Source: Nitrospira sp. | Lineage (GTDB): Bacteria; Nitrospirota; Nitrospiria; Nitrospirales; Nitrospiraceae | NCBI GenBank assembly: GCA_005116745.1 | Contig: SWDS01000006.1 | Span: 669,222 to 733,221, forward strand | Reading direction: 5' to 3' | DNA: 64,000 nt | Shown: piece by piece, positions 1-64,000 of the stretch | How positions within the stretch are numbered: the first letter of the stretch is position 1 | Layout of the letters: every line of letters starts with the position of its first letter | Notes under the pieces: model-generated | Told to the model about the DNA's origin: nothing | The model's input: the letters and a program-made list of their open reading frames with translations, nothing else | Database searches by the model: none | Made by a program: the position numbers and the translations under genes

Positions 1-209
1 CGTCGCTGTGGCCTTGGCGCAGGGTCGAGCAGGTGATGCGCCCCCGTTCGGAATCGTTAGTGATTGAGCCGGATATTCCTGTCATGCATGCGCTGGAGCG
101 TATGGCCCGTGAAGGGTGGGGTCGCTTAGTGGTCATGCAGGACGGAGAAATGGTCGGACTTGTCACCCATTCAGCCATCGTGCGTTTTTTGCAATTGCGG
201 AGAGCCTAA
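1..209 (+). CDS. C-terminal end of a CBS-domain protein (possibly M50 site-2 protease type), partial at left edge
   Basis: The open frame starting at base 3 runs to a TAA at 207-209 and gives about 68 residues. They include VMRPRSE, then HALERMAREGWGRLVVM and GLVTHSAIVRFL, which fit the second half of a CBS domain. In Nitrospirota such a C-terminal CBS pair often follows an M50 membrane metalloprotease, but the protease part lies outside the window, so the full identity is inferred. The gene is convergent with the lipoprotein gene that follows. Confidence 0.55.
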   Translation, partial: SLWPWRRVEQVMRPRSESLVIEPDIPVMHALERMAREGWGRLVVMQDGEMVGLVTHSAIVRFLQLRRA

Positions 210-294
210 ATAGTGAACGGTTAGGAGTGAAGCAGGAAGACTGTTCGATGAATGTTGTTCCCTTGTAATCCTAATTCGCGATCGTAGTACTTGA

Positions 295-329
295 TGAAGA
301 CCCCCGGCTGTACAGGCCGAGGGTCTTCA
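295..329. terminator. Bidirectional hairpin terminator
   Basis: A perfect 9 bp stem, TGAAGACCC (295-303) with GGGTCTTCA (321-329), is extended by an inner CGGC/GCCG. It lies between two convergent genes, the CBS-domain gene ending at 209 and the lipoprotein gene ending at 368. No long T-run follows, so termination strength is uncertain. Confidence 0.6.
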
Positions 330-367
330 TCGGTCACGACTCGTGACTGACGTCAATCTCTTGGTGG

Positions 368-1474
368 TTACTTCATGAAACTTGTGACCGATTTCCCTAA
401 CCAGGTTCCGGCCACGCCCAAGTCAACGGTTACGCCAGCAAACCACCCAGTCAGAAACCTCGTTTCCGTCGGAAGCGTTGTTCCAGTCGGGACCACCTGA
501 CCCGGGGTGAATCCGCCGGTCAGCACGTCGACCGCCGACCAGTGAGCCCCGCCGACGATATCGATACCAGAAAATAGTTCTGCACTGAGACCAACGTAGA
601 CATTCTTGAATGGGTTATCACTGATACTAACCCCGACAATTGGATTAATTCTCTTCAAGAGTGAAAATATATTCTCCCCATTATTATCTAATCTATACCA
701 GGAATCCTGCCAACCATCCCACCAGTTTCGCCTGTCATACACATCCCGAGGATACCAAAAGTACTTGAGGAACACGGCGGCGGAGGCGGGGTTCCCATCC
801 ACGCTTGACGTAATAATCGAGTCGCCTCCTGCGCGAGACGCAATTGAATAGTTCCGGTTGTCATCCGAGAGGCTGCTGTACACAGGTCCGAGCATCACAC
901 GAAAGCGATAGGTCGTATGGACCTCAAAGCTGTCGGCCACCCGCGCGTTCACAGGTTTGGCTTCTCCTTCTGTAATTAGATAATCCAATCGGTTTCCTCC
1001 AGCATCAGCGAGAGGAAACTCACAATGATGGAGATGGAAGTTGGGAACTGACTCTGCCGCCAGTGAAGCATTTGGATAAACTGCCTGGGCTGGGCGCTTG
1101 ATTGGTGTCAAGGTATGCGAACATGTCAGATTACCGAACGGATCTTCTTTAGCCTTGGCGTAATACATGACGGTTGCGTAATCACGGTCGGTAATGGGAG
1201 GCTTCTCCGCTGTTTTTTCAAGAGTCATCGAAGGCTTCTTATCTTTTTCATTGGGATCAACACATGGCTGTTTTAGTTGTGGAGTAATGCACCCCTGCAC
1301 TTCTTTTTGGTCCCACTTTTTGCCATGATCTGTGTAGTACCCCTTGTATACCGACTGTGGAGCAATTGTAGAGTCGTGTTCATAAAGCAGCCAATACTTC
1401 GCCCCTGTAGGACTACAAGCGGCCAATAGCAGGCCACCTAGTCCAAGCATGATAAGTTGTGCTCTTCGCTTCAT
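368..1474 (-). CDS. Putative lipoprotein of unknown function
   Basis: The 368-residue product starts with a lipoprotein signal peptide; the lipobox LLLAAC puts the lipidated Cys near residue 20. The start is supported by a strong ribosome site (AAGGAGG, 6 bases before the ATG). The C-terminal third is Gly/Val/Thr-rich (GLSAELFSG, GWFAGVTVDLG) and resembles strands of an outer-membrane beta structure. I recognise no catalytic motif. It is a single gene between a hairpin downstream and the BrkB-type gene upstream, probably anchored at the outer membrane facing the periplasm. Confidence 0.6.
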   Translation of the reverse strand: MKRRAQLIMLGLGGLLLAACSPTGAKYWLLYEHDSTIAPQSVYKGYYTDHGKKWDQKEVQGCITPQLKQPCVDPNEKDKKPSMTLEKTAEKPPITDRDYATVMYYAKAKEDPFGNLTCSHTLTPIKRPAQAVYPNASLAAESVPNFHLHHCEFPLADAGGNRLDYLITEGEAKPVNARVADSFEVHTTYRFRVMLGPVYSSLSDDNRNYSIASRAGGDSIITSSVDGNPASAAVFLKYFWYPRDVYDRRNWWDGWQDSWYRLDNNGENIFSLLKRINPIVGVSISDNPFKNVYVGLSAELFSGIDIVGGAHWSAVDVLTGGFTPGQVVPTGTTLPTETRFLTGWFAGVTVDLGVAGTWLGKSVTSFMK

Positions 1475-1655
1475 GCGTGCCTCCTTTGTTCTCGATTCAC
1501 CGAAAAGTCCACCTGCTTGTCTGAACCGTGGTGCAAATCATGAACCATGATACGGGAACGAAGTTGAGCGTGAAAAATGGAGTTTTTCGCGTGGCGCGAG
1601 GGACAGTAGACGTCTGGGTGAATCTATTTTGATTCTCACCTGAATCGAATTAGAT

Positions 1656-2498
1656 TCACCCGGCTGGCGGCACCTGTGACGAGTAGGCGAGCTGTTGTAG
1701 CTTGCGAGCGATGATCCCACCAAACAGCAAGAGCCCGGCGGAATAATAGACCCAGAGCAATAAGAGCACGACCTCGAGCAACGATCCGTAGAGCCTGGCG
1801 TACACCGTGGCATAGTCGCTGTAGCTGATGAATAGCAACTTCGCCGAAACCCAGAGCAGGCCGAACGTCAACGCGCCTGCCATAGCGTGGCTCCACTGTG
1901 GGCGGCGGCGTGGCACCAGGCGGTACAACAGGCTCACCGTCAGGAATGCCAAGGAAAAGGGGAGCGTGTATGTGAGATGAAAATCATGGGCGGCAAGGGC
2001 GACAAGATCGAGCCCCCACAGCTTTGGGGCATAGGCGGTCAAAAAGGCAATGGTCTGCGTGGCGACATAGGAGAGGAACAATAGTAGTCCTGTCGATCCC
2101 AGCAGGGCGATGGAGATCGCGGTGGAAATCAACGGGTGACGCTTTTGGGTGCTTTCAAATACCACGTTGAGTGCGTAGTCGAGCTCATAAAAGACGAGCC
2201 CTCCAAACCAGAAGAACGACAGCAATACCAGCCAGCGCACACCTTCTAATACGCTGATTTGATGGATCTCTTCAGCCAATCGTTCACCCAATGACGGCAG
2301 AAAGCCCTTCAGGAAGCTTAGGATAAATTGCTCGCCGATGATGTTTTGGCTGACCAGGAAGCTGATCCCATACAGGAGAAGAAAGACGAGAGGAAAGAGC
2401 GAGAGTAAGGAGAAAAAGGCCAAGGCTGCCGCGAGGCTCGGGCAGCCCTGGCGCAAGAAGGTGGTCAATGTCTCGATCAGAAAGCGGAGGATGGTCAT
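1656..2498 (-). CDS. YihY/BrkB (UPF0761) family inner-membrane protein
   Basis: The product of about 280 residues has six hydrophobic segments and the family pattern near its N terminus, CPSLAAALAFFSLLSLFPL, followed by FWFGGLVFYELDYALN and SLLYRLVPRR. The family is often called virulence factor BrkB or mistaken for RNase BN; its molecular role is not established. I chose the start at 2498 (MTILRF) because GGAG precedes it closely; an in-frame ATG at 2510 and a TTG at 2522 are alternatives. It lies 36 bases downstream of nuoN on the same strand and may be transcribed with complex I, though nothing links it to respiration. Confidence 0.8.
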   Translation of the reverse strand: MTILRFLIETLTTFLRQGCPSLAAALAFFSLLSLFPLVFLLLYGISFLVSQNIIGEQFILSFLKGFLPSLGERLAEEIHQISVLEGVRWLVLLSFFWFGGLVFYELDYALNVVFESTQKRHPLISTAISIALLGSTGLLLFLSYVATQTIAFLTAYAPKLWGLDLVALAAHDFHLTYTLPFSLAFLTVSLLYRLVPRRRPQWSHAMAGALTFGLLWVSAKLLFISYSDYATVYARLYGSLLEVVLLLLWVYYSAGLLLFGGIIARKLQQLAYSSQVPPAG

Positions 2499-2534
2499 GA
2501 TGCTCCGCATGCGGATCGGCAAACTACGACGACC

Positions 2535-4004
2535 TTACTTGAGCGCCGATACCGCTTGTATGGCGAAGTTCACGAGTGGGTTGGGATAGATCCCAAAGAT
2601 CACCACCCCGGCCACCGCGCAGGCCAACACGATGGAGAGACTCGGTGACATGACCATCCGAGGACTGGTGCTCGACAGGTCACTCGGCTCGCGCATGTAC
2701 ATGACCATCACCAGCCTGAGGTAGTAATAGGCTGAGATGACGGCAAAGATGAGCGCCACGGCAGCCAGCCAGGGCAGGCCGGCTTCCACCGCCGACATGA
2801 AGACATACAGTTTTCCAATAAATCCTGCGGTCGGAGGAATGCCTGCCAGCGAGACCATAAAGATCAACATGAGCAGTGCAGCCACAGGATGCCGTTTGGC
2901 AAGGCCGGTGAAATCTTCGATGTTGTCTCCTTCGATCCCGCCCTTGCGAAGCATGGCGACGATGGCGAACGCGCCGAACGTCATGAATGCGTAGAGCGAG
3001 AGATAGAGCAGCACGCTGGCGATACCGGACGAGTTTCCCATGTGTCCCGTTGCCACCACGCCGATCAATGCGTAGCCGGCATGGGCAATGCTTGAGTAGG
3101 CCAGCATGCGTTTCACATTCGTCTGCACCAATGCGAGGACATTTCCCAAGATCAGGGTGGCGAGGCACAGGATGAGGAACATCGCAGACCAGTTGGCTTT
3201 CAGGCCACCGAGCCCTTCAATGAACACTCTGAGGAATGCGCCGAAGCTTGCAGCTTTGGCGGCAACCGCCATGAAAGCGGTGACGGAGGTCGGTGCGCCT
3301 TGGTAGACATCCGGCGTCCACATATGAAACGGCACGACGGCAAGTTTGAACCCGAATCCGACCGTGAGCAGGATCGTGGCAAACAATAAGAGCGGATCGT
3401 CCAGGTTACGACCGGAGATCGCTGCGGCGATCTCCGGAAGTCTGGTGCTTCCGGTCGCTCCATAGAGGAGCGAGATGCCGTAGAGGAGGATGCCCGATGA
3501 AAATGCTCCCAACACGAAGTACTTGGCCGAGGCTTCCAAGGAGCGAGGCTCCGATCGCTTCAGGCCCGCCATGACGTATAGCGAGAGGGACATCAGTTCA
3601 GTGCCCAGATAGAGTGTCAATAAATCGGATGACGAGACCATGACCATCATCCCTAAGAGGGAGAGTAAGACGAAGCCGTAATATTCGCCGAAATACAGCC
3701 GCTCTTCCTTCAAGTAGGAATGAGAGAGGAGAATGGTCAGGCCGGTGACGAAGTAGAGGAGCAGTTTCCAGAAGGCTCCGTACGCATCGATGACGACGAG
3801 TCCACTAAAGATTGTGGCGGGAGCCTGTATCTGGGACGCCGTCAACCCCATGCAGACGGCCAGTGTTCCCAGGCTCAGCCAGACCAAGCCGTCTTTGTCG
3901 GATGTCCGCAGCACCGGATCGAGCACGAACACGATGCAGGCTGCCGTGACGATCAGCAACTCCGGTAGGATGAGGAAGAGGTCTGCCGACGAGAAGGGCA
4001 TCAT
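2535..4004 (-). CDS. nuoN: NADH-quinone oxidoreductase subunit N
   Basis: This 489-residue, highly hydrophobic protein is one of the three antiporter-like proton-pumping subunits of the complex I membrane arm. It shows the family core: ELMSLSLYVMAG with the membrane Glu, GFGFKLAVVPFHMWTPDVY with the key Lys, and KRMLAYSSIAHAGYALIG. Length and about 14 predicted helices are normal for NuoN. It overlaps nuoM by 4 bases (ATGA), indicating translational coupling, and is the last gene of the nuo operon. Confidence 0.95.
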   Translation of the reverse strand: MMPFSSADLFLILPELLIVTAACIVFVLDPVLRTSDKDGLVWLSLGTLAVCMGLTASQIQAPATIFSGLVVIDAYGAFWKLLLYFVTGLTILLSHSYLKEERLYFGEYYGFVLLSLLGMMVMVSSSDLLTLYLGTELMSLSLYVMAGLKRSEPRSLEASAKYFVLGAFSSGILLYGISLLYGATGSTRLPEIAAAISGRNLDDPLLLFATILLTVGFGFKLAVVPFHMWTPDVYQGAPTSVTAFMAVAAKAASFGAFLRVFIEGLGGLKANWSAMFLILCLATLILGNVLALVQTNVKRMLAYSSIAHAGYALIGVVATGHMGNSSGIASVLLYLSLYAFMTFGAFAIVAMLRKGGIEGDNIEDFTGLAKRHPVAALLMLIFMVSLAGIPPTAGFIGKLYVFMSAVEAGLPWLAAVALIFAVISAYYYLRLVMVMYMREPSDLSSTSPRMVMSPSLSIVLACAVAGVVIFGIYPNPLVNFAIQAVSALK

Positions 4005-5587
4005 GGTCGGCCCTCAGATGCGGTCTGCGTTTCTTGACTGAACGTCGGTCCAGTCGGTGCGGTGATCCGTTCCACAGATGGAGTGAATGGGGTCATCCTA
4101 GGTATGACCGACGCGTGTTCAGCAGCTGGCGGGAAGACGCGCGCGATGACTTTCTCTACGCTGGGATGCATGCGAGTCAGGATGGGGTTCGGGAAGATCC
4201 CGATCACGAAGATCAAGACGACAAGCGGCACCACGGTGATCATCTCACGCAGGTTCACATCGCGAAGCTTCGGGAGGATATGCGGATCGGGGACGCCGAA
4301 GGCGACACGCTGGACCATCCAGAGCAAGTAGGCTGCCGCCAGGATAATTCCCAACAACGCAAAGGCCGTGGCGATCTTGCTCCAGAGGAAGGCACCTGCA
4401 AGAATCATAAACTCCCCGACAAAACTGTTTGTGCCGGGCAGCCCCAATGAAGACAATGAAAAAATGACGAGGAAGGTCGCATACCGTGGCATCGGCTTGG
4501 TGAGCCCAGTATTGTCAGCGATCTGTCGGCTATGGGTGCGTTCGTAAATCATTCCAACGCAGAGAAAGAGTCCACCAGTGGTGATGCCGTGGTTCACCAT
4601 CTGCATGACGGCGCCTTCGATTCCTTGAATATTAAACATAAAGAGGCCGAGTGTGACAAATCCCATGTGGCTCACACTCGAATAGGCGATGAGTTTTTTT
4701 AGGTCAGACTGAGCGAGTGCCATGTAGGCCCCATAGATGATGGCGACAATGGAGAGCGCCACCATCACTGGCGTAAATGCTTGAGAGGCGTCAGGCAACA
4801 TCGGCAGGCTGAAACGGAGAAACCCATAGGTGCCCATCTTGAGCAGTACGCTGGCGAGTATGACGCTGCCGGCTGTGGGTGCTTCCACGTGCGCATCAGG
4901 CAGCCAGGTATGGAAGGGGAACATGGGAACTTTGACGGCGAATGCGGCGAAGAACGCAAGGAAGAGCCAGAATTGCAACGAATGGGAATAGGTGCCTTGA
5001 CTCAATTGAAGAATGTCGAACGTCTGGCCGCCCTGGAAATACAGCACCAAGATCGCGACTAGTAGCAAGACACTGCCGGCGAGCGTATAGAGCAAGAATT
5101 TGATCGCGGCGTAGAGCCGATTCGGCCCACCCCAGATCCCGATCAACAGGTACATCGGAATCAGCATCGCTTCCCAAAAGATATAGAACAGCACGAAATC
5201 TAGCGCGGTGAACACGCCGATCATGGCGCTTTCCATAATGAGCAGCATGGCCAGGAAACTCCGCATTCTGATCTCGATGGAATGCCATGAGATCAGGATG
5301 CAGAGCGGCATCAGAACCGTCGTCATGAGAACGAGCGGGAGGCTGATTCCATCAAGTCCAAGCCGATAATTGATGGACAGCGACGGGATCCACCGCGCCG
5401 ATTCCATGAACTGCATCTCACCGGACGACGCATCGAACAACCACCAGAGCGGGAGTGAGATCAGGAGGTTGGCTACGGCTACAGCGAGAGCCGTCACCTT
5501 GATGGAGCGCTCGTTCGCCGCGAAGACAGCAGTGGCCCCGGCCAGCGGGAGGACGACCAGTACTGTGAGCCACGGAAAGCCGGTCAT
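4001..5587 (-). CDS. nuoM: NADH-quinone oxidoreductase subunit M
   Basis: A 528-residue antiporter-like subunit of the complex I membrane arm. Conserved pieces include FYIFWEAMLIPMYLLIG with the pumping Glu, FAAFAVKVPMFPFHTWLPDAH with the Lys, and KKLIAYSSVSHMGFV. I chose the start at 5587 (MTGFPWLT) because AGGAG stands 5-6 bases before it; the frame stays open to an ATG at 5626 without such a site. The hydrophilic C-terminal tail of about 50 residues (Thr/Pro-rich) is longer than in E. coli NuoM. It overlaps nuoN by 4 bases. Confidence 0.95.
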   Translation of the reverse strand: MTGFPWLTVLVVLPLAGATAVFAANERSIKVTALAVAVANLLISLPLWWLFDASSGEMQFMESARWIPSLSINYRLGLDGISLPLVLMTTVLMPLCILISWHSIEIRMRSFLAMLLIMESAMIGVFTALDFVLFYIFWEAMLIPMYLLIGIWGGPNRLYAAIKFLLYTLAGSVLLLVAILVLYFQGGQTFDILQLSQGTYSHSLQFWLFLAFFAAFAVKVPMFPFHTWLPDAHVEAPTAGSVILASVLLKMGTYGFLRFSLPMLPDASQAFTPVMVALSIVAIIYGAYMALAQSDLKKLIAYSSVSHMGFVTLGLFMFNIQGIEGAVMQMVNHGITTGGLFLCVGMIYERTHSRQIADNTGLTKPMPRYATFLVIFSLSSLGLPGTNSFVGEFMILAGAFLWSKIATAFALLGIILAAAYLLWMVQRVAFGVPDPHILPKLRDVNLREMITVVPLVVLIFVIGIFPNPILTRMHPSVEKVIARVFPPAAEHASVIPRMTPFTPSVERITAPTGPTFSQETQTASEGRP

Positions 5588-5677
5588 CTGGACTCCTGCA
5601 TCAGTGATGCTAAACACAAACGACAATGTGTGAAATCAGTCATTGCAACATCAATCTCGCTACGTATCCGTGGTGTT

Positions 5678-7573
5678 TCAAAGAAGGAGATACGCCGTTA
5701 ACACGACGATCCCCACCGCCATCGCCAAGGCATAGTGCTGGGTCTGCCCACTCTGGACCAGTCGTAACAGCCATCCCCCCCAGGTGATGGCGCGTGCGAT
5801 ACCGTTGACGGTTCCATCGATCACGTGGACATCAACATGCTTCCAGAGTTTGGACGCTGCTGCGAGAGTTGGTCGTACGAATAGGCGATCGTAGGCCTCA
5901 TCGACATACCATTTATTCAACGAGCCCCGATAGAGACTGCCCCATTGTCGCGCCAAGCGTTCCGGAAGATCCGGGTTGAGTACATACATATAATAGGCGG
6001 CGGCCATGCCGATCAGACCCATCGCTGTCGCCGCGGCCATAATCATGAGCCCATCTGAGCCATGCGGGACGGCGGGTTCACCCCCGGTTGAAAAAATGGG
6101 TTCTAGGAAAGATGGGATGCCGAGATAACCAGTCAGAATACTGAAAACTGCGAGAATGATGAGCGGTGTCGTGATTGTCCGTGAGGGCTCGTGGAGGTGC
6201 TCCGCATGGTGCGGATCAACATGAGACGTTCCCCAGAAGGTCACGAATACGAGCCGGAAGCTATAGAAGGCGGTCAGGAGCGCCGTCAGCAGACCCAGGA
6301 GCGTCAGTGCCCGGCCAAGGTCGCCGGACGACCAGGCAGACACGAGAATGTCATCCTTACTGAAGAAGCCAGCGGTCAGAGGAAAACCAGCAAGCGCCAG
6401 TGAGCCCACTACAAATGTCCAGTAGGTAATCGGTAACTTGTCTTTGAGACCGCCCATGTGCCTCATATCTTGTTCATGGTGCAGGGCAATAATCACAGAG
6501 CCGCAGCCTAAAAACAGCAAGGCCTTGAACGCGCCGTGCGTCAATAAGTGATACATGCCGGACGCATAGGCGCCGAGTCCGCACGCCATGATCATGTACC
6601 CGAGCTGACTGACCGTCGAATACGCGACGACCCGTTTGATGTCGGTCTGAGTCAACGCGATTGTGGCGCCGAGGAGCATTGTCGCGGCGCCGGTCATCGC
6701 GACCACGCTCATCGCGGTTGGTGACAGGTTGTAGATCGGGGCAAGACGCGCCACCATGAAGACGCCGGCGGTGACCATCGTGGCGGCGTGAATGAGGGCC
6801 GAAATCGGCGTCGGTCCCTCCATCGCATCAGGCAGCCAGACGTGGAGCGGAACTTGGGCAGATTTACCGACCGCACCAGTGAAGAGCAAAAGTGCGATGA
6901 GCGTGAAGACCGACACCTCCCATGTTCCACCGAAAGGGCCGAGGAGGTTCATCGTCACATCAGTCGCCTCATGGAGGGCAGGAAAGATGTCAAGGTAGTT
7001 CAGCGATCCAAAGCTGTACCAGACGAGCAGCAGGCCCAGCATGAATCCGAAGTCTCCTACACGATTGACCAGAAAGGCCTTGGTGGCGGCGGCACAAGCA
7101 GACGCACGCTCGTACCAGTGCCCGATCAACAGATAAGAGCAGAGTCCGACGGCTTCCCAGAACACGAAGAGCTGTAATAAGTTGTCGGCCAGCACCAACA
7201 TCAACATGGAGAAGGTGAACAAGGCGATGTAGCCGAAGAAACGGGCATAGCCTGGATCACCATGCATGTACCCGATGGTATAGACGTGTACAAGCGAACT
7301 CACACCGGTGACCAGTAGGAGCATCACGGCGGTGAGTCTGTCGATATGCAGACCGATGTGAATGTCCAGAGTTCCAGATGTCAACCAGGTATAGAGCGGA
7401 AACGAAATGACAGAGCCAGAAGCCACTTCTACAAAGGTTCCCACCGACAAGGCGAGCGACAACAGGACCGCCGGGACCGCAACAAGGTGAGCTCGGGCGT
7501 TGATGTGCCGGCCAGCCAAGCCAAGGATCAAAAAGGCGGTCAGCGGAAGGAGTGGGATAAGCGCGTAGATCAT
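5678..7573 (-). CDS. nuoL: NADH-quinone oxidoreductase subunit L
   Basis: A 631-residue distal proton-pumping subunit of complex I. The N-terminal part carries FVFWEAVGLCSYLLIG and AFLVNRVGDFGFMLG, then SAQVPLHVWLPDAMEGPTP and KRVVAYSTVSQLGYM, all diagnostic of NuoL. The C terminus (from about residue 540) contains the amphipathic lateral helix region and a last membrane segment, so the gene is full length. It is followed by a gap of about 90 bases before nuoM with no obvious terminator. Confidence 0.95.
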   Translation of the reverse strand: MIYALIPLLPLTAFLILGLAGRHINARAHLVAVPAVLLSLALSVGTFVEVASGSVISFPLYTWLTSGTLDIHIGLHIDRLTAVMLLLVTGVSSLVHVYTIGYMHGDPGYARFFGYIALFTFSMLMLVLADNLLQLFVFWEAVGLCSYLLIGHWYERASACAAATKAFLVNRVGDFGFMLGLLLVWYSFGSLNYLDIFPALHEATDVTMNLLGPFGGTWEVSVFTLIALLLFTGAVGKSAQVPLHVWLPDAMEGPTPISALIHAATMVTAGVFMVARLAPIYNLSPTAMSVVAMTGAATMLLGATIALTQTDIKRVVAYSTVSQLGYMIMACGLGAYASGMYHLLTHGAFKALLFLGCGSVIIALHHEQDMRHMGGLKDKLPITYWTFVVGSLALAGFPLTAGFFSKDDILVSAWSSGDLGRALTLLGLLTALLTAFYSFRLVFVTFWGTSHVDPHHAEHLHEPSRTITTPLIILAVFSILTGYLGIPSFLEPIFSTGGEPAVPHGSDGLMIMAAATAMGLIGMAAAYYMYVLNPDLPERLARQWGSLYRGSLNKWYVDEAYDRLFVRPTLAAASKLWKHVDVHVIDGTVNGIARAITWGGWLLRLVQSGQTQHYALAMAVGIVVLTAYLLL

Positions 7574-7665
7574 AAATGGTCAATCGTCATTGGTCAGTCG
7601 GTCACGTGGACAATCAGGGTGAGCGTCATGGTTTTTCATCCATGACGACTGACTCGTGACTTCTT

Positions 7666-7971
7666 TTACCATTTGAGCAGGTTGAACTCTTCAACATTGA
7701 TCGTGGATCTCGATCGGTGCAGGGCGATGATAATCGCGAGTCCGACGGCAACCTCCGCTGCGGCCACCGTTAAGGCAAAAAAGACGAACACTTGACCACC
7801 AAGATCCTGCAGATGTTCGGAGAACGCGACGAAGTTAATGTTGGTGGCGTTCAGCATCAGTTCCACCGACAGCAGAATGGCAATGATATTGCGCCGGATG
7901 AGCACACCCATCACGCCTGTTAAGAAGACGATGGCACTCAAGATAAGGTAGTACGAGATGGGAATGGTCAT
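7666..7971 (-). CDS. nuoK: NADH-quinone oxidoreductase subunit K
   Basis: A 101-residue protein with three membrane helices, the normal size for NuoK. Two conserved membrane Glu residues are visible, in [18 protein letters not shown] and in [17 protein letters not shown]; both belong to the proton path of the family. AGGTG lies 5 bases before the ATG. The gene sits between nuoJ and nuoL as usual. Confidence 0.95.
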
Positions 7972-7998
7972 TCGTCACCTGCCCGTTTGTGTCATGTG

Positions 7999-8523
7999 TT
8001 ATGCGTCGTGTTCGCCGATATCGCGCTTGGCGAGGACGATGGCGCCGATCATTGCCACAAGGAGTACCAAGGAGGCCACCTCGAACGGGAATAAATAGGT
8101 TGAAAAAAGTGTTTTGCCGATGGCCAACGTATTATTGGCGGCGATAGCCTCATGCGGCCCGAACTGGAGCGATGGACTCCCCGTGTTGAGTGCGCCGGCC
8201 CCTCCGGAGAGAAGCAACATGGACTCAATGAACAATGGAATGCAGACCACTCCTGCAATCCGCCATTGGCTGTGGTAGCGGTCGTCTTGCGTGACATTGA
8301 GTATCATGACGACGAACAGATACAGCACGAGAATGGCCCCGGCATAGACGATGATCTGCACGGCCGCGAGAAATTCGGCATGGAGTGTGATGAAGAGTCC
8401 CGCGACATGGAAAAACATGACCAAGAGTGAAAGCGCACTGTAGACAGGATTTCTGAACACCACCACGAGAATGGCGGTGATGGCGATCATTCCGGCGAAG
8501 TATCCAAAAAACAGCTGCGACAT
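7999..8523 (-). CDS. nuoJ: NADH-quinone oxidoreductase subunit J
   Basis: A 174-residue membrane subunit with five hydrophobic segments. FLAAVQIIVYAGAILVLYLF is the conserved third helix (pi-bulge region) of NuoJ/ND6. AGGAA precedes the start at good spacing. The protein lies at the junction between the quinone module and the pumping arm. It is separated from nuoI by about 90 bases, one of the larger gaps in the operon. Confidence 0.95.
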   Translation of the reverse strand: MSQLFFGYFAGMIAITAILVVVFRNPVYSALSLLVMFFHVAGLFITLHAEFLAAVQIIVYAGAILVLYLFVVMILNVTQDDRYHSQWRIAGVVCIPLFIESMLLLSGGAGALNTGSPSLQFGPHEAIAANNTLAIGKTLFSTYLFPFEVASLVLLVAMIGAIVLAKRDIGEHDA

Positions 8524-8611
8524 GGATGATTCCTGGGTTAGCGGCCGACCTGGGCCGGCCTAACGCAACGGTGATGCAGTTATTACTCGTCTAATGAGCA
8601 CTCTTTAAGAG

Positions 8612-9178
8612 TCAGTCCGGTTTTGGTGGCACGTGCTTGAATGCCACGTTGAAGAACGCGACGTTTGGATGTTGCAGCTCCAGACGTTTCTCTTGGACTG
8701 GGAACGAACGGTCGCCGATCGCGAGCAATTGTTGTTTATTCAGGTGCAGCTGGCGCTTGTCGTAGACTGCCCATTCAAATTCTCTCGTCATACCCAGCGC
8801 ATCGACGGGACAGGCGTCCACGCACATCCCGCAGAACAGGCAGCGAGTCATGTCCATGTAATATTCTTTTGAGTATCGCTTCGTCGGTTCACCCGGCACT
8901 TCGGCGCTGACGACCCGGATGACGCGAGACGGACAGGCGGCTTCACAGAGGTCGCATCCCACGCACTTCTCGGTCCCATCATCATATCGGAGCAGCGCGA
9001 GCATGCCTCGATAGTTGTCCGGCAGCGTGCGCTTCTCATGAGGATATTGCAGCGTGACCGGACGGTAATTTAATAGGTGAGAGAGCGTTGCTTTCATGCC
9101 GACGAGGATCTCATAGAAGGTGATGGTTTTGAGCCATGCAGATAGGCTCAGACGTTTGGTGCGTGTGGTCGATGCCAT
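8612..9178 (-). CDS. nuoI: NADH-quinone oxidoreductase subunit I
   Basis: A 188-residue ferredoxin-like subunit of the connecting module. Two tetranuclear cluster motifs are complete: CVGCDLCEAACP and CLFCGMCVDACP, which bind the N6a and N6b clusters passing electrons from NuoG to NuoB. The reading frame is open upstream to 9682, but that stretch overlaps nuoH on the same strand and reads as nonsense; the ATG at 9178 (MASTTR) gives a normal NuoI. The N terminus has the usual amphipathic membrane-associated helix (LSAWLKTITFYEIL). Confidence 0.95.
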   Translation of the reverse strand: MASTTRTKRLSLSAWLKTITFYEILVGMKATLSHLLNYRPVTLQYPHEKRTLPDNYRGMLALLRYDDGTEKCVGCDLCEAACPSRVIRVVSAEVPGEPTKRYSKEYYMDMTRCLFCGMCVDACPVDALGMTREFEWAVYDKRQLHLNKQQLLAIGDRSFPVQEKRLELQHPNVAFFNVAFKHVPPKPD

Positions 9179-9192
9179 ATCGGTCTCGTGCA

Positions 9193-10269
9193 CTACTTCA
9201 TCTGTTGGTAGATAAATACGGCAATAGCCGTCACGACGATGTTCCCTAACGCTATGGGCAACAGCACTTTCCAGCCGAACCTCATCAGCTGATCGTATCG
9301 CAATCTCGGCAACGTGGCTCTCAGCCAAAAGAAGAGAAATAAAAGCGAGTAGGTCTTGACCGCAAACCACATGGTGTTCTCGACCCAGGCCAGGGACGGC
9401 AGGCCGATGAACCCCATAATCGTTCCGGGATAGGGCGCATTCCAGCCACCGAGAAATAGTGCGGCAGCGACACACGAGACCAGGACCATATTGGCGTATT
9501 CGGCGAGGAAGAAGAAGGCGAATCGCAAGCCGCTGTACTCGGTAAAGAAACCAGCGACAAGCTCGCTCTCCGCTTCCGGCAGATCGAACGGGACCCGGTT
9601 GGTTTCCGCTACCGCTGAGATCACATAGATGACAAACGCGAAAATTTGAGGGGCCGGTAATGCGAAGAGATACCAATGCCAAAATCCTCCGGCCTGGGCA
9701 TCGGTGATTGACACCAGGCTGAGTGAACCGCCCAGAATCAACACGCCGACAATGGACAGTCCCACATTGAGCTCGTAACTGATGATCTGCGCCGCCGACC
9801 GTAGCCCACCGAGTAAGGAGTATTTACTGTTGGACGACCATCCCCCCAGGATGATGCCGTAGGCCCCGAGCGACGCGAAGGCCAAGATGTACAGAACGCC
9901 AATATTGATGTCGCTGATGACAAACGGTCGTACGGTGATGCCGCCGACCTCAAATGTCTGATTGGGACCCCACGGAATGACCGCAAATCCGATGAATGAA
10001 GGAATTAAACAGAGGATTGGGGCCATGGTGAACAGAAACTTGTTGGCCCCGGCAGGGATAATGTCTTCCTTGAAGAAGAGCTTGATGGCATCCGCAAGGG
10101 GTTGGAGAATGCCGTAGGGCCCCACTTCCATCGGACCCATGCGGTCCTGCATCCAGCCGAGGACTTTTCGTTCTGCAAGGGTGAGGATGAGGACCGTGAT
10201 AACCACGATGCCCATGACTGCGGCGATCTGGGTCAGGGAGATAGCGAGACGCAATCCGAATTCAGTCAC
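9193..10269 (-). CDS. nuoH: NADH-quinone oxidoreductase subunit H
   Basis: A 358-residue membrane subunit at the quinone entry site. Family signatures include AERKVLGWMQDRMGPMEVGP, the loop AVAETNRVPFDLPEAESELV with its charged cluster, and GWNAPYPG. The start is GTG, supported by GGAG about 7 bases upstream (GAGGAGTCCTATC). About eight membrane helices are visible and length is normal. It is 14 bases from nuoI. Confidence 0.95.
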   Translation of the reverse strand: MTEFGLRLAISLTQIAAVMGIVVITVLILTLAERKVLGWMQDRMGPMEVGPYGILQPLADAIKLFFKEDIIPAGANKFLFTMAPILCLIPSFIGFAVIPWGPNQTFEVGGITVRPFVISDINIGVLYILAFASLGAYGIILGGWSSNSKYSLLGGLRSAAQIISYELNVGLSIVGVLILGGSLSLVSITDAQAGGFWHWYLFALPAPQIFAFVIYVISAVAETNRVPFDLPEAESELVAGFFTEYSGLRFAFFFLAEYANMVLVSCVAAALFLGGWNAPYPGTIMGFIGLPSLAWVENTMWFAVKTYSLLFLFFWLRATLPRLRYDQLMRFGWKVLLPIALGNIVVTAIAVFIYQQMK

Positions 10270-10316
10270 GATAGGACTCCTCGATTAGCACAGTGATCCG
10301 CGTTGAACGAGCCTCA

Positions 10317-12983
10317 TCACGCCACCTTCATCATGGACACCGTCGCCGTCCGGAACGACGGCACATGGGTGATCGGATCGATAGCACATTCAAATAGTTG
10401 GACGGCCGCTTGCCCAAAGTGAGACGGGAACCAGGCCGTTCCTTGTGGGACCCGTTCCATAATTTTGACCTCGGTTGTCATTTCCCCGGAGGTGCTGGAG
10501 AGGCGGACACGATCGCCATCTGACAAGGCAAAGCGTGCGGCGTCAGATGGACTGATACGGAGCCGACCACTTCCTTCGACTTGTAACAATCCCTTTGATC
10601 GTGTGGATAATTTTCCAGAATGGAAGAGACTCTGTGCCAATTCTAGTCGTACGGTTCCATCCGGCCTGGACGCGCGTGAGATTGGGTGATACCTCGATGC
10701 GAGGTCACGCTGATAGCCATCGGTGAGATAGCGGTCCACGGCCGAGTGATCCACTTTGGGCGGCAACGGTGTGGGCCCCAGCGAGCTATAGCCAGGAATG
10801 AGGCTTCGAATTTCCTTCAGGATTTCCTTGCTCTCGGCATATTCCATGGGTGAGTTCAATAAGATAGACAGCGCGGAGAAGATCTCCCAGTCGGGGCGAC
10901 TGTCTCCGACGGGCTCGATCGCTGGACGAACAGCCTGCACATGACCCTCGGTATTGGTAAACGTTCCATGTTTTTCCAGGGAACTCGCGGCCGGTAATAC
11001 GACATGAGCCAAGGCGACCGTCTCCGTTAAAAATAGCTCCTGGCATACCAAGAGATCAAGATTGCGCAGCGAGGCCTCGGCATGGATCGCCGCAGGGAGG
11101 CTTCCGACTGGATTCTCTCCAACGATGAACATGGCCTTGAGAGATCCCGCGCGGGCTCGCTCCAACATCTCGATGAGAGACGCTCCTTTGTCAGTTGGAA
11201 GTTCGCCTTTCCATTGTTTCGCGATCCGTTCGCGCTCTGTGTCGTTGGTGATGGGCTGTGCTCCGGGAAGCAGCTCGGTGACGGTTCCCATTTCGATCGC
11301 GCCCTGGTCGTTATTTTCTTCGGCGAGCGGGGCAAATCCACAGCCAGGCGCATCCAACTTCCCTGTCAGAAGAAGGAGATCGAGGAGGGTCAAACACCCA
11401 CTGTAGCCCTGTTCGCTTCGCAACAAGAGCTGCCCGGCCATGATCACGACCCGGCGCGCTCCTGCCGCCGCTTTGGCTGCCCTCACAAACGCATCCGGCT
11501 CGATCCCGGTGGCTGCCTGGAGGTCTTGCCACGAGATCTGTTGTAGTGCGTTCGTCATGGCGTTGACATACGTCGGATGTCGTTGCGCGAGGTCAGGTTG
11601 TGTCAAATTCTGTTCGAGGACGGCCTTCACCAGACCGACGATCGCATGGTGCGTGTCGCTGGTCGGAATACGGAAATGATGGTGCGAAAGATTGGCGATA
11701 TTGCTCATCGTATCGACGACGGGTTCCAGTGATTCGATCGTGATCAGCGTCGCCTGGCGCTTCTTGACAGCCTCTTTCACTTTGAGACCGGTGATGGGAT
11801 TGGTCTCGGTGATGTTCGTGCCGACGAGGATGAGGACATCCGCGTCCAGGATGTCCTCGAAGGTGACGGTCCATCGATGCGTCCCTTGCACGAGTTGCAT
11901 GGCCTGTAGGCCATTGACGTGGCCATAACGCGCGCTGCTGTCGATATGGTTGGTCCCGATCGCCATACGGAGAAATTTCTGAAACAGATACAGTTCCTCG
12001 TTGGTGCACCGCCCTGAGATCAGCCCACCGAAGCTCGGTCCACCATGGGCAGCTTTAATCTCGTTCACACGATCCGCAACATATTCCAGGGCTTCTTCCC
12101 ATGTGACTTGCACGAGTGCGCCGTGACGCCGAATGAGGGGATGAGTGAGCCGCTGGGGATGACTGGTCGCATGGAATCCAAAAAATCCACGAGCACACAG
12201 GTCACCGTTGTTGCGTCCCGCTCCATGTGCCGAGTTCACCTCAATGAGTTCCTGTCCCTTCGTCTGGACGGTCATTTGACACCCATCTCCGCAGTAGCCG
12301 CAGATGGTTTCGGCTCGTTTCAACATCCAGGGTCGATATTCGTACATGGACAGCCGGCTGGTAATCGCTCCGACCGGGCAGATCTGGACGCAGCCTCCGC
12401 AGAACTCGCAATCGAGCGGGTGAAAACCGAAGTGCTTGATTTCCGTCATGGTGCCGCGACCGACCGGGGCCAGCGCTTTGACGTCCATGACTTCATCGCA
12501 GTATCGGACGCAGCGGAGGCACTGCACGCAGCGATTCATCTGTGTTTCAATGAGTGGGCTGAAATACTCCTTTTGGAAGACGCGCTTGGTTTCCGTGAAC
12601 CGACTGGTTGCGGTGTACTGGTGAGAAAAGTCTTGGAGGTCGCATTTTCCACCCTGATCGCAGACCGGGCAATCGAGTGGATGGTTGGCGAGGATGAACT
12701 CGAGCACTGATTTATGGGCGTCGTTGACCACCGTGGTGGCGGTCCGTACGTTCATGCCTTCATCAACCGGCGTGCTGCATGCCGTTTGTAACTTGGGCAC
12801 CTTTTCAATTTCAACCAGGCACATGCGGCAATTGGCATCCGGCTTGAGTTTCGGGTGGTAGCAGAAATGCGGAATCATGACGCCGACACGGCGGGCGGCC
12901 TCGATCACCAACGTGCCTTTGGGGACGTTGACCGTCATCCCGTCGATCATGATGCGAACCATCTGTGCCGTGGGGGTCGTCAT
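10317..12983 (-). CDS. nuoG: NADH-quinone oxidoreductase subunit G
   Basis: An 888-residue iron-sulfur subunit of the peripheral arm. Its domains in order are a 2Fe-2S ferredoxin domain (HFCYHPKLK, CRMCLVEI), a His/Cys cluster motif (CPVCDQGGKCDLQ), a two-cluster ferredoxin domain (CVQCLRCVRYC, CEFCGGCVQICP), and from about residue 225 a molybdopterin-oxidoreductase-like domain. The latter keeps Cys motifs (CGYCGDGC and a later NGDLC) able to hold the off-pathway N7 cluster, which many bacteria have and mitochondria lack. The final 100 residues form the MopB C-terminal barrel. It overlaps nuoF by 4 bases. Confidence 0.95.
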   Translation of the reverse strand: MTTPTAQMVRIMIDGMTVNVPKGTLVIEAARRVGVMIPHFCYHPKLKPDANCRMCLVEIEKVPKLQTACSTPVDEGMNVRTATTVVNDAHKSVLEFILANHPLDCPVCDQGGKCDLQDFSHQYTATSRFTETKRVFQKEYFSPLIETQMNRCVQCLRCVRYCDEVMDVKALAPVGRGTMTEIKHFGFHPLDCEFCGGCVQICPVGAITSRLSMYEYRPWMLKRAETICGYCGDGCQMTVQTKGQELIEVNSAHGAGRNNGDLCARGFFGFHATSHPQRLTHPLIRRHGALVQVTWEEALEYVADRVNEIKAAHGGPSFGGLISGRCTNEELYLFQKFLRMAIGTNHIDSSARYGHVNGLQAMQLVQGTHRWTVTFEDILDADVLILVGTNITETNPITGLKVKEAVKKRQATLITIESLEPVVDTMSNIANLSHHHFRIPTSDTHHAIVGLVKAVLEQNLTQPDLAQRHPTYVNAMTNALQQISWQDLQAATGIEPDAFVRAAKAAAGARRVVIMAGQLLLRSEQGYSGCLTLLDLLLLTGKLDAPGCGFAPLAEENNDQGAIEMGTVTELLPGAQPITNDTERERIAKQWKGELPTDKGASLIEMLERARAGSLKAMFIVGENPVGSLPAAIHAEASLRNLDLLVCQELFLTETVALAHVVLPAASSLEKHGTFTNTEGHVQAVRPAIEPVGDSRPDWEIFSALSILLNSPMEYAESKEILKEIRSLIPGYSSLGPTPLPPKVDHSAVDRYLTDGYQRDLASRYHPISRASRPDGTVRLELAQSLFHSGKLSTRSKGLLQVEGSGRLRISPSDAARFALSDGDRVRLSSTSGEMTTEVKIMERVPQGTAWFPSHFGQAAVQLFECAIDPITHVPSFRTATVSMMKVA

Positions 12984-14284
12984 CGTCTTGCCACCGGTTC
13001 AGGTCTGATTAAATTCGCGGCTTCTGCTTCATTGATGAGATCAACGTATTCATGACGCCAGTGCTTGAGCGTGCTTTGAATCGGAGCGACTTCTGCGTCA
13101 CCGAAGGCACAGACCGTGCGGCCTGCGATGTTTTTGCATAGATCCAACAAGGTTTCAAGATCCTCCATCCGGCCACGTTTCGCAAAGATTCTGCGCATGG
13201 TCTGGACGAGCCAGGAACTGCCTTCTCGGCACGGGCTACATTTCCCACAAGACTCATGGTAGAAAAATTCCATCAGCCGAAGCGCCGCCCAGACCATGCT
13301 GGTGCCTTCTTCCATCACGGTCACGCCACCGGAACCCAGCATCGATCCTGCTGCCGCGACATGTTCGAAATCTAGTTTCACGTCGAGATGAGCCGGAGTC
13401 AGAAACGGCGCTGACGCGCCACCGGGAATAAAGGCTTTCAGGGGCTTGTTCGACCGCATGCCACCAGCATACTCGTACACTAATTCTCGGACGGTCATGC
13501 CCATCGGAACTTCGTAATTGCCTGGTCGTTTCACATGTCCGCTCACACAGAAGACTCGAGTGCCGGTGCTCTTCGGCGGCGACCCGATCGCCGCAAACCA
13601 TTCGGGGCCTCGGGTGATGATGTGGGGGAGGTTCGCCAGCGTCTCGACGTTGTTGACGACAGTCGGCTTGTTATAGAGCCCATGCGTGGCGGGAAACGGT
13701 GGCTTAATGCGAGGAAGGCCACGTTTGCCTTCAAGCGATTCCAATAGGGCGGTTTCTTCACCGCAGATGTAGGCGCCTGCTCCGCGATGCACCCACACGT
13801 CGACATTGATGCCGGAGCCTAAAACATTCTTGCCGATATAACCGGCGGCTCGTGCTTCACCGATGGCATGCTCCAAAATCTTTGAGCCGAGAACCATTTC
13901 GCCACGAATGTAGATATAGGCGGTTTCTGAGCCGATGGCGTAGCAGGCCAACACGATGCCTTCTAAGACTTGATGGGGGTCCCGTTCCATGAGTTGCCGG
14001 TCCTTAAACGTGCCCGGCTCGCTCTCGTCGGCGTTGCAGCACAGGTAGCGGGGTCCTTGATAATCTTTCGGGAGGAATCCCCACTTCACGCCGGTCGGGA
14101 ATCCTGCGCCGCCTCGACCGCGCAGGCCTGATTTTCGGACGATGGCTGTGACGTCTGCTGGGGCGATCTTTCCGAGGGTATTGCGCAAGGCTTGATAGCC
14201 GCCCGTTTTTTCATAGTCCGCCAGAGACCCGGTATAGCCGGGTTGCATCATATTTTTCAGAAGAATGAGTTCGTGTTTCGGCAT
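12980..14284 (-). CDS. nuoF: NADH-quinone oxidoreductase subunit F (FMN and NADH site)
   Basis: A 434-residue flavoprotein of the NADH dehydrogenase module. Seen are the FMN/NADH-binding stretch GRGGAGFPTGVKWGF near residue 55, CNADESEPGTFKDR, the Gly-rich GAGAYICGEETALLES near residue 180, and the N3 cluster motif ESCGKCSPCREG with a later C in FGDAEV's neighbourhood (TVCAFGDAEV). It is full length. It follows nuoE by 64 bases and overlaps nuoG. Confidence 0.95.
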   Translation of the reverse strand: MPKHELILLKNMMQPGYTGSLADYEKTGGYQALRNTLGKIAPADVTAIVRKSGLRGRGGAGFPTGVKWGFLPKDYQGPRYLCCNADESEPGTFKDRQLMERDPHQVLEGIVLACYAIGSETAYIYIRGEMVLGSKILEHAIGEARAAGYIGKNVLGSGINVDVWVHRGAGAYICGEETALLESLEGKRGLPRIKPPFPATHGLYNKPTVVNNVETLANLPHIITRGPEWFAAIGSPPKSTGTRVFCVSGHVKRPGNYEVPMGMTVRELVYEYAGGMRSNKPLKAFIPGGASAPFLTPAHLDVKLDFEHVAAAGSMLGSGGVTVMEEGTSMVWAALRLMEFFYHESCGKCSPCREGSSWLVQTMRRIFAKRGRMEDLETLLDLCKNIAGRTVCAFGDAEVAPIQSTLKHWRHEYVDLINEAEAANLIRPEPVARR

Positions 14285-14348
14285 AGGATCGTTACACGCT
14301 AAACGTACAATAAACAGGGGCGTGCCCGCTTCCCCAACGTCTCACTAC

Positions 14349-14942
14349 TTACGTCTTTACCGGTTCTGGCCACATGAACGGCCCGCTTTTCAGCGGGCTG
14401 GTTCCAGTGGATCGGAGATCGGTCAAAATCCGGTCCAGTTTGTTTTCGGTCAATTGCTCGTAATAGTCCTCGTTGATTTGCATCATAGGGCCGGTCCCGC
14501 AAGCCGCCAAACACTCCACCACGCTGAGACTAAACAGGCCATCCGCGGTCGATTCCCCCGGCCCAATGCCCAACTTCGTCTTGATCCATTCGATCACGGT
14601 GTCTGAACCGACGAGGGCGCACATGAGGGATTTGCACACTTGAATATGGAACGTGCCCGCCGGTTTCAGATTAAACATCGTGTAAAAGGTGATCGTCTCA
14701 TAGACTTGGGGAGGCGTCAGTCTGAGAAGATGGGCGATCTCCTGCATCGCCGACTCGGTCACATAGCCCTGATCACGCTGGGCGACGTAGAGGAGTGGGA
14801 TTAACGCGGAGCGCCTAACCGGATAGCGTGACAGGATGTCCGCGATTTCGTCTTTATATTTTTCTAAGAACGTCATGCTGCCACAGTCCTGGTACTGATA
14901 CGTGCGCAAGGGGCAAGCTGACAAGCTCCGGATATCAGCCAC
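14349..14942 (-). CDS. nuoE: NADH-quinone oxidoreductase subunit E
   Basis: A thioredoxin-fold 2Fe-2S subunit that pairs with NuoF. The four cluster ligands are visible as VCKSLMC and ECLAACG. The N-terminal helical part contains RYPVRRSALIPLLYVAQ. Two starts are possible: GTG at 14942 with GGTGAG about 6 bases before it (197 residues), which overlaps the end region of nuoCD closely, or ATG at 14876 (MTFLEKYK, 175 residues) with a weaker site. I give the longer form; the first 22 residues are not typical of the family. Confidence 0.92.
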   Translation of the reverse strand: MADIRSLSACPLRTYQYQDCGSMTFLEKYKDEIADILSRYPVRRSALIPLLYVAQRDQGYVTESAMQEIAHLLRLTPPQVYETITFYTMFNLKPAGTFHIQVCKSLMCALVGSDTVIEWIKTKLGIGPGESTADGLFSLSVVECLAACGTGPMMQINEDYYEQLTENKLDRILTDLRSTGTSPLKSGPFMWPEPVKT

Positions 14943-14949
14943 TCATGTC

Positions 14950-16731
14950 TCACCGATCACATTCCCCCATGACCACATCATAGGTCCCGAAAATCGTGAT
15001 GATGTCGGAAATCAAATAGCCACGCGCCATATGGTCGAATGCACCCAGGTGAATAAAAGAAGGAGACCGTATTTTCAGCCGGTAGGGGCGGGGGCTCCCG
15101 TCACTGATGATGAAAAACCCCAATTCCCCCTTAGGCGCTTCGGTCGCACAATACGTTTCCCCCTTCGGGGGCTTAAACCCTTGCGTGAAGATGACGAAAT
15201 GGTGAATCAAGCTTTCCATGTCACGCATCACTTGCAGCTTCGGCGGCGGAATGTATTGCGGTATATCGGCGATGATGGGTCCAGGCGGCATCTGGTCGAG
15301 ACATTGCGAGATGATCCGCGCGCTCTGGCGCATCTCTTCGACACGAATCCAATAGCGATCGTAGGTGTCGCCATTTTTCCCCACCGGCACGTCCCAGTCC
15401 ACCTTATGGTAGACCCCGTAGGGCTCGAGTTTACGTACATCGTAGGACACGCCGGATCCCCGCAAGGTCGGGCCGGTCATGCCGAAATTGATGGCATCCT
15501 CTCCAGAGATGACGGCGATATGCTTGGTTCGTCCCAGCCAAATCCGATTGCTCGCGAGCAGGGAATCGTACTCATCCACCTTCTGGGGGAAGGTCTCCAA
15601 GAACTCCTTCAGGCGGGCCACTAATTCCGGAGTGAAGTCGCTATCTACGCCGCCGATCCGATAATAATTCAACGTCAGCCTGGCACCACACAGCCGTTCG
15701 AACATGTCGAGCAAGGTTTCCCGCTCGCGAAATGTCCAGAAGAAGACCGTCATGGCTCCGATATCCAAGGCCTGGGCGCCCAACCAGAACAGATGTCCCA
15801 AAATGCGCTGCATCTCCGCGACAAGGGTGCGGATATACTCCGCTCGTTCAGGCACGGTGATATCGAGGAGTTTCTCAACGGCCCGGACATAGGCGTAGTT
15901 ATTCGCCATCGCGCAGACATAGTCGAGGCGGTCGGTATGAGGGATGATCTGCATGTAGGCCAGACCTTCGGCCAGTTTTTCCACTCCCCGATGGAGATAG
16001 CCGAGATCCGGTGTCGCCTTGACGATCCGTTCTCCATCCAGCTCCAGGACAACCCGCACAACCCCATGCGTGCTTGGATGTTGCGGGCCCATGTTCAACA
16101 ACAGTTCTTCCCGCCGGTTTGACGAAGAGCCGTTCGGCTCCAACAGGAATACCTTCCTGTCGGCTTCGGACACTTCACTTTCGACCTGCTCCACCGGCGG
16201 CTCATCCAGGCGAGGGATAAAGTCGAACTGGCTGCGCCAGCCGCGGCCTTCCGTCGGGAAATCCTTTCGTAACGGATAGCCTTCCGCATAGTCTTCCGGC
16301 AGAAGGATGCGGCGCAGGTCCGGGTGGCCTGTAAACCGAATTCCCATCATGTCGTACACTTCCCGTTCCAAGAACGTCGCGCCTTGCCAGACACTTGTCA
16401 CGGAATCTAGTGACGGGTTGTCTTCAGTGATCCGTGCTTTTAGGCGAATTCGTTTGCCGTGCGGGAGAGATAACAAGAGATAGATGACTTCAAACCGCTG
16501 TTGATCGGATGGATAGTCAGCGGAGCAGATATCGGTGATGTGGTCAAAGCACGCCTCGGGGTCGTCGTGCAAAAACCGGGCGATCTCCAAGATCCTTGAT
16601 GCAGCGACATGGACGGTCACTTCCGATCGGGCCGTGTCGACATCGACGGAAAGGACCCCTTCCGGGAACTTCTTGAGTAAGGTTTCAATGAGGGATTGCA
16701 TAAGTTCTTGCTGCCGCTGACAAGCTGACAC
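14950..16731 (-). CDS. nuoCD: NADH-quinone oxidoreductase subunits C and D, fused
   Basis: A 593-residue fusion. Residues 1 to about 180 are NuoC (30 kDa-like: EREVYDMMGIRFTGHPDLRR and LPEDYAEGYPLRKDFP); from about 205 it is NuoD (49 kDa-like), beginning LLLNMGPQHPSTHGVVR. The NuoD part lines the quinone cavity with NuoB; the HxxxHG Arg motif and the C-terminal end (DVVMGECDR) are intact. A linker of about 25 residues joins the halves. The annotated start is GTG; the ATG at 16701 (MQSLIETLL) is a plausible alternative. Fusion also occurs in E. coli and several other lineages. Confidence 0.95.
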   Translation of the reverse strand: MSACQRQQELMQSLIETLLKKFPEGVLSVDVDTARSEVTVHVAASRILEIARFLHDDPEACFDHITDICSADYPSDQQRFEVIYLLLSLPHGKRIRLKARITEDNPSLDSVTSVWQGATFLEREVYDMMGIRFTGHPDLRRILLPEDYAEGYPLRKDFPTEGRGWRSQFDFIPRLDEPPVEQVESEVSEADRKVFLLEPNGSSSNRREELLLNMGPQHPSTHGVVRVVLELDGERIVKATPDLGYLHRGVEKLAEGLAYMQIIPHTDRLDYVCAMANNYAYVRAVEKLLDITVPERAEYIRTLVAEMQRILGHLFWLGAQALDIGAMTVFFWTFRERETLLDMFERLCGARLTLNYYRIGGVDSDFTPELVARLKEFLETFPQKVDEYDSLLASNRIWLGRTKHIAVISGEDAINFGMTGPTLRGSGVSYDVRKLEPYGVYHKVDWDVPVGKNGDTYDRYWIRVEEMRQSARIISQCLDQMPPGPIIADIPQYIPPPKLQVMRDMESLIHHFVIFTQGFKPPKGETYCATEAPKGELGFFIISDGSPRPYRLKIRSPSFIHLGAFDHMARGYLISDIITIFGTYDVVMGECDR

Positions 16732-16777
16732 ATCGGAGAGCTGACAGGCGCGAGTATAGTACCTGCCAGCTTGTCAG

Positions 16778-17257
16778 TTACTTCACGAAGACTTTCTCGC
16801 GCTGAATCTTCTCCTGTAACTTTAATAGTCCGTCCAGCAAGGCCTCTGGTCTCGGTGGACACCCGGGTACATAGACGTCGACCGGTATAATTTGATCCAC
16901 ACCCTGCACGACCGCGTAGCTGTTGTAATGATTGCCCGAGGTCGCGCACGAGCCCATGCAGATGACGTATCGGGGTTCAGGCATCTGGTCGTAAATCCGT
17001 CGAATGACCGGGGCCATTTTGCGTGAGACCGTTCCCGCGACGATCATGAGATCCGATTGCCTGGGCGAGGCGCGAAAGACTCCGGCGCCGAAGCGGTCCA
17101 GGTCGTATCGGGAAGAGACGCTCGCGATCATCTCGATGGCGCAGCAGGCCAGTCCGAAGGTCATGGGCCAGAGCGCGGACTTTCGGGCCCAGTTGACGAC
17201 CGCGTCCAGATTCGTTGTTATGATGTTCGCGTCAAACTGGCGCTCCAACAGACTCAC
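16778..17257 (-). CDS. nuoB: NADH-quinone oxidoreductase subunit B (cluster N2)
   Basis: A 159-residue subunit carrying the terminal 4Fe-4S cluster N2. Ligand motifs are the tandem Cys in GLACCAIEM, the Cys in CMGSCATSG, and the Cys in [16 protein letters not shown]. The length is normal and the N terminus ([19 protein letters not shown]) is typical. It lies between nuoA and nuoCD. Confidence 0.95.
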
Positions 17258-17303
17258 GTGTTCTAACGCCCTTTCTCAGATGGAGGGGAGGCCCAGCTTC
17301 CCT

Positions 17304-17675
17304 TCAATCCCACTCCAACGCCCCTTTTTTCCATGCGTACCAGAATCCCACCACCAGAATGGCGATGAACAGGATCATCTCCACTAATCCAACCAGTCCG
17401 AGACTGGTGAAGGCAATGGCCCAAGGAAACATAAAGACAATTTCAATATCGAAGATCACAAACAGCATCGCGATGACGTAATACCGCATCGGAAACTGGA
17501 CACGGGCGTCCTGAAACAGCGGGCTCCCGCTCTCGTAGGGGGCCAACTTTGCCCGATAGGGCTGATTTGGACGGACGAACCAGCCGAGCAAGAGCGTCAG
17601 TGTCCCCAAGGCGATGCCCACGCCGATGAACATGAGGATCGGGACATAGTTATCTGGGACGGCTGTGTCGCCCAT
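17304..17675 (-). CDS. nuoA: NADH-quinone oxidoreductase subunit A
   Basis: A 123-residue membrane subunit with three helices. The first long loop contains the conserved LAPYESGSPLF, and the second helix region holds the acidic IFDIEIVFMFPWA. It is the first structural gene of the nuo operon, 53 bases downstream of the methyltransferase gene on the same strand, which suggests the two are co-transcribed. Confidence 0.95.
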   Translation of the reverse strand: MGDTAVPDNYVPILMFIGVGIALGTLTLLLGWFVRPNQPYRAKLAPYESGSPLFQDARVQFPMRYYVIAMLFVIFDIEIVFMFPWAIAFTSLGLVGLVEMILFIAILVVGFWYAWKKGALEWD

Positions 17676-17728
17676 TCAGACCTCAGAACACCTTGCGGAA
17701 GGTTAGTGATGCCGTCATATGTAGTTCC

Positions 17729-18904
17729 TCAGGCAGCAGATTGCGTTGCCAGTGCTGAACCAAAGAATGGCTTGTACTGCAAACCGTCGAGTTCAGGGCG
17801 CGCGAGGCCTTTGTGCTGGATGAGCACCTTGAAGGTCGTGCCCATCCCGTTTGGCCTAAGCAGATGAATCGCTGCGTTGAACTCCGGGCTGTCCTGTTCC
17901 AACTTCGCAATCATCTGTTCGACACCGAGTCCCATGAGAAAACTCATCTGGTTCGTGAAGCCGGTCGTCTGGAGTCCCTGTTCTTCGCCGGTTGCCGCCA
18001 AGCACGAAAAATCCACATGGGCGGTCATATCTTGATCTCCCACCCGGAGGAACGGATCTTCATTGACGGATTGCTGTGAGTAGCAGAGAAATGTCCCACC
18101 TTTTCGGTCGGACCGATAGAGGTCCTGTGCCGTGTGGCCATAATCGATGGTGAGCACAAAGCCACGATCCAGATGTTGAGCGACTTGCTTCATCCAATCC
18201 AGGGCTTGGAGATTGATCTCGGTTCGATAGCCTTCCGGCCACTCAGGACTCAACCGGTCTAGGTGCACGGCGAGGGCATCGGAGGACAGCGGCTTGAGAC
18301 ATTCAATGAACTGTCCATCTCGATAGTCCACCCAGCGTTCCTTGATTCCTTCTGCTGTGACCTGGACGCGGTGGACGGAAAACGAATCGACGAGCTCATT
18401 ACTCAAGATTAACCCAGTCAGACCATGAGGAGCCACAGTCGGAAGATCCTCTGCCCATGTCAGGAGAGCTGCTCGATCCAGCCAAGGAGCTAGGTTCCTG
18501 CGCTGCATCTCGCGCATGGCCGGGCTTCGGTCGATCAGGACATACCGAAGACGCTGAAAAAACGAACAGTAGCGATGCGCGCACGTTTCCAGAATATGTT
18601 TCGCCAATAGGCCTTTGCCAGGCCCCATTTCAACGATGGTAAAGGAAGGGGGTTGGCCGAGTAATCGGTACATTTGTTCGGCTTGTGCGGCCAGAGCGTG
18701 CCCAAGGATGGGATGGACATCTGAGCTTGTGTAAAAATCACCTCGCCAACCGATCCGTTCGTGGGCTGGTGGAGTACTACGCATGTAATAGCCAAATTGT
18801 GGGTGGTACAGCGCTAACTCCATGAAACGTGCGAACGGGATCGGGCCTGACGTAGCGATCTCAGAGGCAATAGTAGCAACAAGTTCCGGGTGCCCTGTGC
18901 TCAC
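17729..18904 (-). CDS. MidA/NDUFAF7-family SAM-dependent methyltransferase, likely complex I assembly factor
   Basis: The product of about 391 residues has the family's order: N-terminal FMELALYHPQFGYYM, then a long SAM-binding motif FTIVEMGPGKGLLAKHIL, then LVDSFSVHRVQ and a late FVLTIDYGHTAQDLY. The mitochondrial member NDUFAF7 dimethylates an Arg of NDUFS2, the NuoD homologue. Here the gene stands directly before nuoA, which supports the same role. I chose the GTG at 18904 because GGAG precedes it by 7 bases; a TTG at 18946 is possible. The target Arg in the HGVVR stretch of NuoCD seems to be kept, but an alignment is needed. Confidence 0.82.
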   Translation of the reverse strand: MSTGHPELVATIASEIATSGPIPFARFMELALYHPQFGYYMRSTPPAHERIGWRGDFYTSSDVHPILGHALAAQAEQMYRLLGQPPSFTIVEMGPGKGLLAKHILETCAHRYCSFFQRLRYVLIDRSPAMREMQRRNLAPWLDRAALLTWAEDLPTVAPHGLTGLILSNELVDSFSVHRVQVTAEGIKERWVDYRDGQFIECLKPLSSDALAVHLDRLSPEWPEGYRTEINLQALDWMKQVAQHLDRGFVLTIDYGHTAQDLYRSDRKGGTFLCYSQQSVNEDPFLRVGDQDMTAHVDFSCLAATGEEQGLQTTGFTNQMSFLMGLGVEQMIAKLEQDSPEFNAAIHLLRPNGMGTTFKVLIQHKGLARPELDGLQYKPFFGSALATQSAA

Positions 18905-19197
18905 GGAAAGCTCCAAATTCACCAGCCTAGATGAAAAAAGCAACACCCCTAGCCTATGGGCAACGTCAGCCCATCGCGTAGTGTCGAAGGGGCCGTAGAG
19001 TAGCCTTCGGAAGTGCGTTAAGTCAAGGCAGAGTCAGGGGGAATGAGGCGATGCCGTGATGTGGGAATGGATACAAGATTACGTGCGATTGTGGGTGCTG
19101 TGATGGCTTGCTAATAGTTTCAGTTGCCGTAGGCGAGAGAGCACATTATACGGGATACGGGGGCAGAAGACCCAGGCGCTCACGGCCGATCCCTTCT

Positions 19198-21921
19198 TCA
19201 CGTTCCGTGGCACTTTTTATATTTCTTGCCGCTGCCACAGGGGCAGGGATCATTGCGGCCAACCTTGTTTTCTGTCCTCTGGGCGGGGGCCTGTGTCGTG
19301 ATCGGTTCATCGCCGCGATTCAAGATGAGTTTGGGTTGTGGATGCGACATGATCGGTTGTGGCGGAGAAGCCGGCTGTTCGCCTTCATGGCGGACGGCCT
19401 GCACATGGAAGAGCCGATCAAGGGTGTCGGATTTAACCCGGTCCATCATGCCGGCGAACAGATCGAACCCCTCACGCTTATACTCAACTAATGGATCTTT
19501 CTGTCCGTAGCCACGAAGGCCGATGCCGTCTCGTAAGTGGTCCATCCCTAACAGATGGTCCTTCCAATGATGATCGATGACCTGGAGCATGAATGTCTTC
19601 TCAAGAAAGCGCATCAGGTCAGGTCCCAGCTCTTGCTCCTTCTTGGCATAGGCGTCCCGAACCTGGGTGCGAAGGTCTTCCAGTAAGGCATCACGCCCGA
19701 CATCCCGGAGGGAGTCTCCACTGTCATGCTTGCCCTGTGTGATATCCAGGCCGAACTGGCCATGCATGACTTCGGTCAAACCTTTGACGTCCCACTCTTC
19801 CGGGTATTGATCAGGGGGGCAATACACGCTAAGAGACGATTCCACCGAGCTTCCCATCATGTCATGCAGATCGGTGGTCAAGTTCTCTCCGCTCAGCACG
19901 GCGCGGCGATGGCGATAGATCACCTCACGCTGCTTGTTCATGACATCATCGTATTCGAGGAGCTGCTTGCGGATTTCGAAGTTATGGGCTTCGACCTTCT
20001 TCTGCGCATTCGCGATGGCGCGGGTTACCATACCGTGTTCGATGGGCACTCCTTCTTCCATCCCGAGCTTGAGCATCAACTGAGACACTCGTTCGGAGGC
20101 GAAGATGCGCATCAGGTCGTCTTCCAACGACAGGTAAAATCGAGAGGTACCTGGATCACCCTGGCGACCGGCCCGTCCACGAAGCTGATTGTCGATCCGG
20201 CGGCTCTCGTGCCGTTCGGTGCCGAGGATGTGAAGCCCGCCAGCCGCGATGACATCCTGCTTATCCTTCTCACAGTCGGACCGGATGCCTTCATAGATTT
20301 CGAGCTTGCGGCTCTCGGGGATGTTCTCTTCTCGATAGAGGACTTGCTTGTACATGAAATCAGGATTGCCGCCCAACAGAATATCGGTTCCGCGTCCGGC
20401 CATGTTGGTGGCGATCGTCACCGCGCCTTTGCGCCCGGCTTGCGCGACGATTTCGGCTTCTCGCTCATGCTGCTTCGCGTTGAGGACGTTATGTTTCACA
20501 CCATTGCGGCTCAGTAGGCCAGAAATTTTTTCAGATTTCTCAATGGAAATGGTCCCAACGAGCACCGGCTGGCCACGCTCCTGACAGTCTTTGATCTCTT
20601 CGACAATCGCGGCGAATTTTTCTTTCTCCGTCCGATACACCACATCGGCATAATCTTGCCGAATCATTTGGCGGTTGGTGGGGACAACGTTGACGTCGAG
20701 GTTGTAGATCTTGGCGAACTCAGCCGCTTCCGTATCCGCGGTGCCGGTCATGCCGCTGAGCTTCTTGTACATGCGGAAATAATTCTGGAAGGTCACGGAT
20801 GCAAGCGTCTGATTCTCATTGGCGATCTTCACGCCTTCTTTGGCCTCGACGGCCTGATGCAGCCCATCGCTCCACCGGCGGCCCGGCATCAAGCGCCCGG
20901 TAAACTCATCCACGATAATGACTTCGCCGTCCTTCACAACGTAGTCCACGTCTCGCTTATAGAGCGTGTAGGCTTGTAACGCTTTCACTACATGGTGAAC
21001 CATGTCCATGTGGGCTGGGTCGTACAGATTATCCACGCCGAGTAGTTTTTCGACGCGCACATTGCCGTCTTCCGTCAGCGAAGCGGTCTTGGTCTTTTCT
21101 TCGATGGTGTAGTCTGTTTCGGCTTTGAGTTGTGGAATAATCGCGTTGATTCGGTAATAGAGGTCGGTGGTCTGGTCGGTCGGGCCCGAGATGATCAACG
21201 GCGTCCGCGCTTCGTCGATCAAAATGCTGTCGACTTCGTCGACGATGGCGAAGTTCAACTCGCGCTGGACACATTGACGCAAATCGTTGACCACCAGGTT
21301 ATCGCGGAGGTAGTCGAATCCGTACTCGTTGTTCGTTCCGTAGGTGATGTCGGCGCGATAGGCTTCCGGTCTGGTGCATGGTCGAAGATGTTGCAGCCGT
21401 TTATCGGATGCATCAAATGTTGGGTCATAGATGAATGACGCGTCGTGCTGAATGATTCCGGTGGACAGCCCCAATGCATGATAGAGCTGAGCCATCCATT
21501 GTGCGTCACGTCTGGCGAGATAATCGTTCACGGTGACCAGATAGGCGCCTTTGCCCTCTAATGCGTTCAGATAGATCGCTAATGTTGCAACGAGCGTTTT
21601 CCCTTCGCCCGTTTTCATTTCGGCGATCCGGCCGCGGTTGAGAATCATGCCGCCGATCAGCTGGACATCGAAATGCCGCATGTTGAGCTTGCGCCGGGAC
21701 ATTTCCCGACAGACGGCAAAGGCTTCGGGGAGGATATCGTCCAATGTCTGACCGGCCGCAAGCCGCTTCTTGAAGTCCTGAGTCTTGTCAGCCAAAGCCT
21801 CATCAGAGAGTGGAGTGAGACTGGCCTCTAGGCCGTTGATCTGCTCCACGATTGGTCGTAGAGCTTTGATTTCACGATCGTTTTTGCTGCCGAAAATCAG
21901 ATTGAGTACTTTCGTAACCAT
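19198..21921 (-). CDS. secA: Preprotein translocase ATPase SecA
   Basis: A 907-residue, full-length motor ATPase that drives preproteins through SecYEG. Walker A reads MKTGEGKT near residue 105, the DEAD-like box is [12 protein letters not shown], and motif VI is [13 protein letters not shown]. The C terminus carries the zinc-binding SEC-C motif, [14 protein letters not shown], used for SecB or lipid contact. It is a single gene, with 250 bases separating its stop from the methyltransferase gene; I see no strong terminator there. Upstream it diverges from the small secreted-protein gene at 22168. Confidence 0.97.
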
Positions 21922-22167
21922 AGGGGTAATAGAGAATGATGTAGTGAGATGAAAGTCGTTCTAGATGTATACGTGTCGGTGCCTTAAATAGCCGAGGCAG
22001 TATACAGCATCTTTTCAGTGAATCCTACCTGATCCTCTGGCAGCATCTCTCTTCGGTGGCTTGACAGGTGTTGTTCTGGTCGCCTACTATTTGCGAACTG
22101 TTCCATCTATAGCACCAGTAGGTATGTCTAGGTCAATATAGTCCTACTCAGGAAGTGCCTTAATAGC

Positions 22168-22473
22168 ATGGGTCACACATTCCGAAAATTCCTGTCGATG
22201 TCTCTTGTGCTCTGTGTCCTCGCGATAGGTGGATTGGCTCAAGCGCAATCTGCGGAACATGCCGGGCACCATGCGCAGCATCAAGCGGCGACACATGGGA
22301 CGTTGCTCTGTTCCTGGATGTGTGCCGCTGGTACGGTCCTCGACACTGAAGTTGTCGTGATTCATGCCGAGCGTAACCCCATCGCGCTTGTTTCGATCGT
22401 TCATTCCATCGACTCTTTTTCCGAACCCCCCCGCATCTGTTCCAGCCGCGCTCCTCCGTCCATCTCCTCATAA
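22168..22473 (+). CDS. Small secreted His/Cys protein, DUF2946-like (paralogue 1)
   Basis: A 101-residue protein with an N-terminal signal segment (SMSLVLCVLAIGGLAQA), a His cluster (EHAGHHAQHQ), a Cys pair in LLCSWMCAAG, and the terminal SSRAPPSISS. The arrangement of His patch, CxWxC and C-terminal RAPP recurs in the genes at 26497, 29857 and 35736 and is what I remember of DUF2946 proteins, which are often found by copper genes and TonB receptors. Function is unknown; periplasmic metal binding is inferred. A GTAGG/CCTAC inverted repeat (22121-22146) lies just upstream. Confidence 0.6.
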   Translation: MGHTFRKFLSMSLVLCVLAIGGLAQAQSAEHAGHHAQHQAATHGTLLCSWMCAAGTVLDTEVVVIHAERNPIALVSIVHSIDSFSEPPRICSSRAPPSISS

Positions 22474-22552
22474 ATAAGCCTTCGTCGCGTTTGTCAGGGC
22501 TAATTGGGTCATAAGAGACCACGCGGCGGTTCCTCGCTCTGTAGGCGATTCG

Positions 22553-22687
22553 ATGTTGTTCCTGGGAAAGGGAGCCCTGGGCATCATGGCAGTCATGCGT
22601 TCCATATTCTCGCTATTATTGTTGGTGCAGGTCTCTTACATGGTCTTTCGCAGGGAACTCACTCAGATTATTGACAACCTATTTTAG
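22553..22687 (+). other. Possible 44-residue single-helix membrane peptide
   Basis: An ATG frame gives 44 residues with one hydrophobic stretch (SIFSLLLLVQVSYMVF) ending IIDNLF. It lies in the 285-base gap between the DUF2946-like gene and the thioredoxin gene. The ribosome site is poor and I recognise no family, so it may be chance. The rest of the gap shows nothing else clear. Confidence 0.2.
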
Positions 22688-22758
22688 TGTGAGCAAGTCA
22701 TTCCGGTTGACGGAAAGTAGTTCATCACGAATTCATGACGGTGGGTAAGGAGACGACA

Positions 22759-23310
22759 ATGATGAGAACGCACCATCCATCCAAGCTTTGGTTGCTCGCC
22801 CTCAGCGTCACACTTGTGGTCAGCAGTGGTCTGGTCTGGGCGATGGGGTCCCGGGTCCCTACGGTCGGGACGGCTGCCGAAGATTTTCGTTTGGTTGACT
22901 TAGAAGGCAAGCCGCAGAGTCTCAGCCAGTATCGCGGCAAGGTCGTGCTTGTGAATTTCTGGGCGACCTGGTGCAAGCCCTGCACGACGGAGATGCCCGC
23001 GATGCAGGCCACGTATGACAAGCTTCGTGAGAAGGGCTTCGTGGTGCTGGCAGTCAACGAACTGGAAGACGAGGCTAATGTACGAGAGCACATCAAGCAA
23101 CACGGGCATACGTTCCCGGTGTTGATGGATCGAGACAACAAAGTCGCGAACCAGTTCGGAGTCTTCGGATTGCCGGTCAGCGTGTTTATCGACGAAAAGG
23201 GCGTTGTTCAAGAATATATCAAGGGCGGTCTGCTGACTGAGCAGGTGATTCTCGACGCGGTGGCACGGATTCAGAAACCGGAAGCGATGAAGGCGGCCTC
23301 TCTGCACTAA
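22759..23310 (+). CDS. TlpA/ResA-type periplasmic thioredoxin (first of two)
   Basis: A membrane-anchored or secreted thiol-disulfide oxidoreductase of 183 residues. After a signal anchor (WLLALSVTLVVSSGLVWA) comes an AhpC/TSA-type thioredoxin fold: DFRLVDLEGKPQSLSQYRGKVV, the active site WATWCKPC, and the cis-Pro region FGLPVSVFID. AAGGAG 7 bases upstream favours this start over the in-frame one at 22735. Proteins of this family keep Cys pairs reduced for metal or haem insertion. It lies in the metal-uptake island with a second TlpA at 25934. Confidence 0.88.
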   Translation: MMRTHHPSKLWLLALSVTLVVSSGLVWAMGSRVPTVGTAAEDFRLVDLEGKPQSLSQYRGKVVLVNFWATWCKPCTTEMPAMQATYDKLREKGFVVLAVNELEDEANVREHIKQHGHTFPVLMDRDNKVANQFGVFGLPVSVFIDEKGVVQEYIKGGLLTEQVILDAVARIQKPEAMKAASLH

Positions 23311-23319
23311 CCAGACGGC

Positions 23320-23421
23320 ATGACGATGAACGTAAGACGACCTGCCATAGTTTGGGGATTGTTGCTTGTCATCGTGATGATGAGCGGGTTCACGGCTGCC
23401 CATCCATGGGTAGGTGATTGA
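23320..23421 (+). pseudogene. Signal-peptide-like stub, probable gene remnant
   Basis: Ten bases after the thioredoxin stop an ATG frame encodes 33 residues: a Lys/Arg-positive start (MTMNVRRP), a hydrophobic core (WGLLLVIVMMSGFTAAHP), then a stop 20 bases before a hairpin module and the palindromic repeat. It looks like the signal peptide of a secreted protein whose body was lost, perhaps when the repeats arrived. What the full protein was cannot be told. Confidence 0.35.
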
Positions 23422-23440
23422 TTGCAAGAAGAGTGTCTTG

Positions 23441-23510
23441 TCCGAGCAGGCTGCCCTCCGGCTCGGATCAGCGTGGGACGGAGGCGCACCTCCCTTGGCC
23501 TCCGCCCCGC
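23441..23510 (+). repeat. Double-hairpin module, copy 1
   Basis: Hairpin one pairs TCCGAGC (23441-23447) with GCTCGGA (23461-23467). Hairpin two pairs GCG.GGG.CGGAGG with CCTCCGCCCCGC (23471-23510). The same two-hairpin order occurs at 30301 and 36193 and in variant form at 36465. Here it ends the first thioredoxin transcript and may act as a terminator or carry another RNA role. Confidence 0.6.
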
Positions 23511-23521
23511 ACTTTCTCAGC

Positions 23522-23641
23522 AGGATGCTGAAAAAGTCCGCCAGCGGCGTTCTCGCATCGCTCAGAGGCTCAACGTACCGAAGCGTACGTCTCGCCTCTT
23601 TGCTCGCTGCGGCCTTGCCGGACGTGCTTTTTGAGTATCCT
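23522..23641. repeat. Long imperfect palindrome, dispersed repeat copy 1 (120 bp)
   Basis: The element begins AGGATGCTGAAAAAG and ends CTTTTTGAGTATCCT, so its tips are inverted repeats. Inner segments also pair (GCATCGCTCAGAGGC with GCCTCTTTGCTCGC; AACGTAC with GTACG), giving one long imperfect hairpin. A second full copy lies at 43799-43918 and half a copy at 36560-36604. There is no transposase inside. It resembles a non-autonomous palindromic element (MITE- or REP-like). Confidence 0.75.
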
Positions 23642-23713
23642 GCGTGACGCGTTAGTATCGTCTCGCACCTTGATGTTTGTGGTGGTCTATGAAGTGGCGG
23701 AAGGACATACGAC

Positions 23714-24604
23714 ATGATCTCGGTCGATGACAATCGGTTCTTTTTCCCAGCCTGGGGCATCTCGCTGACGTTGCACGGCTTCGCGGTTGGGTTGGCGGTG
23801 ATGTTTGCAACGCAGGTCAAGCCCCTCTTATCTGAGGAGGTCTTCCAGTGGGACGTGGCCTTGGTAGAGGCAACGACGCCTAATCCCAGGACAGAACACG
23901 TTGAATCGGTCGTGCCTCCCCCCCAACCGACTGCAAAGGCGACCCCTCCGGTACCGAAGATACTCCAACCAATACGAGCGACGGCACAAGCTGCGGAGCC
24001 ACCGCGACCGACGATTGAAACAGTCCGACCAATTGAACAGAAGGTGGAGCGTCCTCAGGTACATGAAGAGCCGGTTGAGCAATCGATCGCCGAAGTCGCT
24101 GAGCCAAAGTCCGAGCCGGTTGCCGTGGTTGCTTCTCTCGAACCGGTCGAGTCCCCTCCTGTTCAGCAAGAGTCGGTTGCAGCAGCTCCTCCATCCTCTC
24201 CCGAAGCTCCTGTTACTCAAGAGGCTCCCGCACTCGCTTCGTCTCAGGATAGTTCTGTGGATGCCGCTCCGGTGCAGGTGACCAGGGCTGCTGGACCGAG
24301 TGCTGAAGCTAAAATCGATCATCAGTGGCTGGCCGAGTCGCTCTGGCGGCGGGTGGCGGAACTCAAACGCTATCCGAATTCGGCCCGCATGAATAGTCAA
24401 GAGGGGAAGGTGATTCTGAAGGCGGTCATCCGTGCTGATGGCCACTTGGCAGACGTCTTTGTCCTGAAAAGCTCGGGATACAGCGCGCTCGATGCAGCGG
24501 CGATGGAGGCGGTGAGACTCGCCTGTCCACTTCACATGAAACATGCCATCGGCAAGCCGCAAATCGTTGTGAGCCTTCCGATTGTCTATAGTTTAGCCAA
24601 CTGA
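23714..24604 (+). CDS. tonB: TonB energy transducer
   Basis: A 296-residue protein with a single N-terminal membrane anchor (WGISLTLHGFAVGLAVMFA), a long periplasmic spacer rich in Pro, Glu and Val (about residues 60-200), and a C-terminal TonB domain with RYPNSARMNSQEGKVILKAV, VLKSSGYSALDAAAMEAVR and a closing beta strand. It carries proton-motive force from ExbB-ExbD (34060-34849) to the receptors at 26908 and 30420. AAGGA lies 9 bases before the ATG. The His in the anchor is typical for energy transduction. Confidence 0.88.
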   Translation: MISVDDNRFFFPAWGISLTLHGFAVGLAVMFATQVKPLLSEEVFQWDVALVEATTPNPRTEHVESVVPPPQPTAKATPPVPKILQPIRATAQAAEPPRPTIETVRPIEQKVERPQVHEEPVEQSIAEVAEPKSEPVAVVASLEPVESPPVQQESVAAAPPSSPEAPVTQEAPALASSQDSSVDAAPVQVTRAAGPSAEAKIDHQWLAESLWRRVAELKRYPNSARMNSQEGKVILKAVIRADGHLADVFVLKSSGYSALDAAAMEAVRLACPLHMKHAIGKPQIVVSLPIVYSLAN

Positions 24605-24666
24605 GCGTGGGTGAATTTGATGGTCATCAAGGACTCGAACAGATTCACGATCATGAAGGGGGATTG

Positions 24667-25944
24667 ATGAAGAGATTCGCTGCGGCACTCCTTGTGATGC
24701 TGCCATCGCTTGTCGCGATACCGGCGTGGGCTGAGACGTCCGAGCCAGCCATCCGGCTGGGGCCTAAGAGCATGACCGTCCACCAAGTGAAGAGCGTGGT
24801 CGGCCCGTCGGTTCAGATCGATAACCAAGGATTTATCTCAGCTGCCTGGGTGGAGGAAGAGAAGGAAACCCGCACGATCTTGTTTGCGAAATCGGACAAG
24901 CCAGGTGGTCCCCTTGGAACTCCAGTCCCCGTCAACCAGCCAACCGAGTATGTCTATTATCGGCAAGAATCTCCAGCTGTAGCTATTCGCGGGAATGACG
25001 TGTTTGTGACCTGGTCGCAGACGCATCCGAAGATCACGCCGGAGAAGCCGTTTGCCGGAGAGCTGCGGCTCAGCCGATCCACCGATGGAGGGCGGACGTT
25101 CGTACCATCAGTGCTCGTGAACGACGACGGTCAAGTCATTCAGCACACGTTCGATTCGATTCATGTCGCCCCGGATGGGGTTGTGCACATGGCTTGGATC
25201 GACGGCCGCGAAGGGAAAAAGGAACCAGGAACATTCGTGGCGAGATCGACGGATCAGGGTCGCACGATCGCGAAGAACCTTAAGATCGACGACGAGACCT
25301 GCGTCTGCTGCAGGACGACAGTTGCGACATCTACCGATGGAGTGGCCTACGTCGCGTGGCGAAAGATTTTCGAGGGCAATATTCGTGAGACTGTCGTCTC
25401 GCGATCGACTGACGGCGGTGAAACATTTTCTTCGTCGGTTGTGGTCGGCAATGATCGGTGGGTCTATCCGGCCTGCCCCCATCGTCCGGCCTCCCTCGCG
25501 GTTGATCGACAAGGGCGGCTCTATGTGGTGTGGTACACCGAGGGCGCCGATGAGATGCCTGCGATCTACCTGGCCTATTCCGACGATCAGGGCAAAACGT
25601 TTTCAAACAAGCAACAGCTCAATCGTTCCAAGGGGACTTTCCCCGACCATCCGCAGATGGCGGTCGATCCGGCAGGACGGATTGCCGTGGTCTGGGAAGA
25701 ACAGTCACCTGTTCGCCGGGAGGTCGTGGCCAGCTTTTCTCTCGATCGTGGTCGGTCGTTCAATGCGCCGATCAAGCTGAACGAGAAAAATGGACAGACG
25801 CCGACAGTGGCAGTCAATCAGTCTGGAACGGTGGTGATGGGGTGGAAGGAACATGCCATGCCGGCACACCGGCTGGTTCTCCAAACCATGCAGTTTCCAC
25901 TGGTCAACGTGACGGCGGAAAAGACCGGAGATCATGGACCGTAA
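24667..25944 (+). CDS. Secreted BNR/Asp-box beta-propeller (sialidase-like fold) with CxCC motif
   Basis: A 425-residue exported protein (signal MKRFAAALLVMLPSLVAIPAWA). It holds at least four Asp-box repeats of the S/T-x-D-x-G-x-T-F type (SRSTDGGRTF, ARSTDQGRT, SRSTDGGETF, YSDDQGKTF), the mark of a BNR propeller. A DDETCVCCRT motif in the middle and a lone Cys in YPACPHRP suggest a metal or disulfide site rather than sialidase activity; I do not see the sialidase Arg triad. The start is set by AAGGGGG before the ATG; the frame opens earlier at 24607. It overlaps the next thioredoxin gene by 11 bases, so the two are coupled. Confidence 0.7.
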   Translation: MKRFAAALLVMLPSLVAIPAWAETSEPAIRLGPKSMTVHQVKSVVGPSVQIDNQGFISAAWVEEEKETRTILFAKSDKPGGPLGTPVPVNQPTEYVYYRQESPAVAIRGNDVFVTWSQTHPKITPEKPFAGELRLSRSTDGGRTFVPSVLVNDDGQVIQHTFDSIHVAPDGVVHMAWIDGREGKKEPGTFVARSTDQGRTIAKNLKIDDETCVCCRTTVATSTDGVAYVAWRKIFEGNIRETVVSRSTDGGETFSSSVVVGNDRWVYPACPHRPASLAVDRQGRLYVVWYTEGADEMPAIYLAYSDDQGKTFSNKQQLNRSKGTFPDHPQMAVDPAGRIAVVWEEQSPVRREVVASFSLDRGRSFNAPIKLNEKNGQTPTVAVNQSGTVVMGWKEHAMPAHRLVLQTMQFPLVNVTAEKTGDHGP

Positions 25945-26500
25945 AACACGCGATTTGCTGAGTGGTCTATTTCTTTCCGGGTGTCTGCTGACTCTTGACG
26001 CCGGCGCTTCGCTACATGCTGCTACCGCAGCGAGCGATCCCTTTGCCGCGCTGCGTGTCACACGAATCACGGCTGGTGCACCGATCGCAGCGTTCGACCT
26101 CCAGGGGCTCGATGGCGGAACGGTCCACTCCAAAGAACTGGCAGGGAAGGTCGTACTCCTGAACTTCTGGGCGACGTGGTGCGGGCCTTGTAAAGAGGAA
26201 ATGCCCTCGCTTGCCAAACTCCAGTCACAGTTCGATCCCACGCAGTTTCAGGTCGTGACGATTACCACGGACATGCATCCCTTAGGGATCAAGCAGTTTC
26301 TCGATCATCTGGGCATCCGACTGCCCGTGCTGTTCGATCAGCATGAAGACGTTTCGAGGTCCTTCATGGTGCGGGGTTTGCCGACGACCGTCCTCATTAC
26401 ACAAGACGGTCGAGCTATTGGTCGTGCCGTCGGACCTCGAGCCTGGGATAGTGAAGAGTCAGCCGCGCTGGTGCGGCATGTCCTTGAAGGCATGCCATGA
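25934..26500 (+). CDS. TlpA-type periplasmic thioredoxin (second)
   Basis: A 188-residue exported thiol oxidoreductase. After a signal segment (LFLSGCLLTLDAGASLHA) come FDLQGLDGGTVHSKELAGKV, the active site WATWCGPC, and the cis-Pro region RGLPTTVLI. It overlaps the propeller gene upstream and the small His/Cys gene downstream by 11 and 4 bases, so the three are probably translated together. A plausible job is to keep the CxCC propeller or the small Cys protein reduced for metal loading; this is inferred from the overlap only. Confidence 0.88.
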   Translation: MDRKTRDLLSGLFLSGCLLTLDAGASLHAATAASDPFAALRVTRITAGAPIAAFDLQGLDGGTVHSKELAGKVVLLNFWATWCGPCKEEMPSLAKLQSQFDPTQFQVVTITTDMHPLGIKQFLDHLGIRLPVLFDQHEDVSRSFMVRGLPTTVLITQDGRAIGRAVGPRAWDSEESAALVRHVLEGMP

Positions 26501-26802
26501 AGCGTTGGTTCGCACCACTGGTTGTCGGGATGGTCCTGCTCTACAGCGTGCTTGCAGTAGGGGCGGCAGGCTGTCTCTTCATGCCGAGAGACAAGGCGGA
26601 TCATGCTCACCACGGTTCTTCTCATGCCGGCCACTCCATGTTTTGTGCCTGGGCCTGTCAGGTAAATCCAACGGTCGGCATTCATGCCACCGCACCAGCC
26701 CTCGTCAGCATTATCTTCGTGACGATGCAGCGGCTGGTGAGCGCACCCCCCCAAGCCCGTCTCGTTAGCACGGTTTCTCGTTCTCGCGCGCCGCCTCGCT
26801 AA
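26497..26802 (+). CDS. Small secreted His/Cys protein, DUF2946-like (paralogue 2)
   Basis: A 101-residue protein: signal segment (PLVVGMVLLYSVLAVGAAGC), His patch (DHAHHGSSHAGH), CAWACQ, and C-terminal SRSRAPPR. It shares the CAWACQ and RAPP features with the genes at 29857 and 35736. Its start overlaps the thioredoxin stop (ATGA). It stands directly before a TonB-dependent receptor gene, the same order as at 29857. Metal binding in the periplasm is inferred from the His and Cys content. Confidence 0.62.
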   Translation: MKRWFAPLVVGMVLLYSVLAVGAAGCLFMPRDKADHAHHGSSHAGHSMFCAWACQVNPTVGIHATAPALVSIIFVTMQRLVSAPPQARLVSTVSRSRAPPR

Positions 26803-26907
26803 TCATCTTCTAGATTCACATCGTGTTTGTCGGGTTATGGACGGGGATCCTTATGGGGGTTCCGCGTCGACCGGTTTCTTTCAACCACATGGAGGGAGTG
26901 AGCAATC

Positions 26908-29271
26908 ATGTTTGGAGGGGTACGAGCGTTTCGAGTGGGATATACGATGGCAGTTGGTTTAGTCGCGTTGTTGGCAGTCGGAGGCGAAGGAATCGCGCAA
27001 GAAGCGCCTTCTGCCGATCCGTCCGCCTTGCCGCGTGAGAGAGAGCTGCGCGATCAGCTCAAGACCATTCTGCAGGAATTGGACGAGTTACAGCAGAAAA
27101 AAGATTCGACGAAACCGGAAGCGGAGCGCCAACCCATCATCAAGGAGAAGAAGGTCGAGTCGCCTTCCGCAGAGGCCGAAATGGTCACTCCCACTGAAAC
27201 ACAACCGGATTTCGATCTGTCTGATATGAGCATCGTCAGCAAGCGTCTACAGAAGAGACCGGAAGGTGTCTCGCTTTCCGCGACGCTTCCTTCTGAAACA
27301 GAGTCGCAGCCGTCCAGAACCATGAAGGAATCCATGGAATCACTTCCCGGTGTGGTGCTGCGGCAGGCCAACGGGCCTCGCGACTTCAGCATGATGATCC
27401 GTGGGCAGGGCGCCAAGACGACCTTTGCTATTCGGGATATCAAGGTCTACGAAGACGGATTCATCCAGACCCAATCCGACGGCCTTTCGCGGCTCGACAT
27501 TCATGATCCGTGGTTCATGCGAAGCGTGGAAGTGATTCGAGGCGCGTCCTCCTCCCTGTACGACAATTATGCGTTGGGTGGGATGGTCCACTTCCGCACC
27601 AGGCGAGGCAGCGACATTCGCGGGCTGGAGACCTTCTTTTCGGGCGGGTCCTATGGATATCAGAAGTACGGGGTTGCCATCGGTCAGGAAACGGAGAAGT
27701 TCGATATCGCCATGTTCGGGAGTCATTCATCGGAAGACGGCTATATCAGGCACAGCAATTTCAGCACCCAAACACTCAACTTCAATGTTCGCTACAAGAT
27801 CGATGACCGGCAGAATTTCTACTTCAAGGCCATCACCAATTGGCTCAACACGAAAGTACCGACGAGACTCACGCAGAATCAGTTTTTTTCCGATGAGCGG
27901 CAGGCCGGCGGTGCTCAGACAACGTGTACGCCTGGAACGTTCAGCGGCGGCTGCGCCAATGCGCTTTTGCTCAATCAAAGTCGGGTCGATCGGCGCACGA
28001 TTGTCGGCGGAATCTACGAGCGGCAGATCGATGCGAATACCGTCTTGACCGTCGAGGCGGATTACGACGTCAAGGATATCCAGCAGTCATTTTCGCAAGT
28101 GAGCGAGAACACGAACCCCAACTACAAGAGCTATGCCGATTTACGTCATGACGGTAAGTTGGGGGCCTTGCCTTTGCGGAGCTATGTGGGTTTCTTCGTC
28201 AATCAAATGGAGCAGAAGGGCAACTCCTTCCAGAATCTGGCGGATAGCTTTGGGACCAAAGGGACGTTGATCCAGAACAGCCGTGGGTCCATTTTCAATA
28301 TCGGTGGCCGTATCCGCGAGGAATTGGAATTCTTGCCGAACTGGATCTTGGCGGTTGGGCTCGGGTTTGAACAGTCTCGCCTCAGCGTGCATGCCACGAA
28401 CTACGATGCGACCGGTGCGTTGGCTTCACGCTCGAGCGCGAACCGCACCTTTTCCAACTGGGCACCAGAAGGGTCAATCACCTGGAAACCGTCACCTGAC
28501 TACCGCTATTGGATCAGGGCGTCGACCGGGTACGGCATCCCACAATTCGCTGCCCTGCTGCGTGATCCCATCACAGGGCAACCTGGCACCAACTTTAGCT
28601 TGAAGCCACAGAAAAACCTGAACTTGGAAATCGGCACGGAGATGAAGCTGCATCCGACGTTGTTGGTCCATGTCGCTGCGTTTTACACCTTTTATAAAGA
28701 CGAAATCATTACGCAGGTTATTTCCGGGAATAACACGGCTTCAGTGAATGCCGACTCTTCCCGGTACCGCGGAGTCGAAGTCTTCGCCGATTGGCGGCCG
28801 GTGACGGGGCTGCGGGTCTCCGGCGCCTATACACATATCGACTCGGAGTACATTAATTTCTCGGATCGGACGGCTGCCGGATTCCTGGTCCGTGATGGAA
28901 AACATGTGCCGAATGTGCCGACCGACATCTTGAACGGCAAGCTGGAGTACTACCATGCGCCGGCGGGGTTGGGCGCGTGGATCGAAGGCAACTATTCCAA
29001 CAGCTATTTCTTGAATAACAGTAATACGTTTGGATTTCCCTCCTATGTGATCGGGAACGTCAATGTGTACAAGAATATCGAAATTCCAAAATCGTCATGG
29101 TTCCGATTCGCGAAAGTGTTTATCGAAGTCGATAACGTAGCCGATACGAAATATGCCGCCTCTGGACAGGTCATCGGTGGTGAAAATCATGCCGCGGCTG
29201 CAGGCCAACAGATTTTCTTCGCTGGATACGGACGGGCAATTTACGGCGGTGTCACGCTTGGGCTCTTTTAG
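26908..29271 (+). CDS. TonB-dependent outer-membrane receptor 1
   Basis: A 787-residue receptor. A signal peptide is followed by an unusual Glu/Lys/Gln-rich coiled-coil-like stretch (LRDQLKTILQELDELQQKK, about residues 45-80) before the plug domain (MIRGQGAKTTFAIRDIKVY, VEVIRGASSSLYDNYALGG). The 22-strand barrel then ends with an aromatic residue (GVTLGLF), as needed for Bam recognition. The substrate is not evident; neighbours suggest a metal or metallophore. A good ribosome site (GGAGGGAG) precedes the start. Confidence 0.88.
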   Translation: MFGGVRAFRVGYTMAVGLVALLAVGGEGIAQEAPSADPSALPRERELRDQLKTILQELDELQQKKDSTKPEAERQPIIKEKKVESPSAEAEMVTPTETQPDFDLSDMSIVSKRLQKRPEGVSLSATLPSETESQPSRTMKESMESLPGVVLRQANGPRDFSMMIRGQGAKTTFAIRDIKVYEDGFIQTQSDGLSRLDIHDPWFMRSVEVIRGASSSLYDNYALGGMVHFRTRRGSDIRGLETFFSGGSYGYQKYGVAIGQETEKFDIAMFGSHSSEDGYIRHSNFSTQTLNFNVRYKIDDRQNFYFKAITNWLNTKVPTRLTQNQFFSDERQAGGAQTTCTPGTFSGGCANALLLNQSRVDRRTIVGGIYERQIDANTVLTVEADYDVKDIQQSFSQVSENTNPNYKSYADLRHDGKLGALPLRSYVGFFVNQMEQKGNSFQNLADSFGTKGTLIQNSRGSIFNIGGRIREELEFLPNWILAVGLGFEQSRLSVHATNYDATGALASRSSANRTFSNWAPEGSITWKPSPDYRYWIRASTGYGIPQFAALLRDPITGQPGTNFSLKPQKNLNLEIGTEMKLHPTLLVHVAAFYTFYKDEIITQVISGNNTASVNADSSRYRGVEVFADWRPVTGLRVSGAYTHIDSEYINFSDRTAAGFLVRDGKHVPNVPTDILNGKLEYYHAPAGLGAWIEGNYSNSYFLNNSNTFGFPSYVIGNVNVYKNIEIPKSSWFRFAKVFIEVDNVADTKYAASGQVIGGENHAAAAGQQIFFAGYGRAIYGGVTLGLF

Positions 29272-29365
29272 TAGAGTGATACGAGCGATCGAAGCATGAC
29301 TCCCTTACTCGGAATAAAAGGATCGGTGATCGGTTCGAGTTTGGTGGTTTCAACTCTCGGCCAGT

Positions 29366-29403
29366 GCGGGGTGGAGGCGCATGTCCATTGGTCTCTGCCC
29401 CGT
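29366..29403 (+). terminator. GC-rich hairpin after receptor 1
   Basis: CGGGG (29367-29371) pairs with CCCCG (29398-29402), with further pairs inside (GGAGG region against TCTCT). It resembles the second hairpin of the module at 30301 but lacks the first. It lies 95 bases after the receptor stop, followed by a short T-rich stretch, and probably ends that transcript. Confidence 0.4.
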
Positions 29404-29496
29404 GCTGTTTCTTCAGCGAGAGATGGAGCGAAGCGAGTGAAGCCCATACAGTTCAAGAACTAAGGAAACCTGCCACGTTCATGAAGGAGGTGTGCA

Positions 29497-29748
29497 ATGC
29501 TTATGACGGATAAAGCAAGCAGAGCGTTGACTGGCACCAAGGAAAAAACATTGCTGCGAGTGGGAGAAGCTGCTGCTGTGCTCTCAGTCAGTCGCTGGAC
29601 GATCTATCGATGGGTAGAGGAAGGGCGATTACGAGGGACAAAGATTGGCAAGGGCAGTGTGCGCATTTTTCGCGATTCAATCACAAGTTTGATTGAGGCC
29701 AATCAGAGTGATATGGCCGGTGCATGGCAGAGCGCAAAGCATTCATAG
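29497..29748 (+). CDS. Excisionase-type helix-turn-helix DNA-binding protein
   Basis: An 83-residue protein. LRVGEAAAVLSVSRWTIYRWVEEGRLRGTKIG is a MerR/excisionase-type winged helix motif (residues about 20-52), followed by VRIFRDSITSLIE. A very strong ribosome site (AAGGAGGTG) precedes the ATG. No integrase or att site is visible near it, so it is more likely a small transcription regulator than an excisionase. It sits between the two receptor modules. Confidence 0.75.
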   Translation: MLMTDKASRALTGTKEKTLLRVGEAAAVLSVSRWTIYRWVEEGRLRGTKIGKGSVRIFRDSITSLIEANQSDMAGAWQSAKHS

Positions 29749-29783
29749 GACCCATCAGTCATCCGTACTTTTTTAGTTTCGCT

Positions 29784-29812
29784 GTAGCATCCGTGAGCAA
29801 CCGTCGGTAGAC
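29784..29812 (+). promoter_or_regulatory. 29 bp conserved upstream motif, copy 1
   Basis: The pattern GTAGYAT, four variable bases, then TGAGCA, two variable bases, CGTMGGTAGAC also occurs at 34891-34919 and 35681-35709. Each copy lies 27 to 97 bases before a gene for a small exported protein. Here it is 45 bases before the ATG at 29857. It could be an alternative sigma factor promoter or an operator. Confidence 0.55.
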
Positions 29813-29856
29813 GGCTCCTCATCAGTGAGGTAAAAAACGACACTGTGGTGAGGTGT

Positions 29857-30198
29857 ATGGCTCGTTCTAATATGTCCCGATTGTGTTTGAGTGTTGCCGG
29901 GCTCGTGGCCATAGCCTATGGCGCGCTGCTTGTGATGGCGATGAGTTGTGTGCTCGCCCATGCGGATCGGTCTCAGCGTCACCAACATCACCACGATGAT
30001 CAAGGATCATCCACGCAGACCCTACTCTGTGCGTGGGCATGTCAAGCGACAACAGATACCGCCGTCGCGGTTGGTCTCCCCTCCGCTGTCGTGGGGATGA
30101 TCATCGGACTGACCGATCTTATTCCCAGCCAACCTGTTCTCTCGACACATTCTTCTGTCATACGGTCTCGTGCACCTCCATCCATCGCTATCTCTTAG
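29857..30198 (+). CDS. Small secreted His/Cys protein, DUF2946-like (paralogue 3)
   Basis: A 113-residue protein with a signal segment (VAGLVAIAYGALLVMAMSC), the shared VLAHADR, a His patch (HQHHHDD), CAWACQAT, and C-terminal IRSRAPPS. It is clearly homologous to the gene at 35736 along its whole length (LAHADR, then His patch, then SSTQ, then CAWACQAT). GAGGT lies close before this ATG; a GTG at 29845 would add four residues. It precedes receptor 2, with a double-hairpin module in between. Confidence 0.65.
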   Translation: MARSNMSRLCLSVAGLVAIAYGALLVMAMSCVLAHADRSQRHQHHHDDQGSSTQTLLCAWACQATTDTAVAVGLPSAVVGMIIGLTDLIPSQPVLSTHSSVIRSRAPPSIAIS

Positions 30199-30300
30199 TG
30201 TCAGGCTCGGATAAGCGATTCCCGCTAGACTCATCGTCCCACGTACGCGTATCCAGCCGCGCACATTTCTTTGCAACGCCAAGATAGCTGTTCGTGTTGT

Positions 30301-30376
30301 CCGAGCCGGCGGCCCTCCCGCTCGGATGAAAGCGCGGGGCGAAGGTTGCTTGCCTCCTCCTTTGCCCCGCCCTTTT
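30301..30376 (+). terminator. Double-hairpin module copy 2, strong terminator form
   Basis: Hairpin one pairs CCGAGC (30301-30306) with GCTCGG (30320-30325). Hairpin two pairs GCGGGGCGAAGG (30334-30345) with CCTTTGCCCCGC (30359-30370), 12 pairs including one G-T, followed by CC and six T. That is a textbook rho-independent terminator. It separates the small His/Cys gene from receptor 2. The loop holds TTGCTTGCCTCCT. Confidence 0.75.
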
Positions 30377-30419
30377 TTAGATGCCTCTAACGGAGATGAA
30401 TAATCATGAGGAGCAGCGC

Positions 30420-32762
30420 ATGAAAGCAGTTGTTGTTTGTGATCGTACGACATTCACCTGTCCGGCACGTAGGGGCTTACGGTGGCGCTGGGTCATCGGC
30501 CTTGCGATCGTGGCCCTGTGGCAATCGATTGTTGTTCCTGTTGCTATTTCGGCGGATGGAGCCTCACCAGAAGAAACCATATCGGGGACGGAAGGTGATT
30601 CGAAGAAAGAGGCCGGCGAGTTTACACATGACACGGGCGAATCGGAGGCGCCTATTACCGCGCCGCTCATTGTTGTGCAAGGACAACGCATAGGTCCGGA
30701 AGGAACCGGGACCTTGAATTTGCAAGAACAGAGTCGCGGGAGTTCGCGCTTGGGACTGACGCTGCGAGAGATTCCAGCCAGCGTCGAAGTGATTACCCAG
30801 CAGACAATGGAGGAACGGGGTTTGAGAACGGTCTCGGAGGCGATCCAAGCGGCGACCGGGGTGACAGTGAATGATCTCGGCGTGAATCCAGGCACGTTCT
30901 CGATGCGGGGGTTCGCCAATAACCAGATTCGTCTGTTGTTCGATGGGTTATCGCTCGGACCGGCAGGGTTTGTCACCCGACCGCGCGATTCATGGAATCT
31001 TGATCGAATTGAGATTTTAAAAGGGCCGGCATCCGTCTTGTACGGCGAAGGAGCGGTGGCGGGGATGGTCAACTTGGTCACCAAGCGACCGCTGCGTGAG
31101 GCGGCTGGGCACGAGGCATTCGTGTCCTACGGATCGTTCAATACGATCCGTGCCGGTGTTGGAAGCGGAGGACGGTTGTTGACGGATAAGCTGCACTACC
31201 GCGTGGATCTCAGCTATCAAAACTCCGACAGTGCCATGGGCGTCCAGCGCACGCCGTATACCTACTGGAATTTTACGAGCGGACTGCTCTACGACGTAAC
31301 CCCGCGCTTGAACTTCGAACTCTCGTTCGATATTGCGTATGATCGCGCGAATCCGTATTGGGGAACGCCGCTGGTCTCATCAGCCTTCGCCACGCACGGC
31401 GTGAGCGGCATCGTAAGTACGCCGGACGGTCGCACCATCGATGCCCGGATGCTTCGTCAGAACTACAACGTGCAAGACAGCGATATGAGCGCGTGGACCA
31501 CCTGGACGAAGTTGAAAACGACGTGGGCGCCTACCGACTTTCTCCAACTCCGCAATCAAACGTATTTATACACGGCCAAACGAGACTGGATGAATGCCGA
31601 AACCTATCTCTTCAACGCGACGACAGGATTGGTCGATCGCGACAGGTTTTTGGTGAAACATGATCAGTATACCGTCGGAGATCGTTTCGAGCTTCAGATC
31701 AATCATCCCATCGGGATGTTTCAGAATCGCTTCGTGAGCGGCATCGATTTCAGCTACATCAATTTCACACGCCCGAGCTTCTTTACGGCAAACGGCGGCA
31801 GCGTCGATCCGTTTTCTCCTGTTGCCGGTCTGTTCGGCGGCGGGCTGACCGCGACTCAGACGGCGAAGATTCTCGACATCGCGGTTTTTGCGGAGGATCA
31901 ATTCAGCGTCACGGATACGCTCAAACTGGTGGCCGGCGTGCGGACCGAGTATATCAATCTCACACGAGAGTTTTTTACAGCCACCGGCGCGTCTAATCCC
32001 GCGCAAAGCTTTGACCATGATTTTACACCAACGACCTGGCGTGCGGGTGCGGTGTACGATGTGCTGCCGCAGGTGACGTTGTACGGACAATATGCGACGG
32101 CGGCCGACCCGGTCGGCGGCAGCTTGTTTGGCCTGCGCAGTACGCAGCTCTTTGACTTGGCCACTGGCAATCAGTGGGAGGTCGGTGCAAAGGGACAATT
32201 CTACGATAACCGTGTGCAGTGGACTCTGGCGTACTTCGATATTGTTCGGAAGAACATCTTGACTCAGGTCTCGCAGACCGAATCCGTGAATGTCGGGCGG
32301 CAGTCCTCCAAGGGAGTTGAGTTTGACGTGGCCCTGCGCCTCACGGATGCCTGGCGGGTGCAGGGCAATGTGACATTCCTCTCGGCCAACTTTGATGAAT
32401 TCTCCCAACTGTCGGGTGGCAATCTCGTCTCACGCAACGGTAATCGGCCGTTTGAGGTGCCGCAAACAGTCGCCAATCTCTGGACGATCTATCGAGTTCC
32501 AACACCGATTCCGTTCGATATAGGCGCAGCTTGGAGATTTGTCGGGGATCGGTACAATGACGCCGCAAATACGATCAGGCTGCATAGTTATATGACGGCG
32601 GATGCGTGGGTATCTGTGCCGTACAAACAGTTTGTGGTCACGCTCCGAGCACGCAATCTAGCGGATACAACCTATGCAATTTACGGTTCTACGTTTTATC
32701 CGGATCAGCTGCTGATCGGCGCGCCGAGGACGCTCGAAGCCAGTGTGATGGCACGATTCTGA
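30420..32762 (+). CDS. TonB-dependent siderophore receptor 2 (FhuE/FecA-like)
   Basis: The product of about 780 residues has a signal region, a plug domain (PASVEVITQQTMEERG, FSMRGFANNQIRLLFDGL, IEILKGPASVLYGEGAVAGMV) and a 22-strand barrel with the siderophore-receptor ending (YAIYGSTFYPDQLLIGAPR, SVMARF). The last residue is Phe. The ATG at 30420 has AGGAG 6-7 bases upstream; earlier ATGs at 30381 and 30396 lack this. The following PepSY membrane protein supports ferric-siderophore uptake, as in many Fur-type loci. Confidence 0.88.
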   Translation: MKAVVVCDRTTFTCPARRGLRWRWVIGLAIVALWQSIVVPVAISADGASPEETISGTEGDSKKEAGEFTHDTGESEAPITAPLIVVQGQRIGPEGTGTLNLQEQSRGSSRLGLTLREIPASVEVITQQTMEERGLRTVSEAIQAATGVTVNDLGVNPGTFSMRGFANNQIRLLFDGLSLGPAGFVTRPRDSWNLDRIEILKGPASVLYGEGAVAGMVNLVTKRPLREAAGHEAFVSYGSFNTIRAGVGSGGRLLTDKLHYRVDLSYQNSDSAMGVQRTPYTYWNFTSGLLYDVTPRLNFELSFDIAYDRANPYWGTPLVSSAFATHGVSGIVSTPDGRTIDARMLRQNYNVQDSDMSAWTTWTKLKTTWAPTDFLQLRNQTYLYTAKRDWMNAETYLFNATTGLVDRDRFLVKHDQYTVGDRFELQINHPIGMFQNRFVSGIDFSYINFTRPSFFTANGGSVDPFSPVAGLFGGGLTATQTAKILDIAVFAEDQFSVTDTLKLVAGVRTEYINLTREFFTATGASNPAQSFDHDFTPTTWRAGAVYDVLPQVTLYGQYATAADPVGGSLFGLRSTQLFDLATGNQWEVGAKGQFYDNRVQWTLAYFDIVRKNILTQVSQTESVNVGRQSSKGVEFDVALRLTDAWRVQGNVTFLSANFDEFSQLSGGNLVSRNGNRPFEVPQTVANLWTIYRVPTPIPFDIGAAWRFVGDRYNDAANTIRLHSYMTADAWVSVPYKQFVVTLRARNLADTTYAIYGSTFYPDQLLIGAPRTLEASVMARF

Positions 32763-32791
32763 GATGATCGACGAGGGAGAGCCAGATTGCG

Positions 32792-34003
32792 ATGCCAACC
32801 GAAGGGATGAGACGATGCCGACATTTCTGGGTTACCGTGCATCTTTGGTTGGGACTATCGGCCGGGGCGGCGTTGGTCCTGATTGGGCTGGCCGGCAGCA
32901 TCCTGGTGTTCTGGCCTGAAATTGACGAGTGGCTGAATCCCCATCTCCTGCAGGTCGAACCGCACCGAGACGGGCAGTCCTCGTTTTTCCCCATTGATGA
33001 TATTTGGGCAGCTGTGATGCAGGCGATGCCACCGGGTTCGAAGCCGACTTCGGCCTATTATCCGCGGCATGATGCGGTTGCCTACCACTTCAATGTTCTA
33101 GTGCCGTCCGTGCCGGAGCCACAAACCAGGGTTGATTTTTCCCTCCATCACGTGTTCGTCAACCCCTATACGGGCACAGTAACCGGCGTTCGACTCGTTC
33201 GCCCGGCTGGTTGGGCTGGAATGTTCCCACGGACGTTTATTGAGTTTGTCTTTGGGGTGCACTATGCGCTCTTGCTTCCGCGAACAGGGGATCCGCCGTT
33301 CGGGGATACGGTCGTGGGGATTCTTGGGTTGACGCTCATCATCTCGCTATGCTCGGGAATGTATCTCTGGTGGACGACCGGTGGGCCATGGCGATCGGCA
33401 TTGACGATCAACTGGCAGGCGCATATCCGCCGTGTCAATTTTGATATGCATAAAGCAGCGGGACTTGCATGTCTCTGTGTCCTGCTGGGACTTTTTGTGT
33501 CCGGGGTGTATTTGAATCTGCCGAGGCCATTTCACTCGGTGGTCCGGATTGTCTCTCCGACAATCGATCGCGTTGAGTTGCAATCCAGAGTGCCGGCCTC
33601 TCCCCAGCCGATATCTCTGGGACATGTAGTCGACATCGTGCGAGCGCGGCTTCCAGAAGGGCGCATAGACAGATTGTATTTCCCACGAAAGCCTACGGGG
33701 ACGTACACGATTTGCCATAAGAACATCGAGGGACTCAGCCTCTTCCTGACCCGTCGTTGCGTTGTGATAGATCAATATAGTGGTGAGATCCTCCATATCG
33801 AGAGTCCCGATCATGGAACAGTAGGAGAATACTTTATCCAGTGGCAATGGCCGCTTCACAGCGGCCAAGCGTTTGGGTTGACCGGTCGGTGGGTCGTATT
33901 CGTAGCAGGACTCATCTGTCCCGTGCTGTTCGGCACAGGATTCTATCTCTGGTGGCGGAAACGGGCAGGGCGGATTCGTGCGCGTTCTATGGGATCTCTG
34001 TGA
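32792..34003 (+). CDS. PepSY-associated inner-membrane protein (PiuB-like)
   Basis: A 403-residue protein with four main membrane segments. Features are FWVTVHLWLGLSAGAALVLIG near the N terminus, ASYYP-like periplasmic PepSY segments, LTLIISLCSGMYLWWTTGG, the conserved VNFDMHKAAGLACLCVLLGLFVSGVYL, and a final ICPVLFGTGFYLWWRK. Conserved His residues in the helices suggest haem or metal handling; members are proposed to act as ferric-siderophore reductases. It follows receptor 2 by 29 bases. Confidence 0.85.
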   Translation: MPTEGMRRCRHFWVTVHLWLGLSAGAALVLIGLAGSILVFWPEIDEWLNPHLLQVEPHRDGQSSFFPIDDIWAAVMQAMPPGSKPTSAYYPRHDAVAYHFNVLVPSVPEPQTRVDFSLHHVFVNPYTGTVTGVRLVRPAGWAGMFPRTFIEFVFGVHYALLLPRTGDPPFGDTVVGILGLTLIISLCSGMYLWWTTGGPWRSALTINWQAHIRRVNFDMHKAAGLACLCVLLGLFVSGVYLNLPRPFHSVVRIVSPTIDRVELQSRVPASPQPISLGHVVDIVRARLPEGRIDRLYFPRKPTGTYTICHKNIEGLSLFLTRRCVVIDQYSGEILHIESPDHGTVGEYFIQWQWPLHSGQAFGLTGRWVVFVAGLICPVLFGTGFYLWWRKRAGRIRARSMGSL

Positions 34004-34059
34004 TCGGCTATAGATAATCGGCAGAATGGTCAAACGGAGAAAGGTGAAGAAACTACAAC

Positions 34060-34485
34060 ATGGAAAGTTTGAAATATGCGGTGGATTACGGGGTGATCGG
34101 GTTGCTGACGTTGCTGGGATGCTGGGCCCTGATCGTGGCGTTGGAGCGGTGGCGGTTCTATGCGCAGGTGGACTCGGCACAGTTTGCCACGCCGCAGACC
34201 TATGAAATTGCTTTGACGAAGCGGCTGGTCGTCATCGGGACGATTGCCGCGAATGCCCCCTATATCGGGCTGTTGGGAACTGTGCTGGGTATCATGCTCA
34301 CGTTCCATACGATGGGCACCTCCGGAACACTGGCTGTCAGTTCGATCATGATCGGTCTTAGCTTGGCGCTCAAGGCCACGGCCGTGGGACTACTCGTCGC
34401 GATTCCCTGCGTCGTCATGAACAACGTCCTGCGCCGGCGGGTGAGTGAACTGCTCACGCTGTACAAGGTTCAGCATGGAGCGTGA
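34060..34485 (+). CDS. exbB: ExbB/TolQ/MotA-type proton channel
   Basis: A compact 141-residue form with three membrane helices: GVIGLLTLLGCWALIVALER, then APYIGLLGTVLGIMLTFHTM, then GLSLALKATAVGLLVAIPCVVM. It lacks the N-terminal extension of E. coli ExbB and matches the short forms paired with stand-alone TonB. It assembles with ExbD (overlapping by 11 bases) to power TonB. Confidence 0.88.
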   Translation: MESLKYAVDYGVIGLLTLLGCWALIVALERWRFYAQVDSAQFATPQTYEIALTKRLVVIGTIAANAPYIGLLGTVLGIMLTFHTMGTSGTLAVSSIMIGLSLALKATAVGLLVAIPCVVMNNVLRRRVSELLTLYKVQHGA

Positions 34486-34849
34486 GGTCAATCAGATCAA
34501 CGTCGTTCCGCTTGTCGATGTGATGCTCGTGTTGCTGGTGATCGTGCTGACGACTGCCACCTTCATTTCGACAGGGCAGGTGCCGGTCAATCTGGCGAAG
34601 GCGAAGGAAACCAACGCACGAAAAGACACGCCGATCATGGTCACTCTCACCGCGGAGGGAGGTCTGTTTCTCAACGATCGCGCTGTGGCACCAGGTGGAT
34701 TGGCTTCCCTTCTGGCATCTCATCAGAAAGAATCGCCGGTCGTGGTTCGGGCCGACCGGGTCACGCTGCTCGAACGATTCGTCGGACTCGTGGACGAGAT
34801 CCGCAGCCTCGGGTTTCACCAGGTGAGTTTGGAGGTAGTCAAGTTATGA
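34475..34849 (+). CDS. exbD: ExbD/TolR-type stator protein
   Basis: A 124-residue protein: one membrane helix with the conserved Asp (NVVPLVDVMLVLLVIVL), then a periplasmic domain ending FHQVSLEVVKL. I start it at MEREVNQIN (34475), which overlaps the end of exbB; the frame is open to 34445 but that would extend further into exbB. It completes the TonB-ExbB-ExbD system of this island. Confidence 0.88.
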   Translation: MEREVNQINVVPLVDVMLVLLVIVLTTATFISTGQVPVNLAKAKETNARKDTPIMVTLTAEGGLFLNDRAVAPGGLASLLASHQKESPVVVRADRVTLLERFVGLVDEIRSLGFHQVSLEVVKL

Positions 34850-34890
34850 GGCCACGCGCCGGTGGGCGGTCTCATCATACGGTGCGATGT

Positions 34891-34919
34891 GTAGTATCCG
34901 TGAGCACGCGTAGGTAGAC
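34891..34919 (+). promoter_or_regulatory. 29 bp conserved upstream motif, copy 2
   Basis: GTAGTATCCG, then TGAGCACGCG, then TAGGTAGAC; 23 of 29 bases agree with copy 1 (29784) and with copy 3 (35681). It lies 97 bases before the AOC-like gene, within an AT-rich stretch likely to hold its promoter. Confidence 0.5.
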
Positions 34920-35015
34920 AAGCAGTCGAAGTAAGCCTATAAAAATGCACCGTATATCACAAATATTACACAAACTATATTCGTGCACGTTATACCCATC
35001 ACACTGGAGGTCAGA

Positions 35016-35573
35016 ATGATTCGGCGTAGATCCTCGGCTGGTAGAGCACTGCTCACGGTTTGTTCCATCGTCGTGGCCACATGTGGGTTCGGCGCATCTT
35101 GGGTATTGGCAGACGATAGGTCCGACAGAGAACGAGGAGATAGGAAGACCATTGTCCTTACGGGAACTCACCAGGAGGGAACTTCAGGGTTAGGGACTCA
35201 AATTAAAGAACCGAGCACTACGAACGGAGTAGGAAACCAAAACCTCTTCAGCGACGATCTTCGCTATCAGAAGAACGGCGAATTAGCCGGACGGAACAGC
35301 GCCGTCTGTACCACCACAAGTCCATTCGGCAACCCTCCTGATATCCGTCCAGCTCATCGCGGCGCGAATCTCTGCACCCTTGGGTTTGTGTTGCTCGACA
35401 GGGGAAAGATCACGGTTTCAGGCATCGTGACCGATGAGGACTTTGCGGCAGGGAGCATTGTGCTTCCGATCGTGGGAGGAACCGATGAGTTTCAGCACGC
35501 TCGAGGTGAGTACGAGCTCAAGTTTGGCGCAAGCCATGGTGTTCCTGGCACCATCACGTTCAGGCTGAAGTAG
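35016..35573 (+). CDS. Secreted AOC/dirigent-like beta-barrel protein
   Basis: A 185-residue exported protein (signal LLTVCSIVVATCGFGASWVLA). After it come IVLTGTHQEG, LFSDDLRYQKNGELAGRNSAVC, ANLCTLGFVLLDRGKITVSG and IVGGTDEFQHARGEYEL. This order (GxxhxFxDDL, a Cys-flanked middle, GGTxxFxxARGE) fits the allene-oxide-cyclase/dirigent barrel family found in plants and scattered bacteria. Bacterial function is unknown. GGAGGT 5 bases before the ATG fixes the start; the frame opens at 34983. Confidence 0.6.
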   Translation: MIRRRSSAGRALLTVCSIVVATCGFGASWVLADDRSDRERGDRKTIVLTGTHQEGTSGLGTQIKEPSTTNGVGNQNLFSDDLRYQKNGELAGRNSAVCTTTSPFGNPPDIRPAHRGANLCTLGFVLLDRGKITVSGIVTDEDFAAGSIVLPIVGGTDEFQHARGEYELKFGASHGVPGTITFRLK

Positions 35574-35585
35574 TTTGCTGTAAGC

Positions 35586-35622
35586 CACGGGCTCCTGAAA
35601 CTCATTGAATCAGGGACCCGTG
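35586..35622 (+). terminator. Hairpin after AOC-like gene
   Basis: CACGGG (35586-35591) pairs with CCCGTG (35617-35622), and inner TCCTGA with TCAGGG-region bases. It begins 13 bases after the stop codon. A short pyrimidine run follows (TTCTC). Confidence 0.5.
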
Positions 35623-35680
35623 ACTTCTCGGCCTAAGCCGAGTACGACCGCCAGCTGCCGTACATGGCAGGTCTTAATGC

Positions 35681-35709
35681 GTAGCATTGATGAGCAAGCG
35701 TCGGTAGAC
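35681..35709 (+). promoter_or_regulatory. 29 bp conserved upstream motif, copy 3
   Basis: GTAGCATTGA, then TGAGCAAGCG, then TCGGTAGAC. It lies only 27 bases before the start of paralogue 4 (35736). The close spacing, with the 45 bases of copy 1, suggests it sits at or near the transcription start. Confidence 0.55.
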
Positions 35710-35735
35710 AGGCCGTCGTCGTTTACGTATAGACT

Positions 35736-36107
35736 ATGATCATAAGAATGATGCAGTACGTGAAACATCAAAATTGCTCCTTGCCTATTATCTCCGTCAC
35801 CGGGTGTGTTGTGCTGATCTATATTGTGCTTTTGGCGATGAGCGCCGGCTGTGCCCTCGCTCATGCCGACAGGGTTCAGCACCAGCAACACCATGGTCAA
35901 GAAAGTTCATCCACGCAAAACGTATTCTGTGCCTGGGCTTGTCAGGCTACGGCAGATGTCGGCGTAGCTGTGGGGTCATCATTGGCGGTCGCCGAGCTGG
36001 TACGTTGGCATGAAGATATTCCCCTTAGTAGACCGGTTTCTTTCTCGTCTCTTTCTATATTCCATTCTCGTGCGCCACCTTCGACCTTCTTCGTTCGGCT
36101 TGGATAA
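35736..36107 (+). CDS. Small secreted His/Cys protein, DUF2946-like (paralogue 4)
   Basis: A 123-residue protein with signal segment (VTGCVVLIYIVLLAMSAGC), the shared ALAHADRVQ, His patch (HQQHHGQE), SSTQNVFCAWACQAT and C-terminal FHSRAPPST. It is the closest relative of paralogue 3 and also follows the conserved 29 bp motif and precedes a double-hairpin module, so the unit motif-gene-hairpins appears duplicated as a block. Confidence 0.65.
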   Translation: MIIRMMQYVKHQNCSLPIISVTGCVVLIYIVLLAMSAGCALAHADRVQHQQHHGQESSSTQNVFCAWACQATADVGVAVGSSLAVAELVRWHEDIPLSRPVSFSSLSIFHSRAPPSTFFVRLG

Positions 36108-36192
36108 GCACGGCGGATAATCTTGTTCTATTCCGCTGGTCCTTATTCAGCCTGAGTGCAGTTATTCATAACAAAGATATTTGGATACATCG

Positions 36193-36262
36193 TCCGAGCA
36201 GGCGGCCCTCCGGCTCGGACTAAGCGCGGGGTGAAGGTTGACTGCCTCCTCCTTTACCCCGC
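36193..36262 (+). repeat. Double-hairpin module, copy 3
   Basis: Hairpin one pairs TCCGAGC (36193-36199) with GCTCGGA (36213-36219). Hairpin two pairs GCGGGGTGAAGG (36226-36237) with CCTTTACCCCGC (36251-36262). Compared with copy 2, one C-G pair has become T-A, a compensatory change that supports a conserved stem. It follows paralogue 4. Between here and the next module (36263-36460) I see nothing. Confidence 0.65.
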
Positions 36263-36464
36263 CCTATATTTTCAGCAAGCCTAATGTACCGGCAATACGA
36301 GTCAGCGCCTGGCTCTTATGGTCTTCACAGGGCAGGACTGTACCTCAATGCCGTGTGCTGGTGAGCCTGATGTTGAGGATACTTGTGATCATCGGCATGT
36401 ATCTGTGATGGAAGAAATGATTGAATGATTCCGATCCATTCGAGAAGTATCGAGCTATCGATGT

Positions 36465-36534
36465 CCGGTCGAGCCGCCCCCTCGCTCGGACCGATCCGGG
36501 GCGCAGGTGTTGCCTCCGTCTACCTCCGCCCCGG
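36465..36534 (+). repeat. Double-hairpin module, variant copy 4
   Basis: Hairpin one pairs GGTCGAGC (36467-36474) with GCTCGGACC (36484-36492), one bulge. Hairpin two pairs CCGGGGCG.AGGT (36496-36508) with ACCTCCGCCCCGG (36522-36534). The loop holds GTTGCCTCCGTC, like the TTGCCTCC loop of the other copies. Sequence differs but layout is the same. It lies in the 730-base gene-free stretch before smbP. Confidence 0.5.
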
Positions 36535-36559
36535 CTCATTTCTGTCGAAGATGTCTAAC

Positions 36560-36604
36560 AGGATGCTGAAAAAGTCCGCCAGCGGCGTTCTCGCGTCACT
36601 CGGT
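36560..36604. repeat. Dispersed palindromic repeat, left half only
   Basis: The first 40 or so bases match the element at 23522 (AGGATGCTGAAAAAG, then GTCCGCCAGCGGCGTTCTCGC), then similarity stops. The right arm is missing, so this is a broken copy. Confidence 0.65.
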
Positions 36605-36657
36605 GGATAATCAAAGGAAACGGGTCTGGTAGTTGCGCACTCTTCTTCCAGGCCTGA

Positions 36658-36694
36658 CCAGGGAGTCGGTGGTTGCCTCCTTCCGACTCCCTGG
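36658..36694 (+). repeat. Strong 12 bp hairpin with TTGCCTCC loop
   Basis: CCAGGGAGTCGG (36658-36669) pairs perfectly with CCGACTCCCTGG (36683-36694). The loop TGGTTGCCTCCTT shares TTGCCTCC with the double-hairpin modules. There is no T-run directly after it (GCCCTTCGG), so termination is uncertain. Confidence 0.45.
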
Positions 36695-36763
36695 CCCTTC
36701 GGGGACACACAGCACAATCCATTTCCTAAAGTTGTGTGCGTGCGACGCTTGGGACGATGATGT

Positions 36764-36791
36764 TTGCCTGAGGGCATACTCTGTGTATACT
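36764..36791 (+). promoter_or_regulatory. Putative sigma-70 promoter of smbP
   Basis: TTGCCT (36764-36769) and TATACT (36786-36791) are separated by 16 bases and lie about 45 bases before the smbP start. The spacing and the -10 hexamer are good for a housekeeping promoter. No metal-regulator site is recognised. Confidence 0.45.
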
Positions 36792-36836
36792 TGTCCCAGG
36801 GTTCGGACGTCATCAATCAAACCATGTGGAGGGGGT

Positions 36837-37136
36837 ATGACACAATTGAAAGCTGGTGTTGTTGCGGTTGCGGTCTGCAGTCTTCTCGCGGGTGGGGTTT
36901 CGAGTGTCGCATTTGCCAAGGGCGCTGGGCATGTGCAGGAAACCATCAAGCACGCGAAGGAAGGAATTGCGCACGAGAAAGAGGCCATTAAGCATCTGGA
37001 AGAAGCGATACAGGGCAGCAACGACCCTCACGCGAAGGAAGCGCTTGAACATGCCAAGGAATCAATGAAGCATGCGGAGGAGTCCCTCGCGCATGCCGAA
37101 CAAGCTTCGGCGAAGCCAAAAGGCAAGGCGAAGTAA
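36837..37136 (+). CDS. smbP: SmbP-type small metal-binding protein
   Basis: A 99-residue exported protein (signal VVAVAVCSLLAGGVSSVAFA). The mature part is entirely helical, made of short amphipathic repeats with regularly spaced His: VQETIKHAKEGIAHEK, AIKHLEEAIQ, ALEHAKESMKHAEESLAHAE. This matches the SmbP family described in Nitrosomonas europaea, a periplasmic binder of copper and other divalent metals. AGGGGG stands just before the ATG; the frame extends upstream to 36633 but without signal or coding character. Confidence 0.82.
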   Translation: MTQLKAGVVAVAVCSLLAGGVSSVAFAKGAGHVQETIKHAKEGIAHEKEAIKHLEEAIQGSNDPHAKEALEHAKESMKHAEESLAHAEQASAKPKGKAK

Positions 37137-37150
37137 ACTCTGTCGGGGAA

Positions 37151-37183
37151 GAGGGAGGTGCGAAATCGCAACCTCCCTCTTTA
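37151..37183 (+). terminator. Rho-independent terminator of smbP
   Basis: GAGGGAGGT (37151-37159) pairs with ACCTCCCTC (37171-37179), with inner GCGA/TCGC, followed by TTTAATT. It begins 14 bases after the smbP stop. Confidence 0.8.
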
Positions 37184-37284
37184 ATTCTGGCCAGCGTCCG
37201 TGACAAATCAATCTGATCCACAGAACCGGCGTATGCTCGGTCCTATTCGAAGAGGCTGTAGCCTTGAACCGTATGTATCATACG

Positions 37285-37306
37285 GGACTTCTTGTTTGAG
37301 AAGTCC
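37285..37306 (-). terminator. Hairpin at the end of the ureide operon
   Basis: GGACTTCT (37285-37292) pairs with AGAAGTCC (37299-37306), loop TGTTTG. Its outer base pair touches the stop codon of the last minus-strand gene. The neighbouring CCGTATG/CATACGG palindrome (37270-37284) may extend the structure. Confidence 0.55.
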
Positions 37307-37701
37307 TAGCGGGGATGCTGGGCTATATATGACCGCCAGCCACCGAATTCGGTGATCTCCCGATGACCTTCGACGAGTGCCGGTTCGCCCAACACGCCCA
37401 AGACAATGCTCCCGTCTTCCAACCGCACCTTTCCGATGCACAGACCCGGGGGTTCATTCAGCAAGATCCCCGCCAGCCCTACAGTGGGTACTGACCAGAC
37501 TTCGACCGCCACCTTCACGCCGGTTCCATCGGTGACGCGCAGCATCGCGGGATGCACGTCGTTGATCGTCCAGAGCCGATATGTTGACTCGGTCATCGTC
37601 TCCCGAACAAACGTTGCCTTGGCCGCCACCATGTTGTGGTTAAGTTTGAGTCCTCGCATCAGCGTGCCGTTGACCGCGAGCAGCACGCCGTTCTGATTCA
37701 C
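37306..37701 (-). CDS. Stand-alone allophanate-hydrolase C-terminal domain (AtzF-C-like)
   Basis: A 131-residue protein reading [58 protein letters not shown] and [13 protein letters not shown]. This is the pattern I know from the C-terminal domain of allophanate hydrolase (AtzF/DUR1,2 type), a gamma-glutamylcyclotransferase-like fold proposed to decarboxylate N-carboxycarbamate. No amidase domain is encoded beside it or elsewhere in the window. It overlaps the upstream hydrolase gene by 4 bases and is the last gene of the operon. Its role without the amidase is unknown. Confidence 0.75.
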
Positions 37702-38396
37702 GAGGTGCTCCCTGCATAGGTCTGCTGAAGAGATTCGATGAGACGATCAGCCGATGTGACCCAGCCGACAATGCCGCCTTGCGATTGGATCATGCGGACT
37801 GTGGCCTGTTTAAAATCGGGGAAATAGCTTTCCGTCCCATCCTCGACCAGGAGACATTCAAAACCTCGGTCGTTGGCTTCTCTCATGCTGGTTTGCACAC
37901 AGACTTCAGTCGTCACGCCGGTAAACACCAGGTGAGTGATGCCGAGCGTCTTCAGACGTTCCTGTAAATTGGTGGCGTAGAATGCCCCCTTGCCCGGCTT
38001 GTCGATGACGAGTTCGCCGGTCGCAGGGTGCAGCTCCGGGACGATATCGTTTCCCGGCTCTCCCAAAACCAGAATGCGTCCCATCGGACCGGGGTCGCCG
38101 ATGCGGAGCGTGGACTCTCCACGCCGTTTCTTGGCCGGCGGACAATCCGAGAGATCGGGGCGATGGCCCTCCCTCGTGTGAATCACCGGCAATCCCAACT
38201 CGCGAAACGTCTTGAGGAGTTTCGCGACAGTCGGCACAATTTTCTGCAGATGTTCGACCTTATTCCCAAGCGCCGCGCCGAATCCGCCCGGCTCGACGAA
38301 ATCGCGCTGCATATCAATGATCACCAATGCCACGTGATTGCCTGAGCCTTTCGCCGGCAATGGATAAAGATAAGGAGAGGCTATGACGGTATTCAT
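37698..38396 (-). CDS. Isochorismatase-like cysteine hydrolase (second paralogue)
   Basis: A 232-residue amidohydrolase with the expected triad: Asp in VIIDMQRDF, Lys in IDKPGKGAF, Cys in [20 protein letters not shown]. The [14 protein letters not shown] and [18 protein letters not shown] stretches are shared with the BiuH gene at 39913, but the CGKGGYVD loop after the Asp is replaced by VEPGGFG, so substrate preference may differ. Candidates are biuret, triuret or another ureide. It overlaps both neighbours by 4 bases, indicating coupled translation. Confidence 0.85.
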
Positions 38397-39916
38397 GTTG
38401 TATGTCCTGTCATGTGTCGCCCAATGATCGCCAGGTCGGCGCCGGACGACGTGGTTTCATAGACGAGTTGCCCATTGAACATCACCACCGTGCGGTCGGA
38501 CAGCTCCAGGATTTCGTCGAGATCTTCGCTGACCAGCAGCACGGCTGTCCCGTGATTGCGCGCGGCGACAATCTGCAGACGAATCTCCTCCATGGCCAGA
38601 AAGTCCAGCCCGAAACAGGGGTTGGCGATGATCAGAATCTCCACCTCCGCCGACAGCTCACGCGCTAGGACTGCCCGCTGTATGTTGCCTCCCGAGAGCG
38701 ACTGAATGGGCGTGTCGGGATAGGGCGGTTTGATGTTGTAGCGATCGATCAGCTCAACCGCGCTGCGGCGCAGTGCCGGGCGACTAACGAGCCAGCCGCC
38801 CACCGCGTGAGGTTCACGATCGAAATTCCGAAAGGCGAGGTTCTCCGCCACCGTCATGCGTCCGACGCACGTGTTCTGGAGCGGTTCTTCAGGCAGGCAA
38901 AAAATCTTGTGCTGCATGATCTGCTCGCGAGTCGGCTGAAAAGGCTGATCCTGCACGTGGATCGTGCCGGACGTGGTTTGGCGTTGCCCAGACAGGATCT
39001 CGACCAGTTCTCGCTGGCCATTGCCCGATACCCCGGCCACTCCGACGATCTCGCCTTCATGGATGGTGAGATGCAGCCCTCGCACGACTTCCACCCCGAT
39101 ATCATCTTTGACACGGATATCTTGCAGGATCAACTTTGGAACTTTCTTTGACAGGACGGTCCGTTGCTTCGGCTTCGCCGTCACTTCCGAACCTACCATC
39201 ATCTCCGCCATCTGAGATACCTTCAATTCCGAGACGTTTCCTGAACCCACGAATTGTCCTTTGCGAAGGACGGTCACTTCGTCAGCAAAGGCCGCCACTT
39301 CGCGAAGCTTGTGGGTAATGATGAGGACACTCACTTGTTGCGCCAGGGTCATGGCCCGGAGATGGCCCAGGACTTCATCCGCTTCTTGTGGGGTCAGGAC
39401 CGAGGTCGGTTCGTCCAAAATAAGGATGCGGTTCCGCAGCGCGAGTTGTTTAAGGATTTCCACTTTTTGTTTTTCGCCTGCGGCAAGCGAACTGACGCGA
39501 GCGGAGAGCGACACCTTGAACGGCATTGTGTTCATGAACTGTGTCAGCTGATGCTCTTCCTGCTGCCAATTGATGATGGGGTCCAGCTTGACCTTGGAGA
39601 TCACCAGGTTCTCGAGGACCGTCATGTTGGGGATCAGCGTAAATTGCTGATACACCATGCCGATCCCGAAAGTCTGTGCGTCCCGTGGGCTGCGAATCGT
39701 GACCGCTTGCTGATCCAATAGAATTTTCCCCTCATCAGGGTGGTAATACCCCATGATGCATTTGACCAGGGTGCTTTTGCCCGCGCCGTTTTCACCGAGC
39801 AGGGCATGGAATTGACCTGATCGGAGGTGGAAGTGCACGCCCTTCAAGGCCACGAGTGGTCCGAAGCGTTTGGTAATCCCCAACGCCTGCAAATCTGGAG
39901 GAGCTCCATCCGTCAT
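38393..39916 (-). CDS. ABC importer ATPase with two nucleotide-binding domains
   Basis: A 507-residue protein of the RbsA/YufO type. The first half has Walker [14 protein letters not shown], signature [13 protein letters not shown] and Walker [16 protein letters not shown]. The second half has [14 protein letters not shown], signature [13 protein letters not shown] and [12 protein letters not shown], where the Walker B is less canonical, as is usual in this class. It energises the two permeases at 40644-42625. It is sandwiched between the two hydrolase genes with 4-base overlaps on both sides, tying transport to hydrolysis. Confidence 0.92.
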
Positions 39917-40596
39917 GAAAGCGCCTCTAATAGGCCGTCCGATTTTGCCACGGCGCCGAACACTCCGCCCTGCATGGTGACCATCTTGATCGCAGCCTGG
40001 TGATTCCCCAAATCAGTTGCGCCGCAACAGTCTTCCAGCAAGAGACATTCGAAACCACGATCATTCGCTTCGCGCATGGTGGTATGGACACAGACATCGG
40101 TGGTGATCCCGGCCAAGATCACATTGTGGATGCCGCGAAGTCTCAGCAACATCTCCAGATCGGTCGCCCAAAACGAGCCTTTGCCAGGCTTATCGATGAT
40201 GGGTTCGCCAGGTTTAGGAACGAGTTCAGGGATGATCTCCCATCCAGGCTCCCCTCGAACCAGGATTTTTCCGCAAGGACCGGGATCTCCGATGCCGGCT
40301 CCGATTCTCCGGCTGCGCCACCGCTTATTGTCCGGTAGGTCTGCCAGGTCAGGACGATGGCCTTCTCTCGTATGGAAGATATGCATGCCAATGGCTCTGG
40401 CTTTCGACAGCACCTTGAGGATATGGGCGATCGGGGCTCGGGTGAGAGAAATGTCGTAGCCCATCTTGTCGACATAGCCACCCTTGCCGCAAAAATCAGT
40501 CTGCATGTCGATGATGAGAAAGACCGTATTGTCGGGCCGTAAATCCCCATTGTATGGATAGGGGTAGGGATCGGATGCGACATACTTCTTATCCAT
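39913..40596 (-). CDS. biuH: Biuret amidohydrolase (BiuH)
   Basis: A 227-residue isochorismatase-family cysteine hydrolase that would split biuret into allophanate and ammonia. The stretches [90 protein letters not shown] and [18 protein letters not shown] match characterised rhizobial BiuH closely as I remember it. Catalytic Asp, Lys and Cys are all present. Biuret arises in soil and from cyanuric acid breakdown. Triuret hydrolases are close relatives, so triuret is an alternative substrate. Confidence 0.82.
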
Positions 40597-40643
40597 TATT
40601 CACCTCTTCACTGTGTAGAGCGGGGTCTGTCATGCGATATGTC

Positions 40644-41561
40644 CTAACGAGTCACGGTCAGCTCACGCGGGACTCCCACGAGAGTTCGTTTGGGAGAGCA
40701 GGTGATGATCATTACCGCTAAGGTCATGATGTAGGGAATTGCGTTGAAAATATAATATCCACCTGTGATCCCTACCGATTGCAGGGACGGTCCCAAGGCC
40801 GCTGCCCCTCCCCACAAGAGCGACACCCAGAGGCAGCCGATCGGCTGCCAGCGGGCAAAGATCACCAGTGCTACCGCCATCAATCCCTGGCCACTTGAAA
40901 GCCCTTCACTCCAATTGAACGGGTAGTAGAGGGAGAGATAGGACCCACCGATTCCGGCCAAGAATCCTCCTTGAGCCGTGCTGAGGATCCGTATACGATC
41001 AACCGGCAATCCTAGGGCGCGTGCCGCATCGGCGCTTTCGCCGACGACTCGGACTTTTAATCCCCAGGCCGTATTCTTCAACATCCATCCCAGCAGGACC
41101 GCCACGACGATTCCTAGCAGAAACAACGCATTGATCTGGAGAGCCGCTTTGATCTGAGGCACATCGCTCCACCCTCCGAGGTCGATGGAGGGTAGCCGAG
41201 GCGCCGATGGCTGGATATAGGGCTTCCCCAGAAAAAAGGCCAACCCCGTGCCGAACAGCATCATCGCGATCCCGACCGCGATATCGTTGACTCGTTGGAA
41301 ACTGCAGATCCAGCTGTGTAAGGCCCCGAGCGCCATGCCGGCCAGGCCGGCACACAAGACTCCCAGCCACGGAGACCCGCTATGCAGTGAGACGGCGTAG
41401 CCGGTCATGGCGCCCATAACCAGTGTGCCTTCCAGGCCCAAATTGATGCGGCCGCTTTTCTCGGTCAAGCATTCGCCCAGTGACACAAACAGAAACGGCG
41501 TACCGATTCGAATCGCTCCGCCGAGCACGGCGATGAGCACTCCCCACCACCCGACTTCCAT
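40644..41561 (-). CDS. ABC importer permease (YufQ-like)
   Basis: A 305-residue membrane protein of the branched-chain/ribose permease family. FLFVSLGECLTEKSGRINLGLEG is the diagnostic N-terminal motif; later FLAGIGGSYLSLYYPFNWSEGLSSGQG and a C-terminal segment ending SPKRTLVG follow. It overlaps the second permease gene by one base. With the Tat-exported binding protein it forms a nucleoside/ureide-type importer. Confidence 0.9.
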   Translation of the reverse strand: MEVGWWGVLIAVLGGAIRIGTPFLFVSLGECLTEKSGRINLGLEGTLVMGAMTGYAVSLHSGSPWLGVLCAGLAGMALGALHSWICSFQRVNDIAVGIAMMLFGTGLAFFLGKPYIQPSAPRLPSIDLGGWSDVPQIKAALQINALFLLGIVVAVLLGWMLKNTAWGLKVRVVGESADAARALGLPVDRIRILSTAQGGFLAGIGGSYLSLYYPFNWSEGLSSGQGLMAVALVIFARWQPIGCLWVSLLWGGAAALGPSLQSVGITGGYYIFNAIPYIMTLAVMIITCSPKRTLVGVPRELTVTR

Positions 41562-42625
41562 CAGGCTGCTCCTTGTTTCTGTAACTTCGCAAAACGACCG
41601 TACAGGGTTTCGCTAAAGAGAATGACGAGGAAAATGATTCCCTGCATGACGAGCACGGTCGCATCGGGTAACTCATGCGTACGCTGCAATAACCCGCTGC
41701 TGGCGCGAATGCCTCCCAGTAAGACGGCAACGGGAATGATGGCCAATGGATTATTGCGTGCCACGAAGGCGACGAGAATGCCGGCATACCCATAATTGGC
41801 ATTGAGGGTATCATTGGCCCTGCCATGGATGGCCGCCACTTCCAACATCCCTGCCAGTCCACCTGCCGCCCCCGCCACGCAACAGATGATCAAGATCAGC
41901 CGTCCGACCGGTAGGCCTGCGACCTGGGCTGCGCGAACATTGCCCCCGGCGATCTGAGACGCGAAGCCAAAAACGGTGTGATTCATGAGAAACCATGCGA
42001 TGACACAGGCCACGATGCCGAATGCCAATCCCCAGTGGAGATCTGTTCCAGGAATGACGCCGATCATATTGGCCTCTCCGATATGATGCGTCGAAGGATG
42101 GTTGAGGCTTTCCGGATCGCGAAAGGTGCTCGTGACAAGGTGGTTCAACAGAGCGATGGCGATGTAGTTCAGCAGCAGGCTGCTAATGGTTTCATTGACG
42201 GCGCGATAGTGCCGCAATGCTCCTCCGATCATAAGCCACACGCCGCCGGCTAGCATGCCGGCGAGTGCCATGGTGGTCAGAACGACTATGGGAGGAGCTG
42301 TGGGCATGGTGAGAGCCACAATGGCCGCGAAGAGGCCTCCCATGACGACGGCGCCTTCGCCTCCGATAACAATTAAGCCGAGATACCCCGGCAGTGCGGT
42401 GCAGAGGGCTGTCAGCATCAACGGCGCGGCTCGCACCAACGTGTTCTGCCATGAGAATGAGGTACCGAAAGCGGCACGATACATGGTCTGATAGACCTCG
42501 AACGGATCGGCTCCGGCCGACGCCACAAAGATTCCGAATAACACCATCGAGACCGTCAGGGATCCGACGATGATGAGGAACGGTTCCAGCGCTTTATTCA
42601 AGGTCTGTGGCACGGCTATGCTCAC
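41561..42625 (-). CDS. ABC importer permease (YufP-like)
   Basis: A membrane protein of about 354 residues with the family pieces MLTALCTALPGYLGLIVIGGEGAVVMGG, NETISSLLLNYIAIALLNHLV and a middle AAQVAGLPVGRLILI. The GTG at 42625 overlaps the stop of the binding-protein gene (GTGA), which I take as the start; the frame stays open to 42661. It pairs with the YufQ-like permease. Confidence 0.87.
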   Translation of the reverse strand: MSIAVPQTLNKALEPFLIIVGSLTVSMVLFGIFVASAGADPFEVYQTMYRAAFGTSFSWQNTLVRAAPLMLTALCTALPGYLGLIVIGGEGAVVMGGLFAAIVALTMPTAPPIVVLTTMALAGMLAGGVWLMIGGALRHYRAVNETISSLLLNYIAIALLNHLVTSTFRDPESLNHPSTHHIGEANMIGVIPGTDLHWGLAFGIVACVIAWFLMNHTVFGFASQIAGGNVRAAQVAGLPVGRLILIICCVAGAAGGLAGMLEVAAIHGRANDTLNANYGYAGILVAFVARNNPLAIIPVAVLLGGIRASSGLLQRTHELPDATVLVMQGIIFLVILFSETLYGRFAKLQKQGAA

Positions 42626-43758
42626 GACTTGGTTGAACCGATGACTCCCTCGACCAGCCAATCCATACTTTCCAGCCAGATATCCGTCTGGACATGTTCC
42701 TTGCCTGCAGCAATGACGACGCGACCGGCATTGTCTTTGATCGGGCCCTTGTACACGACCATCCCCCCACCCATGAATTTGTCTTTGGCGGCGTCGGCTT
42801 GTTTGCGAACAGCGTCGGTGACGACCTGGTTATAGTCCGATACCTTGACGATTCCTTCCTTTAAACCACCACGCACGAGATGAGGTACAGTCTGCCCTTT
42901 TCGAATCATGTCGGCATAATCCATGTAGACCTTGGCCCAATTCCATTCTGCTCCTGTGAGATACCCTTTCGGGGCAAGCTTGGATTGGTTGCAGTGGTAC
43001 CCGGTGCAATAGACGCCCCGCTTTTCGGCAGTTGTGATGACGACCTTGGGACTGTCGACGTGGCAGGTGATGACATCGATGCCTTGGTCGACCAAACTGT
43101 TCGTGGCTTCCGCTTCACGGACCGGCAGCGACCAGTCGCCCGTAAAAATCACATTGGTCGTACAGTTGGGTCTGATGCTGCGGGCACCGAGGGTATAGTT
43201 GTTGATGTTGCGCAAGACTTGCGGAATGGGCTTCGCCGCCACAAACCCCAGCTTCCCGCTCTTGCTCATGCCACCTGCGACGATGCCGGCGATATATTGC
43301 GACTCATCGATGAAGCCAAAGTAACTCCCGACGTTCTTGGGGTGTTTACCCTCTTGGTACAGCCCACCGCAATGCAGAAACTGGATGTTGGGAAATTGTG
43401 GTGCGACCTTGATTATATGGGGATCGAAATAACCGAAGGAGGTGGGAAACAATACTTGTGCTCCGTCCAGCTTGACCATGCTTTCCATGGTTTTCTGAAC
43501 TTCGATGGTCTCCGGGACCTTTTCTTCATCGAAGGCTTTTACCCAATCAAGCTTGGCGACCGCCGCTTTCCCTTCAAAATGTGCCTGATTGTATCCATAG
43601 TCGTCTCGTGGGCCTACAAAGATGAAGCCCATCTTCACCTTGTCCGATGCGCCCCAGGCGTGGCCGATCCACTTCACGTTGCCCAACATGCCCAGCGTCC
43701 CGGCAGCTGCAGTCCCCTGTAGTACTTGGCGTCTCGTCAGTTTGCGTGATTCGGACAT
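42622..43758 (-). CDS. BMP-family substrate-binding protein of the ABC importer, Tat-exported
   Basis: A 378-residue periplasmic protein. It starts with a twin-arginine signal (KLTRRQVLQGTAAAG) and then KMGFIFVGPRDDYGYNQAHFEG, the BMP/Med lipoprotein pattern used for nucleosides, purines and related ureides. The start at 43758 has GGGAGG before it. The frame continues to 43842, but those 28 residues (MSDARTQLADFFSIL) come from the palindromic repeat and are not part of the protein. Substrate by context: biuret or another ureide. Confidence 0.88.
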   Translation of the reverse strand: MSESRKLTRRQVLQGTAAAGTLGMLGNVKWIGHAWGASDKVKMGFIFVGPRDDYGYNQAHFEGKAAVAKLDWVKAFDEEKVPETIEVQKTMESMVKLDGAQVLFPTSFGYFDPHIIKVAPQFPNIQFLHCGGLYQEGKHPKNVGSYFGFIDESQYIAGIVAGGMSKSGKLGFVAAKPIPQVLRNINNYTLGARSIRPNCTTNVIFTGDWSLPVREAEATNSLVDQGIDVITCHVDSPKVVITTAEKRGVYCTGYHCNQSKLAPKGYLTGAEWNWAKVYMDYADMIRKGQTVPHLVRGGLKEGIVKVSDYNQVVTDAVRKQADAAKDKFMGGGMVVYKGPIKDNAGRVVIAAGKEHVQTDIWLESMDWLVEGVIGSTKS

Positions 43759-43798
43759 ATGCCCCTCCCTCAGGGTGAGATGTGTATGGCGACCTACT

Positions 43799-43918
43799 AG
43801 GATGCTGAAAAAGTCCGCCAGCTGCGTTCTCGCATCGCTCAAAGGCGCAACGTACCGAAGCGTACGTCTTGCCTTTTCACTCGCTGCGGCCTTGCTGGGT
43901 AGCCCTTTTGAGCATCCT
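43799..43918. repeat. Long imperfect palindrome, dispersed repeat copy 2 (120 bp)
   Basis: It is collinear with the copy at 23522 and begins AGGATGCTGAAAAAG; the right tip reads CTTTTGAGCATCCT, here the better inverted match. It lies between the carbamate kinase stop and the binding-protein start, splitting the catabolic genes from the transport genes, and may act as an attenuator or RNA-processing hairpin. Confidence 0.75.
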
Positions 43919-43930
43919 AAGCGTGCGGCA

Positions 43931-44881
43931 TTACTTCACAATAAATGTTCCCGTTTCGCCGGCCAGGGCGCGACCAATATTCTCAGGATTGGTGATCAGC
44001 CCGGTTTGTCCACCCCCTTCTATGAATTCGATCACGGCCTGAATCTTTGGTCCCATGCTGCCTCTATCGAATTGATTGTCCGCATAGTGTTGCCTTGCTT
44101 CAGCCACGGTCATACGGTCCAGCCATCGCCGGTCCGGCTTATTGAAGTTGATCGCCACCTTTTCGACCCCTGTGGAAACCAGCAACAAATCAGCCCCAAT
44201 ACCACGGGCCAGCAGGCTTGACGCTAAGTCCTTGTCAATAACAGCTTCGACGCCAATCAGGTTCCCTTCCTCGTCTTGAATCACAGGAATCCCACCGCCA
44301 CCGCAAGCAATGACGACAAATCCAGCCCGAGCCAAGAGGTTGATGGCCGCCAATTCGACAATGGTCTTTGGCTGCGGCGACGGCACAACTCGCCGCCACC
44401 CGCGTCCCGCATCTTCCTTGACCACCCATCCTTGGCGAGAAGCGAGCCGTTGCGCGGTCTGTTCGTCCATCTGAGATCCGATCGGTTTAGAGGGATCGGC
44501 AAATGCCGGGTCGTGTCGGTCCACCAAGGTCTGCGTGATGATGGCCACCGCCTTTCGATCGATCTTCTGCTTGCGAAATTCGTTGTAGAGGGCTTTGAGG
44601 AACATGTATCCGATGCCACCCTGTAGGTCGGCATCGGCATAGTCCATCGGCACGGGAGGAACTTCCTCTAAGGCTAATTCGGAGCGGCGCAGAATGAAGC
44701 CGACTTGAGGACCGGTCCCATGGGTGATGACGACATTCCACCCGACTGCGATCATGTCCGCGATGTGATGTGTCGTGATGACCGCCTCGCGACTTTGATC
44801 CGGAATCGATTGGTGATCCTTGTCGCGGATCAACGCGTTGCCTCCGACAGCGACGACGGCAAGTTTGTTAGAGGTTCCCAT
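43931..44881 (-). CDS. allK: Carbamate kinase (AllK/ArcC type)
   Basis: A 316-residue kinase that uses carbamoyl phosphate and ADP to make ATP, ammonia and CO2. Motifs: VVAVGGNALI, ITHGTGPQVGFILRR, QTLVDRHDPAFADPSKPIG, VVIACGGGGIPV, VEAVIDKDLASSLLA and GSMGPKIQAVIEFIE. No arginine deiminase or ornithine carbamoyltransferase gene is near, so this is not an arginine-fermentation kinase. Its neighbours are AllG and AllF, as in the E. coli allantoin locus (ybcF). The product ammonia would feed assimilation or nitrification. Confidence 0.92.
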   Translation of the reverse strand: MGTSNKLAVVAVGGNALIRDKDHQSIPDQSREAVITTHHIADMIAVGWNVVITHGTGPQVGFILRRSELALEEVPPVPMDYADADLQGGIGYMFLKALYNEFRKQKIDRKAVAIITQTLVDRHDPAFADPSKPIGSQMDEQTAQRLASRQGWVVKEDAGRGWRRVVPSPQPKTIVELAAINLLARAGFVVIACGGGGIPVIQDEEGNLIGVEAVIDKDLASSLLARGIGADLLLVSTGVEKVAINFNKPDRRWLDRMTVAEARQHYADNQFDRGSMGPKIQAVIEFIEGGGQTGLITNPENIGRALAGETGTFIVK

Positions 44882-44899
44882 AGGGTTCCTTCGAGTGCG

Positions 44900-46312
44900 T
44901 CACGTCGCACTTACCAACTTGGCCAGCGCAGACACGGCTTGTGTGAAGCAGGCGAGGGGAGCACGAGTGATCCCTGCTCCAATTTGCCCGACCCCTGCTT
45001 CGCGATGGGCAATCCCCGTGTTAATGATCGGTTGAATACCGGTATCGACGACCTTTCGGATGTCGATGCCCGCCGGTGAGCCGGCGAAGTTCAGTGCCGG
45101 CAGTGTGAAGGCATTGTTGCGGCCAATGGTGATATGCGTCATGGCCATGGTATTGTCGATCGCGTCCTGCGGCGTGCCGCCGACAAACTTGACGATGGCC
45201 GGGGACGCCGCCATGGCAAATCCGCCGACACCGGCGGTTTCAGTGATGGCACTATCTCCCAAGTCAGGCGCTGCGTCGGCCGCGCTGTATCCGGGAAAGA
45301 AGAGTCCATCGACGACCGGGGCTGGTGTCGTAAACCATCGGCTTCCGGTGCCGCTGACTCTGATGCCGAACTCGACACCATTACGGGCCATGGCTGTGAC
45401 CATACTGCTGCCCGGAACGCCATGGGCTGCGTCGGTCATCGCTTTGCAGGCTGCCATGGACAGATTTAAGAAGAAGTGGTCGTTGCCGGCGATGAACTCG
45501 ACGACCGCCGCGATGTCGGCAGCGGGGGTGCGTGTCTTCAACAATGCTGAGATGAGGCGTTTCAGGAACAACGAGGAGGCAGCAGCGTTACGATTATGCA
45601 CTTCGTCGCCCATGTGGAGGGCCTGCGCCATCATAGGCTTGAGGTCGACCCCGCCTAGGAGTTCAACGCTCGCTCGCAGGGCTGGTGCGAGTACCTGCCC
45701 CATCCATTTGAGACGGGTGATCACGTCGGGACCGTTGGCGCCGAACCTGAGCGCCTTGCCGAGGCCCTCGTTAAAGTTGCTGAACGCCTGATATCCGTTG
45801 GTCGTATTAGTCACTATCCAGACCGGCATGGATGGGCTGATGATCCCGGCCATCGGCCCGACGGCATTGTGGTGGTGGCAAGGCTCGAACGCGATGTCGC
45901 CGCTGGAAGCCATGGCCTCTGCCATGGTGAGATTTTCTGCCCAGCCCTCATAGAGAATAGCTCCGACGATGGCCCCCTTCATGGGCCCGCACATATCCTT
46001 CCACGCAATGGGAGGACCACTGTGCAGGATCATTCGCTCTGCGATGTTGGGCAGCATCTGGCTGGCGGTGCCCACGCCGTTCAACACCGGCTGGGCCGAT
46101 TGGTAAGCATCGAATGCTGTCTGGTTGGCGGTTTCAATGGAGAGCAGGTTGACCAACCTGGCCAACGCACGACCGACCTCCTGCTGCCCCTGAGCAGGCG
46201 GGGCCCATTCGATCTGGAGCACAGAACCGCCCGCCCTCGTGATGGAATCGGCGAAGGAAGATAGGCCGACATTCAAGACATGGAGCTTCTCCTGAAACAG
46301 GGCCTGTATCAC
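44900..46312 (-). CDS. allG: DUF1116 protein AllG (YlbE), carbamoyltransferase subunit
   Basis: A 470-residue protein: VLNVGLSSFADSI, a repeated VEWAPPA-like stretch (IEWAPPAQGQ), GIGTASQMLPNIAERMI-like region, then GPMAGIISPSMPVW and HMGDEVHNRNAAASSLF, all typical of the DUF1116 family. In enterobacteria it acts with FdrA (AllF) and YlbF (AllH) as oxamate carbamoyltransferase, which phosphorolyses oxalurate to oxamate and carbamoyl phosphate. It overlaps allF by 4 bases and precedes carbamate kinase by 18 bases. Confidence 0.88.
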   Translation of the reverse strand: MIQALFQEKLHVLNVGLSSFADSITRAGGSVLQIEWAPPAQGQQEVGRALARLVNLLSIETANQTAFDAYQSAQPVLNGVGTASQMLPNIAERMILHSGPPIAWKDMCGPMKGAIVGAILYEGWAENLTMAEAMASSGDIAFEPCHHHNAVGPMAGIISPSMPVWIVTNTTNGYQAFSNFNEGLGKALRFGANGPDVITRLKWMGQVLAPALRASVELLGGVDLKPMMAQALHMGDEVHNRNAAASSLFLKRLISALLKTRTPAADIAAVVEFIAGNDHFFLNLSMAACKAMTDAAHGVPGSSMVTAMARNGVEFGIRVSGTGSRWFTTPAPVVDGLFFPGYSAADAAPDLGDSAITETAGVGGFAMAASPAIVKFVGGTPQDAIDNTMAMTHITIGRNNAFTLPALNFAGSPAGIDIRKVVDTGIQPIINTGIAHREAGVGQIGAGITRAPLACFTQAVSALAKLVSAT

Positions 46313-47865
46313 AATCGTCCTCCGACGACGCTAGCCTTCTGGACGACAGAGGCAGCCATGCGCACGGCCTGAGCATTGCTCTCCGCAAGGATTACCCCGG
46401 CTTCTCGAAAAGCCGCTTCCTGCTTGGACAGATCCTGAGGGTCCGCTGCTGTGCCGCAGACGAATCCTATGACGGCCAGGTGCCTGCCCGCTTTGGTGGC
46501 AAGATCCCGCGCCTTCTGAATCGCCGGGACCATTTCAGCGGCAGGATCTGGGTGAGATCCGTAGCCAAGGACAACGTCCAATAGAATTACTGCTACCTCG
46601 GGTTCGCTGGCTTCCTTGATCAGCCGCTCATTTCGGAGCCGATGGTCGATCATGGGATGGGGGCGTCCGCGAGTGAAGAGATCGTCGCCCAGATCAATGA
46701 CCGTGTGCTTTCGACTGGTCCAGACATCGCTCAAACGATCCTCTGGCTCCACTGGAGTGTTGGAATTGATCTGCCCCAGTTCTTTCTTCAGGAGGAGCGA
46801 CGCCTCGTAGCAAAAGGTGCCGCCGCTATAGAGGCCCCGGATGTATCGCTGTTGTGGACCAAGAGGTGTGATGGAAGGAGAGGTCACAGTCGCTCTCCTG
46901 GCTTCGGGAATCCTGCCGTTGCCGAGCGCCACCGCCGCCGCTGCTGCATCCTCGAGCGTTGCGGCAGGGTAAATATTCTCGCGTCTCACTCGATCGGGAT
47001 CGGCACCAAGAAAATTGACGACCACCGGCTTGCCTGCGCCGCTGGCTGCCCCCAGTACCTTGCTGACTACTTCTGGTGACGGAGGTTTAGAAATGAGCAC
47101 AATGACGGAGGTGGAGGGATCGGCTGCCAGTGCCTTCAGGCCCTGAAGCATGGACATACCGCCGACATCGCGGTGCAGATCGTGTCCGCCCGTTCCGATC
47201 GCCTGCGAGATGCCACTGCCCCATCGGTCGACCAGGCAGGTCACCTGTTGGAGACCAGTGCCAGATGCGGCGACGACACCGATGACTCCGCGACGCACCA
47301 CATTCGCGAACGCAAGCGGGATGCCATTGATAATGGCGGTTCCGCAGTCCGGGCCCATGACAATGAGATCACGCTCCTGGGCGAACTGTTTGAGTGCGAT
47401 TTCGTCCTTAAGCTCGACGTTGTCGCTGAAGAGCATGACATTGAGGCCGAGACTCAAGGCCTTGAAGGCCTCCGCCGCGGCGTACTCGCCCGGCGTGGAG
47501 ATCAAAACGAGGTTTGCGCCGACGAGGTTCCCAAGCCCCATCTCGATGCTGCGCGGAGACATGCCGCGTGATTGTTCATTGCCGGTCGACGAAGGGGAAG
47601 GTTGCTTCAGCGCGGATTCTGCCGCAGTAAGCGCCGATTCAAGTGCCTCGGCATTTCCTTGAAGAGCGATCAACAAGTCGTTGGCGCCGGCTTCAACGGG
47701 TTCCGCCAACAGGCCCGCTTCCACAAGAAGTGTCACATTGTTGGGAGAGGCCATGATGGCCGACGCTTGTTCCACGCCAGGCAGCTTGGTAATCGTGGAA
47801 GACAGCTGCATCAACGAGACGGAATCACGATAGAAGTTCCGGATTATTTTTGTCGCCCTGGCCAT
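46309..47865 (-). CDS. allF: FdrA-family protein AllF, carbamoyltransferase subunit
   Basis: A 518-residue protein related to the succinyl-CoA synthetase alpha chain. N-terminal FYRDSVSLMQLS, the nucleotide-fold motif VMGPDCGTAIINGIPLAFAN, VVAASGTGLQQVTCLVDRWG and GTGGHDLHRDVGG, then the C-terminal ligase-like DVVLGYGSHPDPA are family hallmarks. It is the first gene of the compact run allF-allG-allK. The 305 bases upstream, which separate it from allH, hold a possible regulator site. Confidence 0.9.
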   Translation of the reverse strand: MARATKIIRNFYRDSVSLMQLSSTITKLPGVEQASAIMASPNNVTLLVEAGLLAEPVEAGANDLLIALQGNAEALESALTAAESALKQPSPSSTGNEQSRGMSPRSIEMGLGNLVGANLVLISTPGEYAAAEAFKALSLGLNVMLFSDNVELKDEIALKQFAQERDLIVMGPDCGTAIINGIPLAFANVVRRGVIGVVAASGTGLQQVTCLVDRWGSGISQAIGTGGHDLHRDVGGMSMLQGLKALAADPSTSVIVLISKPPSPEVVSKVLGAASGAGKPVVVNFLGADPDRVRRENIYPAATLEDAAAAAVALGNGRIPEARRATVTSPSITPLGPQQRYIRGLYSGGTFCYEASLLLKKELGQINSNTPVEPEDRLSDVWTSRKHTVIDLGDDLFTRGRPHPMIDHRLRNERLIKEASEPEVAVILLDVVLGYGSHPDPAAEMVPAIQKARDLATKAGRHLAVIGFVCGTAADPQDLSKQEAAFREAGVILAESNAQAVRMAASVVQKASVVGGRL

Positions 47866-48170
47866 GTAGACGGTCTCCCATCGACGTCTCGCCTTGGCAG
47901 GCTCACGGCGTCAACGTCAGGCGGGTAGGTGACCTCCCGCCGATGGCTTATTATGTGGCGAACGTCAAATCCAGCAGCGTGATGCCTCGTCTAAGAATAA
48001 GGAACGAACGACCGAAGAGTACGGCCGACTTACTATCTGATATTTGGCAGCTAACTTGAACACAAGATTGTATACCAAGTCAAGGGCAAAGCCGGGGTTC
48101 GAGTCATAGGCCGAATCAGCTCGAGGAACGACCATCGTCTCATCACCTCTTACATCTTTCGATTCTGGTT
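47866..48170. other. Gene-free spacer between allH and allF
   Basis: This 305-base stretch shows no convincing coding frame. It contains the TTGTATACCAA near-palindrome at 48068-48078 and probably carries the allF promoter. A 69-residue minus-strand frame (47965-48174) has no family resemblance and overlaps the allH end. Nothing else stands out. Confidence 0.5.
48068..48078. promoter_or_regulatory. Putative GntR/FCD operator
   Basis: TTGTATACCAA is a near-palindrome of the TTG-TATAC-CAA kind bound by several FadR/VanR-type GntR regulators. It lies about 200 bases upstream of allF. A related palindrome, ATTGTATGCAAT, lies at 50004-50015 upstream of the first GntR gene. Confidence 0.4.
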
Positions 48171-49151
48171 TCATGGTTGGGCCGTTGAATCGCAGAGAAC
48201 AGACAAACGAAGAAGGTCACTGAAAATCAGATGCGGAGGCAGGCCCTGCCAGACAAGACAGCCCAACAGCAGGCCTAACACCCCGTCGGAGCCAGAAGTA
48301 TGGCCGACTTGCAACGCGGCTTGCGTGGCTGCCCTGATGTTGCTCATATCGTTTGCCTGGGTCAGTCGCTGCGCTAATTTCGCGATCGATTCAGAGACAT
48401 GGCCCTTGGCTGCGGATCGGAGATAGGTGCAGCTAATTTCATTGGTATTCTGTGACACTTGGGACAGTTCAGAGCCTAAGGCCATCAGAAATTGCATCCG
48501 AGATAGGCTGGCCCCTGCCGTGCACCATAATCCGGCCAAATAACCCACGAGAAAATCATCGCCTGAGGGAGTCAATCCGTACCCAAGTCCGATCAGTGAT
48601 TGAACGGAGATCATGGCCTCTCTTAATTGGAGGCGACATGTCGTCTGTAGGAGTGACGGGATAGTGTAAGCACCCTGTTGGAGAAGAATCTCCGTGGCCG
48701 CTGGCGTGATAGGTCGTCCTTCTGATAGGAAAAAAGCACCCAGATTCTCCGACATGCCACTTTTATAATGATGCAATTTCAATTCGGACCAAGCAACTGC
48801 CCAGGATTGAGCATGAGTGGGCCGGCAAAGATCGATGTGCAACCCTTTGAGATCGATGTGCCAGGGGCGTGCAGGTCGCAGATCGACGGAACACTCAGTT
48901 CCGTTGATGCGGAGTATTCCTCCCCGACATGCGGCTGATTGTCCAACTCGAAGGGTATGAAGGAAGTCAAAATGAGATGAGGTGTCTAAGCGAATGCCGT
49001 GAGGGACATTGCCTTTCTGGCATGGGAGTAGGGTCAGCAGCGTACCAGACTCTAGCGATACATTGCAGGCCTGGCGGAACACGCTATGCACGGTTCCGCT
49101 GAAAGGATGTGATGGTACCTGAATGCCGACCGAAAGGGCCTGGAAGCGCAC
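48171..49151 (-). CDS. allH: DUF2877 protein AllH (YlbF), carbamoyltransferase subunit
   Basis: A 326-residue protein with the DUF2877 signature GLGYGLTPSGDDFLVGYLAGL near residue 190, an earlier GTVHSVFRQACNV, and a late VGHTSGSDGVLGLLLG. In the E. coli locus this is the third subunit of oxamate carbamoyltransferase. Here it sits upstream of allF, separated by 305 bases, and 38 bases after the first GntR gene, a rearranged order compared with enterobacteria. Confidence 0.85.
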   Translation of the reverse strand: MRFQALSVGIQVPSHPFSGTVHSVFRQACNVSLESGTLLTLLPCQKGNVPHGIRLDTSSHFDFLHTLRVGQSAACRGGILRINGTECSVDLRPARPWHIDLKGLHIDLCRPTHAQSWAVAWSELKLHHYKSGMSENLGAFFLSEGRPITPAATEILLQQGAYTIPSLLQTTCRLQLREAMISVQSLIGLGYGLTPSGDDFLVGYLAGLWCTAGASLSRMQFLMALGSELSQVSQNTNEISCTYLRSAAKGHVSESIAKLAQRLTQANDMSNIRAATQAALQVGHTSGSDGVLGLLLGCLVWQGLPPHLIFSDLLRLSVLCDSTAQP

Positions 49152-49189
49152 GATGGGTACCCCATCGTCCCGAAATTACGGGGCGTTCA

Positions 49190-49900
49190 TTAGGTTTTCA
49201 TCGAGTAGGCTCTGGCCAATGCATCCTTGATCGCCGTATGGACGTTGTTGCGCCCCTCTTCGATGTTTTGTTGCATGGCGGCGCGCGCCTTCCGTCCATC
49301 CTTGGCGGCGATGTGCTTCAGGATCTCCAGATGTTGACGGCATGTGCTTTCGGCTCGATCGGCCTTGTCAAAATCGATCATACGAAAAAGCATCAATCGT
49401 TCGTTGATGGTACGAAGGTACCGCAAAAGCGTCTTGTTCCCTGCAGCATGGGCGAGCATCTCGTGAAACTGAGTGTCTAGTCTGGCGAGTTCCTCGGCCT
49501 TCTTGGAAGATCCGTTCAGCAGGTCGGTCCATGTCCGCTTCAGCTTAACCAAGTCTTCTATATCATTCTCATTGAGCGGACCTCTTCTCGCCAAGCACTC
49601 AACGGCATATAGTTCCAACGCGACGCGGACCTCGTACAGCTCCTCGATCTCATTGATGTTGTGCTGCCTGACCACGTAGCCACGATTCGGCAATTTTTTT
49701 ACGAATCCGTCGGTTGCCAGTACACGGAGTGCTTCCCGCACAGGGCTCCGACTCACGTTGAATATCTTGCAGAGTTCGACTTCGGTCAGCCGATGTTCGG
49801 GTGGGTAGTGCCAGTGAATGATCTGTTCTTTCAGCGTGGCGACAATTGATGCACTCAGGTTGGATGGTTCTCTTTCCACCATTCGGTCGTTTCGAATCAT
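49190..49900 (-). CDS. GntR/FCD-family transcription regulator 1
   Basis: A 236-residue regulator: winged helix with RLTEVELCKIFNVSRSPVREALRVLATDG (residues about 38-66), then an all-helical FCD effector domain with LDTQFHEMLAHAAGN and CRQHLEILKHIAAKDGRKA. His and Asp residues of the FCD metal/ligand site are present. It is a close paralogue of the gene at 50157. Being next to allH it probably controls the ureide genes, with a ureide or carboxylate as signal. Confidence 0.9.
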   Translation of the reverse strand: MIRNDRMVEREPSNLSASIVATLKEQIIHWHYPPEHRLTEVELCKIFNVSRSPVREALRVLATDGFVKKLPNRGYVVRQHNINEIEELYEVRVALELYAVECLARRGPLNENDIEDLVKLKRTWTDLLNGSSKKAEELARLDTQFHEMLAHAAGNKTLLRYLRTINERLMLFRMIDFDKADRAESTCRQHLEILKHIAAKDGRKARAAMQQNIEEGRNNVHTAIKDALARAYSMKT

Positions 49901-50003
49901 TATGTTCTTTCGGGACTCCGAGCCTCAGGAATAATCCAAGGTGGATGGCACATGAGGTACGGGCAGACAACCGGTTTTACTTCCTGCGGCGCCAACGCTA
50001 TGC

Positions 50004-50015
50004 ATTGTATGCAAT
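50004..50015. promoter_or_regulatory. Putative GntR operator upstream of regulator 1
   Basis: ATTGTATGCAAT, palindromic except for one central mismatch, lies about 105 bases before the regulator 1 start, between the two regulator genes. It suggests autoregulation or cross-control by the second regulator. Confidence 0.4.
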
Positions 50016-50156
50016 AAGGTCTACGAAGTTCAATCTGTCTGGACGTCTTGCTCGTGCGCACTCTCACGGTATGAACAATGTCGAGCGTTGGGAGGGGGGA
50101 TGGGACGAGGCGAACCCAAGATGCCGACCATCGTTCCAGAGCAGACGCAGTACAAT

Positions 50157-50846
50157 TTAGGTATTCTTTAAGTAAGCTCTGGCCAGCGCATCCTTGATCG
50201 TTGTAGGGATGAGGCGGCGTCCTTCCTCGATATTCATCTGCATGGCGGCACGCGCACCTAGGGCATCCTTGGCCACAATCCGATTCAAAATCTCCAGATG
50301 TTGGTGGCAGGTGTGTTTCGCACGGTCTCGTCTCTCGAAATCGAGCATTCGAAACAGCCTGAGGCGTTCATTGATGGTCCGAAGGTGCCGCAGAAGAGAT
50401 TTATTTCCCAGGGCTCGGGCCAGTGTATCGTGAAAGAGTGTGTCCAGGATGGCGAATTCCTCTGGTTTCTTGGACGATTCCTTCAAAAGTTCGGTCCAGG
50501 TTTGTTTAAGGTCGGCAAGATCGGCAGCAAGCTGTGTCGTCTGTTTCTTGGTCGCGAGGCGTTCGACGGTATAGAGCTCCAGGGCTAGGCGTACCTCATA
50601 CAGCTCCTCGATTTCTTCGATGTTATACTGCTTGACCGCGTAACTCCGATTCGGCAGTTTTTTGACGAAGCCATCAGCTGCCAACACCCGGAGCGCCTCC
50701 CGAACTGGACTGCGGCTCACGCCGAAAGTCTTGCACAATTCGTCTTCGGTTAACCGGTGTTCCGGCGGGTAGTGCCAGTGAACGATGTGTTCCTTCAGTG
50801 TGTTCACGACGGACGAGCTTAGGTTCGAGGAGCCGTGTTTTTTCAT
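50157..50846 (-). CDS. GntR/FCD-family transcription regulator 2
   Basis: A 229-residue paralogue of regulator 1, matching along its whole length (IVHWHYPPEHRLTEDELCKTF, SRSPVREALRVLAADGFVKKL, then an FCD domain with LDTLFHDTLARALGN and HQHLEILNRIVAKDALGARA). The start at 50846 (MKKHGSS) has GGGAGG 5 bases before it; the frame is open to 51221 but the extension is non-coding in character. The pair arose by tandem duplication; the effector pockets differ enough to allow two signals. Confidence 0.88.
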   Translation of the reverse strand: MKKHGSSNLSSSVVNTLKEHIVHWHYPPEHRLTEDELCKTFGVSRSPVREALRVLAADGFVKKLPNRSYAVKQYNIEEIEELYEVRLALELYTVERLATKKQTTQLAADLADLKQTWTELLKESSKKPEEFAILDTLFHDTLARALGNKSLLRHLRTINERLRLFRMLDFERRDRAKHTCHQHLEILNRIVAKDALGARAAMQMNIEEGRRLIPTTIKDALARAYLKNT

Positions 50847-50985
50847 TCGATCCTCCCGACGAGCTATCTTTGTCATCTGTGCTTCTCCATCGGGCAGGCA
50901 TCTTGCCCCTGAGATGTTGGGTGCCAATAGGAAATGTCTGGTCTGAGGGGTGGGCATATGACGGTCGCTTGACCGATGAGGCTCA

Positions 50986-51528
50986 TCAGTAGTAGGGCCA
51001 GGCGTGCCAGTATGGAGACCAGTAGGGTCCCCAATAGGGGCCAGGGCCGATGGGACGGCGAATGCGAGGAGGCTCCTCGTCGTTCTCGGTCCACACGCGC
51101 AGATTGGTGACGTTGAGAAGTGGGTAGGTGTACTCCGTCTCATCGAGTGGGAGAGTGACAGACCCAGCCATCTCTCCTGTAACGGTGACAAATGTACCGG
51201 GGGGGATCGTTGCAGGATCAAGGAATTGCTTCTGTATCGCGATGAATCGGCCCTGGGATTTGCTGAGGTCCATGGTTGGCTGGAGAGAGGAGTTCAGCGC
51301 CAATTGAAGAACTTCGATCCGTGTCCCCTCCTTCAAGCGCCTTGCGCCCAGCACCTTCCCTCCGAACGTCACCGGCTGTCCGTTGTATGATCCTGGTGTC
51401 TCCTGCACCTGCGCATAACTGATCTGAGAAGGGGCTGCAGGCACGGCGCCGGTCAGGTTTCCGTTTGAGGCACAGCCGGATACAATCAACAGCACCGACG
51501 CGATCCAAACAGGCCAAGATATTCGCAT
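50986..51528 (-). CDS. Slp-family outer-membrane lipoprotein
   Basis: A 180-residue lipoprotein, lipobox LLIVSGC. The mature part shows the Slp pattern: YNGQPVTFGGKVLGARRLKEG, IEVLQLALNS, GRFIAIQKQFLDPATIPPGTFVTVTG, then YTYPLLNVTNLRVW. The C-terminal tail is rich in Pro, Tyr and Trp (GPYWGPYWSPYWHAW). E. coli Slp is a starvation/acid-induced outer-membrane lipoprotein; the function is poorly known. The start at 51528 is chosen for the signal peptide; the frame opens at 51564. Confidence 0.82.
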   Translation of the reverse strand: MRISWPVWIASVLLIVSGCASNGNLTGAVPAAPSQISYAQVQETPGSYNGQPVTFGGKVLGARRLKEGTRIEVLQLALNSSLQPTMDLSKSQGRFIAIQKQFLDPATIPPGTFVTVTGEMAGSVTLPLDETEYTYPLLNVTNLRVWTENDEEPPRIRRPIGPGPYWGPYWSPYWHAWPYY

Positions 51529-51609
51529 GACAAGAGTATAACAGAGCACAAGGAGGCGCTCCATCCGCTATAATGGGGCACGACTATTTACCCGTGAAAG
51601 GAGTTTCAG

Positions 51610-52266
51610 ATGAACGGTCGGACGATGTCGATCTGGACGTGTGTGCTTGTAGTTGTGGGTGCGATTGGGTTTGTGCATGCACCGGTGAGTGCCGCTGTGG
51701 ACAAGCCGGAACTGAAGGGCAAGTTCGAGATCCTCAAGGATGAGCCGTCGACTCATCAACCAGGCAAGGTGAAGGTGATCGAATTTGCGGATTTCTATTG
51801 CCCGCATTGTCATCACTTCGAGGAGACAGGGGTCCCTCTGTTACTGAAGGAATTTGGGAATAAGGTCGAGGTCACCATGGTCGGATTTCCCGTGATTCCT
51901 GGGAAGCTGCCGACCCCGTTTGACATGTATGAGCAGGCAAAACTGATGGGCAAAGGCGATCAGATGAAGGCTGTCTTGTTCCGCATCATTCACAAGGAAA
52001 AGCTCGATGGGGTGCTGGATCGTTCCATTCGCGCCATGTTGATCAGGGAGGTCGGGTTGGACGTCAACATGTTCGAAATGGGAATGGAAAGTGGAAAGCC
52101 GGCCAAGCTGTTTGAAGAGGGGCGTCGATGGGGCGAACGGATCAAGGTGTCATCCACGCCGTCGCTCTTGCTGGACGGGAATATCAAGGTCGATGGTGCG
52201 AACATGACACCTGAGAACGTCATCAGCATTATCCGGAGCATTCTCGAAGCGGACCGGAAGAAGTAG
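51610..52266 (+). CDS. DsbA-family thiol-disulfide oxidoreductase
   Basis: A 218-residue periplasmic protein (signal IWTCVLVVVGAIGFVHAPVSA). Active site FADFYCPHCHHFEE near residue 62, helical insert, and cis-Pro region VSSTPSLLLDG. It would introduce or isomerise disulfides. AAAGGAG precedes the ATG. It stands 9 bases before the sigma factor gene, so it may share its transcript and supply folding of copper-resistance proteins. Confidence 0.9.
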   Translation: MNGRTMSIWTCVLVVVGAIGFVHAPVSAAVDKPELKGKFEILKDEPSTHQPGKVKVIEFADFYCPHCHHFEETGVPLLLKEFGNKVEVTMVGFPVIPGKLPTPFDMYEQAKLMGKGDQMKAVLFRIIHKEKLDGVLDRSIRAMLIREVGLDVNMFEMGMESGKPAKLFEEGRRWGERIKVSSTPSLLLDGNIKVDGANMTPENVISIIRSILEADRKK

Positions 52267-52275
52267 CGGTTAGTA

Positions 52276-52833
52276 ATGGCGGAGGCGAGAGCCAACGGGA
52301 TCATTCAACGACTCTTGGAGAACGAGTCCGCCTTCAGGCAGTTTATTCGACGCAGAGTAGGCGAAGCGACTCTCGTGGACGATATCCTTCAGCAAAGCCT
52401 TACGCGAGCGGTTGCTAGCGCTCATTCATTGGATAAGGAAGAAAGCGCGGTTGCCTGGTTTTACCGCATTCTTCGCCATGCGGTTGCCGATTATTATCGT
52501 GCATTGGAAGCTGAGGCCCGTCGTAATCAAGCCTTCCTGGAAGAATCGACCATTTCCGGTGATCATCAAGAGCCGCCGCTGGATGAGGTACGGGCTACCG
52601 CATGCGTCTGCCTTCACCGTCTCCTTCCGGGTCTCCGCGGGAACTACGCGGAACTCATTAAGCGCATCGATCTCGACGGTGAATCGCCGGAACTGGTGGC
52701 GAAAGATCTCAAGGTATCACGGAACAACCTTACCGTTCGCTTGCACAGAGCTCGACAGTCCTTACGAAACTCCCTTGAAGGTGCCTGTGGGATCTGTAGT
52801 AAACACGGCTGCCTCAACTGCACTTGCGGATAG
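52276..52833 (+). CDS. ECF sigma factor with C-terminal Cys-rich domain, CorE-like
   Basis: A 185-residue sigma factor: region 2 (VDDILQQSLTRAVASA, VAWFYRILRHAVADYYR) and region 4 (LPGLRGNYAELIKRIDLDG, VSRNNLTVRLHRARQSLR), followed by a 17-residue tail CGICSKHGCLNCTCG. This tail matches the Cys-rich domain of CorE-type sigma factors of myxobacteria, which sense copper or cadmium/zinc directly and need no anti-sigma factor; I see none here. Known CorE targets are a copper P-type ATPase and a multicopper oxidase, exactly the next two genes. Confidence 0.82.
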   Translation: MAEARANGIIQRLLENESAFRQFIRRRVGEATLVDDILQQSLTRAVASAHSLDKEESAVAWFYRILRHAVADYYRALEAEARRNQAFLEESTISGDHQEPPLDEVRATACVCLHRLLPGLRGNYAELIKRIDLDGESPELVAKDLKVSRNNLTVRLHRARQSLRNSLEGACGICSKHGCLNCTCG

Positions 52834-53003
52834 CCACCTCACACGCTTACACGCATTGCGCCTCTTTCCCTCGTTTTCTTAGAGTTTTCAACGTGTTCTT
52901 CTCGCCCATCGTATTCTCTGTAATATTTGACGGCCTGTTCCGTCTGTAATTCTGAACGCGACAATAAGTAACCGTACCGGATAAAATGAAAGGAGTAAGA
53001 CAC

Positions 53004-55739
53004 ATGATTCATAAATCGTCTAGCGGCTGCTGCGGGACGCAGCATGAAGGACATGACCGCATGACTGAGGATAGTCAAGATACCCAAGGTCTGTCGCACA
53101 CCCACGTTAAGCAGGAGATCGACCCCATCTGCGGAATGACCGTCGATCCGGCCAAGGCGGCCGGTCGGTATGACCATAAAGGCACGACCTACTATTTCTG
53201 TGGGACATCCTGCCTGGAACGATTTCGCGCCGACCCCGACCGTGCGCTGAGCAAGAAACCACTGAATCTGATCACGATGCCTGCTCCACGGAAACCGTTG
53301 CCGATGATGGTGCAGGCGACGCCGGGTGAGATCGATCCCGTGTGCGGCATGACGGTGCAACCAGCCACTGCAGCCGGTTCCTATGAATACCGAGGAAAGA
53401 CGTATTACTTCTGTGCCACTCGATGTCTAGAAAAGTTCAGAGCCGATTCCGACTATTATCTGACCCCACCGGACCAGCGCATTCCAAAGCCGATGCCTGC
53501 CCCAGCCGGCGGTAGCGTCCAGTATGTCTGCCCGATGGATCCAGAGGTGTCGGAAACCAAACCGGGCGCCTGCCCTGTCTGCGGGATGGCGCTGGAGCCA
53601 GCGGACGTGACTGTTGCGAGCACGCGGACTGAATATACCTGTCCCATGCATCCGGAAATTGTGCAGGCTGATCCTGGGAGTTGTTCGATCTGCGGGATGG
53701 CCTTGGAGCCTCTTACGGTGACGATGGAGGAGGCTAATCCTGAGCTGGTCAATATGACTCGCCGATTTTGGCAGAGCGTTGTGCTTGGCTTACCCATCCT
53801 GGCGTTGATGATTTCCGAGATGATGCCGAATCGGCCGTTGCAGCACTTCTTTTCAGCCAGAGCATTGGTCTGGTTTCAGTTCCTGTTGGCGACGCCGGTG
53901 GTGTTCTGGATCGGGTGGCCGTTGTTTGAACGAGCGTGGGCCTCGCTCGTCAATCGCCACCTTAATATGTTTACCCTCATCGGTCTTGGCACCGGTGCGG
54001 CCTATCTCTACAGCGTCGTGGCGACTCTCGCGCCAGGCCTGTTCCCTGATTCGTTCCGTGGTCACGGCGGAGAGCTCGCCGTCTACTTTGAACCAGCGGT
54101 TGCCATCATCGCGCTGGTTTTGCTGGGGCAGGTGCTGGAATTACGGGCGCGGAGTCGAACCAGTAGCGCTCTCAAGGCGCTCTTGGGGCTGGCACCGAAA
54201 ACAGCGCGGATTGTCCGGGCTGATGGCCGCGAGGACGATATTCCATTGGACCAGGTCCAGGTGGGGGACCGATTACGCGTCCGACCAGGTGAGAAGATAC
54301 CTGTGGATGGTGTAGTCGTGGATGGGACGAGTGCCGTTGACGAATCGATGGTCACCGGTGAATCGATTCCCGTGGAAAAGCGAGCAGGGCAGAAAGTGGT
54401 GGGCGCGACGGTCAACGGAACGGGGAGTTTCTTCATGCGGGCCGAGCGAGTCGGACGCGAGACGTTGCTCTCGCAAATTGTGCGCATGGTCAGCGAGGCC
54501 CAGCGTACCCGGGCGCCGATTCAACGGCTAGCTGATGTCGTGGCTGGGTATTTTGTGCCGATTGTGATCCTTGTGGCGATCATCACCTTCGTGATTTGGG
54601 CGGTCTACGGCCCGGAACCTCGGATGGCCTATGCCTTGCTCAATGCGGTTGCGGTGTTGATCATCGCTTGTCCCTGTGCATTGGGGCTTGCGACGCCCAT
54701 GTCGATCATGGTCGGCACTGGACGTGGCGCGACGGCAGGGGTGTTGATCCGAAACGCGGAAGCGCTGGAGACTTTGGCCAAGGTGGATGTGCTGGTCGTT
54801 GATAAAACGGGAACACTCACGGAAGGCAAACCGCGTCTGATGACGGTGGCTCCTCTCCCGAATATGACAGAAATCGACCTGCTTCGGCTTGCAGGTGGAT
54901 TGGAACAGAGTAGCGAGCATCCGCTGGCTGGCGCAATTGTGTCAGGGGCTCGCGAGAAAGGCCTCGCGTTGGCTGGCGCGAAAGATTTTCGTTCGCTTAC
55001 GGGGAAGGGTGTTATGGGAACAGTGGAGGGTCGCTCGATAGCCGTGGGGACGCGACCCTTTTTCAACGAATTAGGTATCGATGCCGAATCGTTGGTTGCT
55101 CAGGCTGAACCGCTCAGGCAGGAGGGGCAGACGGTGATGTTCGTCGCCATCGATGGCAAACCAGCGGGGTTGCTGGGCGTGGCTGATCCGGTCAAGTCCA
55201 CTACGCCGGAGGCCATCGATGTATTGCATCGTGAAGGACTGCGGATCGTCATGTTGACCGGCGACAATCGGACGACCGCTGAGGCGGTGGCGCGCAGGCT
55301 CCAGATCGACGAAGTGCAGGCCGATGTCTTGCCCGAGCAAAAGGCAGCGGTCATCAAGCGGTTCCAAGCAGACGGACATGTCGTGGCTATGGCGGGAGAT
55401 GGGATCAACGATGCGCCGGCTTTGGCGCAGGCGCACGTGGGAATTGCCATGGGAACCGGGACCGATGTGGCGATGGAAAGCGCGGGGGTCACGCTGGTCA
55501 AGGGAGATCTCCGGGCCATCGCGAGAGCGCGCCGGTTGAGTCGAGGGACGATGAAGAACATTCGCCAGAACCTTTTCTTCGCGTTCGTGTACAACACGCT
55601 GGGGATTCCAATCGCCGCCGGGATTCTCTATCCATTCGTCGGGGTCCTCTTGAGCCCCATGATCGCCAGTGCCGCGATGACGTTCAGTTCCGTGTCGGTG
55701 ATTGCGAACGCCTTGCGGCTACGCAAACTAGCTCTCTAA
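53004..55739 (+). CDS. copA: Copper-translocating P1B-type ATPase with two YHS and two metal-binding domains
   Basis: A 911-residue exporter. N terminus: Cys/His patch ([13 protein letters not shown]), YHS domains at about residues 38-82 and 108-152 ([16 protein letters not shown]), then two CPMxPE...CxxCGM zinc-ribbon-like domains (about 172-233). The ATPase core has [10 protein letters not shown], the membrane CPC (residues 556-558), phosphorylation site DKTGTLTEG (Asp near 600), the HP motif [11 protein letters not shown] and [16 protein letters not shown] and the HP motif indicate Cu(I) or Ag(I). The usual ferredoxin-like HMA domain is absent. AAGGAG fixes the start; an ATG at 52986 lacks a site. 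Confidence 0.93.
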
Positions 55740-55767
55740 CAACTCTTGGGCCTTCCGCTCATCGAAG

Positions 55768-57567
55768 ATGAAGAACAAGGTCATATCGAGGCGCCTCCTA
55801 CTGAAGCGAGCAGGAGTGTTGGGGCTACTCGCCGCGGTGCAACCGCTTCTTCCTTCCTGTGCGAATCATCCGTTACTCCGTGCCGCTCATCCCGATCCAG
55901 ATTCTTCGACGCTGAGTGGTGAAGTGATCGACCTGATGATCAGTGAACGGTCCTTCACAATTGATGGGCGAACTGGGACTGCCACGACGATCAACGGGGC
56001 GATCCCTGGTCCGCTCATTCGTTTGAAGGAAGGCCAAGACGTAATCCTCAACGTCACGAACCATCTCAAAGAGGTCTCCTCGATTCACTGGCACGGAATC
56101 CTATTGCCTTCGCACATGGATGGCGTGCCGGGGGTCAGTTTTAACGGCATTGAGCCGGGAACTACATTCACCTACCGATTTCCCATCAAACAGAGCGGGA
56201 CCTATTGGTATCACAGCCACTCGGGTGGTCAGGAATTACAGGGTATGTACGGGGCGATGATTCTCGACCCCATCGAGCCGGAGCCCTTTCGGTATGACCG
56301 AGACCATATCGTGATGCTTTCTGAGTGGAGTGATGAGTCCGCTGAGGTCATGTTGGGCAACCTCAAGAAGTTCTCCGGCTATTACAACTTCCAAAAGCGC
56401 GCCGCTCAGGAGTTTCGTTCAGACGCAGCGAGATGGGGATTCTGGCCGGCCCTGAAGAATTATATGATGTGGGACGAGATGCGAATGGATCCGACGGACT
56501 TTGCCGACGTGACCGGATCCACATTCACGTTTCTCATGAACGGCCTTCCACCCGCCGGCAACTGGACGGGTCTGTTTCGACCCGGCGAACGAGTGCGGCT
56601 GCGTTTCATCAATGCTGCCGCGATGACGTTTTATGATGTTCGCATTCCTGGTTTGACGATGATGGTGGTGCAGGCTGACGGCCAGAACATCCAGCCGGTT
56701 ACTGTTGAAGAGTTTCGTTTTGGCCCTGCAGAAACCTACGATGTCATTGTCCAGGTAACCGAGGACCGTGCATACACGATCTTTGCGGAAACCATGGATC
56801 GGAGTGGCTATGCGCGGGGAACTCTTGCCCCTCGACCTGGAATGGAAGGGGAGAGTCCTGAGCGTCGTGCCCGTCCTCTTCGAACTATGGAGGACATGGG
56901 AATGATGGGACATGGCAACGGCCATAATGACCATACCGTGATGAGGTCCGGTACGAATCATCATGACACGATGCACGGTCAAGGTATGCAACATGGCCAG
57001 GAGGGTGCTGGTCGAGACCGTTCACCGATCCTAGGTGCGATACCGGTTAAGCATGGCCCCGATCACCACGGAACCGGTAACCAAACGGTGGCTGAATACG
57101 CTCAAAACAGGATGCACGAACCGGGAAGAGGATTTGAGCAGAGTTCCAGGCGTGTCCTTGTTTATACTGACTTGAAGAGCCTCGTTCCCTATCAAGACCA
57201 GCGAGCGCCGGAACGGGAGATCGAGCTTCATCTCACCGGCCACATGCAACGCTATATGTGGTCATTCGACGGCAAGAAGTATTCGGATGCGCCGGAGCCC
57301 ATTCGTGTTCGCGACGGCGAGCGCCTGCGGCTTACGTTCGTCAACGATACGATGATGGAACATCCCCTCCACCTGCATGGGATGTGGATGTACCTCGAAA
57401 ACGGTTCAGGGGCGTACCTTCCACGCAAACATACCGTCGTGGTCAAGCCAGCCGAACGGCTGTCCGTTGCGATCACTGCCGACGCCTCTGGGCCTTGGGC
57501 ATTTCACTGCCATCTCCTTCTGCATATGGAAGCGGGAATGTTCCGTATTGTTGAGGTCTCTGCCTAG
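55768..57567 (+). CDS. pcoA: Multicopper oxidase of the copper-resistance type (PcoA/CopA)
   Basis: A 599-residue Tat-exported oxidase (signal SRRLLLKRAGVLGLLAAVQ). Copper sites: HWHG near residue 107, YHSH near 150, HPLHLHGM near 532 and HCHLLLHMEAGM near 580, covering type 1, 2 and 3 centres. A Met/His-rich insert (about residues 375-425: MEDMGMMGHGNGHNDH and HDTMHGQGMQHG) is typical of PcoA and binds Cu(I). It would oxidise Cu(I) to the less harmful Cu(II) in the periplasm. It follows the ATPase by 28 bases. Confidence 0.92.
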   Translation: MKNKVISRRLLLKRAGVLGLLAAVQPLLPSCANHPLLRAAHPDPDSSTLSGEVIDLMISERSFTIDGRTGTATTINGAIPGPLIRLKEGQDVILNVTNHLKEVSSIHWHGILLPSHMDGVPGVSFNGIEPGTTFTYRFPIKQSGTYWYHSHSGGQELQGMYGAMILDPIEPEPFRYDRDHIVMLSEWSDESAEVMLGNLKKFSGYYNFQKRAAQEFRSDAARWGFWPALKNYMMWDEMRMDPTDFADVTGSTFTFLMNGLPPAGNWTGLFRPGERVRLRFINAAAMTFYDVRIPGLTMMVVQADGQNIQPVTVEEFRFGPAETYDVIVQVTEDRAYTIFAETMDRSGYARGTLAPRPGMEGESPERRARPLRTMEDMGMMGHGNGHNDHTVMRSGTNHHDTMHGQGMQHGQEGAGRDRSPILGAIPVKHGPDHHGTGNQTVAEYAQNRMHEPGRGFEQSSRRVLVYTDLKSLVPYQDQRAPEREIELHLTGHMQRYMWSFDGKKYSDAPEPIRVRDGERLRLTFVNDTMMEHPLHLHGMWMYLENGSGAYLPRKHTVVVKPAERLSVAITADASGPWAFHCHLLLHMEAGMFRIVEVSA

Positions 57568-57586
57568 CTAACGGGAGATTGGGCTG

Positions 57587-58456
57587 GTGTGTGCAACTCT
57601 CCAGAACTGCTGTGCGATGCTGGCAGTCTGCATGCTGAGCGCAAGTATTGGCGCGACACGCACCTTGGCTGAATCCGTACCAGGGGACAGGGCTATCAGA
57701 ACAGGCAGGTCTCCGACAGTGGCGCCTCTGCCGGAGCAAGCCCGAACCCTAGCGAACCTAGCGCCGCAACAGGGTTGGCCCAGTCCCGTGAATGACCAGG
57801 AACATCGTCTGTTCACGTTGGTTGACGTTCTGGAATATCGTCCTCGCACCAGCGGCAACGGCAGTAACAGTGATTACCGTTGGGATATCGAAGGTTGGTA
57901 CGGCGGGGACTACAACCGGCTTTGGTTCAAGAGTGAAGGGCAACAGGACACTGCCTTCAAGGCGGACTACGATGTGGATTTCCAACTGCTGTATGGACGG
58001 TTTCTGTGGAAACATTACGACATTCAAGTGGGTGGTCGAATGGAAACGCAATCGTTTCGTGGCGGGAATGTGGCGCGCGGTATGGGGGTGATCGGGCTAC
58101 AGGGAATTGTCCCGTACAACTACGAGTTTGAATCGTCGCTATTCATTGATCAGGGTGGCGCTGTGTCGGCTCGACTGTCGTATACGAAAGACTTTCTGCT
58201 CACGCAACGTCTCATCCTTCAAGGCCGCTTTCAAACAAACGTGGCTATCCAACGGGTGGAAGAGTTTACAACCGGCTCCGGGTTGAACAATCTGGAATTC
58301 GGGGCTCGCCTGCGCTACGAAATTCATCGGAAGTTTGCTCCTTACATCGGCCTGTCATTCGACCGCAGTTTCGGTGAGACTGCCAGGCTCGTCCGCCAAC
58401 AGGGGGGAGACCCAAGTCAGATCCGATTTGTGGTTGGTGTGAGAGTGTGGTTCTGA
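57587..58456 (+). CDS. pcoB: Copper-resistance outer-membrane protein PcoB/CopB
   Basis: A 289-residue exported beta-barrel protein. Key segments are LVDVLEYRPRTSGNGS, YRWDIEGWYGGDYNRLWFKSEG, DFQLLYGRFLWKHYDIQVGGR and the closing RFVVGVRVWF ending in Phe. The PcoB family works with the multicopper oxidase; here the Met/His-rich N terminus of some homologues is missing. The start is a GTG 20 bases after the oxidase stop; an ATG at 57617 is possible. Confidence 0.88.
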   Translation: MCATLQNCCAMLAVCMLSASIGATRTLAESVPGDRAIRTGRSPTVAPLPEQARTLANLAPQQGWPSPVNDQEHRLFTLVDVLEYRPRTSGNGSNSDYRWDIEGWYGGDYNRLWFKSEGQQDTAFKADYDVDFQLLYGRFLWKHYDIQVGGRMETQSFRGGNVARGMGVIGLQGIVPYNYEFESSLFIDQGGAVSARLSYTKDFLLTQRLILQGRFQTNVAIQRVEEFTTGSGLNNLEFGARLRYEIHRKFAPYIGLSFDRSFGETARLVRQQGGDPSQIRFVVGVRVWF

Positions 58457-58571
58457 GGGTTTCTGCCAGTCTGGGTATCCTCAGCATCAACCTTGTTGCA
58501 GGACGAGGTATGGGCGACCAGCACAGGGCATCTTGTTTGATGCATCTAAGCCACTGTGCTAGCCTACTACT

Positions 58572-59027
58572 ATGAAGGTAGCACGGCGTCATATCCTCTC
58601 CTGGTCTCGTCTGATGGTCTTGGCCTGGACATCCTTGTGGATGTTGGCGGCTCCTCTGTTCCATGTGCATCCCGAGGCCGATCATCGCCATGGAGAAGTT
58701 GGGCATGTTCATGGCGGGACGGTTCACACCGTATGGTCTCCTGACCTCGACTGTGAGTTCGACAAACCAGCGCAGACAGTTCACGGTCACGCACAATTCG
58801 CACATTCGGGTGACAGCCATGCAGAGTTCGGTTTGTCGCTACTGACCGATTCAACCGATCGCAAATCCCTCAAGCCGCTGCTCATTCAAGTGCTCGGGCT
58901 TTCGCCGAATGCTGATGTCGGTATGGAGTACAATGTCTGGATACGGTGGAGCGTCGCCACTCTTCCATCTTCCTTCCTATTTATTCACGCCATCCCATCG
59001 CGCGGTCCTCCGAATCGTCTCGCATAG
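58572..59027 (+). CDS. His-rich exported protein, distant DUF2946-like
   Basis: A 151-residue protein: signal segment (LMVLAWTSLWMLAAPLFHV), a dense His stretch (HPEADHRHGEVGHVHGG), further HGHAQFAHSGDSHAE, and a C-terminal HAIPSRGPPNR that recalls the SRAPPS end of the four small proteins at 22168-36107. It has one Cys only. It lies just before the efflux adaptor gene, as His-rich periplasmic proteins often do in Czc/Cus loci. Metal binding is inferred. Confidence 0.6.
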   Translation: MKVARRHILSWSRLMVLAWTSLWMLAAPLFHVHPEADHRHGEVGHVHGGTVHTVWSPDLDCEFDKPAQTVHGHAQFAHSGDSHAEFGLSLLTDSTDRKSLKPLLIQVLGLSPNADVGMEYNVWIRWSVATLPSSFLFIHAIPSRGPPNRLA

Positions 59028-59108
59028 ACGTCCTGCACGTTCACTCTATCTAGCTGGGTTATAGACACGCCTTGGACGAAAGGCCATGGTGAGAGGAGAG
59101 GTGCCAAG

Positions 59109-60326
59109 ATGGCTTCCTGGAAGGCTATCTCGTCGAAATGTATTGTGCGGCTTGCTGTAGCCGTAGCGACTACTGCCGTATCTGCATCGTGCCAGCCGAC
59201 ACAGGACGAGACGCAGAAAAGGCCTCCGCAAGCGATACCACCTGCGACTCAAGCAGGTGTGATTGAGCTGCCGGATGGGAGTTCAATGCTCTCACAGATT
59301 CATACTGAGCGGGTGGCGCACCGTTCCATGCGAATGTCGCTGAAGGCGCAGGGAGGAAAGATTTTGCCCAATGAGAACCGGCTGGCCCATCTCGGCCCAC
59401 GAGTGCCGGGACGCATCGTAGCCGTCTATGCCAATCTTGGCGATCGGGTGCAATCTGGAGAGCGGCTTATGTTGCTCGATAGTCCGGCGTTTGGTGAGGC
59501 ACAGCTGGAATATCGCAAGCGGCGCACGGCGATGAGAGTGGTGGAAAAGGCCTTTGAACGGGCCAAGGCGCTCTCGGCCGAAGGTGCGATCGGGATTAGC
59601 GAATATCAACGGCGGGAAGCCGAGCATGAAAATGCCAAGGCAGAGCTCTACGCAGCAGAAGAGAAACTTCACTTGTTAGGTATGTCGGAACGCGAAATTG
59701 AGCGGCTATCTGCTGAACGGTTGCCCCATGCCGAAGTGGCTCAGGTATTTCTGCGGGCTCCCTTCTCCAGTGAAATCATCGAGCGGAATGCGACGGTCGG
59801 CGAAGTGGTCGACTCGAGTAAGACGCTCTTCACCGTGGCGGATCTCTCCACGGTGTGGGTCAGGGCGGACTTTCCAGAGCAGCAGATCAGCACACTGAAA
59901 ACCGGACTTGCGGTGGAGGTTCGAGTCGCCGCCTATCCGGAGACAGTATTTCACGGCGCCATTACCTACATCGGTGCCATGATCGATCCGGCCACAAGGA
60001 CGGTTACGGCACGTTTGCAGATTCCCAACTCGGATCGGCGTTTACGTCCGGAAATGTTCGCCGAGGTGACGGTACGCACGCAGGAACAATCGGTTTTGAC
60101 CATACCGCGTACCGCGTTGCAGCAGGTCGGTAACCGCACCATGGTATTTGTCACACGAGGCTCGCGTCGGTTTGAATGGCTCGAAGTAACAATCGGAGAG
60201 TCGTCGAACGAATACGTCGAGGTCAAGGCCGGAGTGAAGGAAGGCGATGAGGTTGTCACGGAAGGCAGTTACGCGCTCAAGTCTGAAGCGCTTCGCGGTC
60301 AGATGTCGATGGGAGGCCCGCTGTGA
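59109..60326 (+). CDS. Periplasmic adaptor of an HME-type RND efflux pump (CusB/CzcB family)
   Basis: A 405-residue membrane-fusion protein. A lipobox-like VSASC ends the signal region. Then come PNENRLAHLGPRVPGRIVAVYANLGDRVQSGERLMLLDS (lipoyl-like half seen in parts), an alpha-hairpin (about residues 145-200, VEKAFERAKALSAEG), and barrel and MPD domains ending EGSYALKSEALRG. The N-terminal Met motif of CusB is not evident. It overlaps the RND gene by 4 bases (GTGA). No outer-membrane CusC-type factor is present in the window. Confidence 0.9.
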   Translation: MASWKAISSKCIVRLAVAVATTAVSASCQPTQDETQKRPPQAIPPATQAGVIELPDGSSMLSQIHTERVAHRSMRMSLKAQGGKILPNENRLAHLGPRVPGRIVAVYANLGDRVQSGERLMLLDSPAFGEAQLEYRKRRTAMRVVEKAFERAKALSAEGAIGISEYQRREAEHENAKAELYAAEEKLHLLGMSEREIERLSAERLPHAEVAQVFLRAPFSSEIIERNATVGEVVDSSKTLFTVADLSTVWVRADFPEQQISTLKTGLAVEVRVAAYPETVFHGAITYIGAMIDPATRTVTARLQIPNSDRRLRPEMFAEVTVRTQEQSVLTIPRTALQQVGNRTMVFVTRGSRRFEWLEVTIGESSNEYVEVKAGVKEGDEVVTEGSYALKSEALRGQMSMGGPL

Positions 60327-63300
60327 TCGAACGGCTGATCCGCGCATCACTTGAGCAGCGGGTCATTGTGCTGCTGGCGGCGTTCGGCGTGAGTATCGGC
60401 GGAGTGGTCGCGTTCCTTCATGTGCCGATTGATGCCTTCCCTGATGTGACGCCGGTCCAAGTCCAGGTCATTACCCGTGTTCCTGCTCTAGCGCCTCCGG
60501 AAATCGAGCGCCTCGTGACATTTCCGCTTGAGATTGAATTGATTAACTTGCCTGGGAAAACTGAACTTCGATCAATCTCGCGGTTCGGGATCTCAGTGAT
60601 TACGGTGGTGTTTGGAGAGACGGTGGATAACTATTTTGCCCGGCAGCTGGTTTTCGAACGGCTGGCTCAGGTCCGTTCACAGTTGCCGCCGGGGGCCGAA
60701 CCAGTCCTCGGGCCTGTGAGTACGGGGCTCAGCGAAGTCTTCATGTATCTTGTGGAGGGGCCATCACAGAGCCTTATGGAATTACGGACACTCCATGATT
60801 GGGTGATTCGTCCGATGCTGCGGGCCGTACCAGGGCTGGCGGACGTTGATACTCTGGGTGGATTGTCGAAGCAGTACCAGGTGCTCGTGGATCCCAATCG
60901 CTTGACCAGCCTGGGCCTTACCTTGCGGCAGGTTCAGACAGCGGTGACGGAGAATAACCAAAATGCCAGCGGCAGTTACATCGAGCGAGGCGGCGATAAG
61001 TTGGTGGTCTATGGCCAGGGGCTGGCACGGTCGGCTGAGGATTTGGAACGCATTGTCGTGACGGCCCGTCAGGGGACGCCGATCTACCTGAGGGATGTGG
61101 CGGAGGTTCGTCAGGGACATGCTATTCGCTTGGGCGGCGTCACACGAGACGGAACCGGCGAAGTGATGCAAGGTATCGCCGTCATGCTGCGCGGAGGAAA
61201 CAGCCGACAGGTTGTTTCCGCAGTGAAGGAGAAGGTGGGATTGATCAATCGCCTATTGCCGGATGGCGTCACAATTACGCCGTTCTACGATCGGATTGAA
61301 CTCGTGACCCGAGCGCTTGAAACGGTCGAGCGGGCCTTGTTGGAGGGGGCCGTTGTTGTAGTCCTCGTGCTCTATCTGTTTCTCAGAAGTCTGCGTGGTG
61401 CTCTGGTCGTCGCTCTGACATTACCGCTCGCCACGCTGACCACGTTCTTGATCATGCAGCGAGTCGGCCTCTCTGCCAATCTGATGTCGCTGGGAGGATT
61501 GGCCATTTCACTCGGGATGATCGTCGATGCCGCAATCGTGCAGGTAGAAAATGTCGAGCGGCATTTGAGCGAACGTTCCAAAGAACACACTGCGTTCGCT
61601 ACCGTATCGGAGCGGCTTCCTGTGGTCCTTCGTGCTGTGCTGGAGGTGCGCCGGCCAAGCCTGTTCGGAGAATTGATTATCGCGCTCACATTCATCCCCT
61701 TGCTCACGCTCCAAGGGATCGAAGGCAAGATGTTTATCCCACTGGCGCTGACGGTGGTGATTGTCCTCTTGAGTTCGCTGGTGCTCTCGATGACGGTGAT
61801 ACCGGTGCTGGCAGTCTTACTGATGCGGCCTCGATCCAGGGGGGAGGGTGGATCAGCCTTGGTCACAGGGCGGAGGCTGTATCGGCAACTCCTAGAGATG
61901 GCCATTCGTCGTACCACGGTGGTTGTGATGGCGACCGTGATAGTTCTGGTCTGCGGCATCGCCATCATTCCCTTTGTCGGGAGGGAGTTTGTGCCGATCA
62001 TGGATGAAGGGTCGATCGTGGTGAATTTGGTGCGGCTGCCGAGCATCGGTCTCAGTGAATCACTCAAGATTTCTGGACAGGTCGAGCGGCTGTTATTGGA
62101 ACTTCCGGATGTACGTTCGGTGGTGACCCGCACGGGCGCAAATGAGTTAGGGACGGATCCGATGGGAATGGAGCTCAGCGACATGTATGTCTTGCTCAAG
62201 CCTGAATCAGATTGGAAGGCACGCAGCAAACATGAGATTGAAGACCTGGTTCGTCAGCGATTGGGGCAAGTGCCTGGCATTGCGTTCGGGTTGTCTCAGC
62301 CGATCGCTATGCGTGTGGATGAGCTGGTGTCTGGTGTTCGCTCTCAAGTGGCGGTCAAGCTCTTCGGAGACGACCTCGATGTCTTACGGGTGAAGGCAGA
62401 AGAGATCGCTCGTGTGCTGCGACAAGTGAAGGGCATCTCCGATCTCCGTGTCGAACAAGTCTCAGGACTGTATTACTTGAAGCTTGACGTCAATCGATCC
62501 AAGGTGGCGCGGCATGGAATCAATGTGGCCAACATCACGGAAGTGATCGAAGCCGTCGGTGCCGGTATCCGTGCCGGAGACGTCTTTGAAGGGCAACGGC
62601 GATTTCCGATCATCGTGCGGTTTCCGGATGACCGACGGGGCGATATTGAATCGATCAAGTCCCTCTGGGTGACGGCACAGGGTGGTGCTCGAATTCCCTT
62701 GCGGGAGTTGGCCGACATCCAAGTAGTAGAAGGTCCGGCGCAGATCAGCCGTGAACAGGCCAGCCGACGAGTAGTCATCGAGGCGAACGTGGTTGGGAGA
62801 GACCTGGTCGGGGCCGTGGAGGAGGCTCAGGGAGCCGTGGCCGGTCTCGTGCAATTCCCGACTGGCTACTATGTCACCTGGGGAGGACAATTCGAGAATC
62901 AGCAACGGGCGATGGCTCGCCTGGCCATCGTGGTGCCCGTCGTCATCGCACTCATTTTTCTGCTCTTGTTTTTGACGTTCGGGAATCTTCGGCAGGCCGC
63001 GCTGATTGTTCTCGCCATTCCGTTTGCGATGGTCGGCGGCCTGGCGGCGCTGTTGATTGGTGGGCTCTATCTCTCGGTCCCGGCCTCCGTCGGCTTCATC
63101 GCTCTATTCGGAGTGGCCGTGCTAAACGGGGTTGTGAAGATCGCCTACATCAACCAGCTGCGCGAACAGGGGATGCCGCTTGATGAGGCGGTATTGACCG
63201 GCATGGTCATGCGACTCCGGCCCATATTGATGACGGCACTCGTGGCTGCGCTCGGCCTGACGCCGTTACTCCTCGCGACGGGACCAGGCTCTGAGATCCA

Positions 63301-63463
63301 AAGACCGCTGGCAACGGTGGTCATCGGCGGATTAATCTCATCAACGGTCTTGACGTTGATCGTCTTACCGGTCCTGTATCGGTGGATCGAACAGCGTGCT
63401 GCCAAACGAAACAGGAGCAAGCAGCAGGACATCTCGCTTGCCACAATTCGTAGTCTATCGTGA
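60323..63463 (+). CDS. Heavy-metal RND efflux transporter (CusA/CzcA family)
   Basis: A 1046-residue, 12-helix proton-driven pump. N terminus [18 protein letters not shown], then [32 protein letters not shown] (in part), and helix 4 [21 protein letters not shown]. The DAA pattern there, instead of the DGA common in Zn/Co/Ni CzcA, hints at the monovalent copper/silver class; this is a weak pointer. C-terminal half has [13 protein letters not shown] and [21 protein letters not shown]. Together with its copper neighbours I favour Cu(I)/Ag(I) export. Confidence 0.9.
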
Positions 63464-63474
63464 AGGAGGAATCG

Positions 63475-63804
63475 ATGTCTTTGGCTGGTTCGCTCCCGCT
63501 TTATGTGCTTGCTGGATTGTGTGAAATCGGTGGCGGATACCTCATGTGGTTAACGCTCCGGGAAAGTCGGCATTGGGGTTATGCCGCAGCAGGCGCCGCC
63601 ATCCTGATTCTCTACGGCATTATTCCGACTCTACAGCCAGCGCACTTCGGGCGTGTCTATGCTGCGTACGGTGGAATGTTCATTGTGCTGTCCTTACTAT
63701 GGGGCTGGGGTATCGACGGAGTTCGGCCGGATCGCTATGACGCGATGGGTGCCATGCTCTGTTTGGCCGGCATGATTGTCATCATGTATGCGCCCAGGAC
63801 ATGA
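63475..63804 (+). CDS. ynfA: YnfA family (UPF0060) small membrane protein
   Basis: A 109-residue protein with four helices: [19 protein letters not shown], the conserved short loop and [37 protein letters not shown], and [25 protein letters not shown] before the ATG sets the start; the frame opens at 63460. The family is related to small multidrug-resistance exporters. It follows the RND gene directly and is probably co-transcribed. Confidence 0.88.
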
Positions 63805-63899
63805 GGGGAAAGCCGTGGTTTGTCACAGCTGGGTGGGTCTGGGATCGGTGGTTGGACGTAGTCAGAGGTGTTATCAACGAGAACGTGTACGAACTCGCT

Positions 63900-64000
63900 T
63901 CAGCGAACAATCTGCAGTTTAAGGTCATCGAAATAGGTAACGGCATCAGATTTAGTCCAGAGTCCAACCTGGCCGGTTGAGAAGGTCTGATCACACAAGT
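63900..64000 (-). CDS. C-terminal end of a LamG/DUF1080-like protein, partial at right edge
   Basis: Read on the minus strand in the frame ending at 63900, the last 32 residues include QTFSTGQVGLWTKSDAV and TYFDDLKLQIVR followed by TGA. The GxVGLWTKxDxxTYFDDL pattern is the final strand pair of concanavalin-like (DUF1080 or family 16 type) sugar-binding domains. The remainder lies beyond the window. It is convergent with the copper block. Confidence 0.55.
   Translation of the reverse strand, partial: LCDQTFSTGQVGLWTKSDAVTYFDDLKLQIVR

Follow-up and report, generated by a model that had tools for sequence, protein, structure and literature searches.

Direct-repeat promoter-operators in Nitrospira, probably read by an excisionase-type protein and probably linked to copper uptake

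Response regulators bind head-to-tail repeats that overlap the -35 element, and class II operators of the PhoB/OmpR type are tandem repeats that overlap or even replace it. In Streptomyces, BldC binds head-to-tail to 9-bp direct repeats whose number varies (PMC5859096; PDB 6AMA and 6AMK). A cysteine motif and a RAPP sequence are the functional motifs of CruR, the copper-sensing upstream ORF of Bordetella (PMC9426467), and the same two functional motifs are present in CutF (PMC9973294). Here, we describe a Nitrospira sp. locus that combines features of these systems. We consider it highly likely that a motif repeated at this locus is the composite promoter-operator of a small regulon, probably devoted to copper acquisition, and that it is bound head-to-tail by the HTH protein encoded at 29497-29748.

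In the window, that is, the whole 64,000-nucleotide stretch of DNA that was analysed, an earlier note had described a 29-bp motif occurring three times in front of small exported-protein genes. The three copies were found at the positions and on the strand (plus) that it gave, and its distances to the start codons were correct, with 26-96 bases intervening. The motif is conserved beyond chance (0 copies expected from 100 shuffles of the window), and the genome-wide search that had been proposed, run on the 3.86-Mb genome with up to 3 mismatches allowed, returned the window's three copies only. The consensus had to be corrected: written with a first gap of four free bases it matches nothing, while with a three-base gap (GTAGYATNNNTGAGCANNCGTMGGTAGAC) it fits all three copies exactly. 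The flanks, which had been called unrelated, all carry a -10-like hexamer 17 bp 3' of the motif (TAAAAA, TATAAA and TATAGA). As for the small exported proteins of the note, they are not of one kind: copies 1 and 3 precede CruR/CutF-like leader peptides and copy 2 precedes a 185-aa exported protein. The operator copies and their promoters are as follows:

29784-29813, plus strand: operator copy 1, units GTAGCATCCG (29784-29793), TGAGCAACCG (29794-29803) and TCGGTAGACG (29804-29813)
29808-29813 and 29831-29836, plus strand: copy 1 promoter, -35 TAGACG and -10 TAAAAA with a 17-bp spacer; downstream, the CruR-like gene 29857-30198
34891-34920, plus strand: operator copy 2, units GTAGTATCCG, TGAGCACGCG and TAGGTAGACA
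34915-34920 and 34938-34943, plus strand: copy 2 promoter, -35 TAGACA and -10 TATAAA with a 17-bp spacer; downstream, the 185-aa exported-protein gene 35016-35573
35681-35710, plus strand: operator copy 3, units GTAGCATTGA, TGAGCAAGCG and TCGGTAGACA
35705-35710 and 35728-35733, plus strand: copy 3 promoter, -35 TAGACA and -10 TATAGA with a 17-bp spacer; downstream, the CruR-like gene 35736-36107

The motif pattern was found in 38 of 79 congeneric genomes. We built a logo from 46 non-redundant aligned sites, taken from loci around motif copies in congeners, and it reads T-GTAGCATCCG-TGAGCANNCG-TCGGTAGACA, followed after 17 bp by TATARA. The conserved block consists of three direct repeats placed head-to-tail with a 10-bp step (GTAGCATCCG, TGAGCANNCG and TCGGTAGACA), the third of which overlaps a sigma-70 -35 box, TAGACA (5/6 match). 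The spacing of the logo, TAGACA-17-TATARA, lies within the 16-18 bp that separate sigma-70 hexamers. As a test of the -10 register, the sites were compared with TATAAT, a consensus from outside the data set: at least 4 of 6 positions matched at the exact 17-bp offset in 29 of the 46 sites and at any other offset in at most 9; at some sites the -10 is weak or shifted. A simple sigma-70 promoter scan did not list the three window promoters because it requires a T at the last -10 position. The number of units varies among sites (2, 3 or 4), and orthologous promoters differ by exactly one 10-bp unit with both flanks intact, L059, L041 and L078 having one more than L064 and L068. In the fetched loci, the operator matrix scored more than 6 bits at 97 places and the reversed matrix at none. 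The earlier note had offered an operator and an ECF-sigma promoter as alternatives: the first is well supported, and the second is not, as three 10-bp repeats with a sigma-70 -35 and -10 at 17 bp do not make a two-box ECF promoter. A mobile repeat lying in random positions was also excluded, because the copies are locked to gene starts and precede them in a fixed register with the -10.

The gene that ends 35 bp upstream of copy 1 encodes the probable reader of the motif, which was picked out by its HTH_17 and TIGR01764 matches, its co-occurrence with the motif and its fold:

29497-29748, plus strand: 83-aa winged-HTH protein of the HTH_17/excisionase family

This protein exceeds the cut-offs of Pfam HTH_17 (43.2 bits vs 27) and of the curated excisionase model TIGR01764 (46.7 bits vs 28.8), and it falls below that of the BldC family model NF033787 (19.3 bits vs 77). 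Its AlphaFold model is a winged HTH with a core pLDDT of about 90-97. The predicted fold resembles that of Pukovnik Xis (4j2n, Z 9.1), which ranks first in the PDB in both sequence and fold comparisons, and that of DNA-bound BldC (6amk_B, Z 8.4, rmsd 0.9 Å over 51 residues). A sensor domain is absent, as in BldC.

Within the genus, the HTH protein was present in 37 of 38 motif-positive genomes versus 15 of 41 motif-negative ones (p = 2.5e-9). Where a site and an HTH gene share a contig, they always share the strand too (55/55). Of all 57 sites, 43 lie at most 2 kb from the gene, and the site positions fall into a few fixed layouts, most commonly immediately after the HTH gene or one gene before it. 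For the phylum (395 genomes), tallies made by hand from two listings gave the motif in 89 of 94 HTH-positive versus 8 of 301 HTH-negative genomes (p = 4e-72). A backward control pattern occurred in 11/94 and 14/301 of these genomes, respectively; the 8/301 is at chance level. On inspection, seven of the eight HTH-negative genomes held only poor two-mismatch matches, one of them (G299) in the form of a four-copy repeat, and the eighth (G153) held a real-looking site. Both G153 and G019 have a site without a clear HTH gene and, about 0.95 kb upstream of it, a weak and apparently decayed HTH match. Loci collected by the HTH protein alone carried the motif in 55 of 80 cases, and all 71 sites lay on the strand of the HTH gene; in the same 80 loci the reversed matrix found nothing and each of 40 column-shuffled matrices hit at most one locus. 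CruR-like genes were present in 69 of 79 genomes, 18 of which lack both the HTH protein and the motif, and the association persists within the CruR-positive genomes (p = 1.7e-7). Among the recurrent neighbours, no DNA-binding family other than HTH_17 was found. These results indicate that the 83-aa protein probably reads the motif; part of the association could be linkage, since a single gene cluster holds both the motif and the HTH gene.

Several clades of HTH paralogs have no recognisable motif within reach. Two-unit or 9-bp-shifted operator variants lie near some of these motif-less paralogs, and an alternative operator sought near the paralogs of the NKQLLRVGEAADVLAVS and LQNKRLL clades gave nothing clear. 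Such clades either read another site or act elsewhere. In the RLEGTKIGRGSLRVF clade (L051, L038, L106 and L108), a two-unit operator stands directly behind the paralog gene. Paralogs of clades NKQLLRVGEAADVLAVS and LQNKRLLRVDEAARLL are found in similar clusters where the operator is unrecognisable, which suggests that their specificity has changed. The relatives retrieved by the HTH protein come nearly all from Nitrospira or Nitrospirales, with a few from Candidatus Methylomirabilis. In two contigs of the latter (L158 and L182), a strong motif accompanies the HTH gene in the same orientation, and these copies suggest a transfer of the whole module between phyla.

The genes around and behind the motif copies are the following:

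26497-26802, plus strand: third CruR-like leader peptide, CAWAC at residue 50 and RAPP at 97, before the TonB-dependent receptor gene 26908-29271
29857-30198, plus strand: CruR/CutF-like leader peptide under copy 1, with a hydrophobic N-terminus, CAWAC at residue 58 and RAPP at 105
30420-32762, plus strand: TonB-dependent receptor of the siderophore-type subfamily TIGR01783, 3' of the copy 1 leader peptide
32792-34003, plus strand: PepSY_TM protein
34060-34485, plus strand: ExbB/TolQ-type proton channel
34478-34849, plus strand: ExbD/TolR-type protein
35016-35573, plus strand: exported 185-aa protein under copy 2, with weak dirigent/AOC-barrel similarity below cut-offs
35736-36107, plus strand: CruR/CutF-like leader peptide under copy 3, CAWAC at residue 65 and RAPP at 112
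36633-37136, plus strand: ORF with a small metal-binding protein (SMBP) domain and a probable start at ATG 36837; it follows copy 3 in the same orientation

The three leader peptides of the window share a distance of 47 residues from CAWAC to RAPP, and among 21 homologs C-x-W-x-C and the C-terminal R-x-P-P are invariant or nearly so. The Pfam DUF2946 scores of the three window peptides (20.3, 14.0 and 13.6 bits) are all below the gathering threshold of 23.7. The gene 26497-26802 has no motif copy in front of it and is preceded by a TlpA-like thioredoxin gene. Since the -10 of copy 3 ends at 35733, the real start of the leader peptide there may be ATG 35748 or 35751. The copy 3 transcript would start near 35740, just some 8-11 nt ahead of these ATGs, and this mRNA is possibly leaderless. 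The next gene was called a small exported CxWxC protein at 40 of 84 sites, its sequence cluster having 48 members; elsewhere, TonB, TonB-dependent receptors and ExbB are the other targets. Given the CruR-type peptides and the synteny, copper uptake is the likeliest function, and the copy 1 cluster and the motif regulon probably serve it. Against copper, the receptor 30420-32762 fits the siderophore subfamily model TIGR01783.

In this cluster, we also detected a two-hairpin RNA element:

30294-30381, plus strand: two-hairpin element between the CruR-like gene and the TonB-dependent receptor gene, TTTTTT after the second stem
36187-36273, plus strand: two-hairpin element after the copy 3 CruR-like gene
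23435-23521, 36458-36545 and 36621-36705: further two-hairpin elements

The element is about 88 nt long, with a conserved TTGCCTCCTCC loop that is anti-Shine-Dalgarno-like; some copies have a T run resembling that of a terminator. It stands after two leader peptides and in three more places in the cluster. The covariance model has compensatory changes in 9 of 20 pairs, and when searched against the whole genome it found five copies, all within this cluster. The element often lies 80-100 nt 3' of CruR-like ORFs. The model found similar clusters in relatives, where the element occurs in tandem, with four copies in L078. No Rfam match was obtained up to E = 1 (cmscan, window 20-56 kb). The leader peptide may act through this element as an attenuator.

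From these observations a mechanism can be proposed. Like BldC, the HTH protein would line up head-to-tail on the three 10-bp repeats, with one subunit for each helical turn. The last subunit would lie on the -35 of the sigma-70 promoter and either act as a class II activator by recruiting RNA polymerase, the option that we favour, or block the polymerase. The transcript would then enter the CruR/CutF-like leader peptide, where copper would be sensed during the peptide's own translation, and the leader peptide would in turn determine how far the downstream genes for the TonB-dependent receptor, PepSY_TM and ExbBD are expressed.

Activation is favoured because the repeats end in a fixed register at the -35 and extra units are added only upstream. 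That the HTH protein reads the motif as a repressor blocking the -35 is the strongest of the alternatives, though an unlikely one. The last unit does cover the -35, and this hexamer (5/6) and the -10 are decent sigma-70 elements; the register with the -35, fixed in nearly all sites, and the upstream-only growth of the array would suit an activator better.

We regard as improbable that an unlinked direct-repeat binder, for instance an OmpR/PhoB-type response regulator, reads the sites and that the HTH_17 gene is a mere neighbour. Membership in one cluster could produce the HTH-motif association, and response regulators also bind head-to-tail repeats overlapping the -35, as discussed for such repeats in PMC5859096. 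However, the motif is at chance level in the 301 genomes without the HTH protein, the association persists among genomes with CruR genes, and no other DNA-binding family recurs nearby. The repeats are even less likely to be excisionase or recombination arm sites of a mobile element: integrase and transposase families are absent among the recurrent neighbours and the scanned window proteins, and the sites are locked to the -10 box and gene starts, although the protein fits the excisionase family model and Xis proteins bind direct repeats. Least credible of all is the CorE-like ECF sigma factor 52276-52833, named in the earlier note as a candidate reader of the motif as its own promoter: it is encoded in the same window, both gene groups look metal-related, and its Cys-rich C-terminus and copper-related neighbours would fit, but it is refuted by the 16 of 38 motif-bearing genomes that lack it (several of them 99% complete), it is uncorrelated with the motif in the 79 genomes (present in 22/38 motif-positive and 18/41 motif-negative ones, Fisher p = 0.26), and three repeats with sigma-70 spacing are unlike an ECF promoter. 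The region 52276-58456, in which this CorE/SigZ-like factor with its Cys-rich tail (CGICSKHGCLNCTCG) adjoins genes for a copper-type, YHS/HMBD-domain P-type ATPase, a multicopper oxidase and CopB, is a separate copper-resistance cluster.

If the HTH protein of 29497-29748 binds the repeats, excisionase-type proteins, which are commonly classed as phage remnants, would gain a sharply defined operator and a candidate regulator open to testing, and would be linked to CruR-type copper-uptake clusters in Nitrospira, nitrogen-cycle organisms whose metal regulation is little known. A full-text search of the open-access literature turned up no paper that brings together three of the topics Nitrospira, CruR, BldC, excisionase and copper uptake. 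The natural promoters with 2, 3 and 4 units are a ready series for relating filament length to promoter output. More tentatively, these proteins might be a phylum-wide class of metal-uptake regulators: a length-adjustable BldC-like filament, with a subunit on each 10-bp unit and the last one on the -35, would activate sigma-70 promoters in series with a copper-sensing leader that is read out by a cluster-specific two-hairpin attenuator.

Compared with known systems, the operator is like those of the PhoB/OmpR class II type in that its tandem repeats overlap the -35, whereas the protein is of a different family and has no receiver domain. The HTH protein passes the cut-offs of the excisionases (TIGR01764, HTH_17; 4J2N), among which RdfS also activates promoters (PMC11963761); by contrast, no integrase was seen among the recurrent neighbours or the scanned window proteins, and the sites here are promoters whose consensus is sharp, while none was found for RdfS. 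With BldC it shares a small effector-less winged HTH of the same predicted fold and operators made of direct repeats in variable number. The BldC repeats are 9 bp long and AT-rich (AATTNNNNC), in contrast to the 10-bp step, GC-containing consensus and fixed register with the -35 found here. Downstream of the operator, the order of leader peptide, TonB-dependent receptor and PepSY_TM is that of CruR-CrtA-CrpH in Bordetella pertussis (PMC9426467, PMC12914433, PMC13038864), and the leader peptide has the Cys motif and C-terminal RAPP of CruR and CutF (PMC9973294). The receptor 30420-32762, which stands in the position of CrtA, is placed here in TIGR01783 only. Unlike the Bordetella operon, the Nitrospira unit includes ExbB and ExbD and has, as predicted, a dedicated DNA-binding regulator and operator added to it, and a two-hairpin element is found at the point where Rho is used in Bordetella.

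Follow-up and report, generated by a model that had tools for sequence, protein, structure and literature searches.

Predicted triuret and biuret breakdown genes joined to AllFGHK in a probable comammox Nitrospira

The carbamoyltransferase AllFGH and the carbamate kinase AllK are known from the allantoin pathway of E. coli K-12, which raises the question of what their homologues do in a Nitrospira genome, where they share a strand with a biuret hydrolase and an ABC importer. An earlier note on the window (the whole stretch analysed, 64,000 nucleotides) had taken these genes for one ureide import and breakdown operon of a probable nitrifier, distinct from both the classic allantoin and the classic cyanuric acid route and possibly yielding ATP. 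Our analysis upholds that outline. We lean towards a triuret/biuret operon in which AllFGHK would take part in ureide breakdown itself, rather than form a neighbouring oxalurate pathway.

Gene content of the operon and its host

The importer, hydrolases, AtzF-C-like domain, kinase, AllFGH and regulators named in the earlier note were all recovered on the minus strand, between positions 37306 and 50846, from open reading frames, translations and scans:

37306–37701, minus strand: AH_C, a free homologue of the allophanate hydrolase C-terminal domain (PF21986, 133.5 bits; 131 aa, no amidase; nearest solved chain 5c5z)
37698–38396, minus strand: predicted TrtA-type triuret hydrolase (PDB match 6xix/6xj4/6xje, residue set, tree)
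38393–39916, minus strand: ABC importer ATPase (open reading frame, conserved operon place, family from sequence reading)
39913–40596, minus strand: BiuH biuret hydrolase (NF050097, 408.6 bits against a cut-off of 370; residue set; BiuH clade)
40644–41561, minus strand: ABC importer permease 2 (open reading frame, conserved order)
41561–42661, exact start unsure, minus strand: ABC importer permease 1 (open reading frame, conserved order)
42622–43758, ATG at 43758, minus strand: BMP-type substrate-binding protein with a TAT-like signal (PF02608, 141.6 bits)
43931–44881, minus strand: AllK-type carbamate kinase (TIGR00746, 362.1 against a cut-off of 358.25; NF009007, 371.3 against 266)
44900–46312, minus strand: AllG, carbamoyltransferase subunit of the TrtA-associated kind (PF06545, 331.6 bits; tree)
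46309–47865, minus strand: AllF (FdrA-like), carbamoyltransferase subunit (NF004760, 519.8 against a cut-off of 433)
48171–49151, minus strand: AllH, carbamoyltransferase subunit (PF11392, 93 bits against a cut-off of 25)
49190–49900, minus strand: GntR/FCD regulator a (PF00392 and PF07729; recurs at the operon head)
50157–50846, minus strand: GntR/FCD regulator b, paralogue of a (PF00392 and PF07729; at only some Nitrospira loci)

The family scan covered ten of these proteins, the ATPase and both permeases being read from sequence and position. The TAT signal of the binding protein scored 19.6 bits in the profile scan, just below the cut-off of 22.7, and the probable start of regulator b is the ATG at 50846, within a longer TTG-started frame. 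Four-base overlaps (ATGA or GTGA) join BiuH to the ATPase, the ATPase to the TrtA-type hydrolase and the latter to AH_C, as had been noted, and additionally AllF to AllG. Since the order AllH-F-G-K, binding protein, two permeases, BiuH, ATPase, TrtA, AH_C is repeated in other Nitrospira, the grouping is not due to chance.

The second hydrolase, previously described as isochorismatase-like, does belong to the Isochorismatase family; its finer identity had been missed. Its nearest PDB entries are 6xix, 6xj4 and 6xje (2e-87), it groups with 6xix in the TrtA-1 clade of a hydrolase tree (near-copies and most Nitrospira loci left out), and it carries catalytic D24, K129 and C162 together with all six residues (F35, N41, E160, Y187, Q202 and I205) taken as TrtA-specific from the text available to us of PMC7948467. 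On its closest structures, its position in the tree and its pocket residues, we assign it as TrtA, which makes triuret a likely first substrate. The protein at 39913–40596 is assigned as BiuH, as the earlier note had it, by its NCBIfam score, its residue set (Y Y D T Q V) and its place in the tree.

The genome carries amoA (PF02461, E 2.7e-99), the sole marker we used for comammox, so the host is probably an ammonia-oxidising Nitrospira; the window AllG is 96% identical to that of Nitrospira sp. RSF12. The earlier note had staked its reading on BiuH-type genes staying linked to AllFGH in related genomes, and they do: AllG occurs in 19 of 175 Nitrospiraceae genomes, with BiuH at the same locus wherever the contig extends far enough. 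Six Nitrospira genomes (G072, G082, G103, G104, G105 and G115) have TrtA and AH_C with no AllG found, five of them also having BiuH above the cut-off; the AllG gap is visible within the locus in three, and the other three lie on short contigs. We rejected on these six the idea that AllFGHK is indispensable, and they weigh against our main reading. The amidase part of allophanate hydrolase is indeed missing from the window: of the two domains that define AtzF, AH_C has the C-terminal one only, and a search of the genome found no AtzF above the cut-off. Urease, also described as missing, is so within the stretch, yet is present elsewhere in the genome (G000:C2:328302).

In the pathway we propose, the importer would take in triuret and/or biuret, and TrtA would convert triuret to carboxybiuret and ammonia, a reaction shown for the Herbaspirillum enzyme and predicted for the window protein. 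AllFGH, a relative of the enzyme that acts on oxalurate in E. coli, may then move the terminal carbamoyl group from a triuret-derived ureide onto phosphate. The likeliest such ureide would be carboxybiuret, one NH apart from oxalurate, and the products would be carbamoyl phosphate and allophanate. Carbamate kinase would use carbamoyl phosphate and ADP to make ATP and carbamate, which would then give ammonia. BiuH would act on biuret, imported or formed by spontaneous decarboxylation of carboxybiuret, and AH_C would take the carboxyl off an N-carboxy ureide, most likely turning allophanate into urea for the urease encoded elsewhere.

The company kept by AllFGH

The linkage in comammox has already been published, and there (PMC12625717, in the text available) it is read as two adjoining, independent pathways, triuret/biuret hydrolysis by TrtA, BiuH and an AtzF-like protein and oxalurate breakdown by AllFGHK. 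That reading agrees with E. coli K-12 AllFGH being the oxalurate enzyme, assayed in reverse with oxamate and carbamoyl phosphate (accessible part of PMC11326118). We nevertheless consider it unlikely. The available text of PMC12625717 itself reports no upstream purine genes in comammox, and no allantoin genes were found with K-12 AllB, AllC and AllD queries within the locus stretches examined of 68 AllG loci outside Nitrospira. In contrast, 53 of these 68 carry a hydrolase with the TrtA signature and one carries BiuH (the survey's 80 genome loci are the best 80 of 485 AllG relatives and are skewed to Nitrospira-like AllG). This association, like TrtA itself and the published linkage, had escaped the earlier note. 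The hydrolase is on the strand of AllG in 46 of the 53 loci, with a gap of 2506 bases in the median and 6150 at most. The 15 loci without an intact TrtA, which count against our reading, are mostly on short or cut contigs, and the TrtA of L090 is broken, but L073, L085, L088 and L122 span 13–21 kb. Near-copies occur among the loci (L109 equals L110, and there are several in Caballeronia and mycobacteria), and L102 and L115 come from one MAG.

Distant AllG were under-sampled except in a one-order control of 20 AllG regions, most of 24 places (the places outside the 20 include L108 and L131, which each combine TrtA with AH_C, and a weak match). Five regions had TrtA, all five with AH_C, and seven had allantoin genes, none of the seven with TrtA or AH_C. 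Seven of eight allantoin-linked AllG, with three unlabelled rows, form a distant clade that excludes the window (branch 1.9, 100*); the TrtA-linked AllG do not all group together, since L136, L152 and L153 fall on the allantoin side with support below 95. As judged from its genes and this tree, the window AllFGHK has all its subunits and AllK, yet is neither allantoin-linked at its locus nor a member of the allantoin AllG clade. Also at odds with two separate pathways, TrtA and AllK are tied together by fusions of AH_C to each: to TrtA in two Cupriavidus loci (L104 and L116) and to AllK in mycobacteria (L106, L127, L130, L133, L138, L139 and L140).

Twelve of 50 genomes, six of them labelled isolates, had neither BiuH, nor full AtzF, nor a strong urease match, and this scarcity of other routes we counted in favour of AllFGH in the triuret pathway. 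The 50-genome checks used 50 of the 68 loci and dropped mostly TrtA-less ones, so that their 49 of 50 TrtA-like is biased and 53 of 68 is the fair figure. Forty of the 48 weaker matches in one search were examined; five were in G181, G191 and G192 (all TrtA with AllG), and three were left out; one locus, L174, seems identical to L098. Among 31 Burkholderiales TrtA loci, seven had AllG only, eight BiuH only, one both and 15 neither, a split too weak by itself to make BiuH and AllFGH alternatives. We also rejected the idea that AllFGHK simply stands in for AtzF: mutual exclusion would be expected, but AtzF lies near AllFG in eight of the 68 loci and beside AllFGHK in G070.

Outside Nitrospira, the TrtA adjoining AllFGH forms a separate clade, TrtA-2, of which we know of no assayed member, a further point against our main reading. 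TrtA-2, and hence AllFGH, might act on another small ureide or amide resembling triuret, leaving Nitrospira with two substrates; a pyrimidine breakdown product has been suggested for the E. coli operon (available text of PMC12928451), and a cytosine-permease-like transporter is found in 27 of the 68 loci. We regard this as quite improbable, since the examined AllG-locus hydrolases keep all six TrtA-specific residues, save the truncated L090 and L115 (another hydrolase), and in Nitrospira AllFGHK-AH_C adjoins TrtA of the characterised clade, no TrtA-2 being seen in those loci. Five reading frames of ~510–540 aa nearest to TrtA-2 matched no family in a Pfam scan.

The free AH_C domain and the substrate of AllFGH

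At the position equal to AH_C residue 14, all 18 AtzF C-domains compared have His, and 72 of 78 free or kinase/TrtA-fused AH_C, the window's included, have Leu (His in 2, gap in 3). We propose that the free AH_C is an N-carboxy-ureide decarboxylase. An AH_C-like E. coli protein, c4763, has a role in urea breakdown according to Kim 2015, as cited in the accessible part of PMC7558591, which counts against our reading; a literature search on N-carboxycarbamate found no paper.

AllFGH could also act one step later, on allophanate (giving carbamoyl phosphate and carbamate) or biuret (giving carbamoyl phosphate and urea), with AH_C instead of TrtB decarboxylating carboxybiuret. AH_C directly follows TrtA with a four-base overlap, can be fused to it and is kept in Nitrospira without AllG, and TrtB is missing from comammox contigs as far as the available text of PMC12625717 goes. 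The same text describes biuH contigs of ammonia-oxidising archaea, often with allFGHK and with no trtA named there, which fits allophanate rather than carboxybiuret as the AllFGH substrate and counts against our main reading; archaea fall outside the 68-locus set. We still hold this alternative to be rather unlikely. Free AH_C occurs in 42 of the 53 TrtA-AllG loci, full AtzF in four and both in none (seven have neither), and as the two never share a locus, allophanate is the better fit as AH_C substrate. The AllK-AH_C fusions also speak against it, as do four genomes (G180, G213, G220 and G464) with TrtA, AllFG, AllK and full AtzF and no BiuH found above the cut-off, whose clusters need a source of allophanate.

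We keep carboxybiuret as the favoured substrate. The complete scheme, a novel ATP-conserving triuret route in which TrtA would form carboxybiuret, a distinct AllFGH set would cleave this with phosphate into allophanate and carbamoyl phosphate, and carbamate kinase would make ATP, is put forward tentatively; it would extend to comammox Nitrospira, mycobacteria, Burkholderiales, Chloroflexota and 28% of complete E. coli, and in comammox a single polymer would supply ammonia for oxidation and also drive ATP synthesis directly.

Known systems and implications

The window has TrtA, BiuH and the BMP importer in common with the TrtA-TrtB-BiuH-AtzF pathway of Herbaspirillum and Rhizobium (accessible text of PMC7948467), but lacks the AtzF amidase, having AH_C alone, and adds AllFGHK. 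Sulfitobacter and Enterobacter plasmids share its order of binding protein, two permeases, BiuH, ATPase and TrtA, with a formamidase gene before BiuH. A 115-aa "allophanate hydrolase" after TrtA on the Sulfitobacter plasmid was rejected as a free AH_C, its sequence being cupin-like by eye; this cupin (L202) has no homologue above 60 bits in the Nitrospira loci. The comammox set of trtA, biuH, 'atzF', bmpA/nupABC and allFGHK (Nitrospira_D, Palsa-1315 and Ca. N. nitrificans) is, by the description in PMC12625717, the same, and the window is a further case; unlike that account, we find the AtzF-like gene to be the C-terminal domain only.

Against E. coli K-12 allFGHK (available text of PMC11326118), AllF, AllG, AllH and AllK of the window are 43.6, 49.8, 31.2 and 40.9% identical, but they have no allantoin genes nearby, belong to another AllG clade and are joined to TrtA and AH_C. 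The E. coli CFT073 operon C_RS22530–C_RS22505 (TrtA-like, AllHFGK, AH_C), which appears to be GR29 of PMC12928451 as described there, has the same core (AllG 64.4, AllK 57.8 and AH_C 56.2% identical); it differs in its single hydrolase (TrtA-2), the lack of BiuH in the locus and a cytosine-permease-like transporter.

The gene linkage in comammox is already in print (PMC12625717); our reading departs from that account in assigning AllFGHK to the triuret pathway. If correct, this would assign a function to many AllFGH enzymes for which the present label would be oxamate carbamoyltransferase. Free AtzF-C proteins such as 5c5z would gain a new function too, the link made so far for their E. coli relative being to the breakdown of urea. 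Of 5426 complete E. coli genomes, the 1542 with the six-gene set of CFT073 would be predicted to draw nitrogen from triuret, a fertiliser impurity also reported in human urine (PMC7948467, available text), which could give comammox bacteria both ammonia and ATP.

The operon of the window and its Nitrospiraceae relatives

The genes of the operon, given in order of transcription, end with a free AH_C, a homologue of the C-terminal domain of allophanate hydrolase (AtzF) that lacks the amidase part.

50846 down to 37306, minus strand: two GntR/FCD regulators, AllH, AllF, AllG, carbamate kinase (AllK), BMP-type binding protein, two permeases, BiuH, importer ATPase, second cysteine hydrolase, free AH_C domain
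39913-40596, minus strand: the BiuH gene within this operon

All the 4-base stop/start overlaps that the earlier note had described were found (BiuH/ATPase, ATPase/second hydrolase, second hydrolase/AH_C), and AllF and AllG overlap in the same way. The second isochorismatase-like hydrolase of that note could be specified further. Its closest solved structures, 6xix, 6xj4 and 6xje (2e-87), are the Herbaspirillum triuret hydrolase, TrtA, for which residues distinguishing it from BiuH have been named (PMC7948467). The protein is in the TrtA state at F35, N41, E160, Y187, Q202 and I205, and groups with 6xix in a tree of 119 hydrolases (100/99); the 39913-40596 protein is in the BiuH state and falls among BiuH. 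By these sequence criteria, the second hydrolase is TrtA.

The host genome (3.86 Mb, 32 contigs) contains amoA, and the window AllG shares 96% identity with its counterpart in Nitrospira sp. RSF12; the genome, therefore, is probably that of a comammox Nitrospira. Urease, noted earlier as missing, is indeed absent from this stretch but is encoded elsewhere in the genome, where no full allophanate hydrolase was found over the curated cut-off.

Among 175 Nitrospiraceae genomes, AllG was found in 19, AH_C in 23 and BiuH over cut-off in 21, and gene order was conserved wherever the locus was long enough, which bears out the linkage in relatives that the earlier note had proposed to check. The AH_C frame is at most 196 amino acids long in 22 of the 23 genomes, a few frames being clipped by contig ends; in genome G070 AH_C is the tail of a full AtzF, and TrtA is split over two frames. 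Parts of the operon occur in 27 genomes, 25 of which have urease and one a full AtzF; by manual tally, amoA is present in 15 of the 21 BiuH genomes and absent from six. Six genomes without an AllG match (G072, G082, G103, G104, G105 and G115) retain TrtA and AH_C, five of them also BiuH over cut-off, and all six encode urease. Loci L033 (G115), L034 (G072) and L035 (G082) show the interval from regulator to binding protein without AllF, AllG and AllK, which looks like a block deletion, and L033 and L035 keep a short AllH remnant; in G103, G104 and G105 the operon lies on short contigs.

Separately, genome G118 (locus L043) holds a decayed copy with just GntR and pieces of AllH and AH_C. A third group of Nitrospira hydrolases lies away from the operon; in the two loci viewed, L056 (G129) and L057 (G115), its six pocket residues are Y L E G E I, and similar sub-cut-off matches occur in G107, G108, G125, G149 and others.

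The genomic company of AllFGHK

The same kind of cluster has been described in comammox bacteria, where the consulted part of PMC12625717 takes AllFGHK as an oxalurate pathway beside the triuret pathway. Gene neighbourhoods suggest instead that AllFGHK may work inside triuret breakdown. An AllG profile gave 485 relatives in GTDB species genomes, of which the best 80 loci were kept (at most 10 kb per side, some on short contigs); the first 12 (L061-L072) come from Nitrospira and kin, and counts were made on the other 68 (L073-L140). A TrtA-type hydrolase (at least five of the six TrtA residues) was present in 53 of these, AH_C in 43, a cytosine-permease-like transporter in 27, full AtzF in eight, BiuH in one and allantoin genes in none. 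TrtA shares the strand of AllG in 46 of the 53 loci (gap median 2506 bases, maximum 6150). Among the 15 loci without intact TrtA, L073, L085, L088 and L122 span as much as 13-21 kb, and the L090 copy is broken.

As a control within a single order, that of Buttiauxella, 158 genomes were sampled evenly and 20 of their AllG regions compared. TrtA was present in five, all with AH_C; allantoin genes were present in seven, none with TrtA or AH_C; the remaining eight had neither TrtA nor AH_C. In a quick AllG tree, built without bootstrap, seven of eight allantoin-linked rows and three unlabelled rows form one clade (100, branch 1.9), which the eighth (L159) adjoins on a long branch; the window AllG lies outside it, among Nitrospira. 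TrtA-linked AllG is not monophyletic, as L136, L152 and L153 group with the allantoin rows, though at a support below 95 and with a long-branch warning. Contexts and tree together indicate at least two kinds of AllFGHK, that of the window being the TrtA one.

In L155-L158, AllFG stands in a third context, with neither TrtA nor AH_C nor allantoin genes, and the AllG of these loci forms a separate clade (100); three of these four loci have an ORF of about 512-515 amino acids between AllG and AllK.

A compact form of the cluster occurs in E. coli, apparently the operon that the consulted part of PMC12928451 interprets as pyrimidine breakdown.

L060:17439-23403, E. coli CFT073: TrtA-like hydrolase, AllH, AllF, AllG, ArcC, AH_C, with a cytosine-permease-like gene next; annotated as cysteine hydrolase, DUF2877, FdrA, DUF1116, ArcC and allophanate hydrolase-related protein

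The window proteins are closer to those of CFT073 than to the K-12 allantoin proteins for AllG (64.4% versus 49.8% identity), AllK (57.8% versus 40.9%) and AllF (51.5% versus 43.6%), and barely so for AllH (32.4% versus 31.2%). Of 5426 complete E. coli genomes, 1542 match at least 80% of the 5,965-base operon; the probiotic laboratory strain Nissle 1917 is a carrier. Matching places total 1616, of which 127 lie on plasmids, and an IS element interrupts or adjoins none but is contained in at least one copy.

Candidate substrates of AllFGH and AH_C

Carboxybiuret resembles oxalurate with one extra NH, and its phosphorolysis would thus be the smallest change of substrate for AllFGH. TrtA, whose product is carboxybiuret (PMC7948467), would supply it, and AllFGH would convert it to carbamoyl phosphate and allophanate. 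Alternatively, AllFGH may act on allophanate itself, which fits, and carboxybiuret does not, the report that biuH contigs of ammonia-oxidising archaea often carry allFGHK, with trtA unnamed in the consulted part of that source (PMC12625717). In favour of carboxybiuret, TrtA, AllF, AllG and AllK share a locus with full AtzF in G180, G213, G220 and G464 (three or more of these genomes are MAGs), and BiuH was not found over cut-off anywhere in these genomes, so that AllFGH is a likely source of allophanate for AtzF there. Furthermore, by manual tally of 50 genomes picked from the 68 AllG loci, 12 (six isolates by title) lacked BiuH, full AtzF and any strong match to urease, leaving AllFGH as the sole candidate among the next enzymes searched for.

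If AllFGH uses carboxybiuret, AH_C could act on the allophanate formed. Free AH_C occurs in 42 of the 53 TrtA-AllG loci, full AtzF in four and both in none, though some genomes hold both; since the two exclude each other in these loci, allophanate is a more likely substrate of AH_C than carboxybiuret. AH_C is, by sequence, no mere copy of the AtzF domain, because a His shared by all 18 AtzF C-domains compared is replaced by Leu in 72 of the 78 free or fused AH_C. AH_C is fused to TrtA in two Cupriavidus (L104, L116), and to carbamate kinase, within a single frame, in a Burkholderiales MAG (L106) and in six loci of mycobacteria (L127, L130, L133, L138, L139, L140); these fusions make it likely that TrtA, AH_C and the kinase act in a common pathway.

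The collocation of these genes is already known. In the open-licence PMC texts searched, no source was found that places AllFGHK and free AH_C in triuret breakdown, or that describes the second TrtA clade or the AH_C fusions; part of this may be in the supplement of PMC12625717, which discusses the cluster further, or in the 2015 c4763 paper.

Two TrtA clades and the reach of the operon

In the hydrolase tree, TrtA-1 (100/99) holds the characterised enzyme and BiuH-linked genes; in TrtA-2 (95/83), 52 of 64 rows come from AllG loci, and one further is the CFT073 protein, entered twice. Two loci of betaproteobacteria, L102 and L167, each have one TrtA-1 and one TrtA-2 beside BiuH and AllFG.

A TrtA-like gene was found on 248 plasmid records (Rhizobium 119, Escherichia 77, Klebsiella 13, others). 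The two regions viewed, L201 (Enterobacter IncR plasmid) and L202 (Sulfitobacter plasmid), carry TrtA, BiuH, formamidase, AtzF and a BMP importer, with TrtA-1, BiuH and importer ordered as in Nitrospira except for the formamidase gene. In L177, L187 and L188, without BiuH or AllG, TrtA-1 lies near an amidase-like ORF of 455-456 amino acids that matches the amidase part of AtzF at 124-133 bits, perhaps an AtzE-like means of handling carboxybiuret.

In Nitrospira, TrtA-1, BiuH and the importer are joined to AllHFGK and AH_C, so that the operon naturally connects AllFGHK with the TrtA clade that has been assayed. With both TrtA and BiuH encoded, the operon is predicted to reach both biuret and triuret.
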